From assembly GCF_014192105.1 (NCBI RefSeq), contig NZ_JACHXK010000015.1:1-64000 (forward strand): DNA of 64,000 nt. Reading direction: 5' to 3'. Every line of letters starts with the position of its first letter. The first letter of the stretch is position 1. The notes below the pieces were generated by a model. That model worked only from the letters and a program-made list of their open reading frames with translations. It did not search any database and was not told the origin of the DNA. A program made the position numbers and the translations under genes. Positions 1-64,000 of this stretch are shown here, piece after piece. Source of the DNA: Paenibacillus phyllosphaerae (GTDB taxonomy: Bacteria; Bacillota; Bacilli; Paenibacillales; Paenibacillaceae).

Positions 1-95
1 AACCACGCGTACCCATCCCGAACACGACCGTTAAGCCTTCCAGCGCCGATGGTACTTGGACCGCAGGGTCCTGGGAGAGTAGGACGTCGCCAAGC
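1..95 (+). rRNA. 5S ribosomal RNA, 3' part (5' end outside window)
   Basis: The first 95 bases match the 3' two thirds of a Bacillus-type 5S rRNA. They include CCGAACACGACCGTTAAGCC, then CAGCGCCGATGGTA, then GGGAGAGTAGGACGTCGCCAAGC at the end. The 5' part lies left of the window, so this is the tail of an rRNA operon. A strong terminator follows directly. Confidence 0.92.
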
Positions 96-102
96 ACGAA
101 TG

Positions 103-131
103 ACCGACCACGGTATGTGGTCGGTTTTTTG
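103..131 (+). terminator. Rho-independent terminator of the rRNA operon
   Basis: A perfect 9-bp stem, ACCGACCAC (103-111) with GTGGTCGGT (117-125), has a 5-base loop and runs into six or more T residues. Confidence 0.88.
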
Positions 132-521
132 TTGTTTACGTCATTTGTTAGGTTCCACCTCAGTGGCGTAGTGTCCGAAGAGGTAGTATTATCATCTATG
201 TTGTATCTCAAGTGCATGTTAGACGACTCAGAAGGAATTCAGTAAGAGCGTGAGATGAAGCCGAAGTCCTGCGTATTACTATTGCCATCCGGCTATGTCG
301 TCTACGACTAACAGGACGGAAGCCCTTGTCGCCTCTTCGACACGGTCATTCAGTCCTTTTTTATTTCCATCACTAGCATCCTCACTAAACAAAAAATCAC
401 ACCAAACGAAAAAACGAGTTTATTCCAATGTAATTGGAAGCGCTTTAGTATGAGGATACACGACGGGGAGCGCAGATGAGCATGGGGAGAACGTTGGCGA
501 CTATGAAGGAGGGCAATTGGG
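132..521. other. Gene-free leader between the rRNA operon and the GH51 gene
   Basis: This 390-base stretch has no convincing reading frame with a ribosome binding site. It holds the 17-bp palindrome/cre-like element at 423-448 and the ribosome binding site AAGGAGGG at 506-513 for the next gene. I see no repeat or known RNA family here. Confidence 0.6.
423..448 (+). promoter_or_regulatory. Palindromic operator plus weak cre-like site upstream of the GH51 gene
   Basis: TTCCAAT-GTA-ATTGGAA (423-439) is a perfect 7+7 inverted repeat. Overlapping it, TGGAAGCGCTTTAG (435-448) matches 11 of 14 positions of the CcpA cre consensus TGWAANCGNTNWCA. It sits about 75 bases before the start codon, where a regulator of the enzyme gene could bind. 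Function is inferred from position and symmetry only. Confidence 0.4.
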
Positions 522-3500
522 TTGAAGAGATGGTGGAAGAAGAAATCGGTGCGGGGAGCGGCCGTAGCAGGCATGATCGCGGCAATGTGCGTGACTAGCT
601 TAACGCCGATTTATGCGGAGGTAGAGCAAGGAGATGCATCGGCCGCTCATCTGGCGGCTGCGGACGACAGTTTGTTGCTGCATTACACATTCGATCAAGG
701 ATCGGGAACGACGGCGTCAGATGCATCAGGCCATGAGTTACATGCGTCGTTGCAGGGTGGCGCCGCTTGGAGCACGGCGGGCAAGACGGGTGGCGCGATC
801 GATCTGAACGGCACGAACGGGTATTTGAAGCTGCCGAATGGGCTGATGGTGTCGCAGCATGACGTGACGATTTCATCCTGGGTGTATGCGGATACGCTGT
901 CGACCTGGGCACGCGTATTCGATTTTGGCTCAAGCGCAACGAACTATATGTTCTTGACGTTGAAGAATGGCGACGGGAATGTCCGGTTCGGCCTCCGGCC
1001 GGAAGGCAGCGGCGAGACAGGGCTAGCGGGACCTCCATTCCCGACATCGAAGGCGTGGCAGCATATCGCCTTTGTCATCTCGGGCAATACGTATACGCTC
1101 TACATTAACGGTATTCAGGTCGGTAGCGTGAGCAATATGCAGCTGGATCCATCCGATCTGGGAAGTACGGCGAACAATTATATCGGCCGATCGCAGTTCA
1201 GCGCAGATCCCTATTTCGATGGCAAATTGGATGACTTCCGCATCTACAGCAGAGCGCTGTCAGGTCAGGAACTCGTCAATCTGATGACTGACGATATGAG
1301 CGATTCGGAGATGCTTGCGTACGACAAGAACGCACTCGATCTGGGCGATACCTCGCAACAAACGGCTGACCTCACTTTTCCAGTGCTGGGCAAAGCTGGT
1401 TCTACGATTGCGTGGAGTTCGTCCGACCCTGCGGTCGTAAGCGCTGATGGGAAGGTTACGCGTCCAGCAGCCGGACAAGGCGACAAGAAGGTGACGTTAA
1501 CGGCCAAGATCACGAACGGGACTGCACAGGATACGAAAACATTCACGGTGATCGTATGGGAAGAAGGCTCAACGGCGTTCACGATGAACATTGACGGCAA
1601 AGACGCTGTCCATGAAGTCAGCCCGACGCTCTACGGCATTTTCTATGAGGACATCAACTATGCGGCAGACGGCGGCTTGTACGGCGATCTGATCCAGAAT
1701 CGCTCGTTCGAATTCGGAACTCCGCTCTACAGTTGGACGAAGAAGGCGGACGGAGGCGGTACAGGTACGCTCACGACCGAGACGGCCAATGCGCTTAATA
1801 CCAAGAATCCTCGTTATGCGCGGATCGCCGTGACGACTCCTGGGGATGGCGTCGGTATCTCCAATGCGGGTTACAGCGGCGGCATTGCCGTGCAGGCTGG
1901 TGAAAAATACAACTTCACCGCTTACGCACGCAGCGGCTCGGCGCTGACACAGCCGCTTGCGGCAATGCTTCGCGCAGCTGATGGCACCGTGATCGGCGCA
2001 TGTGAAGCAAGCGGCGTCACGGCCGAGTGGAGCCAGCTTGGCTGCTCGCTGCAGGCCAGCCAGACGGTAACGAATGCAAGCTTCGCCGTGACGCTGGCGG
2101 AAGCGGCCACGATTGATCTCGATATGGTATCGCTGTTCCCGGAGAAAACTTGGAACAACCGCGCGAACGGGCTGCGATATGATCTGGCGGAGATGCTGGA
2201 TGATTTGAACCCGGGCTTCCTTCGCTTCCCCGGCGGCTGCATCGTCGAGGGCGGTTCGATCGAGAACCGGTACCAGTGGAAGAATACGATCGGCGATGTT
2301 GCCGAACGCAAAGTACAGCCTAACCAATGGGCGTCGAACTATTATCAATCGTTCGGCCTCGGTTTCCAGGAATATTTCCAGCTGGCCGAAGATATCGGGG
2401 CTGAGCCGCTGCCGATCATCTTCGTCGGCCAGGTATCCTGCAACTCGAATCCGCCGAAAATCCCGATGGATCAGCTGCAGCCTTACATCCAGGATGCGCT
2501 TGATCTGATCGAGTACGCGAACGGTGACGTGACGACGGAATGGGGGGCTAAGCGGGCGACGAACGGTCATCCAGAGCCGTTCAACATGAAGTATCTCGGC
2601 GTCGGCAACGAGCTGTGGGGCGCGGATTACCTCGCACGCTACAATGCTTTCTATGAGGCAATCAAGGCGAAGTACCCCGACATCAAGTTGGTCTTAAGCG
2701 CTGGCTATGCGCCGAATGATACGTATTTCCACCAAACTTACGACTGGCTGGAGAGCAACGGGAATAAGGCCGATCTGGTCGACGAGCATATGTACCAATC
2801 GCCGGACTGGTTCTATAACAATGTGGCACGCTACGATAATTACGACCGCAGCGGTCCGCAAGTATTCGTCGGCGAATACGCGGCCCACGGCACAGGCAAA
2901 CGCAACAATATGGAGAGCGCGCTCGCCGAAGCGGCATTCATGACGGGCCTTGAACGCAACTCGGATGTTGTCGGCATGGCGTCCTTCGCGCCATTGTTCG
3001 CCCGCCAAGATAACACGCAGTGGACGACGGACCTGATCTGGTTCAATAACAATCAGTCCTACGCGACGCCGAACTACCATGTCCAGAGCATGTTCAGCAA
3101 TCATGTCGGCCAGCAGCTGATGAACACGGAGCTTAAGAAGAACAAGCCATCCTTGAACGACATCGCCGGCTCGATCGCACTGGGATCATGGAATACGGCG
3201 GTGGAGTATGACGATGTGAAAGTGACGAAGCACGACGGTTCGGTCTTGCTCAACGAGAGTTTCAGCAATGCGGACGCACTAACGGGTTGGACGAATTTCA
3301 AAGGCACATGGACGGTCCAGAACGAGACGTTGAAGCAGACGTCGGCGACGACGACGGACGCGAGACTGCTGCTCAATACAGGCGCGGACTGGTCGAATTA
3401 CACCGTCACGCTGAAGGCGCGGAAGACGAGCGGATCCGAAGGCTTCTTGATCGGTTTCGGCAGCAAAGACACGAACAACTACTATTGGTATAATCTCGGC

Positions 3501-5051
3501 GGCTGGAATAACACGCAGACGGTCGTAGAGAAAGCGGTGGGCGGTACCAAATCGACGATCAGCAACATCGTCACCAAAGGCGTCGAGACCAACCGTTGGT
3601 ACGATATTAAGGTGGAAGTGAACGGCTCAGGCATTCGTACCTATCTCGATGGCCAGCTGGTCAATGAAGTGGCACCGACGCTCGGACCGCTCTACAGCGT
3701 GACGACGAAGGACGAGGCAACGGGCGATCTGATCGTCAAAGTGGTCAACTCCTCCGGCAATACGCAGCTGACGGACGTGAATGTCGATGCGGAATACATC
3801 GATGCGAAAGCAACCGTCATCGAGTTGAAATCAGCTACAGCCGCAGCGGAGAACTCTTTCAGCGAGCCGGATCATGTCGCGCCGGTCACGTCGCAGAAGT
3901 CAGGATTCGGCCCATCGTTCACGTATGAGTTCCCGGCCTACTCGGTCACGGTGCTGAGGCTCAGAACAACGAACGATCCTGTCGTAACGGCGATCGATCC
4001 GGTCAGCGCTACAACCTCCATCGGCCAAATGCCGCAGCTTCCGTCATCCGTGCACGTGACTCTGAGCGATGGCAGTAAGGCTAGCAAATCCGTTGCGTGG
4101 AGCAAGCTCGACAACGAGCAAATCGCCAAGACGGGCATGTTCAGCGTGAAGGGAACAGTCGCCGGCACCTACGTGCCTGCGGAAGCGAGCGTCCGGGTGC
4201 AGGAGACGCAGGACGGCGCGCAATTAAGCGGTCCGGTTTCGGCAAAAGCCGGTGAGACAGTCGAGGTGACGTACAGCCTTTCCGGCCTTGACTCAGACAT
4301 CTACGCCAACGACGTTACGGTAAATTATGATCCTGAGCAGCTCGAATTCGTGTCCGCCGAAGCAGCCATTGACGGCTTCGCTGTCGTGGGGCAATCCGAA
4401 CCGGATGAGTCGGGCGCTATACGGTTCTTGCTGGCTGCAGACCAGGCCGGTTCAGGCGTAAGCCGCACGCAAGGCTTGCTGAAGCTGACATTCATCGTGC
4501 GGTCCTTAAGCGAATCCACGACAACCGAGTTAACGCTGAATGATGTCATCACAGCGGATGCCCAAGGGGTGGAGACCAATCAACCTGTTGGCCAGCCGCT
4601 GCAGATCGAGTTGTCGAAGGCCGACACATCGGTGGATAAAGCCGAGCTGAGCGCATTGATTACGCAGGCGGATACGCTGCATGACCAGTCGATCGAAGGC
4701 ACGAAGCCGGGCGAATATAAGGCCGGTTCCAAAACAGCCTTGAAGTCGGCAATCACGGCTGCGCAAGCCGTCCTCGACGACAACGCAGCTACGCAGCAGC
4801 AAGTGAATGCGGCGGTAACCGAACTGAATGCGGCCATCCAGACCTTCCAGGCAGCGATCAACGTGCCGAAACAGGGAGATTTCAACAACGATGGCAGATA
4901 CAGCATCGGCGACCTGGGCATCATCGCATCTCATTATGGCGCGACAAGCGAAGATGCGGATTGGAATACGATTAAGCAAGCGGATATCAACAACGACGGC
5001 AAGATCGATATCGTCGACATTTCTGCTGTCGCCAAATTGATCTTGCAATAG
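522..5051 (+). CDS. Secreted GH51-type alpha-L-arabinofuranosidase with LamG, cohesin, FIVAR and dockerin domains
   Basis: The predicted product is a 1509-residue exported enzyme that removes terminal alpha-L-arabinofuranosyl groups from plant polysaccharide. The start is TTG at 522, eight bases after AAGGAGGG. Order of parts: signal peptide 1-32; LamG/concanavalin-like 48-255; atrophied bacterial Ig-like 264-346; GH51 catalytic region from 351, with acid/base Glu697 in GVGNELWG and nucleophile Glu785 in VFVGEYAAHG. A second LamG-like fold (about 906-1050) is inserted into the C-terminal beta-sandwich that resumes to about 1149. Then come an Ig-like domain 1155-1228, cohesin 1233-1360, FIVAR 1373-1446, and type I dockerin 1452-1509 with two DxNxDGxxxxxD calcium loops. 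The GH51 call is firm; precise substrate is inferred. The same C-terminal triad occurs in two other proteins of this window. Confidence 0.93.
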   Translation: MKRWWKKKSVRGAAVAGMIAAMCVTSLTPIYAEVEQGDASAAHLAAADDSLLLHYTFDQGSGTTASDASGHELHASLQGGAAWSTAGKTGGAIDLNGTNGYLKLPNGLMVSQHDVTISSWVYADTLSTWARVFDFGSSATNYMFLTLKNGDGNVRFGLRPEGSGETGLAGPPFPTSKAWQHIAFVISGNTYTLYINGIQVGSVSNMQLDPSDLGSTANNYIGRSQFSADPYFDGKLDDFRIYSRALSGQELVNLMTDDMSDSEMLAYDKNALDLGDTSQQTADLTFPVLGKAGSTIAWSSSDPAVVSADGKVTRPAAGQGDKKVTLTAKITNGTAQDTKTFTVIVWEEGSTAFTMNIDGKDAVHEVSPTLYGIFYEDINYAADGGLYGDLIQNRSFEFGTPLYSWTKKADGGGTGTLTTETANALNTKNPRYARIAVTTPGDGVGISNAGYSGGIAVQAGEKYNFTAYARSGSALTQPLAAMLRAADGTVIGACEASGVTAEWSQLGCSLQASQTVTNASFAVTLAEAATIDLDMVSLFPEKTWNNRANGLRYDLAEMLDDLNPGFLRFPGGCIVEGGSIENRYQWKNTIGDVAERKVQPNQWASNYYQSFGLGFQEYFQLAEDIGAEPLPIIFVGQVSCNSNPPKIPMDQLQPYIQDALDLIEYANGDVTTEWGAKRATNGHPEPFNMKYLGVGNELWGADYLARYNAFYEAIKAKYPDIKLVLSAGYAPNDTYFHQTYDWLESNGNKADLVDEHMYQSPDWFYNNVARYDNYDRSGPQVFVGEYAAHGTGKRNNMESALAEAAFMTGLERNSDVVGMASFAPLFARQDNTQWTTDLIWFNNNQSYATPNYHVQSMFSNHVGQQLMNTELKKNKPSLNDIAGSIALGSWNTAVEYDDVKVTKHDGSVLLNESFSNADALTGWTNFKGTWTVQNETLKQTSATTTDARLLLNTGADWSNYTVTLKARKTSGSEGFLIGFGSKDTNNYYWYNLGGWNNTQTVVEKAVGGTKSTISNIVTKGVETNRWYDIKVEVNGSGIRTYLDGQLVNEVAPTLGPLYSVTTKDEATGDLIVKVVNSSGNTQLTDVNVDAEYIDAKATVIELKSATAAAENSFSEPDHVAPVTSQKSGFGPSFTYEFPAYSVTVLRLRTTNDPVVTAIDPVSATTSIGQMPQLPSSVHVTLSDGSKASKSVAWSKLDNEQIAKTGMFSVKGTVAGTYVPAEASVRVQETQDGAQLSGPVSAKAGETVEVTYSLSGLDSDIYANDVTVNYDPEQLEFVSAEAAIDGFAVVGQSEPDESGAIRFLLAADQAGSGVSRTQGLLKLTFIVRSLSESTTTELTLNDVITADAQGVETNQPVGQPLQIELSKADTSVDKAELSALITQADTLHDQSIEGTKPGEYKAGSKTALKSAITAAQAVLDDNAATQQQVNAAVTELNAAIQTFQAAINVPKQGDFNNDGRYSIGDLGIIASHYGATSEDADWNTIKQADINNDGKIDIVDISAVAKLILQ

Positions 5052-5122
5052 AACGTCAGGAAGCGAGCATAGCTTGAGCTGTGCTGGCAACGGCTGGCGA
5101 GGAACATTCCCGCACGAATAGA

Positions 5123-5158
5123 GGGCCGCTCCTTGTTGATGAGGGGGCGGCTCTTTTT
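5123..5158 (+). terminator. Rho-independent terminator after the GH51 gene
   Basis: GGGCCGCTCC pairs with GGGGCGGCTC (two G-U pairs) around a loop, followed by TTTTT. It lies 70 bases after the stop codon. Confidence 0.75.
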
Positions 5159-5202
5159 CGACTATGGAGTTAGCCTTGACGGATGGCACGAACGGCCGTT
5201 TT

Positions 5203-5232
5203 TTTACAAAAGGAAGCGGGTACCGGTATAAT
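5203..5232 (+). promoter_or_regulatory. Sigma-A-type promoter of the small unknown gene
   Basis: TTTACA (5203-5208), an 18-base spacer and a perfect TATAAT (5227-5232). It lies about 70 bases before the start chosen for the next gene. It sits inside the longer open frame that begins at 5164, which argues against that longer start. Confidence 0.6.
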
Positions 5233-5304
5233 GACAAAAAAGCGCTTAGCCGTGCCCGCTATCTGTACGGTCTCAGGGCAAAGGCGATAACGACGGAGGT
5301 AAGG

Positions 5305-5829
5305 ATGACGCGAGCTCAGCAATTGTTCAACACCTATCTAGGCCACAAGCTTCAGATGCACCGAGAAGGCCTGCTGAAAGAATATCAGTCCTATGCAGTA
5401 TCCCCGGAGCAGGAGGAGGCGTGGAAACGGGAATTGGCAGCAGCCAAGATCAGTTCGCTGTCCATCCGCGATTGGGAGGCCGTAGCGGCTTTACGGCAAC
5501 TGGCGGTCGTCCATCCCGATCCGGCGATTCTGTCTGAGATTACGGCATTTGCGGCTCGGCACGTGAAGAGCAGCGATAGCCTGGTCAAGTTGAGTTATGC
5601 CGAGAACATGATCGATATCCTCAAAACATTGAGGAAAGGCGGTGCGCTCGATAAGTCGACGATGCTCGAGGCGGCCCGGACGGCCGCGGGACTGCTAGAG
5701 GCGGTCATCGCGCAGCCGCTCATTGCGGATCCCGGACATGAGTTGGAGGCATTCGGTCTGAAGGATAAGCGCTCGCTCAACCTGCGGGCGAAGCAAGGGC
5801 GGGATGAATTGGACGAGCTGATCCAGTAG
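5305..5829 (+). CDS. Hypothetical protein of 174 residues
   Basis: I do not recognise the family. The frame is open from 5164, but ATG 5305 has GGAGG five bases upstream and a promoter at 5203-5232 lies inside the upstream extension, so I place the start here. The product has no signal peptide or membrane segment. It is rich in Ala, Leu, Glu and Lys and looks mostly helical, with a charged end (DELDELIQ). It is a lone gene between the two giant enzyme genes, each of which has its own terminator or leader, so a functional link to them is not shown. Confidence 0.7.
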   Translation: MTRAQQLFNTYLGHKLQMHREGLLKEYQSYAVSPEQEEAWKRELAAAKISSLSIRDWEAVAALRQLAVVHPDPAILSEITAFAARHVKSSDSLVKLSYAENMIDILKTLRKGGALDKSTMLEAARTAAGLLEAVIAQPLIADPGHELEAFGLKDKRSLNLRAKQGRDELDELIQ

Positions 5830-5888
5830 GCGAGGTGACGTACCGTCAAGCGGTCGTGATAGAGAGGGAGACGAGCTTGGGAGATGAT

Positions 5889-5922
5889 CCGCACGATGCG
5901 GGTTATTGCCCGGGCTTTTTTT
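5889..5922 (+). terminator. Possible weak terminator
   Basis: Short stems (CCGCA/TGCGG at 5889-5901, or CGGG/CCCG at 5899-5912) precede a run of seven T residues at 5916-5922. The T-run is good but the stems are short. Confidence 0.4.
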
Positions 5923-6160
5923 GACGTAAGACGAAAGTAATAGCCAGAAGACAGCTGATAGGCATTCATTATAGCGGCTTCTCTTGCAAAAGCATTGCTC
6001 ATTTATTACCAGATTCCATTCTATGTGCATTTTCAAGTTGCCTCGGACTTGCAGTTAGCCGCAACCAAGCCAATCATGCTGGTGATGCGTCTGTGCCAAA
6101 ATTTTTACACCTTATGCATATCAGATTCCATTTCCATCGATAGAGCCGCATTGTACATTA

Positions 6161-6174
6161 TGAATACGGTTACA
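6161..6174 (+). promoter_or_regulatory. Candidate cre (CcpA) site before the GH127 gene
   Basis: TGAATACGGTTACA matches 13 of 14 positions of TGWAANCGNTNWCA. It ends 28 bases before the start codon, so bound CcpA would block transcription or early elongation. Inferred from sequence only. Confidence 0.5.
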
Positions 6175-6202
6175 TAGTGACGATGTAGGGGGACGAACGT
6201 GT

Positions 6203-9200
6203 ATGAAGAACCAGCGCAAAATCGCATTAGTGGCTTTATCCGTCGCGATGCTGTCGGGCGATCTGCTGTCCGGGCAAGCGGTATTCGCAGCCGAGAACGA
6301 TACCCACTCACTCACAGACGCTTCGAAGGTACTGTCGCTTGAATTCGAGGACAATGTGCAGGACAGCTCCGGCAAAGGCAACAATGGCACGGTGCAAGGG
6401 GTCAACTATTCGTATGTGCCGGGCGTGAACGGCGGCAAGGCGCTGAAGCTCAACGGCAATACGTACGTCAACTTAGGTAAGAGCGGCACGCTGCAGCCCT
6501 CCGACCTGACGGTCTCCTTCTGGTTCAAACCGAACGAACGAATGACCGGCGAACAGATGCTCATGTGGAACAAAACGGTCTGGTATAGCGACGGTTGGTA
6601 CTTGAGCTCGGAGAACGACAGCAAGCCGCTGGCGATCTCGCTAGGCTCCTCGGATGCGAATAAGCAGCCGTACAAAGTAAGCGTGAACGGCTCGAGGGCG
6701 GACTTCTTCCCGGTCGATCAATGGACGCATGTAGCGATCACCTATGACAGCAAGACGAAGTCGGTGAACATTTATCGCAACGGCATCAAGCAGGCGACGA
6801 CGATCGATTTTGGCATCGGAACGGATGGCGCGGACGGCGTGATTACGGCGGATGAAACGACGCAGAAGTCGCTCGGCTTCAACGGTCCGCAATATAACGG
6901 CGCTTATGGCAAATATGCGCTCGACGACTACGAGATCTACAATACGGCGGCGAACTATACCGATATTATCGCGCTCTATGAAGAACAGTCCGGAACCGCC
7001 TTCGATTATGGCAAAATCGCGCAGGCCGATGCGGATGCCCTCACGCTTCCGGCGCAGACGCTGGGCAATCTGACGCTCCCGTCTGTTGGTCCGTCGGAAT
7101 CGTCGATCACGTGGACCTCGAGCAACGAAGCCGTCATCGATTCGCGGGGCAAGGTCACCCGTCCATCCGAGGGAGATACTACCGTTACGCTCACCGCAGC
7201 GGTTACTTTCGGAACGAAGAGCGTCACGCGGACATTCCAGGTCGTGGTCCCTGCGAAGAAGGTATCGGAATCGCTGCAAAATGTTCCGATGGAGAACGTG
7301 ACGCTGACCGACAGCTATTACGTCAATGCGTTCAACAAAGACGTCGAGTATCTGTTATCGCTCGAAGCCGACCGTCTGCTTAGCGCCTTCCGCACGACGA
7401 GCGGTCTGACGCCCAAAGCTGCCGTCTACGAGGGGTGGGAGAATACCGAAATTCGCGGCCATACGCTCGGCCACTATCTGAACGCGATCTCGATGGCGTA
7501 CGTGAACGCGAAAGGCGAGACCAAGGCGAAGCTGAAGGAGCGGATCGATTATATCATCGACGAGCTGGCGGCGTGCCAAGAGGCGAACGGCAACGGTTAC
7601 GTCTCCGCGTTCCCGACTTCGTTCCTCGACCGGGTGGAGAACGGCCAGGCGGTGTGGGTGCCTTGGTACACGATGCACAAGATTCTCGGCGGTCTCGTCA
7701 GCGCGGCCGAATACACCGACAACGAGAAAGCGCTCGAAGTGGCGGAGAAGCTCGGCGAATACGTCTACAATCGCACGTCCAAGTGGACGGAAGCGACGAA
7801 GTCCCGGGTGCTCAGCGTGGAATACGGCGGCATGAACGATGCGCTCTATGACCTGTATGCCCTTACGGGGAATGACCATTTCGTTGCAGCGGCCGAGAAA
7901 TTCGACGAGATGACGCTGTTCGATCAGCTGTACAACAACGTGGACGTGCTGAACGGCAAGCATGCGAACACGACGATCCCGAAGGTGATCGGCGCGCTGA
8001 AGCGGTACCAGGTGCTGGAAGAGTCGGAGGACAACGAGTATTACCTGCAAGTGGCCAAAAACTTTTTCGATATGGTGGTCGAGCACCATTCGTACATCAC
8101 CGGCGGCAACAGCGAGAACGAACATTTCGGCCCGGCGGATTCCCTCGATGCCGAACGCACGAACGTCAATAACGAGACGTGCAACGTCTATAACATGCTG
8201 AAGCTCTCCCGTGAGCTGTTCAAGATTACGAAGGATCGCAAATACGCCGACTATTACGAGAATGCCTTCACCAATGCGATTATGGCCTCACAGAACCCGG
8301 AGACGGGCATGACGATGTACTTCCAGCCGATGGACACCGGGTACTTCAAGGTGTTCAGCAGCGAGTTCTTCCACTTCTGGTGCTGTACCGGTACGGGAAT
8401 GGAGAATTTCGCCAAGCTGAACGACAGCGTCTACTTCACGGGCAATCACAGCGTCTATGTCAATACGTACCTGTCCTCGGTCCTCGACTTGGCTGATCAG
8501 AATATCAAATTGACGCAGGAATCTCATCTGCCAAATGTTGGAGCGGGCGATGACGCATCAGGACTGGTCACCTTCACGGTGAACACGACAGGCGAGACCG
8601 ATACGGCACTTAAGTTCCGGATCCCGGACTGGGCGAAGACTAATCCTTCCGTGAAGGTCAACGGTTCCCTGGTGACCGATTATGCCGTTGAAGACGGGTA
8701 TCTCGTGTTGGCGCAGCAATGGACGGATGGCACGACGATTGAACTGGACTTCCCGATGGAGGTCGTCGCTTATGGGCTGCCGGACAATCCGGACGTAATC
8801 GCGTTCAAATATGGTCCTGTCGTGCTTAGCGCGGGACTCGGTACGAACAATATGACGACCAGCCCGCATGGGATCAACGTGCTGAAGCCGAATCCGGACA
8901 ATGCGGCCCGCGATTTCATTACCGTGACCGAGGGCAGTTTGGACGAATGGCGGACTAACATTGCGCAGCATCTGGTAAAGACGGAGGGCAAGCTCGAATT
9001 TACGCTGAAGGGAACCGACGCGGATGGAGGCGTACTGACGTTCACGCCGCATTTTGAACGCTATGAGGATCGTTACGGCATTTATTTCGAACTGATCACG
9101 ACGGATTCGGCGGGTTATCAGCAATCGATTCTCGAGGCCAAAGAGGCCGGTCGGACCGAGGATGCCACCGTCAGCTTCGTCATCGTGGCCAACGATCAAT

Positions 9201-10756
9201 ATGAGCTGGCGGCCAATCGCCAGACGGCCAATTCCACGGTCGGCGTCTACAATGGCAAGTCGTACCGGGATGCGACGGCGAACGGCTGGTTCAGCTACGA
9301 TATGGAAGTCACGCCTGGCGTGGCGAACTATCTGCTCAGCACGTATTACAGCGGCGACGCGGGACGAAGCTTCGATCTCTATGTCGATAATACAAAGCTT
9401 GCGACCGAGACGATCGAGAACCGGAACCCGGGCAACTTCTACAATCAGCGGCGTCTTATCACGCAGTCGCTGGTCGACAACAGCCGGACCAAAGTGGTGA
9501 CCGAGACGGACAGCGGCGGCAATCAGGTCGAGCGTACCGTTCACTATGTCACCGTCAAGTTCCAGAGCACGGGCGGATTCGTCGGCGGGCTGTTCGATAT
9601 CTTCCGCGTCATCACCGATTACAAGGCAAATGCGAATCTGAAGCAGCTTGCTTTTGATAACGGCGCGCTGTCCGAAGCCTTCGATCCGGAAGTGAGCGAG
9701 TATACGCTGAAGGTGCCGGCCTCCGCTACATCGGTCAACATGACGGTTGCCCCAACGGACGAATACGGGCTCGTGTACGACGGCGACATCCTCATTAATG
9801 ACGCCATCAGCCGCAAGATCGCGCTGACCGGCGACACGACAGAGCTGGTCTTAACGTCCAAGGCGGAGGATCATACGACGTCGAAGCAGTATAAAGTCCA
9901 TATCGTGAAGAGCGACGAGGTTGAGGTTAGCCCGATTCTTCTGACAGGGCCCGCGAGCGTGGCAGCCAATCAGATCTTCGATGTGAAGCTGAGCTCGACG
10001 GATGAATCCGCTTCTTCGCTCGCCCAAGACTTCACCGTCCATTACGATCCGGACAAAGTCGAGTTCGTGGCCGCCGAGTCGCTGCGTGACGGATTCAAGA
10101 TCGTGGAGTCGGCGCAGACGCCTGGCGCGATCCGGTTCTTGACGGTTAATCTGGGGCAAGGCGACGCCGGCGCTGGCCCGCTAGATCTGAAGCTTCAATT
10201 CAAGGCCAAAGATACAGGAGCGAACGAGACGGGCAGCATCTCGGTATCGGATATCCTGTTCGCTGACAGTACCGGCGCAGAGACCGTCATCGCTAGTCCG
10301 CTACCGTATAGCTTTGCGATTACGGCCGCCGTGACGCGCGATGCATTGAGCGAAGCGATCGCCGATGCACAGTCGCTGCATGAGGCAGCGGTAGAAGGGA
10401 CGAAAGCGGGTCAATACCCTGCAGGTTCGAAGGCCGCGCTGCAATCCGCGATCCAGGCAGCGAATGCGGTGCTCGGCAACGCCTCCGCTACGCAGACGCA
10501 GATCAATGAGGCGCTGGAGCAGTTGACCGCCGCCGTTCAGACGTTCCGCGCGCTCGTCATCAAGCAATCGGCCGGCGACATCAACGGCGACAGCCGGATT
10601 CGCGTCAGCGACCTGGCGATCGCGGCCGCCCACTACGGCATGACGAACGAGGATCCGAACTGGAATACGTACCGATCCGCCGACCTGAACAACGACGGCG
10701 TCATCGACATCATCGACCTTGCCGCGTTGGCGAGACTGATTCTGGCGGAAGGCTAA
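6203..10756 (+). CDS. Secreted GH127-type beta-L-arabinofuranosidase with LamG, cohesin, FIVAR and dockerin domains
   Basis: The predicted product is a 1517-residue exported enzyme of the DUF1680/GH127 (or related GH146) group, which cleaves beta-L-arabinofuranosides. Parts: signal peptide about 1-29 (ending AVFA); LamG about 42-262; atrophied Ig-like about 270-350; catalytic (alpha/alpha)6 region about 355-905. Zinc/cysteine-site signatures known from HypBA1 are present: Glu658 and Cys660 in NNETCN, and Cys727-Cys728 in FWCCTGTG. Next come a DUF6805/CBM-like beta domain about 987-1139, cadherin-like beta-sandwich 1142-1238, cohesin 1245-1369, FIVAR 1376-1453 and dockerin 1459-1517 (loops DINGDSRIRVSD and DLNNDGVIDIID). 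The family call is firm. Gene and tail closely parallel the GH51 gene upstream, suggesting joint action on arabinosylated polymers. Confidence 0.92.
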   Translation: MKNQRKIALVALSVAMLSGDLLSGQAVFAAENDTHSLTDASKVLSLEFEDNVQDSSGKGNNGTVQGVNYSYVPGVNGGKALKLNGNTYVNLGKSGTLQPSDLTVSFWFKPNERMTGEQMLMWNKTVWYSDGWYLSSENDSKPLAISLGSSDANKQPYKVSVNGSRADFFPVDQWTHVAITYDSKTKSVNIYRNGIKQATTIDFGIGTDGADGVITADETTQKSLGFNGPQYNGAYGKYALDDYEIYNTAANYTDIIALYEEQSGTAFDYGKIAQADADALTLPAQTLGNLTLPSVGPSESSITWTSSNEAVIDSRGKVTRPSEGDTTVTLTAAVTFGTKSVTRTFQVVVPAKKVSESLQNVPMENVTLTDSYYVNAFNKDVEYLLSLEADRLLSAFRTTSGLTPKAAVYEGWENTEIRGHTLGHYLNAISMAYVNAKGETKAKLKERIDYIIDELAACQEANGNGYVSAFPTSFLDRVENGQAVWVPWYTMHKILGGLVSAAEYTDNEKALEVAEKLGEYVYNRTSKWTEATKSRVLSVEYGGMNDALYDLYALTGNDHFVAAAEKFDEMTLFDQLYNNVDVLNGKHANTTIPKVIGALKRYQVLEESEDNEYYLQVAKNFFDMVVEHHSYITGGNSENEHFGPADSLDAERTNVNNETCNVYNMLKLSRELFKITKDRKYADYYENAFTNAIMASQNPETGMTMYFQPMDTGYFKVFSSEFFHFWCCTGTGMENFAKLNDSVYFTGNHSVYVNTYLSSVLDLADQNIKLTQESHLPNVGAGDDASGLVTFTVNTTGETDTALKFRIPDWAKTNPSVKVNGSLVTDYAVEDGYLVLAQQWTDGTTIELDFPMEVVAYGLPDNPDVIAFKYGPVVLSAGLGTNNMTTSPHGINVLKPNPDNAARDFITVTEGSLDEWRTNIAQHLVKTEGKLEFTLKGTDADGGVLTFTPHFERYEDRYGIYFELITTDSAGYQQSILEAKEAGRTEDATVSFVIVANDQYELAANRQTANSTVGVYNGKSYRDATANGWFSYDMEVTPGVANYLLSTYYSGDAGRSFDLYVDNTKLATETIENRNPGNFYNQRRLITQSLVDNSRTKVVTETDSGGNQVERTVHYVTVKFQSTGGFVGGLFDIFRVITDYKANANLKQLAFDNGALSEAFDPEVSEYTLKVPASATSVNMTVAPTDEYGLVYDGDILINDAISRKIALTGDTTELVLTSKAEDHTTSKQYKVHIVKSDEVEVSPILLTGPASVAANQIFDVKLSSTDESASSLAQDFTVHYDPDKVEFVAAESLRDGFKIVESAQTPGAIRFLTVNLGQGDAGAGPLDLKLQFKAKDTGANETGSISVSDILFADSTGAETVIASPLPYSFAITAAVTRDALSEAIADAQSLHEAAVEGTKAGQYPAGSKAALQSAIQAANAVLGNASATQTQINEALEQLTAAVQTFRALVIKQSAGDINGDSRIRVSDLAIAAAHYGMTNEDPNWNTYRSADLNNDGVIDIIDLAALARLILAEG

Positions 10757-10780
10757 AGGCTTATCGAACGGTTCTAAGAG

Positions 10781-10816
10781 CTGTCCCATGCTTCGGCGTG
10801 GGGCGGTTTTTTTTTC
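10781..10816 (+). terminator. Rho-independent terminator after the GH127 gene
   Basis: CTGTCCCATGC pairs with GCGTGGGGCGG (several G-U pairs) around a TTCG loop, followed by nine T residues. Confidence 0.8.
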
Positions 10817-10839
10817 GCAACCTTCGGCATGCAAGACTG

Positions 10840-10848
10840 TGCTACGAT
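10840..10848 (+). promoter_or_regulatory. Extended -10 promoter of the GNAT gene
   Basis: TGCTACGAT is a TGn-type extended -10 box, about 28 bases before the start codon. No good -35 box is seen, which is usual for extended -10 promoters. Confidence 0.35.
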
Positions 10849-10875
10849 AGAGTCAAAAAAAGGAAGGTGAGCGGC

Positions 10876-11664
10876 ATGATCGTTAAAGCGTGCACGATCG
10901 ATGAGATTGGCCCTTTGATGACGGAGTATCTGGAAGGGCTGTCTTCCCCATTCGACTCTTTCTTGGAGGCGCATATTCTGGAGTCCGAATTCTACCTGTT
11001 CCGCAACGATTCGAACGATATCGGCTACATGGCGGTTCATCAGCGGGAACGGCTGACGCAGTTCTATGTCCGCCGCGCCTATCTGAAGCATGCGCAGCCG
11101 TTGTTCCGGCAGGTGATCGATCAGTATGCGATCCAATCGCTGTTCGTTCCGACCTGTGACGAGTTGCTGCTCAGTTTGGCGATTGATCAAGATTATGCGA
11201 TCCGCAAGCAAGCCTACTTTTTCCAAGACAGCCAGGTCGACGTTCCGGAAGTTAGGGATAACGAAGGTGACCGCTTCCGCCTTGCAACGCCAGACGATCT
11301 GCCTGCGATTCAGCACGTATGCGGCGATTTTCTCGATAATTATGCACGGTGGATCGAGACGGGAGAGCTCCTCGTCTATTACAGGAATGAAGAGTTGCTG
11401 GGGATTGGGTTGGCGGAAAGTTCCCGGTTGTTCACGGGCTTGGCCAGCATCGGGATGTTCACGAACGAAGCCTATCGGAATCAAGGCGTTGGGAAAGCGA
11501 TGATCGTGCGATTGCGGGACTGGTGCAGGAAGCGGGACATTCGGCCGATTGGCGGCTGCTGGTACTATAACGAAGCTTCCAAGCGAACGCTGGAGAGCGG
11601 GGGCATGGTGACGAGGACGAGGCTGCTGCATGTGGAGGTGAAGAAGACAGGCGCGGAGGCGTGA
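10876..11664 (+). CDS. GNAT family N-acetyltransferase
   Basis: A 262-residue cytoplasmic enzyme of the acetyl-CoA-dependent N-acetyltransferase superfamily. The start ATG 10876 follows AGGAAGGTGA; the upstream in-frame codons overlap the preceding terminator and are rejected. The acetyl-CoA pyrophosphate loop is Arg201-NQGVGKA, followed by a helix and the typical ending with an Asn/aromatic patch (YYNEASKRTLESGG). The N-terminal half, about 1-130, resembles a degenerate GNAT fold, so this may be a tandem-GNAT protein with one active half. The acceptor substrate is unknown. It is a single-gene unit. Confidence 0.82.
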   Translation: MIVKACTIDEIGPLMTEYLEGLSSPFDSFLEAHILESEFYLFRNDSNDIGYMAVHQRERLTQFYVRRAYLKHAQPLFRQVIDQYAIQSLFVPTCDELLLSLAIDQDYAIRKQAYFFQDSQVDVPEVRDNEGDRFRLATPDDLPAIQHVCGDFLDNYARWIETGELLVYYRNEELLGIGLAESSRLFTGLASIGMFTNEAYRNQGVGKAMIVRLRDWCRKRDIRPIGGCWYYNEASKRTLESGGMVTRTRLLHVEVKKTGAEA

Positions 11665-11823
11665 GTCATGAATACCATTCCACGAATGAGACGTGGGTGG
11701 AGTTCCCATCTGCAATTGACAATCGCCTCCATGGCGGGAGAAACTGAATCTCTGCAATAATATACTATAGGGCATTTCGGGTTCAGATGTAGGATAGGAG
11801 AAGCGCTTGAAAGGAGCCTTCTC

Positions 11824-12399
11824 ATGGATCTTACATCTTTTTTGATTTACTGTATCATTGCAACCTTTACGCCGGGGCCGACTAATCTCATCCTATTGTC
11901 CACCGTGAATCATAGCGGGGCCAAACAGGCCATGAACTATGCCTATGGGGCGACGATCGGTTTTGGCTTATTGCTTGCGACTTCTGCTGCGTTGAACACG
12001 ATGCTTGTCGCGATCATACCGAAGATCGTCATCGGCATGCAGATCATCGGGAGTTTGTATATGAGTTATCTCATCTATCAAATTTATATACCAAAACCGT
12101 CAAAACCGATTACCGATCGAACGGCTACCTTTATAGCCGGTTTCCTGATGCAATTCTTGAATCCCAAGGTCGTGCTATTCGCGCTGACCGTCGTTCCGAC
12201 TTACATTATGCCGTACTCTAGCGCGATTTTTGCGGTGTCGATAGGGATCGTGGCCGTAACGGTCATCGGGTTTTTAGCTTTTACGACGTGGGTGCTCTTC
12301 GGTACGATCTTCAAAACGTTCTTGCAGGAGCACACGCAGACCGTCAATGTTATTATGGCTTTATTGCTAGCTTCTGCTGCCATCATGATCTGGATCTAG
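11824..12399 (+). CDS. LysE/RhtB family exporter
   Basis: A 191-residue membrane protein with five to six hydrophobic segments. The N-terminal FTPGPTNLILLS is the signature of LysE/RhtB amino-acid exporters. The central FLMQFLNPKVVLFA segment also fits the family. It likely expels an amino acid or derivative. The AraC-type regulator gene starts 25 bases downstream on the same strand, a common arrangement in which the regulator controls the exporter. Substrate cannot be told from sequence. Confidence 0.85.
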   Translation: MDLTSFLIYCIIATFTPGPTNLILLSTVNHSGAKQAMNYAYGATIGFGLLLATSAALNTMLVAIIPKIVIGMQIIGSLYMSYLIYQIYIPKPSKPITDRTATFIAGFLMQFLNPKVVLFALTVVPTYIMPYSSAIFAVSIGIVAVTVIGFLAFTTWVLFGTIFKTFLQEHTQTVNVIMALLLASAAIMIWI

Positions 12400-12424
12400 G
12401 CAAGCTTATGTAGAGGTGTGGGGA

Positions 12425-13201
12425 ATGGACAAATTCGTCTACAAAAAATCGGCAGGCATCACTGCGCTGTCAGCGAGTATGACCGAATTCAAATATAAAA
12501 AGCACGCGCATGAGGAGTATGCGGTCGGTGTCACGTTGCGGGGCATCCAGCACTATAACTTGGATGGAAGTTTACACTTGTCCTACGAGAACGGCGTGAT
12601 GTTGTTCAATCCGGAGCAGGCGCATGACGGGATGGCGCATGACCGGAATGGGCTTGATTATGTCATGCTGTATATTAAGCCGCACATGCTATTGGAGGCT
12701 ATCGAGAAAAAGGATATCGTGCGTTTCTCCTCGCCTATCGTCTACGATCGGAGACTTGAGCAACGAATCTTACGATTATCTCAAGCCATACTGAGCGATC
12801 AAGATGAGGCGTTATGCAGTGAGCTGCTGTTATCGCTCACGGATTGCCTTATGCCTACCCATCTTTTGAGCGGCGAGAAGAAAGATAATGCGCGGATTCG
12901 CAAAGCGAAGGATATGATCCAAGCCAACTTCGAGCATGTGCTGAAGCTGGATGAGATCTGTAACGAGCTTCATTTGTCGAAATTTCAATTGATCCGGTTG
13001 TTCAAGGCTCATACCGGCATTTCTCCTTACCAATACTTCCTGAATTGCAAGATTGAACATGCCAAACAGCTAATCGAGCAAAGCGGAGATATTTATGCGG
13101 CCGTAGCGGCATGCGGTTTTGTGGATCTGACCCATTTGAACAAACACTTTAAGAGCGTGTATGGGACGACCGCTTTTGAATATCGATCAACGATGAAATG
13201 A
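12425..13201 (+). CDS. AraC family transcriptional regulator
   Basis: A 258-residue regulator. A GTG at 12416 is in frame, but ATG 12425 is better placed behind AGAGGTG. The N-terminal cupin-like sensor has the typical His-rich start KKHAHEEYAVGV. The C-terminal part, about 160-258, is a double helix-turn-helix AraC domain ending in the family hallmark GFVDLTHLNKHFKSVYGTT. It sits directly behind the LysE-type exporter gene and probably senses its substrate and controls that gene. Confidence 0.88.
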   Translation: MDKFVYKKSAGITALSASMTEFKYKKHAHEEYAVGVTLRGIQHYNLDGSLHLSYENGVMLFNPEQAHDGMAHDRNGLDYVMLYIKPHMLLEAIEKKDIVRFSSPIVYDRRLEQRILRLSQAILSDQDEALCSELLLSLTDCLMPTHLLSGEKKDNARIRKAKDMIQANFEHVLKLDEICNELHLSKFQLIRLFKAHTGISPYQYFLNCKIEHAKQLIEQSGDIYAAVAACGFVDLTHLNKHFKSVYGTTAFEYRSTMK

Positions 13202-13266
13202 GTGGATGGGTTTATAATGGAGGGGATGAGCAAGCCATATCGCCATGTGCGTAAAAGGAGGCTTAC

Positions 13267-14187
13267 ATGAACATATTCATTCGGAACGGAGAAGGAATAA
13301 CGGATACGGTTCAGTCCATTACTGCTCTGCTGCGAGACCACTATGTTTGTCCGGACACTGCGGCAACGCTTAGTGCGACCCTGACAGAGAAACTGAGGGA
13401 AGGCGAGTTTGATCAGGCGGATAGCGGGGCGGATCTTGCCAAGAAGATGAATGGAGTTCTGAAGGAAATAAGTCGCGATTCCCATCTGGGTTTGGTCTAC
13501 AGTGAACAGCCTTTGCCTATGCAATTGCCCGATCCTGTCCGGGATGAAGAGATCAATCTGCGCGACCAAGCCAACAACTACGGCTTCGCTAAGGTCGAAC
13601 GATTGCCGGGCAATATCGGTTATCTCGTTATTAACGAATTCGTATATCCCGAGTTTGCAGGAGACACGGCCGCATCTGCGATGAATTTTATCGGACCTAC
13701 GGACGGATTAATGATCGATCTGCGTAACAACTCGGGCGGATCATCCTTTATGGTCGCGTTAGTCGCCAGTTACTTGTTGGAGGCGATTCCGCCGACGCAT
13801 CTGAACGATATTTATTGGCGTTCTCATGATGTAACCCAGTCCTTCTGGACGTTGCCTTACTTGCCTGGAAAACGGTACGGTTCCGGTAAACCCGTGTATC
13901 TCTTGACGAGTCGGAGAACGTGGTCAGGCGCCGAGGAGTTCGCCTACAGCCTACAAGCGATCGGGAGAGTCACGATTGTGGGCGAAACGACAGGCGGCGG
14001 AGCCAATCCGGGCGGCAGCCACCGGATTAACGATCATTTTCAGATTTTCATCCCGAATGGCCGTGTCATCAACCCGACCACCAAAGGAAACTGGGAAGGC
14101 AAGGGAGTCGTGCCAGATATCGAAGCAGACAGCGAGCAGGCTTTTGAGATGGCGTATGAGTTGCTGCTTAAAGATGTGAAGGTTTAA
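13267..14187 (+). CDS. S41 family peptidase-like protein (cytoplasmic)
   Basis: A 306-residue member of the S41/interphotoreceptor-retinoid-binding-like group. The start is well supported by AAAGGAGG. The catalytic core shows GPTDGLMIDLRNNSGGS, then nucleophile Ser220 in TWSGAEEFAY, then VGETTGGGANPG. There is no signal peptide, membrane anchor or PDZ domain. It is therefore unlike the exported CtpA-type processing peptidases and closer to stand-alone tricorn-core-like proteins. The substrate is unknown. It lies after the AraC gene with its own ribosome binding site. Confidence 0.82.
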   Translation: MNIFIRNGEGITDTVQSITALLRDHYVCPDTAATLSATLTEKLREGEFDQADSGADLAKKMNGVLKEISRDSHLGLVYSEQPLPMQLPDPVRDEEINLRDQANNYGFAKVERLPGNIGYLVINEFVYPEFAGDTAASAMNFIGPTDGLMIDLRNNSGGSSFMVALVASYLLEAIPPTHLNDIYWRSHDVTQSFWTLPYLPGKRYGSGKPVYLLTSRRTWSGAEEFAYSLQAIGRVTIVGETTGGGANPGGSHRINDHFQIFIPNGRVINPTTKGNWEGKGVVPDIEADSEQAFEMAYELLLKDVKV

Positions 14188-14287
14188 GGATATTAAAGGC
14201 TAACCGGATCGAGATTCGTTGTCAGACTTTCAAGGCGCATTTGCGACTATCAAGGCACTGAATAACCCATAGATAAGGGGAAGCGTA

Positions 14288-14479
14288 ATGGAACAAGTTG
14301 ACGTATGCCAAAAGTGTGGCGGGACCTCATTCGGTACGGGAGAAACCTCGGGGCAAGGATGTGCATTCCCGACAAGTAAATCTCTGTTTGCCACAGGATC
14401 GCCGATCATTCTAACCATTTGTACAAGCTGCGGAGAAATACATTCCATGCGCGTACAGCATCCGGAGAAATTTAAGTAG
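14288..14479 (+). CDS. Small zinc-ribbon protein
   Basis: 63 residues with two CxxC knuckles (CQKCGG near the start, CTSCGE near residue 48), the pattern of a single zinc ribbon. GGGGAA precedes the ATG. Such short proteins occur in Bacillales as uncharacterised TFIIIB-like zinc ribbons. The role is unknown. It is followed 33 bases later by another unknown gene on the same strand, so the two may be co-transcribed. Confidence 0.7.
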   Translation: MEQVDVCQKCGGTSFGTGETSGQGCAFPTSKSLFATGSPIILTICTSCGEIHSMRVQHPEKFK

Positions 14480-14512
14480 AACGATAAGACAAATTATCGA
14501 GAGGGGTCAGGC

Positions 14513-15049
14513 ATGAGCGGATTTAGCGAGAGCTTTCATCTTAAGACTTGGGATCCAAACAAAGCAGCGACTCTATTAATGGATGTCGAAATGTCGGGCT
14601 ATGTTTGCAGTGAGCGGAATGGGTGGGTAACATTCGTCGTTGATTATAGAGGGAGGGATGTTGACAAGATACTTAGTGAATTCAATCCCGGATTGCTTGT
14701 CTATTATGTCTATCTCGAAGATCATATGTGGATATTCAAAATCTACAACAAAGATGAACTTGTGTTCGATTATGAAGCTAACTGGGCAGGAGAAAGTCTG
14801 CTTATCGAGAAGAGGCTGTTTGATCTTGATTTATTGCAAGAAATGATTAGGCTGCAAGGTAACCTCACCGACGATCTTGAGCAAGTCTTCGACTTTACGG
14901 ACAATAAGATAAGCAACGAGAATCCGCCAGCCTATCTAATTGCTCAGAAACTAGGTTTAGATCATTACGAATGGATTTCTTTGGATCGAGTAAGCGATTT
15001 AAACCAGAATCAACTGAAAGAATTAGGAATCATCGAAGTTGAGTCTTAA
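14513..15049 (+). CDS. Hypothetical protein of 178 residues
   Basis: I do not recognise the family. GAGAGGGGTC precedes the ATG. The sequence is acidic and aromatic-rich (VYYVYLEDHMWIFKIYNKDELVFDYEA), with no signal peptide or membrane segment, and looks like a soluble alpha/beta protein. Base composition is visibly more AT-rich than its neighbours, which may indicate transfer or weak expression. A terminator follows at once. Confidence 0.65.
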   Translation: MSGFSESFHLKTWDPNKAATLLMDVEMSGYVCSERNGWVTFVVDYRGRDVDKILSEFNPGLLVYYVYLEDHMWIFKIYNKDELVFDYEANWAGESLLIEKRLFDLDLLQEMIRLQGNLTDDLEQVFDFTDNKISNENPPAYLIAQKLGLDHYEWISLDRVSDLNQNQLKELGIIEVES

Positions 15050-15055
15050 AAAGTG

Positions 15056-15098
15056 CAGGGAGCAGATACCGCATCCGGCGGTTCCTGCTCCCTGTTTC
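15056..15098. terminator. Bidirectional terminator between convergent genes
   Basis: CAGGGAGCAG (15056-15065) pairs with CTGCTCCCTG (15085-15094) around an internal ACCGCC-like arm, followed by TTTC on the plus strand. It sits between two genes that point at each other. Confidence 0.7.
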
Positions 15099-15115
15099 AC
15101 TTTCATCGAAACATG

Positions 15116-16174
15116 CTAGACCTGACCTACTAGTGCGCATTCCCGAATGTCTGCTGCCAGTACATCGACTCGCTCCAAGCTGGCGTCCCATGAAAACATA
15201 AAGCGGGCGCCGCCGCCGATGAAGGTGTAGAAGTTCCAGCCTTTCTCGCGAAGATGGCTTAAGACAGCTTCAGGCGCTTCGAGGAAAACGGCGTTGGCGT
15301 TGACCGGAAACATCAGCGCGACGTTCGGCAAGTCTTCGATTTGGCTCGCCAGACGGCGTGCGGCGCTATTGGCGTGATTGGCGTTCTTCAGCCAGGTGCC
15401 GCTCTCCAGCATGCCGATCCATGGAGCGGAGAGGAAGCGCATTTTGGAAGCCAACTGGCCAGCCTGTTTGCACCGATAGTCGAAATCCTCCGCTAGCTCG
15501 CGGTTGAAGAAAATAATGGCCTCGCCAACTGCCATGCCGTTCTTCGTGCCGCCGAAGCATAACACGTCTACGCCTGCCTTCCATGTCATATCGGCCGGTT
15601 CGCAGCCCAGGGACGCGCAAGCATTCGCGAAACGCGCTCCGTCCATATGCAAGCGCAGATTCAGCTCCCGGCATGCCTCGGAGATGGCTTTGATTTCATC
15701 GACGGTATAGACGAGTCCGGTTTCGGTCGGCTGGGTTATCGTCACCACGCGGGGTTTCGGGAAGTGAATGTCCTTCCGTTTGTTCGCGATTTCCCGAATC
15801 GCGGCAGGCGTGAGCTTGCCGTCTCGCGTATTGGCGACTAGTAGTTTCGAGCCATTCGAGAAAAATTCCGGAGCGCCGCATTCGTCCGTCTCGATATGAG
15901 CAAAATCCGAACAGATGACGCTATGATAGGATTGGCACAGCGATGCCAGCGCAAGCGAGTTGGCCGCCGTACCGTTGAATACGAAGAATACTTCACAATC
16001 CTCTTTGTTGAACAACGTCCGGAAACAATCCGACGAACGCTGCGTCCAATAATCATTCCCGTAAGCTGCCGCATGGCCGCTGTTGGCCATCTCCATGGCG
16101 CTCCACGCCTCCGGACAGATTCCCGCATAATTGTCGCTAGCGAATTGCTGATCGCTGACGGAGACTAATTTCAT
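15116..16174 (-). CDS. Threonine-aldolase-like beta-eliminating lyase (PLP enzyme)
   Basis: A 352-residue fold-type I PLP enzyme related to low-specificity L-threonine aldolases (LtaE group), which split L-threonine or allo-threonine to glycine and acetaldehyde. The start ATG at 16174 follows GGGAGGTAC; the longer frame adds seven poorly supported codons. Landmarks: FNGTAANSLAL phosphate-binding stretch, HMDGARF with Asp178, and the Schiff-base Lys211 in CFGGTKNG. Length fits the family. The gene stands alone, divergent from the Nudix gene. Confidence 0.85.
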   Translation of the reverse strand: MKLVSVSDQQFASDNYAGICPEAWSAMEMANSGHAAAYGNDYWTQRSSDCFRTLFNKEDCEVFFVFNGTAANSLALASLCQSYHSVICSDFAHIETDECGAPEFFSNGSKLLVANTRDGKLTPAAIREIANKRKDIHFPKPRVVTITQPTETGLVYTVDEIKAISEACRELNLRLHMDGARFANACASLGCEPADMTWKAGVDVLCFGGTKNGMAVGEAIIFFNRELAEDFDYRCKQAGQLASKMRFLSAPWIGMLESGTWLKNANHANSAARRLASQIEDLPNVALMFPVNANAVFLEAPEAVLSHLREKGWNFYTFIGGGARFMFSWDASLERVDVLAADIRECALVGQV

Positions 16175-16462
16175 AACTAAGTACCTCCCAAACATGTTCC
16201 GTCCGCGATTCTTAAGCTATGACAGGTCAGTAACAATCGAATCTCGTACAAGACGATTCACCTTCCCATCTCGCGGACATTCCATATCATACTACCGAGA
16301 CTTGATAGGGTCTAGGTCCTCATTGAATCAATTGTGTGTCTAGTTGATCGGTAAATATTGCCGGTTTGGTATCGAAGATGATGTTGGGAGGAATTCCGGA
16401 GTTAAAAGAGAACGCTTATGGTAAAATCAAGGAAATCCGGAATTGTTGCAGGAGGGAGTTCC

Positions 16463-16873
16463 TTGAACGAGTGGATCGGTGCCGCAGGGGTATGCATGAA
16501 TGCCGAAGGTCAGCTATTGATGATCTTGCAAGGTAAGCCGGATGAGGAGAAGCGATGGTCGGTTCCTTCCGGTGGACAAGAACAAGGTGAAACGTTAGCG
16601 GATTGTTGCATCCGAGAGGTTTTTGAAGAGACAGGTTATCGGTGCAAAGTCATTCAAGAATTACAGGGGAAAGCGGGGGCGTTCGGCCCCATCGCGTACT
16701 ATGTCACGTATTTCGAGGTTGAGATTGTAGGCGGGGAGCCAACCCTTCAAGACCCGGATGGACTTATCCATGAAATCGCTTGGAAAACCGCTACGCAGTT
16801 AGAAGAGCTTCCGCTTGCCTTTCCGGAGGACAGAGCGTTCTTGCTGCGGTACATCGCTCAGAAGGAATCGTGA
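16463..16873 (+). CDS. Nudix hydrolase
   Basis: Hydrolyses a nucleoside diphosphate linked to another group. The perfect Nudix box Gx5Ex7REUxEExGU spans residues 37-59 (GGQEQGE through REVFEETGY). I chose TTG 16463 because AGGAGGGAG lies five bases upstream; an in-frame ATG at 16418 has only a poor ribosome binding site. The product is 136 residues. Substrate is not predictable. The gene stops 53 bases before the end of a convergent gene. Confidence 0.85.
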   Translation: MNEWIGAAGVCMNAEGQLLMILQGKPDEEKRWSVPSGGQEQGETLADCCIREVFEETGYRCKVIQELQGKAGAFGPIAYYVTYFEVEIVGGEPTLQDPDGLIHEIAWKTATQLEELPLAFPEDRAFLLRYIAQKES

Positions 16874-16925
16874 AGGCAAGTCAGCCGCGGACATAGATTC
16901 CGCCTGCAGCTGACTTCCCAACTGC

Positions 16926-18143
16926 TTATTGAGTTGCGAAGATCCCGCTGTCGTCATAATCATCATCGAGGCTGATGTCCTCATAGTAAGTCCAATGGCC
17001 ATTCGAGTAATCTAGCGTAATGAGTACGTCAAATACGTAATCGCCTTCGGCTATGCCTTCCGTCGTATCGCTCCAATCCATCGTCGCATGAATAACCGCT
17101 TCCTTCTCACCGAGGAAGAGGACCCGCTCGCCAGACAGCTTGTAACGCGTCTCGGTGAGGTCGAAAAGCCCTTCGTGCATCTCTTCCCACGTCATGTCGC
17201 CGACTACCTCATCGTTCCATTCTTGGATCAACTTCGGCGAGGTATATTCCAACACCCGCTCATAATCTTCCGTGTTCAACGCTTCGTAATAAGCGTGAAG
17301 GTCATCTAGCACCGCCTGCTGCTTATCCTTCTGATTTGTTAGGATCGTTGCTGCCAATTGATCAGCATTGGCCGGCAGCTCGGTTTGATAGAAGTACCAG
17401 TTGGTTCGGGCGATCTTCCACTGCCCGTTTTCTTTGCGAATGTGAAGCGTGCATTTGCTCTCCACTTCCAGAACGTCCGTAATATTCGTGTACGTCACCC
17501 ATATGACGGCTTCATCGAATGACATCCATTTCCTTTTGGTGATGTCTGCCTTGAACTGCCGGGTCGGGACCTCGCTTACCCGCTGGTTCGCCTCATAATC
17601 GTAAGAGAGATTGTAGTAGGCTAGCTCCATATTATCGGACGTCAAATATTTGGGGCTAAACGAACCGTAATAGTTCGTCATAAGCGCCTGAATCGCCCCC
17701 TCTTGACCGAGACCATAGTATGTCATACGCAAGGTTGAAGATGGCTTATCGTAATAGACCGAATAACCGGCAAGCTCTCCGACGGTTCGGACCGGCAGAT
17801 AAGTCTGACCGTTAATGACGGGAATCGGACCATCTAGATAATGAAGCTTACCGTCGAATTCCAACAGGTAGCTGCCGGCGGAGAAAGAGAGCTTGGATTC
17901 TCCTAGCGTTCCCGACATCACCTTGGTTTGCGCGTCGTACCCGACTTTGAAGCCTACTGCTTCGAACAGGAGGCGATAAGGTGCATACATGACGCCAGAC
18001 CGCAGAATCGGGTTTGCCCCTTCGATTCGCTTTCCGTTGACAATCAGCTGAATCGGCTTCTCCGCGGCTGCCGCAGCCGTGATATCAGTCAGCGTAAATA
18101 CCAAACAGAGACTAAGCAGAAGACTTGTAAGTTTTGCCCTCAT
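16926..18143 (-). CDS. Secreted stalk-domain (copper amine oxidase N-terminal-like) protein
   Basis: 405 residues with a clear signal peptide (about 1-27, ending AAAAA). A copper amine oxidase N1-type stalk domain follows (about 30-140), marked by LIVNGKRI, YAPYRLLFEAVGF and TYLPVRTVGELAGY. The rest (about 145-400) holds two NTF2/SnoaL-like stretches with aromatic-rich strands. Such proteins are abundant at the surface of Paenibacillaceae. No catalytic motif is seen, so it is probably a wall-associated protein of unknown role. It stands alone. Confidence 0.75.
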   Translation of the reverse strand: MRAKLTSLLLSLCLVFTLTDITAAAAAEKPIQLIVNGKRIEGANPILRSGVMYAPYRLLFEAVGFKVGYDAQTKVMSGTLGESKLSFSAGSYLLEFDGKLHYLDGPIPVINGQTYLPVRTVGELAGYSVYYDKPSSTLRMTYYGLGQEGAIQALMTNYYGSFSPKYLTSDNMELAYYNLSYDYEANQRVSEVPTRQFKADITKRKWMSFDEAVIWVTYTNITDVLEVESKCTLHIRKENGQWKIARTNWYFYQTELPANADQLAATILTNQKDKQQAVLDDLHAYYEALNTEDYERVLEYTSPKLIQEWNDEVVGDMTWEEMHEGLFDLTETRYKLSGERVLFLGEKEAVIHATMDWSDTTEGIAEGDYVFDVLITLDYSNGHWTYYEDISLDDDYDDSGIFATQ

Positions 18144-18310
18144 ATGACACTTCCTTTTCGTTACTTGAATCCGATATACGGCGCTCTATGATTGCTTAAT
18201 ATTATCATAACTTCCTTATATAGGGCTCTTGTTTGTTGGTTACTAGATATTTACAATTAAAATCCGGGCTAATTAACGCCGCAATCAACCATCCAAGTAG
18301 GAGGTAGAGG

Positions 18311-19099
18311 ATGCAAGAGGAATTGGCAAGGGTGAACAAGGCTGCATGGGAAACGAAGGCTTATGATGCGTGGGTACAAGCGTACGGGGAACCAAGCGAA
18401 CTGGCTGCAACATTAAAGCTCACCCACAAGCATCATTTGCGTTATTGGCTGAAATATATAGGCGATCCGAAGGGAATTAAAGTCCTTAATCTTCTTGGCT
18501 CGCATGGACGTAAGGCGATTTCCTTGGCAATGCTGGGCGCGGATGTCACCGTGGTCGACATCTCCGAGGACAACCGGTTATATGCGACGCAGGTAGCTCA
18601 AGCGGCATGTATCGAGCTCCGCTATATTTGCTCTGATGTTCTGGCAATACCGAACGAGGAGTCGCTAGGCGAATTCGATATCGTGCTCATGGAGTTCGGC
18701 GTCCTGCATTATTTTACGGACTTGAATGCGATCTTCTCGGTGGTTCGCCGCAGATTGGCCCCTCGCGGCCGGTTTATTCTGACGGACTTTCATCCTTTCG
18801 CCCGCGCTTGGCTCCGGACCGATCATCTGAAGCAGCCGACAGGCGATTATTTCGATACTGACCTGCGGGAAGGCGAAGTCGCTTTTGCGAAGTTATTGCC
18901 GGAAGATGAGCGTTCCCAGACAGGCAAGGTATTGGTGCGAAGCTGGACGGTTGGCGACATTATAGGCGCAATCGCGTCAGCAGCCCTTGTGATACGGACA
19001 TTCGAAGAAATCCCCAGCTCCGCGAACCCGATGCTTCCGGAATTCTATACGCTTGTCGCCGATCGAATCGATACAGACCTAAATCCGCTCCTTCGATGA
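18311..19099 (+). CDS. Class I SAM-dependent methyltransferase
   Basis: 262 residues with a Rossmann methyltransferase core. Motif I is VLNLLGSHGRKA (about 58-69), followed by VTVVDISEDN (ribose-binding acid), CSDVLAIP, and the post-motif FDIVLMEFGVLHYF. The ATG is preceded by AGGAGGTAGAGG. The acceptor is unknown. The C-terminal third may contribute substrate binding. It is divergent from the stalk-protein gene, with an AT-rich 167-base gap between them. Confidence 0.85.
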   Translation: MQEELARVNKAAWETKAYDAWVQAYGEPSELAATLKLTHKHHLRYWLKYIGDPKGIKVLNLLGSHGRKAISLAMLGADVTVVDISEDNRLYATQVAQAACIELRYICSDVLAIPNEESLGEFDIVLMEFGVLHYFTDLNAIFSVVRRRLAPRGRFILTDFHPFARAWLRTDHLKQPTGDYFDTDLREGEVAFAKLLPEDERSQTGKVLVRSWTVGDIIGAIASAALVIRTFEEIPSSANPMLPEFYTLVADRIDTDLNPLLR

Positions 19100-19183
19100 G
19101 TTGAAGGGGGGATTGGGGCAAGAGGCCGTTAACCACAGCGCCTTCCCGTTGATGATGGAAACTTCTGGTGGTAAGATGAGATT

Positions 19184-21325
19184 ATGTCTACGCCCATCTT
19201 AGCAACCAAAATCAATGTACCGCCGCGTCGGCCCAACACCGTTCTCCGACAACGGTTAATCGATAAGCTTCGAAATGGTTTGTATCGTAAATTAACCCTT
19301 ATCTCTGCCCCCGCCGGTTATGGCAAAACAACTCTGGTTGGCGAATGGATTGCCAACTGCGGACGGCCTGCTGCATGGCTATCACTCGAGGAAGGAGACA
19401 CCGAACTTACGCGCTTCCTGTCCTGTCTCATATCTTCCCTGCAGACACTTGACGAGAAGATCGGAGAGGGCGTTCTCACGGTCCTTCAATCGCCCGGGCC
19501 GCCGAATACGGAGTCGATGCTAGCGGCGCTTCTTCAGGAGGCCGCCGATTTGGCACCTTTCATACTCGTCCTGGACGATTATCACACCGCACATTCGAAG
19601 CCCATCGAAGAGGCTGTTACCTTCCTGCTCGACCATCTTCCCGCATCCATTCACCTGGCGATGATTACCCGTGAGGATCCGCTTATTCCCTTGGCCCGGT
19701 TAAGGGCTCGTGACCAGTTAACCGAGTTGCGCGCAGCCGACTTAAGATTTAGCTCTTCCGAGATCGTAGGATTCCTAAACGGGGTCATGGGACTTGATCT
19801 CCCCACGGACCAAATAGTCGCGCTCGCTTCTCGTACGGAAGGCTGGATTGCCGGCTTGCAATTGGCCGCGCTCTCGATACAGGGCGATCATGGGACGGAT
19901 CGGTTCATGCAGTCCATCGCTGGCAGTCACCATTTCGTCCTGGATTATTTGGTGGAAGAGGTCCTGCTTCGGCAACCGGAATCCGTTCAATCGTTCTTGA
20001 TGCAGACTTCGATTCTCGACCGCCTGAGCGATTCCCTTGTCGATGCTGTCGTTCCCGATCCCGCGACGTCGGGCAAGCAACGGCTGCTTGATCTGGAACG
20101 TCAGAACTTGTTCGTCATTCCCTTGGATCATGAACGGCGGTGGTATCGCTACCATCACTTGTTTGCCGAATCCTTGCAGAGGCGGTTGCAGGATCATCTC
20201 GATAGAGGCGGTATCGCGGAATTGCATGGAAGGGCAAGTACGTGGTACGAAAGCCACGGCTTCGAGATCGAAGCTTTTCGTCATGCGACAGAATCGGTTG
20301 ATCTGGCACGTGCCGCGCGTCTGCTTGAAGGCGATGGGATGCCGCTGCATCTTCGAGGGGCAGCGGAGCTTTCGCTGAAATGGCTGGAATCGCTGCCTGT
20401 CGCGGAACTGGATGCCAGACCCTCGTTGTGGGTGATGTACGGCTCCGTATTGCTGATAACGGGTAAGCCAACGCACGTCGAACAGAAGCTGCGAGCGGCC
20501 GAGGCAGCGCTGGGAGGCGTCGATCAGGACGTCCGGATTCGAGATCTGTTCGGTCTGATTGCCGCAACCCGTGCAGCGGTTGCCTCGTTAATGTTGGCCG
20601 TTAAACCTTATGGCGCTCAGCTGAAATTACAGGCAGCCGAAGCGTCGATGCAAATGACGGTACATGACGATAAGACCGATGACCTGATCGGCCTGATTGC
20701 CCCTGCGAAGGAGGCTTGGGTGGACGAAAGCCAAGAGATTGCCCAAGTGATTACACAAGCCAGCCGCGCATTAGAATACCTTCGCCCGGATAATTACCAT
20801 GTGCGGACATCGGCCGCATGGATGCTCGGCGTCGCGTGCCAGCGGCGGGGAGACCATGACGGAGCTCGCAAGGCTTATAACGAAGTTATTGCATACAGTC
20901 ACATGTTGGGCCACCAACTGATGGCTGTCCTGTCTCTTATCGGGCTCGGCCAAATAGAAGAAGCGGACAATAGCCCTCGCGTGGCGGAGGACTGTTACGA
21001 AGAAGCTCTTCGGTTAGCCGGCGATCTGCCGCTTCCGGCACTTCGCGAAGCGCGGGCTAGTCTGGAGCGCGTACGTAAGAACCTTAGGCCTGAATTGAAA
21101 GGCGGCCTGGTCGAGCCGCTATCCAGGCGCGAACTCGAGGTGCTGGCGCTCATCGCCAAGGGACTGTCCAACCGGGACATCGGCGAGCGACTCTTCTTGG
21201 CCGTGGACACGGTCAAAGGGCACAACCGCAGAATTTTCGAGAAACTCGGGGTGCAAAGACGCACGGAAGCGATTGCCCGTGCCCAGGAGTTGAATCTGCT
21301 CCCAGACCCGCACAAACCACACTAA
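19184..21325 (+). CDS. MalT-like LuxR family ATP-dependent regulator
   Basis: 713 residues. The N-terminal STAND-type NTPase carries Walker A with Lys48 (APAGYGKTT, 42-50) and Walker B-like LVLDDYH. A TPR-like helical sensor follows, then a LuxR helix-turn-helix from about 645 (LSRRELEVLALIAKGLSNRDIGERL). It is shorter than classic MalT (about 900 residues), mainly in the helical sensor. There are no maltose genes nearby. The DUF4386 membrane gene 67 bases downstream is a plausible target or partner. The start ATG 19184 has only a weak ribosome binding site. Confidence 0.85.
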   Translation: MSTPILATKINVPPRRPNTVLRQRLIDKLRNGLYRKLTLISAPAGYGKTTLVGEWIANCGRPAAWLSLEEGDTELTRFLSCLISSLQTLDEKIGEGVLTVLQSPGPPNTESMLAALLQEAADLAPFILVLDDYHTAHSKPIEEAVTFLLDHLPASIHLAMITREDPLIPLARLRARDQLTELRAADLRFSSSEIVGFLNGVMGLDLPTDQIVALASRTEGWIAGLQLAALSIQGDHGTDRFMQSIAGSHHFVLDYLVEEVLLRQPESVQSFLMQTSILDRLSDSLVDAVVPDPATSGKQRLLDLERQNLFVIPLDHERRWYRYHHLFAESLQRRLQDHLDRGGIAELHGRASTWYESHGFEIEAFRHATESVDLARAARLLEGDGMPLHLRGAAELSLKWLESLPVAELDARPSLWVMYGSVLLITGKPTHVEQKLRAAEAALGGVDQDVRIRDLFGLIAATRAAVASLMLAVKPYGAQLKLQAAEASMQMTVHDDKTDDLIGLIAPAKEAWVDESQEIAQVITQASRALEYLRPDNYHVRTSAAWMLGVACQRRGDHDGARKAYNEVIAYSHMLGHQLMAVLSLIGLGQIEEADNSPRVAEDCYEEALRLAGDLPLPALREARASLERVRKNLRPELKGGLVEPLSRRELEVLALIAKGLSNRDIGERLFLAVDTVKGHNRRIFEKLGVQRRTEAIARAQELNLLPDPHKPH

Positions 21326-21345
21326 AGTGTCTACGGTCCCTCATT

Positions 21346-21383
21346 TCCCTTCGCTATAATTTTGGTAACATGAGCGAAGGGGA
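21346..21383 (+). promoter_or_regulatory. -10 box flanked by an inverted repeat (likely operator)
   Basis: TATAAT (21355-21360) abuts the left arm of the inverted repeat TCCCTTCGCT (21346-21355) / AGCGAAGGGG (21373-21382). The right arm also contains the ribosome binding site of the next gene. The dyad around the -10 box suggests a repressor site. No clear -35 box is seen. Confidence 0.4.
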
Positions 21384-21391
21384 GATTAGGT

Positions 21392-22045
21392 GTGGATAAC
21401 ATGGCAAGGATGGCAGGGGTACTTTTTCTAGTGTCGACGGTGGTTTTCTTAATCGGGAGCGGGTTACTGAATCCCGTTCTCCAACGGCCCGAATTTCTCG
21501 CTGATCTATATTCGGATCGAACAAAGGTAGTCGGCGGATTGATGTTGGAGCTGATTAACGCTATAGCGGTTGCGGGGATTGCGATGCTGCTGTACCCGGC
21601 GTTAAAAAAGCATAACGAGGCGTTCGCGCTCGGATACTTCGGTTCCCGGATGCTTGAGTCCGCCATTCTAATCATCAGCCTAGTTGGTCCGATCGTACTC
21701 ATCGCGTTCAGCGAAGATTATATGGCGGCGGAAGCTTCCGGGCGTCCTTTGTTCCAAACAATAGCCAATATTGCGGTAGATGCGCATTTTATGCTCTTCG
21801 AACTGGCTATGGTCGTGCTAAGCCTCGGCAGCTTATTATTCTGCCATGTGCTGTACCGCGCCAAGCTGGTTCCGCGATTTTTGCCCATTATCGGTTTCAT
21901 CGGGTACATCGGATTGTTAACCAGCAGTTGTCTGGCAATCGCCGGTCATGATATCGGCAGCGTTCTGTATATCCCGGGGGCGATATTTGAGATTCTTCTC
22001 CCGCTCTGGCTCATCGTGAAGGGATTTAATCCGCGGGCGGTGTAA
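21392..22045 (+). CDS. DUF4386 family membrane protein
   Basis: 217 residues with about six membrane segments, matching the DUF4386 pattern (start MARMAGVLFLVSTVVFL, later LYPALKKHNEAFALGYFGSRMLES). The GTG start at 21392 follows GAAGGGGA. Function of the family is unknown. It lies just behind the MalT-like regulator, a neighbourhood in which DUF4386 genes are often found, but has its own promoter candidate. Confidence 0.8.
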   Translation: MDNMARMAGVLFLVSTVVFLIGSGLLNPVLQRPEFLADLYSDRTKVVGGLMLELINAIAVAGIAMLLYPALKKHNEAFALGYFGSRMLESAILIISLVGPIVLIAFSEDYMAAEASGRPLFQTIANIAVDAHFMLFELAMVVLSLGSLLFCHVLYRAKLVPRFLPIIGFIGYIGLLTSSCLAIAGHDIGSVLYIPGAIFEILLPLWLIVKGFNPRAV

Positions 22046-22058
22046 CTTGTTCGGGCTG

Positions 22059-22481
22059 CTAAAGGGGGATGCGGCTGAAATAAGGTCCAAGCCAGTCCTT
22101 CTCGTGCGTAATCACCAAAGTCCAGCTAAAGTCGGCCGAAACGATATAGATATCCGATTGGTTGTTCACATCGTCGATGGTCAGATTGGCTGCATGCTCA
22201 AGCCGTAATGCATAATCCGAATGTTGATAAAAAAGAAAACAGGGCCCTTTAGATTCGTGCATGAATGCTTGCACGGCCTCTTCCTTCTCCAGACAGTCTG
22301 TTCGACGATAGCTGAACAGATGCCACAGATAGCCGCCGTCACCATTGAGGAATATGTTCTCCTTGTCTTGCTCGCTCAGATGAGCTGCAAAATGAGCTTC
22401 CCATTGCGAACGCAGATAACCACCCCAGATCGGAATCTCAAGCACTCGCATTTTCTTCTTCAGCCGTTCAGTAATCACCAT
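22059..22481 (-). CDS. DUF4275 family protein
   Basis: 140 residues. ATG 22481 is preceded by GGAGGATC; the frame extends eight codons further without support. The layout (VLEIPIWGGYLRSQWEAHFAAHL, GYLWHLFSYRRTDCLEKEEA, FYQHSDYALRLEHA, DIYIVSADFSWTLVITHE) fits DUF4275, a small Bacillales family of unknown function. Soluble, no signal peptide. Convergent with the DUF4386 gene. Confidence 0.75.
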   Translation of the reverse strand: MVITERLKKKMRVLEIPIWGGYLRSQWEAHFAAHLSEQDKENIFLNGDGGYLWHLFSYRRTDCLEKEEAVQAFMHESKGPCFLFYQHSDYALRLEHAANLTIDDVNNQSDIYIVSADFSWTLVITHEKDWLGPYFSRIPL

Positions 22482-22600
22482 GATGAGGATCCTCCGTAAA
22501 CACAATCTATGGAACTATCATATTAAATATTAACAGCGAGGTTTCGTTAATAGTAGAAGTCAGTCTTTAACAAGTTCAAATGAAGTAGGTGCGGTGCAAC

Positions 22601-22888
22601 ATGCTATCCAGAATTCACCCTTATTACTATTTAGGCGGATTTTTCGGCGGGGTGCTCGGGTATATCATATCGAAAATTTATCAAATTTGGGCGATTGTTT
22701 ACCGCGAGAGTCAATTCGATGTCAATATGACTAGCTCTTGGCCTTCAGGTTCACCGCCACTATGGATTACCGCGACAGAACATCCCATGCGGTTTTCTTT
22801 TTGGATGGTACTTATTTATATCATTATTGGCGTTGTCTCCACGATCATCTTATTAAATCGTTCCAACGCTAACAAGGTGAATGAATGA
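22601..22888 (+). CDS. Small two-pass membrane protein
   Basis: 95 residues, family not recognised. Two hydrophobic segments (YYYLGGFFGGVLGYIIS near the start and FWMVLIYIIIGVVSTIILL near the end) flank an extracellular-looking loop. ATG 22601 follows AGTAGGTG; a GTG at 22589 is the alternative. More AT-rich than its surroundings. No functional clue from neighbours. Confidence 0.6.
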   Translation: MLSRIHPYYYLGGFFGGVLGYIISKIYQIWAIVYRESQFDVNMTSSWPSGSPPLWITATEHPMRFSFWMVLIYIIIGVVSTIILLNRSNANKVNE

Positions 22889-23019
22889 TAATTACACCGG
22901 TGCTCACCATACCAAACGAAACATGCATGCCCTTAAAGTTGTATGCTGCAAACGTTTAACCCTCTTAATGGCTCACTAAGAGGATCTATGAATCTAAGGC
23001 GCTGAAAGCGAGGCGGAGT

Positions 23020-23448
23020 ATGGCGAATAAACCCGTTATTGCATTAGGGACCGAAGAGGAAAGTGCCTATATTCGGAACCGATTGATAGCTTTTAATGCG
23101 GAACATGTTCCCGAAGCATTAAGCTCACGTTACGAAGAAATCAATTTAAGCCTCAAAGATGACAACGGCCAGGTGGTTGGCGGCATGCTGTCTACGCTGT
23201 GCTGGAATTGGATTGAGGTCGATATTCTGTGGGTCGACGAGTCTCGCAGAGGATTGGGATACGGGACATATTTATTGCAGGAGATTGAACGGATCGCAAG
23301 AGAAAAAGGATGCACGATGATCAAACTCAACACGTTCAGCTTCCAGGCCCCGGAATTTTACCGGAAGCAGGGATACGAGCAAATTGCAGTGATCCATGAT
23401 GCACCGACCGGGAGCAGCCATTATTATTTCAAGAAAGCGATTCGCTGA
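23020..23448 (+). CDS. GNAT family N-acetyltransferase
   Basis: 142 residues, a complete single GNAT domain. It has strand IEVDILWVDESRRGLGYGTYLLQ with the acetyl-CoA loop RRGLGYG, followed by FYRKQGYEQ. GAGGCGGAG precedes the ATG. The acceptor is unknown. It lies 27 bases before the ECF sigma gene, so the two may share a transcript. Confidence 0.85.
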   Translation: MANKPVIALGTEEESAYIRNRLIAFNAEHVPEALSSRYEEINLSLKDDNGQVVGGMLSTLCWNWIEVDILWVDESRRGLGYGTYLLQEIERIAREKGCTMIKLNTFSFQAPEFYRKQGYEQIAVIHDAPTGSSHYYFKKAIR

Positions 23449-23475
23449 GAAATGACTGCCGATTGGAGGGGGACT

Positions 23476-24459
23476 ATGACGGAGATTCACCTGAATAACA
23501 GTTCTGCTTCCAGCATCTCTGAGACGAATCTTGTCGTGGCTGCGACCGGCGGCGATATGGAAGCTTTCGCGGAGCTGGTTCGCATCTATACCAATGCGGT
23601 ATGCGCAATCGCTTATGACCTGCTGCGGGACTACCATCTTGCTCAGGATATCGCGCAAGAAACGTTCGTGAAAGCTCACCGTAATCTGACGAGCCTCCGG
23701 CATCCCGAGAAATTCGGCAGTTGGCTGTATGCCATCGCGCTCCGCCAATCCATTGACCACAAGCGATCCATAGCCCGCAAAATCCAGATGCAAGAGGAGC
23801 TCGGGCAGCTTGCGCTCCGAGAAGAGAGACGGTACGCGGAGGATGGGATGATTCGGCATGAAATGAGTCTGGATGTTAAGCAAGCGTTGGAGCAGCTCGA
23901 TCAGACGAGCCGCACCATCCTGCTGTCTTACTACGTGAGCGAAATCAAGATGCCCGAAATCGCGCGGATGCTCAATCTGTCGGTGGCGGCTGTCGAAAGC
24001 CGAATGAGGCGGAGCCGCAACCTATTGAAGGAGAGGCATTTGTCGGATTGGGCCGCGTATTTTCGAAGGCACGAAGCTACCGACAAGCTGGTGGGCCCAG
24101 TCATGGAAAGACTGGTCAAACAAGCCGGTCAATTCTATCTTCCGGTTTCGAACAGAGCCCGCTCGAAGGAATGGTTCGTCCGCGTCCTCGGCCTATCGCT
24201 CGACCACAATGGGCATGTTATGCTGCCGTCGGGACATTGCCTCTTCTTGATCGAAGTGAGCGAAGCGGTCCTTCAGGAACGTTCTTCGTCCAAGAATACG
24301 GGTCTCGTCTTTATGATCGACGACGCGGATCATTTTCGGCAGGCGATGGAAGAACAAGGTGTTCCGACGTTCCGGGAGACCATACAAGGAACCGGTCAGG
24401 TGCAGATCCTTTTCTATGACCCCGACGGCAATCGTTACGGTGCATGCTCGCTAACCTAA
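23476..24459 (+). CDS. ECF-type sigma factor fused to a VOC (glyoxalase-like) domain
   Basis: 327 residues. ATG 23476 follows GGAGGGGG. Residues 20-95 form sigma region 2 (DYHLAQDIAQETFVKAH, FGSWLYAIALR). Residues 130-185 form region 4 (LDQTSRTILLSYYVSEIKMPEIARML). Residues about 215-325 form a VOC fold (FYLPVSNRARSKEWFVRVLGL through FYDPDGNRYGA). The usual VOC metal ligands, an early His and a late Glu, are absent, so the domain is more likely a ligand sensor than an enzyme. No anti-sigma gene is nearby. A stand-alone VOC gene follows 75 bases later and is the best candidate partner. Confidence 0.87.
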   Translation: MTEIHLNNSSASSISETNLVVAATGGDMEAFAELVRIYTNAVCAIAYDLLRDYHLAQDIAQETFVKAHRNLTSLRHPEKFGSWLYAIALRQSIDHKRSIARKIQMQEELGQLALREERRYAEDGMIRHEMSLDVKQALEQLDQTSRTILLSYYVSEIKMPEIARMLNLSVAAVESRMRRSRNLLKERHLSDWAAYFRRHEATDKLVGPVMERLVKQAGQFYLPVSNRARSKEWFVRVLGLSLDHNGHVMLPSGHCLFLIEVSEAVLQERSSSKNTGLVFMIDDADHFRQAMEEQGVPTFRETIQGTGQVQILFYDPDGNRYGACSLT

Positions 24460-24534
24460 TTTTTTTCTGTGGGCATGACGGACTTTGAACTCGTGCTTCG
24501 TCTATATGATGAATTCACATTAGGAGGGATTAAG

Positions 24535-24963
24535 TTGGAACAACAACCCGTTACGGAATCGAGGCAATCGCCTCAAACGGAGAAGTCGCCGCTTGTCAAA
24601 GGCGTCTTATGCAACTATTTGCCGGTGTCGGATCTCCCCCGGGCGAGAGCATGGTATATGCAGGCGCTAGGCTTGAAGCCGTTCGAGCGGAATGACAGCA
24701 TCTTGATCATGGGCAGCGGGCAATGGATCTTTTTCCTTGAATCGAAAGACAGGCCGAATGCCAATTTTACGACGGACAACTGGGAGGGCGACGATTTCGA
24801 GATGTTCTCCCTCACTTTCGAGACCGATGATATCGTTACGCTCCATAGCTCGCTGAGAGAGCATGGCGCGGCGGTCGAAGCGATTACGGACAATGGCTCG
24901 TGCGGCCTGCAGTTCCGGTTTAAGGATGTGGATGGCAATCGATTTAACGTCTGGCAGAATTAA
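24535..24963 (+). CDS. VOC family protein
   Basis: 142 residues, one VOC (glyoxalase/bleomycin-resistance) module: NYLPVSDLPRARAWYMQALGL at the start and FKDVDGNRFNVWQ at the end. TTG 24535 follows AGGAGGG; an upstream ATG at 24475 lacks a ribosome binding site. As in the fused domain just upstream, the His and Glu metal ligands are missing. The product may therefore bind a small molecule without catalysis. Likely co-transcribed with the sigma-VOC fusion. Confidence 0.8.
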   Translation: MEQQPVTESRQSPQTEKSPLVKGVLCNYLPVSDLPRARAWYMQALGLKPFERNDSILIMGSGQWIFFLESKDRPNANFTTDNWEGDDFEMFSLTFETDDIVTLHSSLREHGAAVEAITDNGSCGLQFRFKDVDGNRFNVWQN

Positions 24964-24996
24964 CTTGCCGGATGCAGGTGCTATTCCGTACGAACC

Positions 24997-25035
24997 AAAC
25001 AGGGGGCAGCCGATGAGGCTTGCTCCCTGTTTCAT
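24997..25035 (+). terminator. Rho-independent terminator after the VOC gene
   Basis: AAACAGGGGGCA (24997-25008) pairs with TGCTCCCTGTTT (25021-25032) with one G-U pair. The T-run is part of the stem end (GTTTC). Confidence 0.65.
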
Positions 25036-25138
25036 GGAGAGTGGAAGGATATCCTGTGCCTCATCTTGAATTCTTCTTAGGTCAAGGATTGCGATCCATG
25101 GAGACGAGAAGCGTCTACGAACGGGAGGATGAAGGACA

Positions 25139-25831
25139 GTGGTACAAGCGAAGGAGACCAATACGGCAATCATTCCGGTGCCTAAGCTGGAAGAGGATTG
25201 CTACGATTGGTGGGAACGGCACGAGCAGGTGCTGCAGGAGCAGGCTGCGATTAACCCTGAGGTGGTGCTGATCGGCGATTCCATCACGCATTTCTGGGGC
25301 GGACAACCACGGACGCCAGGAATGGAGGGGGCTCCGAATTCGTGGAATTCCGTCTTCGCCCCATACAGAGTTCTCAATCTGGGCTTCGGCTGGGACCGCA
25401 CGCAGAATGTGTTGTGGCGGCTTGATCATGGCCAGCTGAAAGGACTGTCGCCGCGTACGGTCGTCATCCTGATCGGCACGAACAATACGAGCGAAACGGA
25501 GAATGCGCGGGCGAACGAGCCGGAGGAAATCGGCGAAGGCTTGAAGGCTATATGTGACCGGGTAGAGACGCTGGTCCCGGGGGCGCGGATCGTCATTATG
25601 GCTGTTTTCCCGCGGGAACAACATCCGGATCATCCACGCCGCGAACAGATTGCCCGGATCAATTCCTTCTACGCGAAGCTGGCCGGTGAACGGAATTATA
25701 CGTTTATTGATATCGGCCCGCAATTGCTTGAGCAAGACGGTACGCTGTCTTCGGAGACGGCTCCGGACTTCTGCCATCTGACGGATCGGGGTTATCAGCA
25801 TTGGGCGGACGCGCTGCGTCAAGTTCTATAG
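25139..25831 (+). CDS. SGNH/GDSL hydrolase (PAF-acetylhydrolase-like)
   Basis: 230 residues, no signal peptide. The fold belongs to the SGNH esterases: block I IGDSIT with Ser48, block II LGFGWDRTQNV (Gly), block III GTNN, and block V DFCHLTD with Asp210 and His213. It most resembles the platelet-activating-factor acetylhydrolase beta/gamma subunit branch. It probably removes acyl groups from a lipid or sugar. GTG 25139 follows GGGAGGATGAAGGA. Single-gene unit with its own terminator. Confidence 0.85.
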   Translation: MVQAKETNTAIIPVPKLEEDCYDWWERHEQVLQEQAAINPEVVLIGDSITHFWGGQPRTPGMEGAPNSWNSVFAPYRVLNLGFGWDRTQNVLWRLDHGQLKGLSPRTVVILIGTNNTSETENARANEPEEIGEGLKAICDRVETLVPGARIVIMAVFPREQHPDHPRREQIARINSFYAKLAGERNYTFIDIGPQLLEQDGTLSSETAPDFCHLTDRGYQHWADALRQVL

Positions 25832-25847
25832 TCCACCATCGAACGTC

Positions 25848-25887
25848 AAGCCCAACAGCCTCTAATCCAGGAGCCGTTGGGCTTTTC
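25848..25887 (+). terminator. Rho-independent terminator after the SGNH hydrolase
   Basis: AAGCCCAACAGCC pairs with GGAGCCGTTGGGCTT-type sequence (core GCCCAAC/GTTGGGC) and runs into TTTTCTT. It separates convergent genes. Confidence 0.72.
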
Positions 25888-25909
25888 TTATGTCCGCACG
25901 GGTTTCGTT

Positions 25910-27298
25910 TCAAGAAGACTTCTGTAATTGCGCCGCGCTCCGTCCACGCCAGCTGAGGGCAACCAATGAAACTGCGATAATAGCTAGAATGGCTCCCAAT
26001 ATTCGGAATCCCCCGAAACTGAACGTACCGCCCATCACGAGGCTAATCAGCAAGGAAGATAGAATGGTTCCCATGTAGCGGGATGTGCTGAACAATCCGG
26101 AGGCGACCCCTATCATTTCTTTCGGCGAGCTTGCGAACAGGGCGGCCTGCATGCCGACATTATTAAGTCCGTTGCCAATGCCGAAAGCCGCTAAAGCTAT
26201 ACAGACGCTGATCACCGGCGACGCTTGATCAAGCAGCACGATCCACAATGACCCTGCCGTCATGAGCACGGAAGACAGCAGCAAGGCCGGCCGCGGTCCG
26301 GATCTATCAATCCAACGCCCAGCCAAGGGAGAAGCAAGGAGCGAGCATAAGCCCAAACTTAACATCAGGAGTCCGGTATGGTATTCGCTGACATGGCGTA
26401 CCAGCTGCAGATAAGAAGGAAGACCGAAGAATATCGAGTAGTACAGCACGTTCACGAGCATGAATTCGATATTGACCCGCGTCATTGCAGGGTATTGCGC
26501 GAACGTACGCAGCGGAATAAAAGGCGACGCCACCGTGAACTCCCGCCGTACGAACGCGGCAAGCAACAGGAGGCCGGCGAATCCGGTGGCGACGTTGAAG
26601 AAGGAAGCTTGCCCGGTAGAAGTCAGCCGGAGCAATCCGACGAGCAGGGCGATGAGACCGCTCGCGAACAGCAAGATGCCTGCAGCGTCCATCTGTTGCA
26701 TCCACTGTCGCAGGGACCTACCGCTTAGAGCGGATGCCGGCGTATCGTCCTTCGGAATCGTCTTCCATGCTAGCGCGAAGCTTGCCGCCACGAACGGCAG
26801 ATTAATCCAGAAGATTCCTTGCCAATCCCACAAGTGGAGCAGCACCCCGCCGACAAATGGCCCGATCGCAGCAGCGCCGGACAGGAAGATCGACAGCACC
26901 GACAGCGCGGTGCCTTGCTTCTTCGTCATATGGACGCGCACGATCGCCATGCCGACGGCCACCATCATGCTGGTGCCGACCGATTGCACGATTCGGAAGA
27001 CGACTAGCCAGCCGAAGTTCGTTGACAGCGGAGCGAAGATGGAGGCAAGGAAGGCGACCGCCAGCCCGGCAAGAAAGATCCTTCTGCGGCCGAAGACGTC
27101 ACTGGCTTTGCCCATGACGGGCTGCGCGATGGCGCTCGCGATATAGAACGAGAAGATAATCCAGGATACGACCGTAAAGTCAAGCCGGAATTCGTCCTGC
27201 AATCGGGGAAGCGCAACCGATACCATCGAAGAATTTAACGGGTTTAACAGAATTCCAAACCCTACGGCTATGATCAGCCACCAACTGCGGGCATTCAT
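25910..27298 (-). CDS. MFS drug exporter-like transporter
   Basis: 462 residues with 12 to 14 hydrophobic segments. The DHA2-type opening is LLNPLNSSMVSVALPRLQDEF. Motif A is GKASDVFGRRR (between TM2 and TM3). Motif C-like glycine-rich GAAAIGPFVGG is in TM5. It probably expels hydrophobic compounds by proton antiport. The LysR-type gene is divergent, 119 bases away, and likely regulates it. Confidence 0.88.
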   Translation of the reverse strand: MNARSWWLIIAVGFGILLNPLNSSMVSVALPRLQDEFRLDFTVVSWIIFSFYIASAIAQPVMGKASDVFGRRRIFLAGLAVAFLASIFAPLSTNFGWLVVFRIVQSVGTSMMVAVGMAIVRVHMTKKQGTALSVLSIFLSGAAAIGPFVGGVLLHLWDWQGIFWINLPFVAASFALAWKTIPKDDTPASALSGRSLRQWMQQMDAAGILLFASGLIALLVGLLRLTSTGQASFFNVATGFAGLLLLAAFVRREFTVASPFIPLRTFAQYPAMTRVNIEFMLVNVLYYSIFFGLPSYLQLVRHVSEYHTGLLMLSLGLCSLLASPLAGRWIDRSGPRPALLLSSVLMTAGSLWIVLLDQASPVISVCIALAAFGIGNGLNNVGMQAALFASSPKEMIGVASGLFSTSRYMGTILSSLLISLVMGGTFSFGGFRILGAILAIIAVSLVALSWRGRSAAQLQKSS

Positions 27299-27324
27299 GG
27301 ATAAGTTCCTCCTTAATCGTATTA

Positions 27325-27334
27325 ACGATATCGT
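27325..27334. promoter_or_regulatory. Palindrome in the MFS/LysR intergenic region
   Basis: ACGATATCGT is a perfect 10-bp palindrome, 27 bases upstream of the MFS start. It lies where a divergently encoded LysR-type protein could bind, but it does not fit the usual T-N11-A layout exactly. Confidence 0.25.
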
Positions 27335-27417
27335 ACAGAAAGTCGATCATTTACTCCAACGCATTTTATGTTATGATCGCATTGATTTGAAGGAATGATT
27401 AAGGTGGTTAACCATTC

Positions 27418-28317
27418 ATGGAGCTTCTTCAATTGCACTATTTCATAACGGTCGCCCGGCTGGAACATGTGACCGAAGCAGCGCGCAGCCTGCACGTGAC
27501 GCAATCGTCGCTGAGCAAAACGATTCAACGGCTCGAGGAGGACTTAGGCGTCTTACTGTTCGACCGAACGGGAGGCAAGCTGCGGTTGAACGCATCCGGC
27601 CGCATCTTCCTTCGCCGCGCGGAGAGGGCGCTGCTCGAATTGGACCAGGGAAGGCAGGAGGTAAGAGAGCGGTCCGGCCTGGAGCAAAGCACGCTCAAAT
27701 TGGCGGTGACCGCTGCAAGCGCGCTGCCCGCAATCTTGCGAAGATACCGGGAGAAAATGCCGGACGTTCAATTCCATGTCCAAATGCTGGCTACGCAGGA
27801 CATGATTATGCAGCTGCAGAGGGGGGAGGTCGACCTGTGCCTGTCATCGCCTCCGATACAAGACGAAGATATGGAATGCCAGATCGTGTATAGCGATCCG
27901 ATCCTCGTCGCCGTTCCCGAAGGGCACCGTCTCGCAGACCGCAAGTCGATCGCTTTAAGCGAGCTTAGCGAGGAATGGTTCGTTGGGGTGAAGCGGGGGT
28001 TCGGTACGCGCGATCTCGTCGATGCGGTATGCCAATCCGTCGGTTTCGCGCCTCAATACGTCTATGAGGGAGATGAGCCTGCCAGATTGAGCGCGCTGGT
28101 CGAGGCGGGAATCGGCATCGCTTTTATCCCCGGCACAGCCCGTAATCCGCGGGAGAAGATCCATTATCTTACGGTGGAAGATTGCGAGTTGGCCAGGGAG
28201 ATCGCGCTGCTGTCGCACAAGAACCGATATATCTCGAAGGCCGCGATGGCGTTCCGTGAGGTCGTGCTGCAATATTTTCAGGAGGCTCAGCAGCAAGAAG
28301 ATGCGTCACAGACGTAA
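27418..28317 (+). CDS. LysR family transcriptional regulator
   Basis: 299 residues. The N-terminal winged helix reads MELLQLHYFITVARLEHVTEAARSLHVTQSSLSKTIQRLEEDLGVLLFDR, split here only for description: the helix-turn-helix covers about 1-60. The effector domain (about 90-295) has the periplasmic-binding-protein fold with LKLAVTAASALP and EAGIGIAFIPG. Start ATG follows TAAGGTGGT. It is divergent from the MFS exporter, the usual layout for control of an exporter by its regulator. Confidence 0.9.
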   Translation: MELLQLHYFITVARLEHVTEAARSLHVTQSSLSKTIQRLEEDLGVLLFDRTGGKLRLNASGRIFLRRAERALLELDQGRQEVRERSGLEQSTLKLAVTAASALPAILRRYREKMPDVQFHVQMLATQDMIMQLQRGEVDLCLSSPPIQDEDMECQIVYSDPILVAVPEGHRLADRKSIALSELSEEWFVGVKRGFGTRDLVDAVCQSVGFAPQYVYEGDEPARLSALVEAGIGIAFIPGTARNPREKIHYLTVEDCELAREIALLSHKNRYISKAAMAFREVVLQYFQEAQQQEDASQT

Positions 28318-28417
28318 AGCTATGGCGGTCATGGCAGGTTCCCTGATGCAACTTCGTTGTCCTTCCACCCGAAATGATCTACACTAAGGGGAGTTAGCTG
28401 CTTGAGAGGAGAACATC

Positions 28418-28858
28418 ATGGAGAAGAACCGGTTGCCGAAAAGTGTATATGAACAGTTGGCTTCATTCCGATATCGGATTCGCAAATTCATTCGGTTCAG
28501 CGAGGAAGCGGCGCGCCAGAAGGGATTGACGCCGCAGTACCACCAGCTGATGCTTGCGATCATGGGCTTCCCGGAACGCGATTACGCTACGCCGAAGGAG
28601 CTGGCCGAGCGGCTGCAGATTACGCCGCACGCTTGTCTGGAGCTCATCCAGCGATGCGAGGAGCTGGAACTGGTGAAGCGTTCGCCGAATGAGAAGGATC
28701 GCCGCAGCATCTTTATCCATCTGACCGAGCAAGGGATGGCGCTGCTCGAGGAATTGTCCGAGATCCACCGCGACGAGCTGAAGCGGGCGGGACTGCTCGA
28801 TATTGTGCAGAGCGAGCAATTTGCGGAGTTCGGAACGAATGGCCATGAGCGGAACTGA
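28418..28858 (+). CDS. MarR family transcriptional regulator
   Basis: 146 residues with a winged helix (TPKELAERLQITPHACLELIQRCEELELVKR) and the wing KRSPNEKDRRSIFIHLTEQG, typical of MarR. GAGAGGAGAA precedes the ATG. The C-terminal dimerisation helix is short. No exporter or enzyme gene is adjacent on the same strand except the LysR gene upstream, so the target is unclear. Confidence 0.87.
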   Translation: MEKNRLPKSVYEQLASFRYRIRKFIRFSEEAARQKGLTPQYHQLMLAIMGFPERDYATPKELAERLQITPHACLELIQRCEELELVKRSPNEKDRRSIFIHLTEQGMALLEELSEIHRDELKRAGLLDIVQSEQFAEFGTNGHERN

Positions 28859-28934
28859 TGAAGGCAGTATGAGGGGCGGACATTGGAAGGGACAAGCTAA
28901 CTCAAATTGTGTTCGGTTATCTCACATAAAAGGG

Positions 28935-28963
28935 TTGAAAAAGATCGTAGAACGATATATATT
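28935..28963 (+). promoter_or_regulatory. Sigma-A-type promoter with no gene downstream
   Basis: TTGAAA (28935-28940), a 17-base spacer and TATATT (28958-28963). No protein gene follows on this strand before the convergent gene at 29316; instead a series of hairpins follows. Confidence 0.55.
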
Positions 28964-28969
28964 GAGTAT

Positions 28970-29312
28970 AGAACTAGCAACTTCTTCAGACGTAAGCGAG
29001 GAATGAAGTGAGGGCAGCGACAATGGCGTCTTCTGCTCGCAATGCCAATGCAGGCATGCTTCGTCATATTCCGAAGGCTTGCCTCTTACCTTGTAATGAT
29101 CGATTGAACATATTATAGCTTGCAGACGATTGCTGAGACCCGCGTGAGCGGGAGGCTCAGGGATTGGAGCGGCAACGAAGCCGCGTCTCCTTCGTCTATG
29201 GACAATCTTAAGCGTGAAGATATTCTTCCCGCCGATGAAGCGCACCCCTTATTTTGGACTTGTACGAACACGTAAGTGTTTGCGCAATGTCCGACTATAA
29301 GGGGTGTTTGTC
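28970..29312 (+). ncRNA. Candidate structured non-coding RNA
   Basis: This fills the 28859-29315 gap. After the promoter at 28935-28963 come four stem structures. First is a hairpin 28980-29009 (ACTTC/GAAGT, TTC/GAA). Second is a hairpin 29052-29084 (AGGCA/TGCCT, TTCG/CGAA). Third is a three-way junction 29124-29197: P1 AGACGA/TCGTCT; P2 CTGAG/CTCAG plus CCCGC/GCGGG closed by a GTGA (GNRA) tetraloop; P3 GGAG/CTCC plus CGGC/GCCG. Last is a long nested hairpin 29243-29306 (CACCCCTTAT/ATAAGGGGTG outside, CGAACAC/GTGTTTG inside) followed by TTTGTCGTTC, a possible terminator. It matches no RNA family I can name. Orientation is inferred from the promoter and the GNRA loop. Confidence 0.4.
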
Positions 29313-29315
29313 GTT

Positions 29316-30146
29316 CTATAAAGCAATATGCAGCTCCGCCGCGGTCTGACGGATATAATCGGCCGCTTGCCGATAAGCTTCGTTCGTAGACAAATGCTCG
29401 ATCATAAGCGGAGTATCCGGATCCAGCTTGCTCAGCTCCGTTAGGAACGTCCGATAATCCAGGTTGCCTTGCCCCGGGATCACTTCGTCCAGATGAACGG
29501 AGAGGTGGCCGCGCAGCAAAGTGTCCTTGGCATGGCAGTTCCGGATATAAGGGCCGAGCTTGGCGATGAAGTCGCGAATGATCTCGCCGTTGCGATAATA
29601 AGAGCGCGGGCTGCTAATGATGTTGACCGGGTCAAAATGGACGCCGAATCCTTTGCGGTCGATCGCCTTTAATAACGCGAGGTACGTGTCGGCGGAGTCC
29701 GGGTATACCCACGGCATCATCTCAAGCGCGAATACGGTTCGCTCCGGTTGCACCGCATCGATAATATGCCGGGTTGTCTCGACGATCATCTCGAAGGTCT
29801 CGTCGCTGAAATTATCCGGGTCCGGCCCATCCCATTGCTGGCCGCGGGAGCCGGCAATGTTCACGCAGCATCTCGCGCCGATCGTCTCCGCCAACGTCAG
29901 GCGGCGGATGCAATAATCGATCGCTTGCCGGCGAGTGTCGTCGTCTCGGCTGATCGGATTGCTCCAAGCGCCCACCTCGGAGATGATAATATCGTGCCGA
30001 GCAGCCATACGAACATAATCGGCTAAATCCGCATCGTTCTCGTCCTGAACCGGACAAGTCGCGGCGCGAAAGCCGGCTTGCCGGAGGGCTTGCGCCCAGC
30101 TCTCGGGTGTAGGTTGATCGAGGAATACTTGACCGCCCAATCGCAT
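29316..30146 (-). CDS. Sugar phosphate isomerase/epimerase family protein
   Basis: 276 residues, TIM-barrel of the AP-endonuclease-2/xylose-isomerase-like group. It has metal-site strands such as VFALEMMPW, FGVHFDPVNI and IRNCHAKDT. ATG 30146 (start MRLGGQVFL) follows GGAAGGATG; nine more codons upstream are in frame. Such enzymes isomerise or epimerise sugars and inositol derivatives. It is divergent from an SDR oxidoreductase, and the two share an operator-rich gap. They may form a small sugar-conversion unit. Confidence 0.83.
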   Translation of the reverse strand: MRLGGQVFLDQPTPESWAQALRQAGFRAATCPVQDENDADLADYVRMAARHDIIISEVGAWSNPISRDDDTRRQAIDYCIRRLTLAETIGARCCVNIAGSRGQQWDGPDPDNFSDETFEMIVETTRHIIDAVQPERTVFALEMMPWVYPDSADTYLALLKAIDRKGFGVHFDPVNIISSPRSYYRNGEIIRDFIAKLGPYIRNCHAKDTLLRGHLSVHLDEVIPGQGNLDYRTFLTELSKLDPDTPLMIEHLSTNEAYRQAADYIRQTAAELHIAL

Positions 30147-30213
30147 GCTGCCATCATCCTTCCCATCCAACATTATTGGTCGCAGAGTTAAGCTGAATCT
30201 CTTTGTAGTATAC

Positions 30214-30298
30214 GTATAAACGCGTGTTTATACAAGAAGGCGATATACGCTAGAGTGTAAGGGCAATCGTTCTGCCACTTGCGTAAACGCGCGTTCAC
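30214..30298. promoter_or_regulatory. Two LacI-type operator-like palindromes between divergent sugar genes
   Basis: GTATAAACGCGTGTTTATAC (30214-30233) has 8-bp perfect arms (GTATAAAC/GTTTATAC). GTAAACGCGCGTTCAC (30283-30298) has the same layout with one mismatch. The centres are 67 bp apart. The AAAC-GCG-GTT core resembles LacI-family operators but does not fit cre well. They lie between the divergent isomerase and SDR genes. Confidence 0.5.
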
Positions 30299-30376
30299 AC
30301 TTATACTGAGCGGGGAAAGCACTTATGATAAAACCAATCTACTACCATAACGAACGAGAGAAAGGTGACCTAACCT

Positions 30377-31132
30377 ATGACGACGATCGCTGCAGGCAAA
30401 TGGGCATTGATTACAGGGGCAAGCCGGGGTGTCGGCGCGCAGACTGCCATATTCATGGCCAAGCAGGGCTGCAATCTCATCTTGCACAGTCGGAACCTTG
30501 CCCATACGAAAGCACTGGAGGAGGAAGTACGCGCATGCGGCGTGCAGGTTTACAGCGTTCAAGCGGAATTAGAACGGCTGGATGAGGTCGAGGCCATGCT
30601 GGATGAGATTGAAGCGCGCGGCACGCAGGTCGATATTCTGTTCAACAACGCTGCCGTCCAGATTGCCTACCGTACCGACTACTTTCACACGCCTATCGAG
30701 GATTACGAGCGAAGCTTCCGGATTAACTTCATCGCTCCCGCCGTCATTTGCAACCGGCTCATTCCGAAAATGCTGGAGCGCGGCTTCGGGCGGGTCATCA
30801 ACACGACCAGCGGGATTCGCAATGAACCGGAACAATCCGGCTATGCCGCGAGCAAAGCGGCACTGGACAAATTCACGAAGGATCTGGCCTCCCGTCTGGA
30901 AGGCACGGACGTTACGCTTAATTTGACCGATCCGGGCTGGTGCCGGACAGACCTTGGCGGTCCGCATGCGCCGAACGCGGTAGAAAGCGTCATTCCCGGT
31001 ATCGCGGTCGGCGCTTTTATCGACGACCGCAAGAGCGGACGTTTCTTCCACGCGCAGCATTTTACCGGCATGACGCTCGAGGAGGCCATCGCTGAAGCTG
31101 AGACTATGGAAGCTTCGCCGTACACGATTTAA
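30377..31132 (+). CDS. SDR family oxidoreductase
   Basis: 251 residues, classical short-chain dehydrogenase. The cofactor loop is TGASRGVG (13-20), followed by NNAA at about 90-93 and catalytic Ser145, Tyr156 and Lys160 (SGYAASK). AGAAAGGTGAC precedes the ATG. It likely oxidises or reduces a sugar or polyol with NAD(P). Divergent from the isomerase gene and probably under the same repressor. Confidence 0.88.
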   Translation: MTTIAAGKWALITGASRGVGAQTAIFMAKQGCNLILHSRNLAHTKALEEEVRACGVQVYSVQAELERLDEVEAMLDEIEARGTQVDILFNNAAVQIAYRTDYFHTPIEDYERSFRINFIAPAVICNRLIPKMLERGFGRVINTTSGIRNEPEQSGYAASKAALDKFTKDLASRLEGTDVTLNLTDPGWCRTDLGGPHAPNAVESVIPGIAVGAFIDDRKSGRFFHAQHFTGMTLEEAIAEAETMEASPYTI

Positions 31133-31140
31133 CCGTAGAC

Positions 31141-31188
31141 AAAAAACAAGAGAGCTTAGCTTCGCCATAATGGCACTGCTAAGCTCTT
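31141..31188 (-). terminator. Terminator serving mainly the minus-strand binding-protein/two-component operon
   Basis: AGAGCTTAGC (31151-31160) pairs perfectly with GCTAAGCTCT (31178-31187). On the minus strand the stem is followed by CTTGTTTTTTG. It lies between convergent genes and may act both ways. Confidence 0.72.
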
Positions 31189-31236
31189 CGTGTGTCAATA
31201 CCTTCCTTAAGAGGGCTGCTGAATCTTGGATTAAGC

Positions 31237-32274
31237 TCATTCCTCGGCAGGCATAAGCTCCACAATCCCCGTATCGATGAACGGTTCGATCGCTTCGCCT
31301 TCGCTTGCTTTCACCAGTGTCTGTACGATCGTCTCTCCCCAATTGCTCTCGTTCTGGGAGATGGCCGCGGTCACTTGGCCGTTCCGCAATCCTTCTTCCA
31401 CGTCCGGATTCAACCCCAGCGTAATCAGATTCCGCTTAAGTCCCTTCGCCTTCCAGATCAAGACCGACGAAGCGCCGGAAATAAAATCTAGGCCGAGAAA
31501 AGCGTTGAAGTGAGGGTGGCCGTCGATCATCGTCTCCAGCTCCGTCATGGCGCGGGTCTCGCTGCCTTCGTTGTAGCGGACTTCGAGCACGTCGATCTTC
31601 GTATGCTCGTTCAGGTAATGGAGCAGCCCCTCGAGCCGCTGGGTCAAGCTGTGCATCTGGGACATGCCCGTCTCGACGAGCACCATGCCTTCGCCATCGA
31701 GCAGTTGATCGGTCAGTATGCCCATCCTCCGGCCGGTCTCATAGTTATCCGCCCCCACATAGGCGAGCCGATTGCTGCGGGGCGAGTCGGATTCGAAGCA
31801 GATGACCGGGATGCCGCTGGCCACCGCCTTGTTAATAACGGGGGTGAGCGCATCGGCATCCACCGGATCGATCGCGATGCCATCGAGCTTCTGCTTGATC
31901 ATCGTCTCCATAATCCGGATCTGCTGCTCGAGATTCGCTTCATCCGGCGCTTGCACGAGCAGCTTGGCATTATATTTAGCCGCCGTTTCCTCGGCATGCT
32001 GGGTGATGCTCTCATAGGTGGAGTTAGCCATCGGGTAGATGATGCCGAGCGTCCGCGACTCGTAGGTTTTGGCGGGATCGGCAGGGGTAAGCTGCGAATC
32101 GGCCGTATTCTCACCCGGTTTGCCGGCTGCATGGTCAGAAGAATTGCCGATCTGATCTCCGCTTGCCTTGCTTGCGTTATCCCCGCCGGCAGCGCCCTCA
32201 CAGCCGGCCAAGATGAGCAGCATGACCATCAGCGCGCTCAGCAAGCGGAGATGGCCTCGTCTCTTCACGCCCAT
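31237..32274 (-). CDS. Sugar-binding lipoprotein of the two-component locus
   Basis: 345 residues. ATG 32274 follows GGAGGGATCT; the longer open frame upstream is only antisense-like read-through of the response regulator. Lipoprotein signal: LLILAGC with lipidated Cys25. The remainder is a periplasmic-binding-protein type 1 fold (Peripla_BP_4): LGIIYPMANSTYESITQ, KLDGIAIDPVDADAL, VASGIPVICFESDSP. It overlaps the response-regulator gene by 10 bases. In such three-gene sets the lipoprotein binds a sugar and presents it to the histidine kinase. Confidence 0.87.
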   Translation of the reverse strand: MGVKRRGHLRLLSALMVMLLILAGCEGAAGGDNASKASGDQIGNSSDHAAGKPGENTADSQLTPADPAKTYESRTLGIIYPMANSTYESITQHAEETAAKYNAKLLVQAPDEANLEQQIRIMETMIKQKLDGIAIDPVDADALTPVINKAVASGIPVICFESDSPRSNRLAYVGADNYETGRRMGILTDQLLDGEGMVLVETGMSQMHSLTQRLEGLLHYLNEHTKIDVLEVRYNEGSETRAMTELETMIDGHPHFNAFLGLDFISGASSVLIWKAKGLKRNLITLGLNPDVEEGLRNGQVTAAISQNESNWGETIVQTLVKASEGEAIEPFIDTGIVELMPAEE

Positions 32275-33884
32275 AGATCCCTCCGGGCATTCTGAATGTC
32301 CCGATCGGCAGAGGGGCGCTTCTCTTCCGGCGTCCCCTGGCGCCTGTATTCCATCGGCGTCATGCCCGTTACCTTTTTGAACAAGTTGGAGAAATAGTGC
32401 TGGTCGTTGTAGCCGACCGCGAATGCGATCTCGAACGTTTTGTCCCGCGTCGTCTTCAGCAGCTCCATCGCCTTGCGGATCCGGGTCTGCGTGAGGTATT
32501 CCGTCAACGTCTGACCGGTCTCCTGGCTGAACACTTTGCTTAAGTGGCTCTGGCTGACGAGCACTTGCTTGGCAACGTCCTGCAGCGACAGCTTCTCGTT
32601 GTTGTAATTGGCCTGGATGTACGCCTTGACCTTCGCGATCATGTCGCCGTATTTGTCCGAGCCTTCGGACCGCCAGCTCCACAACTTCTCGAGCAGCGTC
32701 TTCAAGTAGTTTAAGCTGTCGTCCCAGTTCTTGATCCGCTTAATCGCATGCTGCAGCTCTTCGATCGTCTCCGCCACATTATCGCCTGCCTTGAACGCTT
32801 GCTTGGCCGCCTTGAATGCTTCGAGCGTCAGATCGTTGAGCAGATAATAGCCGTACATCGATGCCTTCCAATTCATCTGCTTCAGCTCATCGGCGAATTG
32901 GGGGAGGAACGTACCCAGCTGCGAAGGCGAGCCGATCTTCACGAACTCCATGAAGGAGCTGCGGTTGAGCAGCACATTGCCGATCGACGAATCGCCGGCC
33001 AGCTCCCACAGCTGCGACTTGTTCTGCATATACAGCCGCTGCAAGTTCTTATCCTCGTCCGCCTCCAGGAAAGAGGTGTGGATACCTTGCAGCCGATCCT
33101 GCACGCTGCCGATCCCGACGGAGATGTCGCAGCGATAGAGGTTTTCAAGCTCGGTACGGATCTGTTCGGCTGCTCCGAAAACCGTCTCCGCCAGCAGCGC
33201 GTCCGAGGCGTTCTTCAGAATCCAGACGGTCTCCGTCCGGCTGCGCTTGAAGAACAGGCCATCCGGCATGCCGTCGAGCCGTTGGCTGAGCGCTTGGTCG
33301 ATCTGCTGGGCAGCTGCGTGACGGTCTGGATAGGAGGCTAGCTCATGGCTGCGAATATCGAAGATGACGACGGCATAGTAGCGCGCCGTCAGATGCAGAT
33401 TCATGCTGGCCGCCGCTTCGATCGCTTCGGACGTCGTGATCAATCCCCCGCATAGATCCGATAGCAGCTTCTCGGCGGAATAGGCATTCTTCTTCTTCTC
33501 CAGCCGTTCCTGATCGATCCGGGCGCTCAGCTTGTGCAGGAGAGCGACGAGATCGGAAGCGCTGACCGGCTTCAAGCAATAATCTTCCACGCCGAGCCGA
33601 ATCGCGGCTTGGGCATATTGGAACTCGTCATGGCCGCTCATAATGACGATCTTCATCTCCGGCATGCGTTGACGAACGATGGCGCACAACTCCAGCCCGT
33701 TCATGAACGGCATCCGGATATCGGTAATGAGGATATCGGGCTTCCATTGCTCGATGAGCGGCAGGGCGATCTCCCCGTCCGGCGCGTCGCCGCAATAGAC
33801 GAAGCCTTCCTGCTCCCAATTGACGCAATCCCGGATATTCTCCCGGATCAAGATTTCATCGTCGACCAGCATCACTTTTTTCAT
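32265..33884 (-). CDS. YesN-type response regulator (REC plus AraC HTH)
   Basis: 539 residues. REC domain 1-120 with acidic pocket Asp8-Asp9, phosphoacceptor Asp55 (DILITDIRMP) and Lys105. A long middle region follows (about 130-410). The C-terminal AraC double helix-turn-helix is at about 425-525 (LSLQDVAKQVLVSQSHLSKVF and VGYNDQHYFSNLFKKVTGMTP). Start 16 bases after the kinase stop, with AAGGGGGGT before the ATG. Family members activate neighbouring sugar-uptake and glycosidase genes, here probably the divergent ABC importer. Confidence 0.92.
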   Translation of the reverse strand: MKKVMLVDDEILIRENIRDCVNWEQEGFVYCGDAPDGEIALPLIEQWKPDILITDIRMPFMNGLELCAIVRQRMPEMKIVIMSGHDEFQYAQAAIRLGVEDYCLKPVSASDLVALLHKLSARIDQERLEKKKNAYSAEKLLSDLCGGLITTSEAIEAAASMNLHLTARYYAVVIFDIRSHELASYPDRHAAAQQIDQALSQRLDGMPDGLFFKRSRTETVWILKNASDALLAETVFGAAEQIRTELENLYRCDISVGIGSVQDRLQGIHTSFLEADEDKNLQRLYMQNKSQLWELAGDSSIGNVLLNRSSFMEFVKIGSPSQLGTFLPQFADELKQMNWKASMYGYYLLNDLTLEAFKAAKQAFKAGDNVAETIEELQHAIKRIKNWDDSLNYLKTLLEKLWSWRSEGSDKYGDMIAKVKAYIQANYNNEKLSLQDVAKQVLVSQSHLSKVFSQETGQTLTEYLTQTRIRKAMELLKTTRDKTFEIAFAVGYNDQHYFSNLFKKVTGMTPMEYRRQGTPEEKRPSADRDIQNARRDLWA

Positions 33885-33900
33885 TGGTCATACCCCCCTT

Positions 33901-35700
33901 TTATTTTTTGGGTATCCGAATGGACACGCGAGAGCCGACGCCCTCTGTGCTTTCCAGTTCAACGCCGTATGGGCTGCCAAAATAGAGCCGAAGCCGCTGA
34001 TGCACGTTCTGCAGGCCGAACCCGCCCTCGGAGCCGTCCTGCGATTCGTCTGCCGCGGCAATGGGCGAATCGAGTTTCTCTCTAAGGTAAGCGAGCCGCT
34101 CCGGCTTCATGCCGGCCCCGTTATCCTCGACGATCAGCACGATATTGCGGTCATTCTCGATATAACCGTCGATCGTGACTAATCCTTTACCTCGTTTATT
34201 CTTAATGCCGTGATAGATGGCGTTCTCGATCAGCGGCTGGAGCGTCATCTTCAAGATGGCGTAGGGCTTCAGCTCATCCGGCACGCGAATGTCGTAATCC
34301 AGAATATCGCGGTATCGCATCTGTTGAATGACCAGGTAACTTTGACCGTGCTCGAGCTCGGTCTTGATCGAGATCCAGTCGCGGCCTTTATTGAGGCTGA
34401 GCCGGAAAAATTGCGATAGCGCCTTTACGAGCTTGACAACGCTCTCATTCTTGCCGGCTTCGGCCATCCAGACGATCGAGTCGAGCGTGTTGTACAAGAA
34501 ATGCGGATGGATCTGCGCCTGCAGCGTCCGCAGCTCCGCCTTCTGCAGCTGCTCCTGCTCCTTGATGCTGTTCTCGAGCAGCACCTTGATCTTCTCGAGC
34601 ATGATGTTGAAGCTGTTGCCGAGGTCGCCGATCTCGTCCTTGCCCGTCGATTTGACTTTTGCCTCCAGATAGCCGCTCGCCGCTTGGCGCATCTTGCTCT
34701 GCAGCAGCCGAACGGGACGAACGAGCCGTTGGGTCAGGAAGAAGTACAGCGTGATGGCAAAGATCGCGGTCAGGATCACGGTGACGATAATGAGCTGCCG
34801 GATGCTCTGGGCTTCGGCCACGATTTCCTGGAGCGGGGCCAAGCCGACGATGTTCCAGCCGGTCGACTCGCTCGCCGTATGGACGACGAAGAACGGCTTG
34901 CCATCGGTAGGGAGGACGAAGCTGTCCCGGTCCGGATTGCCCCAGGTGGCCGGCGGCGTGGACGCAAGAATCTTGGCGGCGGCCTCATCGACAGGCGGCA
35001 CGTAGATCGGCTGCCCGTCCGGATCTTGAATGAAGAAGAAGCCGGTCTTGCCGATGATGGTGCTATTGCAGAATTGCTCAATGACGGAATCGTCCAGATC
35101 AATGACGATAAACCCGATCACTTCATGCGTAATCTGCTGCTTGATGGCAGCCATAATGGAGATGACGTTCTTATCCGGGTAGGTGAAGCCGTCGAGACGG
35201 TCATACTCCGAATGGGAGGAAGGCGGTATTTTCAAAATCGTATCCGGCGATTGCATGAGGGTCTGAAAGTGCGGGTTGCGCAGCGGATTGAGGTCGAATT
35301 GGAATACGCCCTTACGCTCGCTGATTCCTTTGCCATAGAGGTTGATCATCGAGATATTCAGGACATTCTCGTATTTGTACGTCTCCCGATAGAGCGCGAA
35401 AGTCTGGAGAATATCTTTCGCTTCATCATAGGTTTCCGACTGGGAGAATAGGAAGTGGAGCACCTGCGGGTTCTTCCCGAATTCGAGCAGCCGCTGCGTA
35501 TCTTCGAATAAGACGTCGATATTGCGGGCGAGCTGATCCGCGGCAAGGAGCGTGGACGCCTTGCTGTGCTCGGAGATCGATTGATAGGACTTCTGATAAG
35601 AGACGAGTCCGACGAACACGAGCGGAACGGCCGTTAGGATGACGAACATCGTCAGCAGTTTGGCGCGAAGACTGGAAGAGATCCATTGAAATACGGTCAT
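33901..35700 (-). CDS. YesM-type sensor histidine kinase
   Basis: 599 residues. ATG 35700 follows AAAGGAAC; 12 further in-frame codons are unsupported. Membrane segment about 11-33, extracytoplasmic dCache-like sensor about 40-285, second membrane segment about 288-310, HAMP about 310-365. Then comes a His_kinase domain with QAQIHPHFLYNTLD (phosphoacceptor His400) and an ATPase domain with IENAIYHG and DNGAGM and GFGLQNV. It pairs with the YesN-type regulator and lipoprotein downstream and likely senses an extracellular or lipoprotein-bound sugar. Confidence 0.92.
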   Translation of the reverse strand: MTVFQWISSSLRAKLLTMFVILTAVPLVFVGLVSYQKSYQSISEHSKASTLLAADQLARNIDVLFEDTQRLLEFGKNPQVLHFLFSQSETYDEAKDILQTFALYRETYKYENVLNISMINLYGKGISERKGVFQFDLNPLRNPHFQTLMQSPDTILKIPPSSHSEYDRLDGFTYPDKNVISIMAAIKQQITHEVIGFIVIDLDDSVIEQFCNSTIIGKTGFFFIQDPDGQPIYVPPVDEAAAKILASTPPATWGNPDRDSFVLPTDGKPFFVVHTASESTGWNIVGLAPLQEIVAEAQSIRQLIIVTVILTAIFAITLYFFLTQRLVRPVRLLQSKMRQAASGYLEAKVKSTGKDEIGDLGNSFNIMLEKIKVLLENSIKEQEQLQKAELRTLQAQIHPHFLYNTLDSIVWMAEAGKNESVVKLVKALSQFFRLSLNKGRDWISIKTELEHGQSYLVIQQMRYRDILDYDIRVPDELKPYAILKMTLQPLIENAIYHGIKNKRGKGLVTIDGYIENDRNIVLIVEDNGAGMKPERLAYLREKLDSPIAAADESQDGSEGGFGLQNVHQRLRLYFGSPYGVELESTEGVGSRVSIRIPKK

Positions 35701-35747
35701 GGACGTGACGGTTCCTTTCCGGCCGGATATAGGCATTGCTAGGCTTT

Positions 35748-35787
35748 ATTATAGCAGAGAAAGCCGCTTAGAATGAAAGCGCCAACA
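35748..35787 (-). promoter_or_regulatory. Promoter and candidate cre site of the sensor operon
   Basis: On the minus strand TATAAT lies at 35753-35748. Upstream of it, TGAAAGCGCCAACA (35774-35787, plus-strand reading) matches 13 of 14 positions of TGWAANCGNTNWCA and covers the expected -35 region. CcpA binding there would repress the sensor operon. Confidence 0.5.
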
Positions 35788-35891
35788 AAATTACAACTAT
35801 GAAATAAAAAATTACACCAAGCGATCGCATCCAGGCTATTCCGCACAAAAAATCGAAAAGAACGCATATGAGCATCCATATATCGGGCCAA

Positions 35892-35908
35892 TGTAAGCGA
35901 TTTATAAT
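35892..35908 (+). promoter_or_regulatory. Promoter -10 box overlapped by a candidate cre site, importer operon
   Basis: TGTAAGCGATTTAT (35892-35905) matches 12 of 14 cre positions and overlaps TATAAT (35903-35908), which is placed about 46 bases before the first importer gene. A clear -35 box is not visible, suggesting an activator (the YesN-type regulator) is needed. Confidence 0.5.
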
Positions 35909-35954
35909 GAGGGCACGCCAAACGAAATGGTGAACTAAGGGGAGGAAATAACAA

Positions 35955-37010
35955 ATGAACAAGTTCGGCAAATGGAGCGCGGCAATTGCATTCACGACAT
36001 TAATGGTAGTCACGACGGCTTGCGGCGGCGGCAGCAATACGAATAACAACGCGGAACCGGCTTCCACGAATACGACAACGAATACGGCGCAAACAACGAA
36101 CTCCGGCGGGAATTCCGGCGGCGGCGAATCCAAGACGATCTCGCTCGGTTTCTCCCAGGTCGGCGCGGAGAGCGGCTGGCGTACGGCGAACACCAAATCG
36201 ATCCAAGATACGGCGAAGGAAGTCGGCTTCGATCTGAAGTTCTCCGACGCGCAGCAGAAGCAAGAGAACCAGATCAAAGCGCTCCGTTCATTCATTCAGC
36301 AAAAGGTTGACGTTATCGCCTTCTCGCCGGTCGTCGAATCTGGTTGGGATACGGTATTGAAAGAAGCGAAGGATGCGGGCATCCCGGTCATTCTGACGGA
36401 CCGTGCCGTGGACTCCGCCGACAAATCGCTGTACGTGACGTTCATCGGTTCCGACTTCGTCGAAGAAGGACGCAAAGCCGGCCAATGGCTCGTCGACCAA
36501 TACAAGGACAGCGCGGAAGACATCAACATCGTCGAGCTGCAAGGCACGACGGGTTCCGCACCGGCGAACGACCGTAAAGCCGGCTTCGAAGAACTCATTA
36601 AATCCAATTCCAAGCTCAAAGTGATCGCTTCCCAGACGGGCGATTTCACGCGTGCCAAAGGCAAGGAAGTTATGCAGGCGTTCCTGAAAGCGCACAAAGA
36701 TATCGACGTGCTCTATGCGCATAACGACGATATGGCGCTTGGCGCGATCCAAGCGATCGAAGCAGCCGGCCTCAAGCCGGGCGTAGACATCAAGATCATC
36801 TCCGTCGATGCGGTCAAAGACGGCATGCAAGCGGCAAGCGAAGGCAAGATCAACTTCATCGTCGAGTGTAACCCGCTGCTCGGGCCTCAGCTGATGGAAG
36901 CGGTACAGAATGTCGTCGACGGCAAGCCGGTTGAACCGCGCATCGTGACGATCGAGTCGACTTTCACTTCCGAGCAGGCCAAAGAAGCGCTGCCTAGCCG
37001 CCAATACTAA
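35955..37010 (+). CDS. ytfQ: YtfQ-like furanose sugar-binding lipoprotein
   Basis: 351 residues. Lipoprotein signal with Cys23 (VVTTACGGG), then a Ser/Thr/Asn-rich linker to about residue 60. The binding-protein core closely follows E. coli YtfQ (galactofuranose binding protein): LGFSQVGAESGWRTAN, QQKQENQIKALRSFIQQ, PVILTDRAVD, ELQGTTGSAPANDRKAGF, GDFTRAKGKEVM, YAHNDDMALGAIQAI. AGGGGAGG precedes the ATG. First gene of the importer operon. The sugar may be galactofuranose or, given the arabinofuranosidases here, arabinofuranose. Confidence 0.92.
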   Translation: MNKFGKWSAAIAFTTLMVVTTACGGGSNTNNNAEPASTNTTTNTAQTTNSGGNSGGGESKTISLGFSQVGAESGWRTANTKSIQDTAKEVGFDLKFSDAQQKQENQIKALRSFIQQKVDVIAFSPVVESGWDTVLKEAKDAGIPVILTDRAVDSADKSLYVTFIGSDFVEEGRKAGQWLVDQYKDSAEDINIVELQGTTGSAPANDRKAGFEELIKSNSKLKVIASQTGDFTRAKGKEVMQAFLKAHKDIDVLYAHNDDMALGAIQAIEAAGLKPGVDIKIISVDAVKDGMQAASEGKINFIVECNPLLGPQLMEAVQNVVDGKPVEPRIVTIESTFTSEQAKEALPSRQY

Positions 37011-37044
37011 ACTTAAGCGATTGATAGAAGTAGAAGAGCAACGG

Positions 37045-37097
37045 GGAAGCCGCTTTCCGACACTTGAGCAGCTTATGTTCAAGGGGTGGCGGCTTCC
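37045..37097 (+). promoter_or_regulatory. Intergenic hairpin after the binding-protein gene
   Basis: GGAAGCCGC (37045-37053) pairs perfectly with GCGGCTTCC (37089-37097), with no T-run. Such stems between binding-protein and ATPase genes usually protect the upstream mRNA so the binding protein is made in excess. Confidence 0.55.
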
Positions 37098-37121
37098 ACC
37101 CGCTATAGAGGAGTGGAGACC

Positions 37122-38633
37122 ATGAGTGAGCCTCAGGCGCTGCTGCAGATGAGGGGGATTCATAAAGTTTTTCCCGGCGTAAAAGCGTTAACGAACGTAG
37201 ATTTCCGATTGTTCCCCGGCGAGGTGCATGCCTTAATGGGCGAGAATGGTGCCGGCAAATCGACCTTGATCAAGGTGATGACCGGCGTATATTCCATTGA
37301 TGAAGGGTCGGTTGCGATGGAAGGCCATCCGATCTCGATCCACAGTCCGCTAGAGTCGCAATCCGCGGGCATCAGCACGGTGTATCAGGAGGTTAACCTC
37401 TGCACGAATTTAACGGTGGCGGAAAATATATTCATCGGCCGCGAGCCTCGGAAGTTCGGCCGCATTCGTTGGAAGGAAATGAACCAAAGAGCGGAAGCGC
37501 TGCTAAAGGAGCGCCTCAATCTGCATATCGACGTGACGCAGCCGCTGCACTTCTATTCGGTAGCAATCCAGCAGCTTATCGCCATCGCGCGGGCACTCAA
37601 CATCTCGGCCAAAGTGCTCATACTCGATGAGCCTACGTCCAGCCTCGACCGCAATGAGGTCGGGCAGTTGTTCCGCATTATTCGCAAGCTGAAGAGCGAA
37701 GGGCTCGCGATCTTGTTCGTTACGCACTTCCTCGATCAGGTGTATGAAATTTCGGATCGAATAACCATTCTTCGCAATGGCGAGCTGATCGGCGAGTACA
37801 TGGCGAAGGATTTATCCCGCATAGATCTGGTATCGAAGATGATCGGCAAAGAGCTGAATCTGCTCGAAGAGCTGCCAAAGTCGGCGGAAAGCAAGAAGTT
37901 CGCGAACCAAGAAGTGATGGTGGAAGCATCCGGACTTGGCCGCAAAGGCTCAATCGAGCCGTTCAATCTGAAGATTCACAAAGGCGAGGTCGTCGGTCTT
38001 GCCGGGCTGCTCGGCTCGGGACGCACGGAGACGGCGCGCTTGTTCTTCGGCGCGGATAAGGCCGATCAAGGCGGACTGACCGTCCATGGCGCAGGCCAAG
38101 GCGTCCATTCCCCGCGCGAAGCGATCGACCGCGGCATCGCGTTCTGCTCGGAGAATCGCAAGACGGAGGGAATCATCGACGATCTGACGATTCGGGAGAA
38201 CATTATTCTCGCGCTGCAAGCGACGCGGGGCTGGTTCAACCGCATTCCGCGCAAGAAGCAGGATGAGATCGCGGACGAGTATATTAAGGCGTTAAATATT
38301 AACCCGAAGAATCCCGAGCATCTCATTAAGAACTTAAGCGGCGGCAATCAGCAGAAAGTGCTGCTGGCGCGCTGGCTGCTGACGAATCCGAAGCTGCTCA
38401 TTCTCGACGAGCCGACGCGGGGCATCGATGTCGGCGCGAAGGCCGAGATCCAGAAGCTGGTGCTTAACTTGTCGCAGCAGGGGATGTCATTCCTGTTCAT
38501 CTCCTCGGAACTCGAGGAAGTTGCGCGGGTGAGCGACCGGATCGCCGTGCTGCGCGACCGTCGCAAGGTGAAGGAGATTCAGGAAGAAGAGATCAGCCAG
38601 CAAGAAATTATGCAGGCCATCGCAGGAGGATAA
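37122..38633 (+). CDS. ytfR: YtfR-like sugar ABC transporter ATP-binding protein (two NBDs)
   Basis: 503 residues, two fused nucleotide-binding domains as in RbsA/YtfR. NBD1 has Walker A GENGAGKST (40-48) and Walker B VLILDEPTS with Asp169-Glu170. NBD2 has the degenerate Walker A GLLGSGRTE, signature LSGGNQQK and Walker B LLILDEPTRGIDVG. ATG 37122 follows GAGGAGTGGAG. It energises the importer formed with the two following permeases and ends four bases before the first of them. Confidence 0.93.
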   Translation: MSEPQALLQMRGIHKVFPGVKALTNVDFRLFPGEVHALMGENGAGKSTLIKVMTGVYSIDEGSVAMEGHPISIHSPLESQSAGISTVYQEVNLCTNLTVAENIFIGREPRKFGRIRWKEMNQRAEALLKERLNLHIDVTQPLHFYSVAIQQLIAIARALNISAKVLILDEPTSSLDRNEVGQLFRIIRKLKSEGLAILFVTHFLDQVYEISDRITILRNGELIGEYMAKDLSRIDLVSKMIGKELNLLEELPKSAESKKFANQEVMVEASGLGRKGSIEPFNLKIHKGEVVGLAGLLGSGRTETARLFFGADKADQGGLTVHGAGQGVHSPREAIDRGIAFCSENRKTEGIIDDLTIRENIILALQATRGWFNRIPRKKQDEIADEYIKALNINPKNPEHLIKNLSGGNQQKVLLARWLLTNPKLLILDEPTRGIDVGAKAEIQKLVLNLSQQGMSFLFISSELEEVARVSDRIAVLRDRRKVKEIQEEEISQQEIMQAIAGG

Positions 38634-38637
38634 CACG

Positions 38638-39681
38638 ATGAAGAATCAGCTGTTCAAACACCATTTGTTCTGGCCCGTCACGATGCTTGCGGCCTTGCTC
38701 TTGTTCAACTTAATCTATTCGCCGGACTTCTTCAAGATCGTGCTGAGGGAGGGGCATCTGTACGGCAGCCTTATCGACATTCTGAACTTCGGCGCGCCGC
38801 TCATTCTGGTCGCGATCGGCATGACGCTCGTAATCGCGACCAAAGGCATCGACCTGTCCGTCGGTTCGATCGTGGCGATCTCGGGCGCTGTCGCGTGCAT
38901 GATGATCAGCAAAGGCGCCGACCAAAGCTCGCTCAGCCTGGTGCTGACGGCCATTGCCGCTGCGCTCGGTCTGTCGCTCGTGCTTGGCCTGTGGAACGGC
39001 TTCCTCGTCACCGGGGCAGGCATTCAGCCGATTATCGCAACGCTCATCCTGATGGTTGCCGGACGGGGTATCGCGCAGCTGGTCACCAGCGGCCAGATCA
39101 TTACCGTATCCAGCGACACGTATGAATACATCGGCACGGGCTCGCTCGCCACGCTGCCTTTCTCCATCTTCGTCGTGGCCTTCATGCTCATTATTGCCTC
39201 GCTCTTAACCCGCCGGACGGCGCTTGGCCTGTTCATCGAGTCCGTCGGCAGCAATCCGAAGGCGAGCTTACTGTCAGGTGTCCGCTCCAGTGTCGTCATT
39301 CTGGCCGTCTACATCTTCTGCGGCTTGTGCGCAGGCATTGCCGGCCTCTTGCTGAGCTCGAACGTATCGAGCGCCGACGGCAATAATGCCGGACTGTGGT
39401 ATGAGCTCGATGCGATTCTGGCTGTCGTCATCGGCGGCACGTCGCTGAACGGCGGCCGATTCTACCTCATGGGCACCGTCATCGGCGCGCTCATCATCCA
39501 GACGCTTACAACGACGATCTACATGATCGGCGTACCGCCGGAAATTACGCTGGTGGTCAAGGCGTTCGTCGTGCTTGCCGTCTGCCTCGTGCAATCGGAG
39601 GCATTCCGCCAGTCGCTCGTCCGCAGATGGAAGACGCGGCATTATCCCGGAGAGAAGGAGGTCGTTCGCCGTGCTTCTTAA
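38638..39681 (+). CDS. ytfT: YtfT-like sugar ABC transporter permease
   Basis: 347 residues, about nine to ten membrane segments. BPD_transp_2 family signature is IGMTLVIATKGIDLSVGSIVAISG near residue 60-85 and LDAILAVVIGGTSLNGGR near 255-275. GCAGGAGGATAA precedes the ATG. Forms the channel with the YjfF-like partner, whose start overlaps its last 11 bases. Confidence 0.92.
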   Translation: MKNQLFKHHLFWPVTMLAALLLFNLIYSPDFFKIVLREGHLYGSLIDILNFGAPLILVAIGMTLVIATKGIDLSVGSIVAISGAVACMMISKGADQSSLSLVLTAIAAALGLSLVLGLWNGFLVTGAGIQPIIATLILMVAGRGIAQLVTSGQIITVSSDTYEYIGTGSLATLPFSIFVVAFMLIIASLLTRRTALGLFIESVGSNPKASLLSGVRSSVVILAVYIFCGLCAGIAGLLLSSNVSSADGNNAGLWYELDAILAVVIGGTSLNGGRFYLMGTVIGALIIQTLTTTIYMIGVPPEITLVVKAFVVLAVCLVQSEAFRQSLVRRWKTRHYPGEKEVVRRAS

Positions 39682-40642
39682 TCGCAAATACGTTCCCGTA
39701 CTCGTCACTTTCGCACTATTCGCACTCATGTTCATCGCCGGCTCCTTCCGTTATACCGGATTCTTCTCCCTACAGGTACTCATGAATCTGCTGGTCGACA
39801 ATTCGTTCCTGATAATTACGGCGGTCGGCATGACCTTCGTAATTCTGTCAGGAGGCATCGACTTATCCGTCGGGTCGGTCATCGCGCTGACCACGATGGT
39901 CTCGGCGAGCCTCGTGCAGAACCTGGGCTGGCCGCCGGTCGTCGTCATCCCGCTCGTACTCGTGATGGGTTCCGTGTTCGGTTACATCATGGGCGCGATT
40001 ATCCACTACTTCAAGATTCAGCCGTTCATCGTCACGCTTGCGGGGATGTTCCTGGCTAGAGGCTTGTGCTACGTCATCAGCATCAACACGATTACGATCG
40101 ACAATGCCTTCTACACGAAGGTCGCTCAGACTAAGATCCCGCTGCCGGGCAACAGCTTCATCTCGATCAGCGTCCTCATCGCCCTAATCGTCGTCGCAGC
40201 TGCGATCTATATCGCACACTACACCCGCTTCGGCCGTACGGTGTACGCGCTGGGCGGCAGCGAGCAATCCGCGCTCCTCATGGGGCTTCCGGTTGCGCAG
40301 ACGAAAATCATGGTCTACACGCTGAGCGGCTTCTGCTCCGCGCTCGCCGGCGTCGTGTTCACGTTCTATATGCTGTCTGGTTACGGCCTCCATGCGGTCG
40401 GGCTGGAGCTGGATACGATTGCGGCCGTCGTCATTGGCGGAACGCTGCTCACGGGCGGCGTCGGCTTCATCGCAGGAACGTTCTTCGGCGTCCTGATCCA
40501 AGGCGTCATCCAGACGATCATCAGCTTCGAAGGAACGTTAAGCTCGTGGTGGACGAAAATCGTCATTGGCCTGCTGCTGTTCGTCTTCATCCTACTGCAA
40601 CGCGTCCTCAGCGCAAGGAAGGCTACGACGATTAAGGCCTGA
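39671..40642 (+). CDS. yjfF: YjfF-like sugar ABC transporter permease
   Basis: 323 residues. I place the start at GTG 39671 (LLNRKYVPVLVTF), preceded by AAGGAGG. This length agrees with E. coli YjfF (331) and gives an 11-base overlap with the YtfT-like gene. An open frame from 39575 is read-through. Signature VGMTFVILSGGIDLSVGSVIAL and LDTIAAVVIGGTLLTGGVG. Second membrane subunit of the furanose importer. Confidence 0.92.
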   Translation: MLLNRKYVPVLVTFALFALMFIAGSFRYTGFFSLQVLMNLLVDNSFLIITAVGMTFVILSGGIDLSVGSVIALTTMVSASLVQNLGWPPVVVIPLVLVMGSVFGYIMGAIIHYFKIQPFIVTLAGMFLARGLCYVISINTITIDNAFYTKVAQTKIPLPGNSFISISVLIALIVVAAAIYIAHYTRFGRTVYALGGSEQSALLMGLPVAQTKIMVYTLSGFCSALAGVVFTFYMLSGYGLHAVGLELDTIAAVVIGGTLLTGGVGFIAGTFFGVLIQGVIQTIISFEGTLSSWWTKIVIGLLLFVFILLQRVLSARKATTIKA

Positions 40643-40699
40643 CGCGCCTGCTTGTGAGGAACCGTTCAGGAGTTCAAGCTGCAAATGAAACGTTATGCT

Positions 40700-40729
40700 G
40701 CGCCGTCATTGACGGCGCTAGCTGTTTCT
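40700..40729 (+). terminator. Possible terminator or partial attenuator after the importer genes
   Basis: GCGCCGTC (40700-40707) pairs perfectly with GACGGCGC (40711-40718) over a 3-base loop. It is followed by TAGCTGTTTCT, a weak T-run, so read-through into the next binding-protein genes is plausible. Confidence 0.5.
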
Positions 40730-40769
40730 ACAGTTGTTCCAATCTAGTCCTAATTCCATCGGAGGTCCA

Positions 40770-41813
40770 ATGTTGAAGCCGGTACACCTATTTCTGACGC
40801 TGCTGACTATGCTGCTGCTCCAGAGCTGCAGCTTCGGCGCAGGCGGGGAGCGATTGCCAGCCCCTCAAGCCGCCGATCCCATCCGCGGCATCACGAGCGA
40901 AATGTACAGGACGATCGGACCGCCGCCAACGCGGATTGTGCTGGGGTTCTCCCAGCTCGGCACAGAGAGCAGCTGGCGCATGGCGAATACCGCCTCCATC
41001 CAATCTGCCGCCGAGGAAGCGGGCATTACGCTCCTCATGGAGAACGCGGAACAGTCGCAGGAGAAACAGTTCGAGGCGATCCGTTCATTCATCCGCCAGA
41101 AAGTCGATATCATCGCCATCGCGCCTGTCGTACAATCCGGCTGGGAGCCGATCTTGCAAGAGGTGAAGCAAGCCGGCATTCCCGTCGTGATTATCGACCG
41201 CGCCGTCGATGTAAAGGATAATGCGCTGTATGTCACCTTCATCGGGTCGGACTTCTTCGAAGAGGGCGTTAAGGCAGGCAAGTATTTGCTCGATAAGCTG
41301 CGCAACCAGCCGGGACCGGTTCGCATTGCGGAGCTGCAAGGGACGAAGGGGTCCACCCCGTCCATCGATCGGGGAGAGGGTTTCCGATCCGTCATTAAGG
41401 AGCGGCCGGATCTGAAGATTACGCAGAGCGATCCGGCGGATTTCACCGAGCATCAGGGCTACGCGGTCATGAAGAAGCTGTTGGAAGTCCCGAAGCAAGA
41501 GCAGCCTTCCGTGCTGTTCGCGCACAATGACGATATGGCGATCGGAGCCGTACGCGCGATCGAGGAAGCCGGTCTGCAGCCTGGAGAGGATATGATCATC
41601 ATCTCCATCGACGGTACCCGCAAGGCGTTCGAGCAGATGGTCGAAGGCAAGATCAACGCGGTCGTGGAGTGCAATCCGCTGCTCGGGCCGCTCTTGATGC
41701 AGGCGGCGAAGGAAATTATGGCGGGGCGGACGCTGCCCAAGCGGATGGTGCCGCAGGAGGACATTTTCACGAAGGAGATGGCGGGGGACGAACTTGCGCG
41801 TCGAAAATTTTAA
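40770..41813 (+). CDS. Second YtfQ-like sugar-binding lipoprotein
   Basis: 347 residues. ATG 40770 follows CGGAGGT. Lipobox LLLQSC with Cys20. The core keeps the YtfQ pattern: LGFSQLGTESSWRMAN, AEQSQEKQFEAIRSF, FIGSDFFEEGVKAGKYL, DPADFTEHQGYAVM, FAHNDDMAIGAVRAIEEAGL. It differs from the first copy by lacking the long Ser/Thr linker, and it is closer to the third copy. It may widen the sugar range of the importer or act as a sensor for the kinase. Confidence 0.88.
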   Translation: MLKPVHLFLTLLTMLLLQSCSFGAGGERLPAPQAADPIRGITSEMYRTIGPPPTRIVLGFSQLGTESSWRMANTASIQSAAEEAGITLLMENAEQSQEKQFEAIRSFIRQKVDIIAIAPVVQSGWEPILQEVKQAGIPVVIIDRAVDVKDNALYVTFIGSDFFEEGVKAGKYLLDKLRNQPGPVRIAELQGTKGSTPSIDRGEGFRSVIKERPDLKITQSDPADFTEHQGYAVMKKLLEVPKQEQPSVLFAHNDDMAIGAVRAIEEAGLQPGEDMIIISIDGTRKAFEQMVEGKINAVVECNPLLGPLLMQAAKEIMAGRTLPKRMVPQEDIFTKEMAGDELARRKF

Positions 41814-41915
41814 GCCGTTTCTCCAAATTTCAACAAACGTAGACATGGGGAAGTGACGCGAAATGATCTATACTTAATTCACGCCAAAATGAAGTTTGTC
41901 AGGGGGCTGACATCT

Positions 41916-42962
41916 GTGGTTGTGAATATGAGATGGTATTGTTTCATGCTGTTGGTCGTGCTGCTGCAGGGCTGTACAGGCGGCGCTTCTCCTACAGCTC
42001 CGATTGTAAGCGATTCCACAAAAGCGCCGAGCGAGGTGCATCCGGTACCGCTGCAGTCGGTGGTGCCGGATGCGGGGGATCCGATTGTCGTCGGATTCTC
42101 GCAGCTTGGCTCCGAGAGCAAGTGGAGGGAGGCGAATACGGCGTCTATCGTCGAAGCGGCGAAGGAAGCGGGCATCCAATTGCATCTTCAGAATGCGGAG
42201 CAATCGCAGAAGCGGCAGTTCGCCGCCATCCGATCGTTCGTTGCCCAGCAGGTCGACGTAATCGTCATCGCGCCGGTCATTCAGACCGGCTGGGATGCCA
42301 TTCTGCAGGAGGTGAAACAAGCGGGCATACCCGTCATCATGCTTGACCGGGCGGTAGAAGTCACCGACAGCTCGCTGTACGTGACGCTGATCGGTCCGGA
42401 TTTCTACGAGGAAGGCGTCAAAGCGGCCAAATACGTCATCGACAAGATGCGGAATCACGAAGGGCCGGTCCGAATTGCCGAACTTGCGGGGACCGTCGGA
42501 TCGACGCCGTCGATTGACCGGGGAAGAGGATTCCGGGATACGATCGCCTCCCAGACCGATCTAGTCATCGCGCAAAGTATGCCGGCCGACTTCACCACGA
42601 CGCAAGGCGAGGTTGTCATGAGCCAATTCTTGAGCGGACCGAAGGAGCAATGGCCTGATGTGCTCTTCGCGCACAACGACGACATGGCGATCGGTGCGCT
42701 CAAGGCGATCGAGCAGGCCGGACTGAAGCCGGGCGAAGATATCATTATCGTCTCGGTCGACGGCACGCGAAAAGCGTTCGAGCAGATGGTCGCAGGCAAG
42801 ATCAACGCGGTCGTGGAATGCAATCCGCTGCTCGGACCGCAGCTGGTGCAGGCGGTCAGCGAGATTATGGCAGGCCGCATGCTGCCTAAGCGAATGGTGC
42901 CGCCTGAGGATATTTTTACCCAGGAGATGGCGGCCAGCGAATTGGAATCGCGCAAATACTAA
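41916..42962 (+). CDS. Third YtfQ-like sugar-binding lipoprotein
   Basis: 348 residues from GTG 41916 (start MVVNMRWYC), nine bases after AGGGGG; ATG 41928 is the alternative and the open frame extends to 41853. Lipobox LLQGC with Cys20. Core motifs: VGFSQLGSESKWREAN, AEQSQKRQFAAIRSF, LIGPDFYEEGVKAAKYV, PADFTTTQGEVVM, FAHNDDMAIGALKAIEQAGL. Shares with the second copy the ending SIDGTRKAFEQM/AVVECNPLLGP, so the two arose by a recent tandem duplication. Confidence 0.88.
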   Translation: MVVNMRWYCFMLLVVLLQGCTGGASPTAPIVSDSTKAPSEVHPVPLQSVVPDAGDPIVVGFSQLGSESKWREANTASIVEAAKEAGIQLHLQNAEQSQKRQFAAIRSFVAQQVDVIVIAPVIQTGWDAILQEVKQAGIPVIMLDRAVEVTDSSLYVTLIGPDFYEEGVKAAKYVIDKMRNHEGPVRIAELAGTVGSTPSIDRGRGFRDTIASQTDLVIAQSMPADFTTTQGEVVMSQFLSGPKEQWPDVLFAHNDDMAIGALKAIEQAGLKPGEDIIIVSVDGTRKAFEQMVAGKINAVVECNPLLGPQLVQAVSEIMAGRMLPKRMVPPEDIFTQEMAASELESRKY

Positions 42963-42998
42963 ATGAAGCGGGAAGGAAGATGTGGAGTGGAGCGGATT

Positions 42999-43547
42999 AT
43001 GATGGACACGAGCATCGTCGATACGCAATTGTGGGATCAGGCGCAGTGGAAGGCAGTAGTATTCGGCGCGGATGGCACGAATCCGCCGCTCTTGGGGCTC
43101 GCCTTCAAGAACCGGGAAGCCGCCGAGCAGATCTTCCGGGAATGGCGCGGCATGTTCGGCCAGGTGGACAGCCGGGAAGAGATTCGCGTCTCGATCATTG
43201 AGGGCGAAATTCCGGGTGAGGCGCCAGGCTATACGGTTCATATCAACGGCAAACTCGAGGAGCAGCTGAAGCGTAACGGATTCCATGCGCACGATGCGGC
43301 TGGCGCGCAGCTGGTCATGGCCGGCCGCTTCCAGCGGATGCAGGCGGCGAACGGTTCGCGGAATCTGGAGCTGTTCAAGCACGAGTTCGCACGGCTAGGG
43401 CGTTATTTTCTCGTACCGGTCATCCTCGATGACCAGGACAAGCTGGAGCTGCTCGTGGAACTTGCGATCGGCAAATGCGAAGTGCTGTTGCGTCAGGCGA
43501 ATGAGATTCCGGAGAACGATCTCGATTACGGGGTCATTCGCGGATAA
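42999..43547 (+). CDS. Hypothetical protein of 182 residues
   Basis: I do not recognise the family. ATG 42999 follows GGAGCGG; the frame is open from 42963 directly after the preceding stop codon. Soluble, no signal peptide. Mixed alpha/beta with FGADGTNPPLLGLAFKNREAAEQIFREW and a C-terminal FLVPVILDDQDKLELLVELAIGKCEVLL. It is the last gene before a terminator behind the binding-protein genes, so it may be co-transcribed with them. Confidence 0.7.
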   Translation: MMDTSIVDTQLWDQAQWKAVVFGADGTNPPLLGLAFKNREAAEQIFREWRGMFGQVDSREEIRVSIIEGEIPGEAPGYTVHINGKLEEQLKRNGFHAHDAAGAQLVMAGRFQRMQAANGSRNLELFKHEFARLGRYFLVPVILDDQDKLELLVELAIGKCEVLLRQANEIPENDLDYGVIRG

Positions 43548-43576
43548 GCTGCCGAAAGCGGCAAGCAGATGAATAG

Positions 43577-43625
43577 AGGGTCTTCCTGGTCATCGGGTGA
43601 TGGCGGACGGGAAGGCCCTTTTTGT
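43577..43625 (+). terminator. Rho-independent terminator of the sugar-uptake locus
   Basis: AGGGTCTTCC (43577-43586) pairs with GGAAGGCCCT (43610-43619), one G-U pair, followed by TTTTTG. Confidence 0.8.
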
Positions 43626-43659
43626 GTACTTCTCCTTGCGTTAGCCGGTTAACTTTGCC

Positions 43660-44580
43660 TCACAATGAATTAGGCAGCACCCTGCTCTTCTTCAGCAGCG
43701 TGGTCTGGCACCACTGCTCCCAATCGGACAAGACTCCGGTCAGATGGAAGATGTTCGGATGCTGGCCGCTTTCTTTCTTCGTGCCTTGTCCGCCAAGGAC
43801 GAACAGCATATGCGGGAAGGCGCTGCGGCATGAGGCGATCCATTGCTTCACGGCCGTTAGGAGGCGCGAATCGGTCAACGAGATCGCGACGGCTTCGATC
43901 TGCTTCTTGCCGATAAGCGGGAGCAGTCCGTCGAGGGGTGTATTCGCGCCCAGATAAATGACCTCCAGCCCTTTTTTGCGCAGGAACAGGCTGAACAGGA
44001 TGAGGCCCATATGATGCAGCTCGCCCTCCGGGCAGAAAGCCAGCACGCGTGGAAGCTCGGGACGGGTAGGCAGGATCCGTATAATCTGGGTGAACCGCTG
44101 CTCGATCAGCTGGGAGGCAAAATGTTCTTGGGCGACCGTGATCTCGCCGTTCTCCCAGGCTTCGCCGATCCGATACAGCACAGGGGCCAGCAGCCGATGG
44201 AACACCTCTTCGTAATCATGCATCGCGAAGGCAAGATCGATCAATTCGTGCGAGCGCTGCGCATTGAACTCGGTCAGCTCGCCGTAGAGACTGTCCGCCA
44301 GCTCGTGATAGCCGTAAGCCGAAGCCGAGTAATCCGCGGTCTGGACAGTGAGCCGCTCATTCATGCGGTTCTTGAGCAGTTCCACGGCCTCGCCGATTTT
44401 CATGTGCTTCTCGGTCGTGGCTTCCTTCAACCACAGCAATGTGGCGATATCGGCCTCCGAATATATGCGATGCCCTCCGGCGCTGCGGACGGGTTCTATA
44501 ATCTTGTATCGATTCTCCCAGGCACGGATGGTGACCACAGGGAGATCGACCAGCTCCGCCGCCTTCTTGATGCTGTACAT
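43660..44580 (-). CDS. CarH-like MerR regulator with B12-binding domain
   Basis: 306 residues. MerR-type winged helix 1-70 (YSIKKAAELVDLPVVTIRAWENRY). Four-helix cap domain with Trp142 and the Glu152-His153 pair (W-x9-EH), which in CarH stacks over adenosylcobalamin. Rossmann-like cobalamin domain with Glu187-x-His189-xx-Gly192 (GELHHMG), whose His is the lower cobalt ligand. These are all key residues of light-sensing CarH/LitR repressors. It is divergent from the carotenoid operon, its expected target. Light-dependent derepression is an inference from the family. Confidence 0.92.
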   Translation of the reverse strand: MYSIKKAAELVDLPVVTIRAWENRYKIIEPVRSAGGHRIYSEADIATLLWLKEATTEKHMKIGEAVELLKNRMNERLTVQTADYSASAYGYHELADSLYGELTEFNAQRSHELIDLAFAMHDYEEVFHRLLAPVLYRIGEAWENGEITVAQEHFASQLIEQRFTQIIRILPTRPELPRVLAFCPEGELHHMGLILFSLFLRKKGLEVIYLGANTPLDGLLPLIGKKQIEAVAISLTDSRLLTAVKQWIASCRSAFPHMLFVLGGQGTKKESGQHPNIFHLTGVLSDWEQWCQTTLLKKSRVLPNSL

Positions 44581-44599
44581 GTACGTTCACCTCGAATCT

Positions 44600-44703
44600 A
44601 TTATACATAATCCGCACCGCGAAGAGAGCGGGAACAAATACCTTGCCTTAATGATATTGATTTTGTATAATTTTCTAAGAAAAGCTATACATAAATTATA
44701 CAA
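44600..44703. promoter_or_regulatory. Repeated TGTATAA-type operators between carH-like gene and crt operon
   Basis: Four related boxes occur: TTATACATAA (44601-44610), TTGTATAAT (44663-44671), CTATACATA (44685-44693) and ATTATACAA (44695-44703). The second and fourth are exact reverse complements. Multiple spaced half-sites fit the tetrameric binding known for CarH. Confidence 0.5.
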
Positions 44704-44781
44704 CAATAATCTTTAACGTTTCAATGCTAGGAAGAATTTGTGCGGGCATTCAACATGAGCCGCATGGCGGAACCCTTTTTT

Positions 44782-44835
44782 TTGTCTAAAAAATCTACCC
44801 TTTAGTAGATATAAGGTTATTGGATATGCAATAAC
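44782..44835 (+). promoter_or_regulatory. Promoter region of the carotenoid operon with two inverted repeats
   Basis: TTGTCT (44782-44787) may be the -35 box. ATCTAC-N6-GTAGAT (44793-44810) and GTTATTG-N6-CAATAAC (44816-44835) are perfect inverted repeats; the first would cover the -10 region and the second lies at the transcript start. The exact -10 box is uncertain. Confidence 0.4.
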
Positions 44836-44857
44836 GCATGATGAAAGGGGCAAACAG

Positions 44858-46396
44858 GTGAGCAACAGGAACATTGCGATTATAGGCGCCGGTCCGGGAG
44901 GGCTGGCTGCCGGGATGCTGCTTGCCGGCCAAGGCTATGACGTGACCATCTATGAGAAGCAGACTTACATTGGGGGGCGCACATCCCGTCTACAGCTTGG
45001 CGATTATCTTTTTGACCGCGGCCCGACCTTCCTTATGTATCCTTCGCTCCTGGAGGAACTGTTCCAGTCGGTTGGGCGTTCGCTCTATGACTACGTGAAG
45101 CTCGTCACGCTCGATCCGTTGTATCGGCTGCAATTCGGCGAGCTGCAGTTCTCGCCTTCGGCCAATCCGGAGCATACGGAAGCGTTGATCGAGCAGCACT
45201 TCCCGGGCAATGGCGCAGGGTTCCAACGTTTCATGGCGGAGGAAGGGAAGAAATTCGACCGGGTGTCCCCGCTGCTGCAGCGACCGTTCGGCAAACTGAG
45301 CGACTATATGTCGAGGGAACTGTTCGCGGCTCTTCCGAGGCTTAACGCGATCGATAGCGTATACGACCGGTTGTCCCGGTATTTTGACGACGAGCGGTTG
45401 AAGTTCGCCTTTACGTTCCAGGCCAAGTACCTCGGCATGTCGCCGTGGGAATGTCCGGGCACGTTCACGATTCTCTCTTATCTCGAGCATAAGTTCGGCC
45501 TGCACCATCCGATCGGCGGCGTGAACCGCATCTGCGAAGCGATGCATCAGGTCATTCGGGAATATGGCGGGCGGGTGATGCTGTCCACGGGCGTCAAGCA
45601 GGTTCTCGTGCGCGGGGGAAGAGCGGTAGGCGTGCTGCTCGAGAACGGCGAGAAAGTAGCGGCCGATCATGTCATCGTCAATGCCGACTATGGGACGGCG
45701 ATGCACGGTCTGTTCGACGAACGGGACTTGAGCAGGCACAAGCCGGTTAAGGTCGCGAGGAAGAAATACTCCTGCTCGACCTACATGCTGTATCTCGGCG
45801 TGAACCGCGCAGTGGATTTGCCGCATCATAACGTGTTGTTCGCCGAAGATTACCGCGCCAATGTGCGCGACATTATGCAGACGAAGGTGCTGTCCAAGGA
45901 CGCTTCGATCTATATTCACAACCCGGGCATCTCCGATCCGACGCTCGCGCCAGCGGGCAAGTCGGCGCTGTATGCGCTAATGCCGGTCCCGAATCTGACG
46001 GGTTCGGTCGATTGGCAGGAACAAGCGGAGGCGGTTCGCGAGCAGATGATTTCGCGGATGGAGCAGCTGCCGGAACTTGCGGGCATTCGGCAAGATATCG
46101 AGGTGGAGCGCACGATCACGCCGTTGGATTGGCAGGTGGATCACGATGTCTACCGCGGCGCGACCTTCAATCTTGCCCATACGCTGGACCAAATGATGCT
46201 GCTGCGCCCGCATAACCGGTTCGAGGATGTCGGCAACTGCTGGCTGGTCGGGGGCGGCACGCATCCGGGCAGCGGGTTGCCAACGATTTTCGAATCGGCC
46301 CGCATCTCGACGCGCCTCTTGATGGAGCAGGACCGCAGCCGCCGAATGAGCCGGCTGATCACGACGCGAAGCCTATTGCGAGGAGAGAAGATTTGA
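44858..46396 (+). CDS. CrtI/CrtN-family carotenoid desaturase (first of three)
   Basis: 512 residues. FAD-binding Rossmann motif IIGAGPGGLAAGM (8-20), EKQTYIGGRT, and C-terminal VGGGTHPGSGLPTIFESA, the phytoene-desaturase signature. GTG 44858 follows AAAGGGG. Desaturates or oxidises an acyclic carotene; which step is not clear from sequence. Unlike the third copy, its N-terminal substrate region contains LMYPSLLEELFQSVGR. First gene of a seven-gene unit; the next starts two bases after its stop. Confidence 0.9.
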   Translation: MSNRNIAIIGAGPGGLAAGMLLAGQGYDVTIYEKQTYIGGRTSRLQLGDYLFDRGPTFLMYPSLLEELFQSVGRSLYDYVKLVTLDPLYRLQFGELQFSPSANPEHTEALIEQHFPGNGAGFQRFMAEEGKKFDRVSPLLQRPFGKLSDYMSRELFAALPRLNAIDSVYDRLSRYFDDERLKFAFTFQAKYLGMSPWECPGTFTILSYLEHKFGLHHPIGGVNRICEAMHQVIREYGGRVMLSTGVKQVLVRGGRAVGVLLENGEKVAADHVIVNADYGTAMHGLFDERDLSRHKPVKVARKKYSCSTYMLYLGVNRAVDLPHHNVLFAEDYRANVRDIMQTKVLSKDASIYIHNPGISDPTLAPAGKSALYALMPVPNLTGSVDWQEQAEAVREQMISRMEQLPELAGIRQDIEVERTITPLDWQVDHDVYRGATFNLAHTLDQMMLLRPHNRFEDVGNCWLVGGGTHPGSGLPTIFESARISTRLLMEQDRSRRMSRLITTRSLLRGEKI

Positions 46397-46397
46397 T

Positions 46398-47849
46398 ATG
46401 GACGTAGGGATTGTAGGCGGAGGCGTCGGCGGCTTGACCGCTGCGCTGCTCTTGAGGCGGCAAGGTGCCGATGTGACCATTTATGAGCGATCGACTCGGC
46501 TAGGCGGTCGGCTGGCGTTCGAGGAAGGCGGCGGTTATCGGATCGACCAAGGACCGACGATCGTGCTCTTGCCCGAGCTGCTGCTTAGCATTCTGGAGGA
46601 AGCGGGCATCCCGCGCGATTGCATTCCGCTGAGGGCTTGCGATCCGCTCTACCGCATTCATTACGCGGACGGCGCCGTGCTGCACAAATACAGCGATACC
46701 GCCAAGCAGCTGGAGGAGCTGGGGCGCATTTTTCCGGATGAAAGGGAAGGATTCGAGCGCTATCTGCGCGACATGAAGGTGCAATATGCCGCTTCCAAGG
46801 AAGCCTTCCTGGATCGGCCGTTCCTGCGCAAACGGGACTTCTACAAGCTTCGCAATATCCGGCTGCTGGCCAGAATGAAGGCGTATCAGAGCGTACGCGA
46901 GCTTGCCGTGCGTTACTTCAAGGATAGCCGGCTCGTCGACGCGTTCTCGCTGCAGACGCTCTATGTGGGCGGCGCTCCCTTCCAGACGCCAAGCTTATAC
47001 TCGCTTATTCCCTATGCGGAGCATGCCTTCGGCATTTGGTATGTGGAGGGCGGCTATGCGAGCTTGATTCCGATTCTGGAGGAGGCGCTGGCGCGAAGCG
47101 GGGTGACGATCAAGCGGGGCTGCGAAGTGGAGAAGCTCGTTATCGAGCAGGGGAGTTGTAAAGGCGTGCAGGTGGAGGGCAAGACCGTGAAGCACCGGCA
47201 TGTGATCTATAACGGGGACTTCCCGCACATATCCGGTTTGCTGCCGGACCGGAAGATCGCCGGGAGGAAGACCTATCGGCCGTCATCCGGCTGTCTGCTC
47301 ATCTATCTGGGCTTGGACCGGCAATGGGAGGAAGCCGCGGTCCATCAATTTTTCCTGCCTGATTCGCTTGGCGAATCGCTTGAGGCGATCTTCCTGAAAG
47401 ATCGCATACCGGAGAAGCCTTCCTTCTATTGCTTCTATCCTTCCGCAATCGATCCGAGCGCCGCTCCTGCCGGACACAGCGTCATGTATATGCTCGTGCC
47501 GGTTCCGACTTCGCCTGGCCGCAGTTGGGAGGAAGCAGGGCCTAAGCTTGCCGAGCATGTATTGGCCGAAGCGGAGAAGCGAGGCTTCCCGGGACTTCGG
47601 GCAGCCGTACGGTGGATGAAAGTCCGTACGCCTGACGATGCCAGGCAGGACGGCCTGTATGAAGGAGGCAGCTTCGGAATTGCGCCGAGCTTGACGCAAT
47701 CGGCGATTTTTCGACCTCAAATCGTGCCTTACCCGATCGATAACTTGTATGCGGCAGGCGCGTCCGTGCATCCGGGCGGCGGCGTTCCGATCGTCATGCA
47801 AGGCGCCAAGCTGCTGGCCGAACATCTGACAAAGGAGATGCAACGATGA
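46398..47849 (+). CDS. CrtI/CrtN-family carotenoid desaturase/oxidase (second)
   Basis: 483 residues. Rossmann motif GIVGGGVGGLTAALLL at the extreme N-terminus and YAAGASVHPGGGVPIVMQGAK at the C-terminus. Diverged from the first and third copies, with a shorter C-terminus. One of the three is expected to make the desaturated backbone and another to oxidise an end group, as with CrtN and CrtP/CrtNb in C30 pathways. Its stop overlaps the next start by four bases (ATGA). Confidence 0.88.
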   Translation: MDVGIVGGGVGGLTAALLLRRQGADVTIYERSTRLGGRLAFEEGGGYRIDQGPTIVLLPELLLSILEEAGIPRDCIPLRACDPLYRIHYADGAVLHKYSDTAKQLEELGRIFPDEREGFERYLRDMKVQYAASKEAFLDRPFLRKRDFYKLRNIRLLARMKAYQSVRELAVRYFKDSRLVDAFSLQTLYVGGAPFQTPSLYSLIPYAEHAFGIWYVEGGYASLIPILEEALARSGVTIKRGCEVEKLVIEQGSCKGVQVEGKTVKHRHVIYNGDFPHISGLLPDRKIAGRKTYRPSSGCLLIYLGLDRQWEEAAVHQFFLPDSLGESLEAIFLKDRIPEKPSFYCFYPSAIDPSAAPAGHSVMYMLVPVPTSPGRSWEEAGPKLAEHVLAEAEKRGFPGLRAAVRWMKVRTPDDARQDGLYEGGSFGIAPSLTQSAIFRPQIVPYPIDNLYAAGASVHPGGGVPIVMQGAKLLAEHLTKEMQR

Positions 47850-48718
47850 AATTAACGGAATGCTTCTTGGAATGCGAAGCGGCGATGAAGCGCGGTTCGG
47901 CGAGTTTCTATCATGCGTTCCGCTATCTGCCCAGCCCGAAGCGCGAAGCGGTGCACGTCATCTATGCGTTCTGCCGGATGATCGACGATTCCGTCGATGA
48001 GCCGGAGCAGTCGCCTTATACGCTGGCGGAGCTGGAAGCGCACTTGAACGCGCTCGATCAGGTGGAGGGGCATTATATCTGGCCTGCGCTGCGCTGGTTG
48101 TTCGCGAACTTCCCGGTGACGAAGGAACCGTTCTATCTGCAGATGCAGGGGCAGCGACGGGATTTGGTCATGACCCAGTATTCGACGTTAGAGGAATTGG
48201 AGTCCTATTGCTATCTCGTTGCGGGAACGGTCGGCGAGATGCTGCTGCCGGTGCTCCATGACGCGTCGGACGAGGATGTGGTACGCGCAGGCATTCAGCT
48301 GGGCAAAGCGATGCAGATCGTGAATATCGTGCGCGATATCGGCGAGGACTTGGGCCGTGGCCGCCGTTATGTGCCGCTCGAGCTGTTGGAGAAGCACGGC
48401 TACGCCATCGAAGCTTACGAGGCGATGAAGCTCGATGCGCCGTTCCGTGCGGTTATCGATGAGCTGGGAAGATTGGCTTCCCTATGGTTCGGAGAAGGAC
48501 TGAAGGAGCTGCATACGTATCCGGAATCGAGCGCCTTCGCGATTGAGCTGGCCGCAAGCTATTACGGCGCGATCCTGGGCGAAGTGAAGCGCAACCGGTA
48601 CCAGGTGTTCACCAAGCGCGCCGTGGTCAGCCCTTATACGAAGCTGAAGCTGTTGACGGAGCTTCGCGGCAAGCATCGGATTGCGGCGGAACTGCGGGAA
48701 TCGGGAGCGGTGTCGTAA
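47846..48718 (+). CDS. Phytoene/dehydrosqualene synthase (CrtB/CrtM family)
   Basis: 290 residues, trans-prenyltransferase fold. The two Asp-rich motifs are DDSVD (Asp47 to Asp51) and DIGED (Asp164 to Asp168), which bind Mg-diphosphate. Also present: YAFCRMID and LGKAMQIVNIVRD. Joins two prenyl diphosphates head to head; whether farnesyl (C30) or geranylgeranyl (C40) cannot be told here. No prenyl synthase gene is in the cluster, which slightly favours C30. First committed enzyme of the pathway. Confidence 0.9.
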   Translation: MKLTECFLECEAAMKRGSASFYHAFRYLPSPKREAVHVIYAFCRMIDDSVDEPEQSPYTLAELEAHLNALDQVEGHYIWPALRWLFANFPVTKEPFYLQMQGQRRDLVMTQYSTLEELESYCYLVAGTVGEMLLPVLHDASDEDVVRAGIQLGKAMQIVNIVRDIGEDLGRGRRYVPLELLEKHGYAIEAYEAMKLDAPFRAVIDELGRLASLWFGEGLKELHTYPESSAFAIELAASYYGAILGEVKRNRYQVFTKRAVVSPYTKLKLLTELRGKHRIAAELRESGAVS

Positions 48719-49449
48719 TGCTTCGCCGGTTGTTCGTCTTCTGGTATGCGTGCGGGCTTGCGCTCATGTTGACGTTCGGCGTACCGGAGTGGTTGTCGTT
48801 CTCCAATGGCTTGTTCCTGGTCTTATTCACCTGTTATGCGTTATCGATCGAACGGAAGCTCGGAGAGCCTGCTAAGGTAAGCGGGGTTCGGGCGGGCCTT
48901 GTCGCCTTAGTGACCTTCGGCTTGGAAAGCATTGGCGTCGCAACCGGTTATCCGTTCGGCGCCTATCAATACTCGACTATTCTCGGATTATCGGTGGCCG
49001 GCGTTCCGGTTGCCATTGCGCTGGCTTGGGTCGGCATTATTGCTTGCGCAGTCATGGTGGTGGCTGTCGGCAGCAAATGGCTGCGAGCCGGGCTTGTCGG
49101 CGGCATCGCGCTCATCCTGGATCTGGTGCTGGACCCGGTCGCTTATGCGCGAGGCTTCTGGTTATGGGAGGGCGATCCGTCGCTTGGCTATTATGGCGTG
49201 CCGGCCCAGAATTTCATCAGTTGGTTCGTAATCGCGGCGCTGGCTTCCTTCCTCTATCCGATCAGGCCGGTACCTGCTCCGGTGCGCAAGGAGGCAGGCC
49301 GGCTGCTGCAAGCATTGGTGCTCATGTTCGGCTTGCTTGGATTACGGGAGGGTTACGTGATGCCGCTCGCCATTGCCGCCTGCGGCGCCCTCCTCATGGA
49401 AGGAGCGTTCATCCGCTATGCTGCCGGCCCGCAGAAACGTCTGGTTTAG
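48718..49449 (+). CDS. CruF-like carotenoid biosynthesis membrane protein
   Basis: 243 residues, seven or so membrane segments. Family DUF422/Caroten_synth: EXXG-type GLESIGVATGYPFGAYQYS, LDLVLDPVAYARGFWLWEG and YYGVPAQNFISWF. Characterised relatives (CruF) hydrate a psi-end of the carotene, making the hydroxyl later glycosylated. Start overlaps the previous stop (TAATG). The glycosyltransferase two genes on would act next. Confidence 0.87.
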   Translation: MLRRLFVFWYACGLALMLTFGVPEWLSFSNGLFLVLFTCYALSIERKLGEPAKVSGVRAGLVALVTFGLESIGVATGYPFGAYQYSTILGLSVAGVPVAIALAWVGIIACAVMVVAVGSKWLRAGLVGGIALILDLVLDPVAYARGFWLWEGDPSLGYYGVPAQNFISWFVIAALASFLYPIRPVPAPVRKEAGRLLQALVLMFGLLGLREGYVMPLAIAACGALLMEGAFIRYAAGPQKRLV

Positions 49450-50173
49450 CCGACTATTCGCTCGCTACAACGAGCGTTTCTTGCTCAGGCGGCATTTTCA
49501 TTCGTACAGCATGAAAGGAACGCCCGACCCTTTATTCGAAGGCAAGCCCGTTCTCTACTTGATGAATCACAGCTCTTGGTGGGATGGACTGCTGGCGTTC
49601 CATGTCCTCAGCGCATATGCGGCGGGCGAGCATTACATGATGATGGATGAAGCGCAGTTGAAGGATTTTGCCTTCTTCCGGAGGCTCGGCGCGTTCTCCG
49701 TCAATCGGTACAGCCCGAAGGACATCGCAAGGACGCTGTCCTATGCGCAGCGCCTGCTCCGGGCGGGCGGTCGGGTATGGGTATTCCCGCAAGGCGAGAT
49801 TCAGCATGCGGAGCTTCGGCCGCTGCGATTCCAGCGCGGCGTGTGCCATCTGCTGGAGCGATTGCCGGATACGGTGGTCATTCCGGTCACGGCTTACTAC
49901 TCGAACTGCCTGCATCAACGGGCGGATGCGTCCATCTGGTTCGGCGAACCGGTGACGGTTGATTGGCGCAAGTACGGCAGGGATGAAGCGATCGCCTTCT
50001 TGCAAGCCGGCCTGCAGAGCCAGCTGGACCGGCATCGCGAGCTTGCCATTGCGGCCCCGGACGGCAAACTGAACGGCTTCGTTCCCGTATTGCGGCAAGG
50101 GAGCTCCATCAGCGAATGGTACCGTTCATGGAAAAGGAGGGTTACGGCATGGAGCAGATTCTCTGGCTCCTGA
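49418..50173 (+). CDS. PlsC-like acyltransferase of the carotenoid operon
   Basis: 251 residues. ATG 49418 lies inside the end of the CruF-like gene, 12 bases after AGGAG. The 1-acylglycerol-phosphate acyltransferase blocks are present: NHSSWWD with His51 and Asp56, and VWVFPQGE. Given the operon it probably esterifies the carotenoid glycoside with a fatty acid rather than making phospholipid. Stop lies 25 bases inside the next gene. Confidence 0.87.
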   Translation: MLPARRNVWFSRLFARYNERFLLRRHFHSYSMKGTPDPLFEGKPVLYLMNHSSWWDGLLAFHVLSAYAAGEHYMMMDEAQLKDFAFFRRLGAFSVNRYSPKDIARTLSYAQRLLRAGGRVWVFPQGEIQHAELRPLRFQRGVCHLLERLPDTVVIPVTAYYSNCLHQRADASIWFGEPVTVDWRKYGRDEAIAFLQAGLQSQLDRHRELAIAAPDGKLNGFVPVLRQGSSISEWYRSWKRRVTAWSRFSGS

Positions 50174-51357
50174 CCGCGGGATTGGCGCTGCAGCTGATGT
50201 TCACGGTCTTCAATCTGAGCAGTCTGCCCAAGCTGGGCGGAACCGGGCATGGCAGCCGCTGGCTGGCGCCTGCAGGGAATGACGGCGGCATGGCGCCGGA
50301 GGCTTATTCGGCTGGTGCGCGGCTATCGGTACTTATCCCCGCGCGAGATGAAGCCTATCATATCGGCGATTGCCTGGCCTCCGTCCTCCAGGAGACGTCT
50401 CCCTGGCTGGAGGTCATTGTGCTCGACGACCGATCGACGGATGGAACGGGCCGGATCGCGCGCGGCCTGTACGGGCATGACCCTAGACTGCGCGTGCTGA
50501 CAGGCAAGACCCCGCCTGACGGCTGGATCGGCAAGGCGTTCGCGTGCCATCAGCTGTCCGAGGCGGCGCGCGGCAAATGGTGGCTGTTCCTGGATGCCGA
50601 CGCCAGGCTTGCGCCCGGCGCGCTGGCCCGTGCGATGGATACGGCGCTCCAACAAGGCAGCGGGCTCGTCACCGGTTTTCCGCACCAGGTAACAAGAACA
50701 TGGCTGGAGCGGCTGATCGTTCCGCTCATGCAGGTGACGATCGCGCTTCATCTGCCGATCCGGCTCGTGCGGCATTCGCGCAATCCCGATTTCGTCGCGG
50801 CCCACGGCGCCTTTATGCTGGTTCATCGGGACAGTTACCTCGCGTGCGGCGGGCATGCCGCCCATCCGGACCATCTCGTGGACGACATGGCGCTGGCCAG
50901 GGAGATGAAGCGCAGCGGTTATCCGGTTACGCTCGCCGATCTGGAGCGCCATGTCTCCATGCGGATGTATCGCGATGCAGCCGGCGTATGGAACGGATTC
51001 AAGAAGAACATCTACGCGGGCGTCGGGCGCAAATGGTGGCTGCTGCTTGCGGTCTGCCTGCTATATACTGTGCTATTCGTATTGCCGCCGGCTTTGACGC
51101 TGCTTCTTCCGCTGCTGAAGGTGTGGCCCGGAGCTGGGAAGGGCATGGTGCTTGAGGCTGCTTGGATACCGGCCGCGGCGAGCTGGCTGCTCGGCATCGC
51201 GATTAAGCTTGCGGTCGACCGCAAGCACGGACAACCGTTCTGGTATGCGGCGCTGCTGGCGCCCGGCGTCGTGCTGCTGTCCGCGATTGCATGGGCATCC
51301 TGGCGGGGGGCGGCCAGCAAACGAGGATATGTATGGAAAGGGAGGAAGGTTCATTGA
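50149..51357 (+). CDS. Family 2 glycosyltransferase (CruG/CrtQ-like)
   Basis: 402 residues. ATG 50149 follows AAAGGAGGG. N-terminal membrane anchor, GT-A domain with LSVLIPARDEAYHIGDCL, VLDDRSTDGT and the metal-binding DADAR, and three C-terminal membrane segments. Resembles glycosyltransferases that add a sugar to hydroxylated or carboxylated carotenoids. Position directly behind CruF-like and acyltransferase genes supports a glycosylated, acylated end product. Confidence 0.88.
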   Translation: MEQILWLLTAGLALQLMFTVFNLSSLPKLGGTGHGSRWLAPAGNDGGMAPEAYSAGARLSVLIPARDEAYHIGDCLASVLQETSPWLEVIVLDDRSTDGTGRIARGLYGHDPRLRVLTGKTPPDGWIGKAFACHQLSEAARGKWWLFLDADARLAPGALARAMDTALQQGSGLVTGFPHQVTRTWLERLIVPLMQVTIALHLPIRLVRHSRNPDFVAAHGAFMLVHRDSYLACGGHAAHPDHLVDDMALAREMKRSGYPVTLADLERHVSMRMYRDAAGVWNGFKKNIYAGVGRKWWLLLAVCLLYTVLFVLPPALTLLLPLLKVWPGAGKGMVLEAAWIPAAASWLLGIAIKLAVDRKHGQPFWYAALLAPGVVLLSAIAWASWRGAASKRGYVWKGRKVH

Positions 51358-52832
51358 AGCAGGCAGTCGTTATAGGCGGAGGATTGGGCGGCTTGGCCAC
51401 GGCCATCCGATTGGCCCATGGCGGTTATGCGGTGACGCTGCTCGAGCAGCAGCCGGCCGTGGGCGGGAAGCTGCAGCGCGTAAAGCTGGGCGCTTATACT
51501 TTCGACCGCGGGCCGAGCACGATTACGATGAAGCATGCGTTCGAAGGGCTGTTCAGGTCGGTCGGCCGGCGGTTTGAGGATTATGCGAGATTTTATCCGG
51601 TCGAATCGGGAACGCGCAATTATTTTGCCGATGGCAGCCGCGTGGACGTAAGCTTGGATATCGCCCGCATGGAGCAGCAGATCGCTAGCTATAGCGCAGC
51701 CGATGCAAGGAACTTGCGCCCGTTCTTGAAGGAAGCGAAGCTTCTCTACGAACTGGCGGATGCGCATTTTATGAACCGGCTGCTTATTTCCGCGCGGGAT
51801 ATGTTCAATGTCGGCCTTGTGACCTCGTTGTTCCGCATCCGTCCGTTGACGACGCTTCAGCAGCGGCTAATGAAATATTTTCAGCATCCGAATACGCATG
51901 CCCTGTTCGGCCGGTATGCCACTTACGTCGGCTCGGATCCTGCCCAAGCGCCTGCGATCTTCACTATGCTTGCCCATGTGGAGACGATGTTAGGTGTCTA
52001 TGGCGTCCAAGGCGGGACGTATGCGATTGTCCAGGCGTACGAGCGGCTTGCGCGCGAGCTTGGCGTGAACATCGTGACGAATACGAAGGCTGAGCGGATT
52101 GTCGTGCGGGGGAATCAGGTACATGGCGTGGAGAGCAGCCAGGCGTATTATCCGGCGGATCTCGTGGTGGCCAACGGAGACGTCCTGACCGTTCATCAGA
52201 CGCTCCTTGCCCCATCGCACCGGAGAGGCATGACCCAGGAACGGATCGATCGCTATGAGCCGTCGCTGTCCGGATTCGTCCTGCTCGCTGGCGTTAAGCA
52301 GCGTTATGACATGCTCGGCCATCACACCGTCTTCTTCCCGAAACATTACGGTCGGGAATTCTATGATATTTTTCAGCGCAAACAAGCTCCGCAGGATCCG
52401 GCCATCTATCTGTGCCATACCGGTTACGCTGAAGCAGGCATGGCGCCGCAAGGGCATAGCAACCTGTTCATCCTCGTGAACGCGCCTTATCTCTCCTCGA
52501 CGTGGGACTGGGAGGAACGGGGGGCGAATTATCAGCGGCATGTGCTGCAGCTGCTCGAGCAGCGCGGGTTGGCCGGCTTGACGGAGCAGGTCGAGCAGCT
52601 TGCCGTCTATACGCCAGACCAGCTGCAACGCGACACTTCGGCTCATCGCGGCGCGATCTACGGGATCTCCTCCAACGGCGTGCATCAGACCTTCGCCAGA
52701 CCCTCCAACAAGAGCGATATCAATGGGCTGTGGTTCGTCGGCGGCACGACGCATCCCGGCGGAGGGACGCCGATGGTGAGCTTGTCCGGCCAGTTGGTCG
52801 CGGAGGCCATTCTTGCGGAGGCGGATCGTTGA
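51354..52832 (+). CDS. CrtI/CrtN-family carotenoid desaturase/oxidase (third)
   Basis: 492 residues from TTG 51354, behind AGGGAGGAAGG and overlapping the previous stop (TTGA). Rossmann motif VVIGGGLGGLATAIRL; EQQPAVGGKLQRVKLGAYTFDRGPST; C-terminal VGGTTHPGGGTPMVSLSG. The GGTYAI/HVETMLGVYGVQGG stretch is typical of true CrtN/CrtI desaturases. Last gene of the operon, 46 bases before a terminator. Confidence 0.9.
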   Translation: MKQAVVIGGGLGGLATAIRLAHGGYAVTLLEQQPAVGGKLQRVKLGAYTFDRGPSTITMKHAFEGLFRSVGRRFEDYARFYPVESGTRNYFADGSRVDVSLDIARMEQQIASYSAADARNLRPFLKEAKLLYELADAHFMNRLLISARDMFNVGLVTSLFRIRPLTTLQQRLMKYFQHPNTHALFGRYATYVGSDPAQAPAIFTMLAHVETMLGVYGVQGGTYAIVQAYERLARELGVNIVTNTKAERIVVRGNQVHGVESSQAYYPADLVVANGDVLTVHQTLLAPSHRRGMTQERIDRYEPSLSGFVLLAGVKQRYDMLGHHTVFFPKHYGREFYDIFQRKQAPQDPAIYLCHTGYAEAGMAPQGHSNLFILVNAPYLSSTWDWEERGANYQRHVLQLLEQRGLAGLTEQVEQLAVYTPDQLQRDTSAHRGAIYGISSNGVHQTFARPSNKSDINGLWFVGGTTHPGGGTPMVSLSGQLVAEAILAEADR

Positions 52833-52878
52833 CTTGGGGCCGCAGGCTGAACGGACGGGGCTCCGAATGATGCAGATA

Positions 52879-52921
52879 AGGCTTATGCTTTGACTGAAAA
52901 GTCAAGGCTAAGCCTATTTGT
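52879..52921 (+). terminator. Terminator of the carotenoid operon
   Basis: Two stacked stems: AGGCTT/AAGCCT outside and CTTTGACT/AGTCAAGG inside with a GAAA loop, followed by ATTTG. The T-run is weak. Confidence 0.6.
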
Positions 52922-52972
52922 CATTGGTCAATGATGATTGGTGATTTGATCATTGGCGATTGATGCTATTGG
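52922..52972. repeat. Short ATTGG repeat cluster
   Basis: ATTGG occurs at 52923, 52937, 52952 and 52968, spaced 14 to 16 bases apart. The first lies in the palindrome CATTG-GT-CAATG (52922-52933). Origin by slippage or a protein-binding array cannot be distinguished. Confidence 0.4.
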
Positions 52973-53143
52973 TCCTCTACTAGCAGGCTTTAGCACCTCG
53001 CAATTGACCTGCCGGATTGCCGCTGGTGTCGAATGAACACGAATGATGGAGCTTCCGGAACTGCGAACAAAAAATTATAGCATTGGGATAAAAAATTCTA
53101 TTGAGGACAAAGCGACATTTCGGTACGTTTAAGTAGGGTAAAT

Positions 53144-53157
53144 TGTAAGGGCTTTCA
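53144..53157 (+). promoter_or_regulatory. Candidate cre (CcpA) site before the GH43 gene
   Basis: TGTAAGGGCTTTCA matches 13 of 14 positions of TGWAANCGNTNWCA; the mismatch is the central C. It lies 132 bases before the start codon. Confidence 0.45.
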
Positions 53158-53289
53158 TGAAATGGGTTACAGTCTATTCCCATGAGGAAAGGAGGAGGCG
53201 AGAAGAGGCAGCAAGAGCTTCATTCATCCGCAGATATGGCGGAATAACAGGCGGTACAGACGACAGGTGTTTCAGGGAGGAGTCAGACC

Positions 53290-56200
53290 ATGAAAGGACG
53301 CAAATACGTATCACTTGCGATGTCATTGCTCGTGACCGTTAGCTCCTTCTCCAATGTGAAACCAGCTAGAGCGGCAGCGGGAGAAATAGCGGAAGCAGCG
53401 CTTACGGAGGCGGCGGTTCAATCCGACGCCTCGGGCATGATTCTTCACTACAATATGCGCAATGCGCAGACGGCGGCGGGAACGACGACCGTGACGGATT
53501 TGTCCGGCAGCGAACGCGGCTGGGACGGCATTCTCCGCAATCCGGAGAACGGCCAGATCGTGCAGGGCGGAGATGTCGGATTCGCGGAATTCAGCGGCGG
53601 CAGTTCCAGCTCGAAGAGCGGCTACATCGAGATTCCGAAGGACGACAGCGGGGTAGATGTGCTGGGCGGCCTGAATGCGGTCACGGTCTCGTCCTTGGTG
53701 AATTGGGACAATGACGGCGATAACCGTTGGATCTTCGGCTTCGGCGCAGTGAACAGCAATATTGAAACCGGCAACAAATATTTCTTCGTCACCCCTCGCC
53801 ACTCGACGAATTCGGCGAAGCCGGTCGTTACGGGGATCTCCAAGGCGGGATGGCGCAATGAGACGCTGACGAAAGGGACGGCCACGCTTGCCGCGAACCA
53901 GTGGAAGCTCGTTACGACCGTCATGAACGAAGCGGACAATACGATGAAGCTCTACGTGGACGGCGTGCAGGTCGCCTCCGGTACGGCTGGCGGCGTCAAG
54001 CTGTCCGAGCTGATCGATCCGGCAGCCGCGTTCTCGGGCTTTATCGGCAAGTCGATCTTCGGCAACGATCCTTTTTACAAAGGGCGCGTCAGCGATTTCC
54101 GCGTGTATAACCGGGCGCTTACGGATGCTGAAGTGACGGGGCTGCAGACGGAAGCCAGCGCGTCGATTCCGAAGCTGAACCAGCTGATGGTCGATGATGC
54201 TGCGGCGTCGCTCAACGTGAGTGATTATCTCGCGGCGGGAGACAGCACGAACGAGGTAACAGGCAACCTCGCGCTGCCAACGGCAGCCAAACATGGCGTA
54301 AGCCTGGCATGGTCGTCTAGCAACACGCAGGTGTTGGCGAACAACGGCACGGTCACGCGTCCTGGCGTTGATGCTGCGGACGTGCCGGTCGTTCTGACGG
54401 CGAATCTATCCTACCAAGGCTTGCAGATAGCCAAAACGTTCAACGTTACGGTGCTCAAGCAATTCTCGGATGCGCAGCGTGCGGCAGCGGATGCAAGCAA
54501 GCTGTCGATTCCGAACGCATCGAACATCAAGGGCAATATTACGCTGGCGACATCCGGCGCGAACGGCTCTACGATCAGCTGGGCATCCAGCCATCCGGCC
54601 ATCATTAAAGGGACGGCGGAAGCCGCGGCAGATGCGAATAATCTCGGCCGCGTATCTCGTCCGGACGCCGATACGGCGGTGACGCTGACGGCAACCGTGA
54701 CCAAAGGCACGGCAGAAGTGAAGCGCACGTTCGAACTGAGCGTGAAGCAGAAGCCGGCTGCCAAGACGTATGATTCGTATTTCTTCGCTTACTTCACGGG
54801 CGAATACGAAGGCGGCGAGGAAATCTCGTTCGCGACGGCGCAGGATCCGCTGAAGTGGAAGGCGCTGAACAACGGCCAATCGATCATCCAATCGAAGTTG
54901 GGCGAACAGGGGCTGCGCGATCCGTACATCCTCCGTTCGGCGGAAGGCGATAAATTCTATCTGCTGGCGACGGACCTGAAGATGGGCGAGAGCACCAACT
55001 TCAATCAGGCGCAAATTACGGGCAGCCATTCGATCATGATCTGGGAGTCCGACGATCTGGTCAACTGGAGCGAGCAGCGGATGGTGGAAGTCGCGCCGAA
55101 GGCGGGCGGCAACACATGGGCCCCTGAGGCGTTCTACGACGAGAAGTCCGGCCAGTACGTCGTCTTCTGGGCGTCCTCGATGAAAGTGGCCGATACGTAT
55201 GGCAAATACGCCAGCGGCAGCCCATCCGGGCAGTACAACGTCATGTACTATGCGACGACGAGAGACTTCTACACGTTCTCGGAGCCGAAGGTCTACTTGG
55301 ACGAAGCGTTCCCGACGATCGATACGACGATGATCGAGAATGAAGGCACGCTCTACCGGTTTACGAAGTCCGAGGTGAACTACAAGCTGTATTACGAGAA
55401 AGCGGCTTCCGTTTTCCAGGACAAAGACGGCATTGCGGCTAACGGTTATCAGTTCGAGCCGATCGCAAGCACGAAGAGCGGCAACCAAGGCTTGATCGGC
55501 CATGCGGGCAACAACGAAGGGCCTACGGTGTTCAAGGATCTCAGCGAGGACAAATGGTATATGTTCCTCGATTCCTGGCCGTACCACGTGCGCGTCTCGA
55601 CGAATCTGGAGGATGGCACGCAGTTCGCGAACAATCTGCTGACGGAATCGTCCTATGCGCTGCCGCCAGGTCCGCGCCACGGCACGGTCATTCCGATCAC
55701 GAGCAGCGAATACGACGCGCTTCAAGCCGAATATGCGCCAGCGGGCCCAGCGCCTTCCGAGCAACCTGTCGTTCACTATACGTTCAATCCGAGCGATGTA
55801 ACGGACGGCGGCACGGTGAAGGACGTATCCGGCAACGGTCATGACGCCCAACTTGTCGGCGCTTCCTCGATCGCGACAGACGACAAGATCGGCGAGAATG
55901 GCGGCGCGCTCAAGCTGGACGGTTCGACGGGATACTTGAATCTGCCGGCCAACCTGATCCAGAATCTGAATCTGGACAAAATGACGATGGCCACTTGGGT
56001 GAAGATGGATGCGAATCTGGCGAATCAGCGCATCTTCGATTTCTCTTCCCCGACGGGCAGAACGGCAAACCGCAATTCCATGTACCTGAGCACGAATGGC
56101 GATACCGGTAATCTGGAATTCGCGATCGTAACGCCGTTCACGGAGAAATTCGGCAGCGAAACGGCAACGCTCGGTTCGAGCTACAAGTACGCGCTGCGCA

Positions 56201-59200
56201 GCACGAGTTTTGCGGCCAAACAGTGGCACCATGTGGCCGTCACGATGGATAATTTCGACGCGGTGCTTTATGTCGACGGCGTGGAAGCGGCACGCAGCTC
56301 GGTGTTCAACATGGAACCGAGAATGCTGATGGAGACGACGCTCAATGCGCTTGGCAAGTCGTCGCGCGACGGGCACAGTCTGTTCAAGGGCAGCATGGAT
56401 GACTTCCGCATCTACAACCGCGCGCTGAACGCGGAAGAGATCGCGGCGCTGCAAGTGGCAGTGGAGAACCCGACGGAAGAACCGACCGCTGCATCGCTTA
56501 TCCTTCACTACGACATGAATCAGATTGACGGCGCGAAGGTCGTCGACCAGAAGGGCGATTTCGACGGCACTTGGGTGAACCCGGCTAAGGCCCAGTGGAT
56601 TCATCGGACGGATGCGGGCGCGCTCAGCTTCACGGGCGGAACGACCGATTCGTACGTCGAGCTCCCGAAAGGCGTGCTGGACGGATTGACCGACGTGACC
56701 GTATCCTCGCTCGTCAACTGGAAGGGCGAACGCGAAGCGGAATGGATCTTCGCGCTTGGCCAAGACAGCAACAAATATTTGTTCGCCACGCCGAAACGCA
56801 ATTCCGGCGACCGCTCGGCCCGCGCGGGTCTGGGAATTACGAGTTGGAGCAATGAAGCGGGGGCGAACGCGACGAACGGATCGCTTGCGAGCAGCCAGTG
56901 GAAGCTCGTTACCGTTGTCGTATCCGGCGAGAACCAGACGATCAAACTGTACGTCGACGGCGTAGAGGTGGGCAGCGACTCGACGCGCGGATACACTTTG
57001 TCGCAAATCAATAATCTGACAGGCAGAAGCGGCTTCATCGGCAAATCGTTCTACTCGGCCGATCCGTACTTCGGCGGCATGATCGCCGACTTCCAAGTCT
57101 ATGACGGCGCGCTGACGCCGCAAGAAGTCGCGAAGCTGGATGAGCAAGCCGACGCGAAGAAGAGCAAGCTCGAAGGGCTGCAGTTAGGCCTTGCCGCCGA
57201 TCAGCTCCTGGCCGCTTCGCTGCTTAACGGCAATGCGAGCGAGAATGACGTTCGCACGGGCTTGAAGCTGCCAGCGCAAGGCAGCTACAACACGACGATT
57301 AGCTGGACGTCCAGCCAACCGGCTATCATTTCGAACACGGGGCAAGTTACGCGTCCGGAAGCGGAAGCCGGCAACCAAGAAGTTACGCTGACGGCGACGC
57401 TGTCCGACGGGACACGTACGATTGACAAATCGTTCGTCTTCACCGTTACGCATAAGCCGACGAACGCGGATGCGGTACGGTTGGATGCCGAGGCGCTTAT
57501 CGTCCGTAACATCCATGACGTACGCGGCAATCTGACGCTGCCTATCAAAGGAGCCAACGGTTCCGCGATAACATGGACATCCGCAGAGCCGTCCATCGTT
57601 ACTTCAACGGGTGAAGTTACAAGACCGGCCAATGGCGCCGGTGATCGGACAGTCGCTCTTACAGCTATCATTTCGCTGGGAGACAGCGTGCTTACGAAAG
57701 GTTTCCTTGCGAACGTGCAAGAGCTGCCGCAGCAGGAAGATTACGAAGGCTATGCCTTCACGTACTTCACGGGCGAGGGCAAGTCGAACGGCGAGCAAAT
57801 CTACTTCGCGCTTAGCCAAGGCAACGACCCGCTGCATTGGCGAGAGCTGAACGGCGGCGCGCCGGCCATTACCTCCGAGCTTGGCGAGCAAGGCCTTCGC
57901 GATCCGTTCATCATCCGCTCGCCGGAAGGGGATAAATTCTACCTGATCGCAACCGATCTGAAAATCTACGGCAACGGAGATTGGACGCGCGCGCAGAATG
58001 CGGGCAGCCTTTCCATCATGGTGTGGGAATCCACGGACCTCATCAATTGGTCGGAGCAACGCATGGTCGAGGTTTCGCCGAAGGAAGCCGGCAACACATG
58101 GGCACCTGAAGTATTCTACGACGACACCAAAGGCGAGTACGTCGTCTTCTGGGCGTCGAAGCTGTATCAGGACGAAGCCCACACAGGCAGCGCGTACCAA
58201 CAGATGATGTACGCGACGACTCGGGACTTCTACACATTCTCGGAGCCGAAGGTGTACATGGATTACGGTTATTCGGTTATCGATACGACGATGATCGAGC
58301 AAGACGGCAAGATCTATCGCTTCACGAAAGACGAGCGCGGCAATTCGACCAGTTCGCCGAACGGCAAGTTCGTCTTCCAAGAAGTAGGCGATTCGGTGCT
58401 TGACGATACGTTCACGCTGATCACGGAAGGAATCGGCAAAGGCGTCATCGGCCAAGGCGAAGGACCGACGATCTTCAAATCGAATACCGAGGACAAATGG
58501 TATATGTTCATTGACGAGTTCGGCGGGCGGGGTTACGTGCCGTTCGAGACGACCGATCTCGCTTCGGGGCAATGGACGCTCTCGGCGGACTACGATCTGC
58601 CGGCATCGCCGCGCCACGGCACGGTTATTCCGGTGACGAAGACCGAGTATAACAATTTGACTGCGCGAGTACCGGCTATCGAGACGCCAAGCGATGACAT
58701 TCCGGTGTCGGGCATTTCGCTGGAATCGGAAGCTCACGGCTTGGAAGCCGGCGAGCAGCTGCAGCTTACGGCAACTGTTGCGCCTGCGAATGCGACGAAT
58801 AAAACCGTCATCTGGTCGAGCAGCAATCCGTCTGTTGTAAGCGTGGATTCTTCAGGCCGCGTGACCGGCGTAGCAGCGGGGACAGCCAAGATCAGCGCAG
58901 CTTCGGCTGATGGCGCATTCCTGGCCGTTGCGACCGTGACGGTGGAAGGCTCATTGCCTGGCGCAGCATTAACAGGAACAGACAAAGCGCAAGCCGGGCA
59001 AACAATCGAGCTAAGCTATGGCATTAGCGGGTTCGAAGGCGAAGTTACGGCGCAGGACGTGACCTTCGCGTTCGATACCGATCGCTTCGAGTTCGTATCG
59101 GTAGAGTCGCTTGATCCAGACCACTTCCAGATTGCGGACTACAAGGCAGATGGCAGTCAAATCCGGGTGCTCGGCGTCCATTTGGGCGATACGAATCCGA

Positions 59201-59775
59201 ATAAACAGGTGCTCAAGCTGACGTTCAAGGTGAAGGCAGGCGCAGCTTCGGGCATCGCGGCGATTGCCGCGCAAGCGCTGACCGTTGCCGACCGCAATGG
59301 CGCGGAGACGACGTTAGCCGGGGCTTCGCACAACGTGCAGATCGGCGCCGTGGATAAGACCGCGCTGCTGGCACTGATCGCTCAGGCAGAGCAGACGCAT
59401 GACGCAGCCGTAGAAGGCGGCGGCGTAGGCCAATATCCTGCCGGAAGCAAGGCTACCCTTGCCGCAGCGATCGACCGTGCCGTTCACATTGCTGACGATG
59501 CGGGCGCAACGCAAGCGGAAGTAACGCAGGCAGCTGAGCAGCTGAGCAGCGCGCTTGCGGCATTCAAGGCTTCCGTCATTACGAAGGTACCGGGCGACTA
59601 TAACGAAGACAGCAAAGTGAGCGTCGGCGATCTGGCGATGATGGCGAAGTCCTATGGCATGAAATCGGAGGACGAAGGCTGGAACAGCGTGAAGGCGTTC
59701 GATCTCAATAACGACGGCGTCATCGACCTGTTAGATCTTGTGGCGATGGCCAGAATGATTTTTGGATGGCAATAG
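53290..59775 (+). CDS. Secreted giant protein with two GH43 domains, LamG repeats, cohesin, FIVAR and dockerin
   Basis: 2161 residues, preceded by AGGGAGGAG. Order: signal peptide about 1-29; LamG 47-288; two atrophied Ig-like domains 291-489; GH43 first copy 494-812 with Asp544 in GLRDPYIL, WAPE and acid-candidate Glu743 in NNEGPTVF; LamG 824-1055; LamG 1064-1282; two Ig-like domains 1284-1475. Then GH43 second copy 1486-1792 with Asp1538 in GLRDPFII and Glu1724 in GQGEGPTIF; Big_2 domain 1804-1885; cohesin 1891-2021; FIVAR 2021-2097; dockerin 2101-2161 (DYNEDSKVSVGD, DLNNDGVIDLLD). GH43 enzymes mostly attack arabinans and arabinoxylans. Two catalytic units plus three LamG folds suggest binding and cutting of branched furanosides. 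The two GH43 blocks clearly arose by internal duplication. Confidence 0.92.
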   Translation: MKGRKYVSLAMSLLVTVSSFSNVKPARAAAGEIAEAALTEAAVQSDASGMILHYNMRNAQTAAGTTTVTDLSGSERGWDGILRNPENGQIVQGGDVGFAEFSGGSSSSKSGYIEIPKDDSGVDVLGGLNAVTVSSLVNWDNDGDNRWIFGFGAVNSNIETGNKYFFVTPRHSTNSAKPVVTGISKAGWRNETLTKGTATLAANQWKLVTTVMNEADNTMKLYVDGVQVASGTAGGVKLSELIDPAAAFSGFIGKSIFGNDPFYKGRVSDFRVYNRALTDAEVTGLQTEASASIPKLNQLMVDDAAASLNVSDYLAAGDSTNEVTGNLALPTAAKHGVSLAWSSSNTQVLANNGTVTRPGVDAADVPVVLTANLSYQGLQIAKTFNVTVLKQFSDAQRAAADASKLSIPNASNIKGNITLATSGANGSTISWASSHPAIIKGTAEAAADANNLGRVSRPDADTAVTLTATVTKGTAEVKRTFELSVKQKPAAKTYDSYFFAYFTGEYEGGEEISFATAQDPLKWKALNNGQSIIQSKLGEQGLRDPYILRSAEGDKFYLLATDLKMGESTNFNQAQITGSHSIMIWESDDLVNWSEQRMVEVAPKAGGNTWAPEAFYDEKSGQYVVFWASSMKVADTYGKYASGSPSGQYNVMYYATTRDFYTFSEPKVYLDEAFPTIDTTMIENEGTLYRFTKSEVNYKLYYEKAASVFQDKDGIAANGYQFEPIASTKSGNQGLIGHAGNNEGPTVFKDLSEDKWYMFLDSWPYHVRVSTNLEDGTQFANNLLTESSYALPPGPRHGTVIPITSSEYDALQAEYAPAGPAPSEQPVVHYTFNPSDVTDGGTVKDVSGNGHDAQLVGASSIATDDKIGENGGALKLDGSTGYLNLPANLIQNLNLDKMTMATWVKMDANLANQRIFDFSSPTGRTANRNSMYLSTNGDTGNLEFAIVTPFTEKFGSETATLGSSYKYALRSTSFAAKQWHHVAVTMDNFDAVLYVDGVEAARSSVFNMEPRMLMETTLNALGKSSRDGHSLFKGSMDDFRIYNRALNAEEIAALQVAVENPTEEPTAASLILHYDMNQIDGAKVVDQKGDFDGTWVNPAKAQWIHRTDAGALSFTGGTTDSYVELPKGVLDGLTDVTVSSLVNWKGEREAEWIFALGQDSNKYLFATPKRNSGDRSARAGLGITSWSNEAGANATNGSLASSQWKLVTVVVSGENQTIKLYVDGVEVGSDSTRGYTLSQINNLTGRSGFIGKSFYSADPYFGGMIADFQVYDGALTPQEVAKLDEQADAKKSKLEGLQLGLAADQLLAASLLNGNASENDVRTGLKLPAQGSYNTTISWTSSQPAIISNTGQVTRPEAEAGNQEVTLTATLSDGTRTIDKSFVFTVTHKPTNADAVRLDAEALIVRNIHDVRGNLTLPIKGANGSAITWTSAEPSIVTSTGEVTRPANGAGDRTVALTAIISLGDSVLTKGFLANVQELPQQEDYEGYAFTYFTGEGKSNGEQIYFALSQGNDPLHWRELNGGAPAITSELGEQGLRDPFIIRSPEGDKFYLIATDLKIYGNGDWTRAQNAGSLSIMVWESTDLINWSEQRMVEVSPKEAGNTWAPEVFYDDTKGEYVVFWASKLYQDEAHTGSAYQQMMYATTRDFYTFSEPKVYMDYGYSVIDTTMIEQDGKIYRFTKDERGNSTSSPNGKFVFQEVGDSVLDDTFTLITEGIGKGVIGQGEGPTIFKSNTEDKWYMFIDEFGGRGYVPFETTDLASGQWTLSADYDLPASPRHGTVIPVTKTEYNNLTARVPAIETPSDDIPVSGISLESEAHGLEAGEQLQLTATVAPANATNKTVIWSSSNPSVVSVDSSGRVTGVAAGTAKISAASADGAFLAVATVTVEGSLPGAALTGTDKAQAGQTIELSYGISGFEGEVTAQDVTFAFDTDRFEFVSVESLDPDHFQIADYKADGSQIRVLGVHLGDTNPNKQVLKLTFKVKAGAASGIAAIAAQALTVADRNGAETTLAGASHNVQIGAVDKTALLALIAQAEQTHDAAVEGGGVGQYPAGSKATLAAAIDRAVHIADDAGATQAEVTQAAEQLSSALAAFKASVITKVPGDYNEDSKVSVGDLAMMAKSYGMKSEDEGWNSVKAFDLNNDGVIDLLDLVAMARMIFGWQ

Positions 59776-59800
59776 CAGGGTAATGTGCAGTAACACGGGG

Positions 59801-59826
59801 CGGGGATGCATGCATCCCCGTCTTTG
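59801..59826 (+). terminator. Terminator after the GH43 gene
   Basis: CGGGGATGCATGCATCCCCG is a 20-base perfect palindrome followed by TCTTTG. Confidence 0.72.
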
Positions 59827-60437
59827 TATGTTTAATCGAAAAGAGATGCAGGCAGACACGAGTAGCTGCCTAAGCTTGTGAGGAGGAGCAAGACTCATCT
59901 GATGCCGCTATGGAAGCGGCGGGGAAGGGCTGAATCATGCCGCGAAGGTTTGCCGGGAATGGGGATGGCTGTGATTGCACAAACACACGAGAGGGGCGTG
60001 CGGCATCCGGCATTTGTCTTGCTGCTTCGAAAGCGCACTATATTTCGCAAGTCTGCGTGATGTATAATAGAATAGATCTGTAGCACTAGTAAATGCATCG
60101 GAATATATGCCGATCCCGGTGCCGGTATCGCTAGATTTAGATGGCTTCCGAGTCTCCATCCGCATCCGGCATGTCGGCAGACAGATTAAGCTCCTTCCAG
60201 ACCTCGAAACACTTAGACGAGATTTGGAGTTGTTCGATAATCAGTTCTGCGGCGATGGTTGGCTTGTTCATTATGTGATACCCCCGTAAAAAGAATAGAC
60301 CACCTCCGAAGAACGGATGATGGTCGGTTGCACTACTAGCTCCATCGAATCTAAGTGCCCACATTGCAGATTCGACTTCATCGCTCCCATTATTTATATG
60401 TACATACAAGACGTTGCAGAAAGCGTGGTTAAGACAC
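59827..60437. other. Long gap before the Crp/Fnr gene, hairpin-rich, with one small minus-strand ORF
   Basis: The left part (59880-60060) contains short stems such as GCCGCT/AGCGGC (59904-59919) and AATCA-GCC/GGC-TGATT (59933-59976) but no known riboswitch signature. TATAAT at 60063-60068 may be the -10 box of a long leader for the Crp/Fnr gene. A 44-codon frame lies on the opposite strand (60137-60271). An open frame around 59878-60060 has no well-spaced ribosome binding site and is not called. Confidence 0.45.
60137..60271 (-). CDS. Possible small protein of 44 residues
   Basis: ATG 60271 is preceded by ACGGGGGT eight bases away. The product starts MNKPTIAAELIIEQLQ, continues with a Cys-containing amphipathic helix and ends in an acidic tail (DMPDADGDSEAI). 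No signal peptide, no family recognised. It is antisense to the presumed leader of the Crp/Fnr gene. The start is reasonable but the evidence is one ribosome binding site and a plausible composition. Confidence 0.35.
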   Translation of the reverse strand: MNKPTIAAELIIEQLQISSKCFEVWKELNLSADMPDADGDSEAI

Positions 60438-61103
60438 ATGGTCATGTTTGCCAATCTGATCAAGAATGTGCCGTTCTTCGAAGGCTACGAGCAGGACGAG
60501 ATCCAATCGGTTAAGCCGCTGTTCAAAAAAAGAAAGTACAGCCGCGGGACGCTGCTCTTCATGGAAGGCGACGCCGGCGAAGAGTGCTACGTCATCGAGA
60601 CGGGCTTGGTCAAGATCTACCGGATCGACGAATCACGGGAAATAACGCTTGCGCTGCTCGATGACGGCGACTACTTTGGCGAAATGGCCATGATGCAAAA
60701 AGGGTTGACACGTTCGGCTACAGCTGAGGTGGTGGAACCAAGCGTCATCTACTCGCTGAATCGCAGGGATTTCGTCCATTTCATGGAGACGAATCCGAAG
60801 ATGTGCTTGAAGCTGCTGGAAGAAACCATGGAGCGTCTTCGCAAAGCCAATGACCAGATTTACGATCTGACCTTCCTGGACTTGAAGTCCCGTTTGGTGA
60901 AGGCGATCATCCGGTTAGCGGATGAGAAAGGAATCGAGGTAGAGGGCGGAACGCAAATTCCATTCAAATTAACCCATCAACAGCTTGCTAATATGGTAGG
61001 TTCCATTCGAGAATCGGTATCGAAGCTGCTGCAAGAGCTGCAGGACGAGAAGATCGTTACGATTAAGAATAAGCTCATTACGCTGCATAGACAGAACCTG
61101 TAG
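60438..61103 (+). CDS. Crp/Fnr family transcriptional regulator
   Basis: 221 residues. Cyclic-nucleotide-binding fold about 10-125 (LLFMEGDAGEECYVIETGLVKIYRI, LALLDDGDYFGEMAMM) and a C-terminal winged helix about 150-221 (LTHQQLANMVGSIRESVSKLLQELQDEKIV). No Cys cluster, so not an oxygen-sensing Fnr. The residues that contact cAMP in Crp are only partly kept, so the ligand is open. The start is uncertain: ATG 60438 or 60444, neither with a strong ribosome binding site; a TTG at 60414 is in frame. Confidence 0.85.
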   Translation: MVMFANLIKNVPFFEGYEQDEIQSVKPLFKKRKYSRGTLLFMEGDAGEECYVIETGLVKIYRIDESREITLALLDDGDYFGEMAMMQKGLTRSATAEVVEPSVIYSLNRRDFVHFMETNPKMCLKLLEETMERLRKANDQIYDLTFLDLKSRLVKAIIRLADEKGIEVEGGTQIPFKLTHQQLANMVGSIRESVSKLLQELQDEKIVTIKNKLITLHRQNL

Positions 61104-61226
61104 TGCTGCTCTTGGATTTCATTCTACCGCACGGGCGGGGAGCTTTACTGTATGCTGGCATACAAAATTGCATTAAGATTCCTTAAAAATACATTTCACT
61201 AACAATCTTCCTAGTAAAATGGCGAG

Positions 61227-61258
61227 ATACCTGGCTCTTACAGCAGGTATTTTTTTGT
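61227..61258 (+). terminator. Terminator after the Crp/Fnr gene
   Basis: ATACCTG (61227-61233) pairs with CAGGTAT (61244-61250) and is followed by seven T residues. Confidence 0.8.
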
Positions 61259-61346
61259 TCGTACTATCTCTATTGTGCAAAAATATCTTCCTGATCCTCC
61301 ATGGACGAAACAAGAGATGAATAGGTATGATGAATGGATTGTTTAT

Positions 61347-61365
61347 GTGAATGATAATCAGTCTC
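61347..61365 (+). promoter_or_regulatory. Fur-box-like site before the esterase gene
   Basis: GTGAATGATAATCAGTCTC matches 14 of 19 positions of the Fur consensus GATAATGATAATCATTATC, with the core AATGATAATCA intact. Confidence 0.5.
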
Positions 61366-61371
61366 ATTATG

Positions 61372-61471
61372 CGGATTGGTTTGCGTGTACATCCGGGAGG
61401 ATGGACATGCAGCATTCCGCACGGATTGGTTTGCGTGTACATCCGGAAGGATGGACATGCAGCATTCCGCA
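61372..61471 (+). repeat. 50-bp tandem duplication, two copies, each able to form a hairpin
   Basis: Copy 1 is 61372-61421 and copy 2 is 61422-61471; they differ at one base (GGGAGG against GGAAGG). Inside each copy GCGTGTACATCC pairs with GGATGGACATGC (one mismatch, one G-U) over a four-base loop. The array lies between the Fur-like site and the start codon, so it would be in the 5' leader. Confidence 0.85.
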
Positions 61472-61515
61472 CATCACCTCACGATCATCCACGCTATCGA
61501 TAAAGGAGAGATTCC

Positions 61516-62364
61516 ATGGTTCTGCCTCATGTAAAGACGCAAGAAGCGATTATCCCTCATACGGAGCAGCGTCTCATGCGTTCTTTGGACGGTACGCGCG
61601 AATACCGGATCTATCTATCCAGGCCGACAGGCCCGCAGCCTGAGGGCGGTTACCCGGTTATCTATGTGCTGGATGCCAATTCGGTCATCGGCACGATCGT
61701 CGAAGCCGCTCGCTTGCAGACGAAGCCGCCGCACGGCTACGATCCTGTCGTGATCGTCGGGATTGGCTACGAGACCGATCTGCCGTTCAGCTCGCAAGGG
61801 AGATTCTACGACTATACGATGCAGACGGACCGTTCTCAGCTGCCGCCGCGCAGGGACGGCAGCGATTGGCCGGAGACCGGCGGAGCCGAAGCGTTCCTGG
61901 ATTTCGTGGAGCAGGTTGTCAAGCCGGAAGTCGAACGATCGTATCCGATCCATCCGAACCGCCAGACGCTGCTCGGCCATTCGCTTGGCGGGCTGTTCAC
62001 GCTGTATACGATGTTCACGAGAACGCATCTGTTCCAGTCCTATGTCGCAGGCAGTCCTTCCATTTGGTGGAACCGGCGGAATGTCGTCGAGCACGCCAAA
62101 CGTTATATGGAAGAGGCTGTCGTGAACGAGCCGGCCGCGGCAAAGGTCAATCTTCTCATCGCGCTGGGTGAGCACGAGCTGCCGGATATGCTGGCCGAAG
62201 GCGAAGAGATGACCAGAAGGCTGGCCCCGCTGCGCGAAGCGGGCTTTAAGCTGGAGTTCAAGGTGTTCGAAGGCGAAGGCCATGTATCGGTGCTGCCGCC
62301 GCTCATCAATCGCGCGCTCCGCTTTGCGCTAGGCGGTAATAAAACCGGCTCAAGGCGCATCTAA
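61516..62364 (+). CDS. Alpha/beta-hydrolase esterase, siderophore-esterase-like
   Basis: 282 residues, esterase-D/IroE/BesA-like fold. Nucleophile Ser156 in GHSLGG; His in FEGEGHVSVLP near 260; substrate-gorge VLDANSVIGT and GSPSIWWN. BesA-type enzymes cut the trilactone of ferric siderophores (bacillibactin) inside the cell to free iron. No signal peptide, which fits. AAAGGAGAG precedes the ATG. The Fur-like site upstream and the iron regulator downstream support an iron role. Cutting of another ester substrate remains possible. Confidence 0.82.
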   Translation: MVLPHVKTQEAIIPHTEQRLMRSLDGTREYRIYLSRPTGPQPEGGYPVIYVLDANSVIGTIVEAARLQTKPPHGYDPVVIVGIGYETDLPFSSQGRFYDYTMQTDRSQLPPRRDGSDWPETGGAEAFLDFVEQVVKPEVERSYPIHPNRQTLLGHSLGGLFTLYTMFTRTHLFQSYVAGSPSIWWNRRNVVEHAKRYMEEAVVNEPAAAKVNLLIALGEHELPDMLAEGEEMTRRLAPLREAGFKLEFKVFEGEGHVSVLPPLINRALRFALGGNKTGSRRI

Positions 62365-62389
62365 AATCGAATATTCGCCTGCAAATGAT

Positions 62390-62432
62390 AAGCCCTCCAA
62401 CTTCTATCGCTGGAGGGCTTACAATTTTTTTC
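62390..62432 (+). terminator. Terminator after the esterase gene
   Basis: AAGCCCTCCA (62390-62399) pairs perfectly with TGGAGGGCTT (62411-62420); ACAATTTTTTT follows. Confidence 0.87.
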
Positions 62433-62441
62433 AATATATGA

Positions 62442-62460
62442 GATAATGATAATCATTATC
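62442..62460 (+). promoter_or_regulatory. Perfect Fur box
   Basis: GATAATGATAATCATTATC matches the 19-bp Fur consensus at every position. It lies 21 bases before the start of the Btr-like gene and overlaps its likely -10 region. Confidence 0.88.
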
Positions 62461-62481
62461 AATGGATGGAGGCGATAGAGG

Positions 62482-64000
62482 GTGGCACTTCAGTGGGATC
62501 AGGTTCCGCCGCTTCATACCATGTTTTTTGCGCTGGCGGATCTTGAGAAGCGAAGCGAAGAGGCTTCATGGGCAGGGAGTTCCTCCCTTGAAGCTAAACA
62601 TAAATTGTTTGCGGTATACGAAGGGCATGGGACGCTAACGCTCGACGGAAGGGCGTATCGGATGATGCCCGGCAGTTATTTTGTCGCTTCGCCGGGTTCT
62701 TGGTCCGAGATTCGCGGCGGCGGCAAGCTTGACCTTTGCTGGTATGAGGTGGTGTTCGATGTCTATCGGGCACACGACGGCAAGGTCGTTCAAGATGATA
62801 CGCTGCTCCGGTCTGCCAACGCTCGTCTGACGGAATATAAGCCGCAGCTCTTAGGGATGCTGCAGGAGCTGTACGCGGACAAGGAAGCGGTGCGTGAGAT
62901 TGACCGGTTCCGCAATCATATCCGGTTCCAGGAACTGTTCTACACGCTGTTCCAGCAGGAGTTGCTCGAGCAGCCGGTCAAGACGGATACGCGCGCGGCG
63001 GTAGAACGCTCCATCGAGCTTCTGCATCGCGCCTATCAGGAGGAGCTGACGGTCGAGCGCCTTGCGAAGGAAGCGAATATCGGCCGGTGGCAATATACGA
63101 ATTTATTCAAGCAGCTGACGGGCAAGAGCCCGATCGACTATCTGACCGATATTCGCATCCAGCGCGCCAAGGAGCTGCTGCTCACATCGGATTGCAAGCT
63201 GCGCGAGATTGCGGTGCTGGTCGGCTACCGCGACGAATATTATTTCAACCGCAGATTCCGTCAGACCGTGGGCGTATCGCCCAAACGCTACATTCAGTCG
63301 ATGCGCCAGTCGCTCAAGGTGGCTACGCTGCAATATGCCGGCGAGATGCTGGCCCTCGGCATGAAGCCCGTCGCCGCGACCGACGCGATGATCGGCAATT
63401 ATGCCGACGCGCTATCCGGGGTCACGACGATCGGCGATTACAACTTCAATCCGAACCGGCTGGCTGAGGTGAAGCCGGATCTGGTGCTTGCGCCGGATTA
63501 TTGGTCCCATCAGGAGCTGGAGAAGATGACGAAGCTTGCGCCGGTTGCGGTCGTGCCGTGGGAGGACGATGTGTTCGAGCGGCTGCGGGCGATTGCCCGT
63601 CTGCTCGGGAAGCAGCGCGAAGCGAAGAGCTGGCTGGCCCGGTATGCCGCGAAGGCCAAGCAAGCCAAGCAGCGGACCGCTGGGGCGATCCGCAAAGGGG
63701 AGACCGCGCTCATTCTGGCGGTCAGCGGGACGGAGATCAGTTTCCTCGGCGCGCGCAACGTTGGCCAGACGATCTATCATGTGATTGGATTCCATCCGCC
63801 GAAGCCTATCGAGCATTTGATCAGGCAGGATAGCTGTTTCTCGGGCGGAGAGCTCGCCATCGAGGAGCTGAGCCGTCTGGAAACCGACCGGATCTTCGTC
63901 GTGGTGAACGACAATGAGCATGCCAGCACGACGCTGGCCCAACTGTTGGCAAGCGAGCAGTGGCGCAGCCACAAGGCGGTCGGCAAAGGGATGGTCTACA
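62482..64000 (+). CDS. Btr-like AraC regulator with siderophore-binding domain (3' end outside window)
   Basis: The frame opens at GTG 62482 (MALQWDQVPPLHTMFFAL), behind GGAGGCGATAGAGG, and is still open at the window end, about 506 residues in. N-terminal cupin-like part 1-150. AraC double helix-turn-helix about 175-275 (LTVERLAKEANIGRWQYTNLFKQLTGKSP, VGYRDEYYFNRRFRQTVGVSPKRY). Then a FepB/FhuD-type substrate-binding fold (VATLQYAGEMLALGMKPVAATD, LAEVKPDLVLAPDYW). B. subtilis Btr (about 530 residues) has this exact order and activates siderophore uptake when it binds bacillibactin. Only the last few dozen residues are missing. The perfect Fur box upstream confirms an iron role. Confidence 0.9.
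   Translation, partial: MALQWDQVPPLHTMFFALADLEKRSEEASWAGSSSLEAKHKLFAVYEGHGTLTLDGRAYRMMPGSYFVASPGSWSEIRGGGKLDLCWYEVVFDVYRAHDGKVVQDDTLLRSANARLTEYKPQLLGMLQELYADKEAVREIDRFRNHIRFQELFYTLFQQELLEQPVKTDTRAAVERSIELLHRAYQEELTVERLAKEANIGRWQYTNLFKQLTGKSPIDYLTDIRIQRAKELLLTSDCKLREIAVLVGYRDEYYFNRRFRQTVGVSPKRYIQSMRQSLKVATLQYAGEMLALGMKPVAATDAMIGNYADALSGVTTIGDYNFNPNRLAEVKPDLVLAPDYWSHQELEKMTKLAPVAVVPWEDDVFERLRAIARLLGKQREAKSWLARYAAKAKQAKQRTAGAIRKGETALILAVSGTEISFLGARNVGQTIYHVIGFHPPKPIEHLIRQDSCFSGGELAIEELSRLETDRIFVVVNDNEHASTTLAQLLASEQWRSHKAVGKGMVY

What the first reader, a model, noticed from the sequence alone, without database searches (positions are those of the whole stretch)
23476..24963. ECF sigma factor fused to a metal-ligand-free VOC domain, followed by a free VOC protein of the same type
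Some ECF groups carry C-terminal sensor domains (for example SnoaL-like), but a VOC fold is unusual to me. Both VOC modules lack the His/Glu metal ligands, which suggests ligand sensing. No anti-sigma gene is present, so the fused domain or the free VOC protein may be the control element.
Basis: partly seen in the sequence, partly recalled or inferred. Interest (0 to 1): 0.5.

Follow-up and report, generated by a model that had tools for sequence, protein, structure and literature searches.

The report
Sigma factor with paired ligand-binding domains
A soil bacterium carries a transcription starter protein with a built-in small-molecule-binding domain, and the gene right behind it, which encodes a matching binding protein, carries a conserved switch that this starter probably turns on; the two may form one sensor.

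Summary
The fusion is real. [quoted passage not shown] 24535-24963 (TTG start) encodes a free VOC protein. It is a recurrent two-gene module. In Paenibacillaceae I found a clade of ECF factors with exchanged extensions: one VOC, two VOCs, or pentapeptide repeats. In the window's sub-clade, 20 of 20 intact ECF-VOC genes in the tree are followed directly by a partner VOC gene, and 20 of 20 have the ECF-type promoter-like element GACGG-N17-CGTCTAT[A/T] at that junction (window 24477-24506), against 0 of 3310 background windows. A similar element precedes the sigma gene itself in 11 of 13 two-VOC or pentapeptide relatives. So the partner gene is very probably the direct, perhaps only, target. AlphaFold2 models of modest confidence pair the two VOCs like known two-VOC proteins, in the read-through pair and in a natural ECF-VOC-VOC protein. 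Whether the partner is feedback control, shared sensor or ligand-binding effector is untested; a coevolution test gave no support for pairing. It works like ECF41 or ECF42 but failed their domain tests; group ECF264 could not be tested. New variant of a known kind.

The parts
23020..23448 (+). GNAT acetyltransferase gene, 27 bases before the sigma start, perhaps co-transcribed here; not a conserved part of the module
   Evidence: PF00583 52.5 bits; in no neighbour group of three or more loci
23476..24459 (+). ECF sigma factor with fused C-terminal VOC domain (alternative start 23452)
23575..23778 (+). sigma region 2 (residues 42-109 of the 335-aa ORF)
   Evidence: PF04542 51.5 bits
23872..24021 (+). 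sigma region 4 (residues 141-190)
   Evidence: PF08281 40.4 bits
24130..24435 (+). fused VOC domain (residues 227-328)
   Evidence: PF00903 24.9 bits against cut-off 20.6
24477..24481 (+). putative -35 element GACGG
   Evidence: strict element in 20 of 20 intact clade loci; window match 24477-24504
24499..24507 (+). putative -10 element CGTCTATAT, 17 bases after the -35 element
24522..24527 (+). AGGAGG ribosome-binding site of the partner VOC gene
   Evidence: read from sequence
24535..24963 (+). partner (free) VOC protein, TTG start
   Evidence: PF00903 43.3 bits; conserved partner family

Best explanation
A one-component sigma switch with a split sensor. [quoted passage not shown] Inferred with good support: the sigma factor transcribes the partner VOC gene from that element, and this is its main or only target. 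Inferred with moderate support: the fused VOC and the partner VOC pair as the two halves of a two-VOC barrel, as in the ECF-VOC-VOC relatives where both halves sit on one chain, and form a small-molecule pocket at their interface. Ligand binding, or supply of the partner, changes whether sigma2/sigma4 can reach RNA polymerase or DNA, so the partner both binds the ligand and closes a feedback loop. The ligand and the sign of the feedback are unknown.
For: Pfam domains of both proteins. The strict element lies at the junction in 20 of 22 loci labelled paired, which is all 20 of the paired clade, and in 0 of 3310 overlapping 200-base background windows of the same loci, one strand. A similar element (GACGG-N15..18-[CT]GTCT) lies upstream of the sigma gene in 8 of 10 pentapeptide and 3 of 3 tandem-VOC relatives, and in 0 of 1805 background windows of 360 bases. 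Exact matches sit at this locus in all 18 paired or broken-pair genomes shown in the cut listing (24 were searched), with 3 exact matches elsewhere in those 18. Sigma tree: paired clade 96/86, tandem form its sister at 94/77. Partner search: 24 of the 25 places at 212 bits or more lie next to an ECF-VOC gene or its remains. The partner is more conserved (mean pairwise identity 68.5%) than sigma (53.0%) or fused VOC (44.2%) over 20 loci. AlphaFold2: the read-through pair aligns across both VOCs to single-chain two-VOC proteins (4huz Z 19.6, rmsd 3.2, 242 residues); the natural tandem protein of L012 likewise (6bnn Z 20.0, rmsd 3.3, 247 residues).
Against: Pairing was modelled in an artificially joined chain with a shallow alignment (10 rows, three of them tandem proteins), pTM 0.49 and 0.52 for the natural tandem; the sigma-VOC arrangement is not resolved, and no homodimer control could be run. 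Distance-matrix coevolution of fused and partner VOC beyond the sigma domain is absent (partial r 0.12; 295 of 2000 permutations reach it). The tandem VOCs are internal duplicates, not orthologues of fused plus partner. Eleven single-VOC family loci in the tree have no adjacent VOC by my distance rule. Partner genes persist beside sigma genes that look broken in 4 draft genomes and once alone, so the partner may work without the sigma factor.
Confidence: 0.5

Rival explanations
1. Sensor and effector, no pairing. The fused VOC senses a compound as a homodimer or monomer; the sigma factor then induces the partner VOC, which alone sequesters or converts the same compound, like an antibiotic-binding resistance protein. 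The partner has no regulatory role.
For: The partner gene carries the target promoter-like element; it is the most conserved of the three units; it survives beside apparently broken sigma genes and once alone; stand-alone paralogues exist; coevolution with the fused VOC beyond the sigma domain is absent; solved VOCs aligned to the model's second VOC include TnmS1 and TnmS3, titled an antibiotic-binding protein and a complex with tiancimycin (Z 9.4 each).
Against: 20 of 20 intact clade sigma genes have the partner directly behind; tandem relatives put two VOCs on the sigma chain itself; both models pair the VOCs.
Confidence: 0.33
2. The fused VOC is a structural remnant; the sigma factor is controlled by how much of it is made (here perhaps from the GNAT operon) and the partner is an ordinary target.
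For: The fused VOC diverges fastest and has only 12 invariant residues of 108; the GACGG pattern was not found upstream of the sigma gene in 0 of 22 paired loci, although by eye L159, L164 and L166 have AACGG-N17/18-TGTCT there.
Against: The VOC frame is open in all 20 clade members of the tree, and PF00903 is matched by 36 of 49 clade proteins at E 0.01 or better, 10 more having pentapeptide repeats; a remnant would decay.
Confidence: 0.1
3. The element between the genes is read by another ECF sigma factor of the cell, and the fused factor controls unknown genes.
For: Other ECF-like genes are present in the genome; the -10 core CGTC is common to many ECF promoters (PMC3426412, passages read).
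Against: The same -35 core precedes the sigma gene itself in related ECF factors, and the strict element marks this locus.
Confidence: 0.07

Closest known systems
ECF41 sigma factors (Ecf41Bli, Ecf41Rsp, SigJ)
   Same: ECF core plus C-terminal regulatory domain, no obvious anti-sigma gene, one neighbouring target gene with a conserved promoter of the form -35 / N16 / CGTC (PMC3426412, abstract and other passages seen)
   Different: VOC instead of SnoaL-like extension; partner is a VOC instead of a decarboxylase, oxidoreductase or epimerase; -35 is GACGG instead of TGTCACA; target encodes a relative of the sensor domain
ECF42 sigma factors (TPR extension, YCII-type neighbour)
   Same: extension plus a conserved small neighbour protein whose domain also occurs fused to other ECF factors; control by protein interaction proposed (PMC8999054, section 3.5 read)
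   Different: VOC instead of TPR and YCII
ECF56 SigG1-RsfG
   Same: fused small-molecule-type domain plus a neighbouring gene for an interacting control protein that also has its own transcription start (PMC7730460, passages seen)
   Different: SnoaL_2 extension; RsfG is said to have no conserved Pfam domain
ECF264 (model protein from Saccharibacillus sacchari)
   Same: an ECF group with a regulatory extension, listed under 'Others', from a Paenibacillaceae species (PMC8999054 Table 2; taxonomy)
   Different: cannot be compared: the classification paper is not held
Antibiotic-binding VOC proteins (TnmS1, TnmS3)
   Same: VOC fold; among the solved single-VOC chains aligned to the partner VOC and matched by the partner profile (5umq E 8.4e-5, 5w27 E 6.2e-4)
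   Different: no sigma factor in those entries; FosA 1npb scores better by profile (E 8.6e-8); ligand of the present pair unknown

Membership tests
ECF sigma factor (group IV) | sigma regions 2 and 4 | tested here: met
   (49 of 49 clade proteins)
VOC superfamily | PF00903 match above cut-off | tested here: met
   both window proteins
VOC metalloenzymes | full set of metal ligands | tested here: not met
   FosA ligand positions read C26, M90/S92, N138 in the partner (alignment; FosA ligands recalled); fused domain judged by eye
Fosfomycin resistance transferases | NCBIfam cut-off | tested here: not met
   best 22.1 bits against 250
ECF41 | SnoaL-like C-terminal domain | tested here: not met
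   no SnoaL family among the 11 Pfam hits of P0001 to E 1
ECF41 | -35 TGTCACA, -10 CGTC | tested here: not met
   -10 core agrees, -35 is GACGG
ECF42 | TPR extension with YCII-type neighbour | tested here: not met
   no TPR or YCII match for P0001 or P0002
ECF56 | SnoaL_2 extension | tested here: not met
ECF264 | group profile | not testable with these tools
   classification paper not held
ECF with class I anti-sigma factor | adjacent anti-sigma gene | tested here: inconclusive
   no anti-sigma domain among Pfam hits of seven window proteins, 21392-25831; short domains may be missed

The most novel reading that the evidence does not exclude
A split-sensor sigma factor: half of a two-VOC ligand barrel is fused to the sigma factor and the other half is made in trans from the sigma factor's only target promoter, so that ligand sensing, output and feedback are one complementation event; tandem-VOC relatives are the one-chain form, and within the same sigma clade the sensor has been exchanged between VOC types and pentapeptide repeats.
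Probability: 0.35. Interest if true: 0.75.

Novelty: new variant of a known kind. Interest (0 to 1): 0.55.

Why it matters
Many ECF groups with extensions have no known mechanism: PMC8999054 says that of at least 26 such groups 15 remain to be studied. This module is a compact, testable case: sensor domain, partner, promoter sequence and probable target lie within 1.5 kb, the arrangement recurs in 20 genomes of one clade, and a natural one-chain version exists. A short -35/-10 code could also give a new sigma/promoter pair for gene circuits.

Tried and rejected
Viral contigs with the partner VOC: no relative. PADLOC: no match for P0001, P0002 or the GNAT protein. A wider regulon: GACGG-N15..18-CGTCTA gives 33 sites in the genome against 46 for the reversed control; over 43 genomes the longer pattern with one mismatch gives 192 matches against 166 for the control (my sums); the second exact match in this genome lies inside a 573-aa ORF that looks like a response regulator (L252). 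Sigma-A-type promoter near the pair: one match, on the other strand, fewer than in shuffles. Coevolution of fused and partner VOC beyond sigma: none. A shared neighbour other than the VOC: no printed neighbour group of three or more loci holds more than 3 of the 22 paired loci, apart from the ECF/VOC group itself and a group (L162, L165, window) of reverse-strand ORFs, of which the window's and, by its L162 position, that one overlap the partner gene; the gene caller was crude and flanks were about 4 kb. Distribution: a class sample of 398 genomes gave two full-length ECF-VOC matches outside the family (G542, G703); a phylum sample of 348 gave one more extension-bearing ECF whose extension was not assigned (G766). 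Only the best few candidates per genome are scored (5, at most 9), so all these counts are lower bounds. Dropped before the tree: L119, L131, L137, L138, L139 (broken, truncated or ordinary). L135 and L155 were labelled paired but lie outside the clade and lack the strict element. L016 is a broken relative. The 212-bit line for partners was drawn afterwards at a gap in scores (212.9 to 196.7); the two places just below that I know to be beside ECF-VOC genes are G037 and G313:C3 (L155, L135).

Literature: no paper describing an ECF-VOC or ECF-glyoxalase fusion was recognised in the listings (11 and 23 empty); most listed papers were not opened. The library is open-licence only, and the 2021 ECF reclassification paper (doi 10.1093/nar/gkaa1229) is not held, so an entry there cannot be excluded. 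Seen: passages of PMC8999054 and its section 3.5 in two parts (19, 22); passages of PMC8103513, PMC8195603, PMC3426412, PMC7730460. PMC12274486 and the TnmS3 papers were seen in listings only.

Full report
What is there. The window lies in a 7.9-Mb genome; the closest named relatives of the protein are from Paenibacillus and Cohnella, so I take the unnamed family to be Paenibacillaceae. At 23476-24459 an ECF sigma factor (Sigma70_r2, Sigma70_r4_2) carries a VOC domain (PF00903) at its C-terminus; a second VOC protein follows at 24535-24963. A ribosome-binding site and alignment with relatives place the second start at TTG 24535. No anti-sigma domain was found among the seven proteins tested around it. 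A GNAT gene lies 27 bases upstream, but it belongs to no neighbour group of three or more loci.

How common it is. A genome-contig search found the architecture in named species: Paenibacillus soyae and Paenibacillus sp. DMB20 with ECF-VOC plus free VOC; Cohnella caldifontis, C. cholangitidis and P. oenotherae with ECF-VOC-VOC on one chain; P. cellulosilyticus and P. terricola with one VOC. A profile search of 394 family genomes gave 51 places at 150 bits or more, in 43 genomes, above a gap to the next score of 141 (five candidates scored per genome, so a lower bound). Of the 51, 22 were labelled paired, 11 single-VOC, 3 tandem-VOC and 10 pentapeptide; 5 were set aside as broken, truncated or ordinary. 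In Pfam, 49 of 49 selected proteins of this clade (two from outside the family) match sigma regions 2 and 4, 36 match PF00903 and 10 pentapeptide repeats at E 0.01 or better. Outside the family, the class sample of 398 genomes gave two full-length matches.

Evolution. In the sigma-domain tree, with 18 ordinary ECF factors for comparison, the 48 extension-bearing factors fall on one side (support 80/92). The paired clade has 20 rows (96/86), its sister is the tandem form (94/77), and the pentapeptide form is one clade (100/100). In the VOC tree, which has few columns and several long branches, the fused VOCs of the paired clade form one clade (96/95); partners and most stand-alone paralogues, with one divergent fused VOC (L135), form another (95/95), the two being sisters (90/74). 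The two tandem VOCs arose by internal duplication (99/99, together with the single VOC of L201). Distant VOC types are attached to other members of the same sigma lineage. Two VOCs per module were thus reached by two routes.

The partner is tied to the sigma factor. Searching 388 family genomes with the partner profile, 25 places score 212 bits or more. Of these, 19 lie behind an intact ECF-VOC gene, 5 (in 4 genomes) beside an apparently broken one, and 1 is a second, lone copy in a genome that also has the pair. The twentieth intact pair (G218) is not in that listing. The genomes are drafts in part, so some breaks could be sequencing errors. Over the 20 paired loci the partner is the most conserved unit: mean pairwise identity 68.5%, against 53.0% for sigma and 44.2% for the fused VOC; 42 of 119 partner positions are invariant, against 30 of 172 in sigma and 12 of 108 in the fused VOC.

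The promoter-like element. At the junction of the two genes lies GACGG-N17-CGTCTAT[A/T]: 20 of 22 loci labelled paired, all 20 of the clade, and 0 of 3310 overlapping 200-base background windows, one strand, of the same loci. In two members it overlaps the end of the sigma gene (L159, L163). Of the loci with broken sigma genes, L131, L184, L186 and L187 keep it and L185 does not; the lone copy L188 lacks it. The related form GACGG-N15..18-[CT]GTCT precedes the sigma gene itself in 8 of 10 pentapeptide and 3 of 3 tandem members, in 0 of 13 single-VOC members by this pattern, and in 0 of 1805 background windows of 360 bases. In 43 genomes, 24 with an intact or broken pair and 19 without, one mismatch allowed, all had matches, 192 in sum against 166 for the reversed control. 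Exact matches sat at the pair in all 18 paired or broken-pair genomes shown (G308 with two copies), with three exact matches elsewhere in those genomes and one in a genome without the pair; the listing was cut. Of the six paired genomes not shown, five have the strict element at the locus and one, with a broken sigma gene, does not (L185). So the sigma factor probably serves one site, as reported for ECF41 (PMC3426412, passages).

Structure. AlphaFold2 on the read-through chain (window 23476-24963, TAA as Q; mean pLDDT 69, pTM 0.49) puts the two VOCs together so that they align across 211-496 with single-chain two-VOC proteins: 4huz Z 19.6 (rmsd 3.2, 242 residues), 1zsw Z 19.4 (3.3, 248), 3oaj Z 19.3 (2.9, 233). 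The natural tandem protein of Cohnella cholangitidis gives the same (mean pLDDT 61, pTM 0.52; 6bnn Z 20.0, rmsd 3.3, 247 residues). Both models are of modest confidence, the first is joined artificially, and the alignments contain tandem rows; the sigma-VOC arrangement is open. In the PDB sequence search no listed best stretch covered both the sigma and the VOC part (60 of 62 shown).

Mechanism. I think the fused VOC senses a small molecule, with the partner completing or modulating the pocket, and the sigma factor transcribes the partner gene. Shown by sequence: domains, order, co-occurrence, element. Inferred: promoter use, pairing, ligand, feedback. Against pairing: no coevolution beyond the sigma domain (partial r 0.12; 295 of 2000 permutations), and partners that outlive broken sigma genes. 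The main rival is that the partner is simply an induced ligand-binding effector.

Known or new. It works like ECF41 (fused domain, no obvious anti-sigma, one neighbouring target) and resembles ECF42 and ECF56 in having a small neighbour protein, but fails their defining domain tests. Nine paper searches showed no VOC-fused ECF in their listings (two were empty; most papers were not opened). ECF264, represented by a Paenibacillaceae protein and listed with an unstudied extension, could be the same sigma group; that could not be tested. Hence: new variant of a known kind.

Noticed in passing
L125-L130, L132-L134, L136 (sigma genes): Ten ECF factors of the same clade have pentapeptide-repeat extensions instead of VOC; 8 of 10 have the GACGG-N-GTCT element upstream of their own gene.
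   Followed up: partly
L120, L121, L147, L149, L150, L152, L156, L200 (sigma genes): Single-VOC ECF factors whose VOC belongs to distant VOC subfamilies, one (L121) grouping with a stand-alone VOC from L119 (100/88), suggesting repeated exchange of the sensor domain.
   Followed up: partly
L123, L145, L153, L154 upstream of the sigma gene; also L159, L164, L166: Single-VOC members show CGTC-type -10 motifs with different -35 sequences, and three paired members show AACGG-N17/18-TGTCT upstream of the sigma gene (by eye): perhaps drifted promoter codes and autoregulation.
   Followed up: no
L196, L198, L203: Three stand-alone paralogues of the partner VOC have another type of ECF-like gene (197-266 aa ORF) about 1 to 3 kb away on the same strand.
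   Followed up: no
window 21392-22045, with L121 and L147: The DUF4386 gene upstream of the module has relatives near two single-VOC sigma genes.
   Followed up: no
L254 1495-2433: An extension-bearing ECF factor in another Bacillota family has a C-terminal stretch that resembles part of the neighbouring reverse-strand protein at 542-1276 (by eye).
   Followed up: no
window 522-5051, 6203-10756, 53290-59775: Large proteins, two of them arabinofuranosidase-type, all with cohesin-domain matches and two also with dockerin matches, an unusual mix on one polypeptide.
   Followed up: no
window 19184-21325: LuxR/MalT-type regulator (TPR plus GerE) upstream of the module.
   Followed up: no
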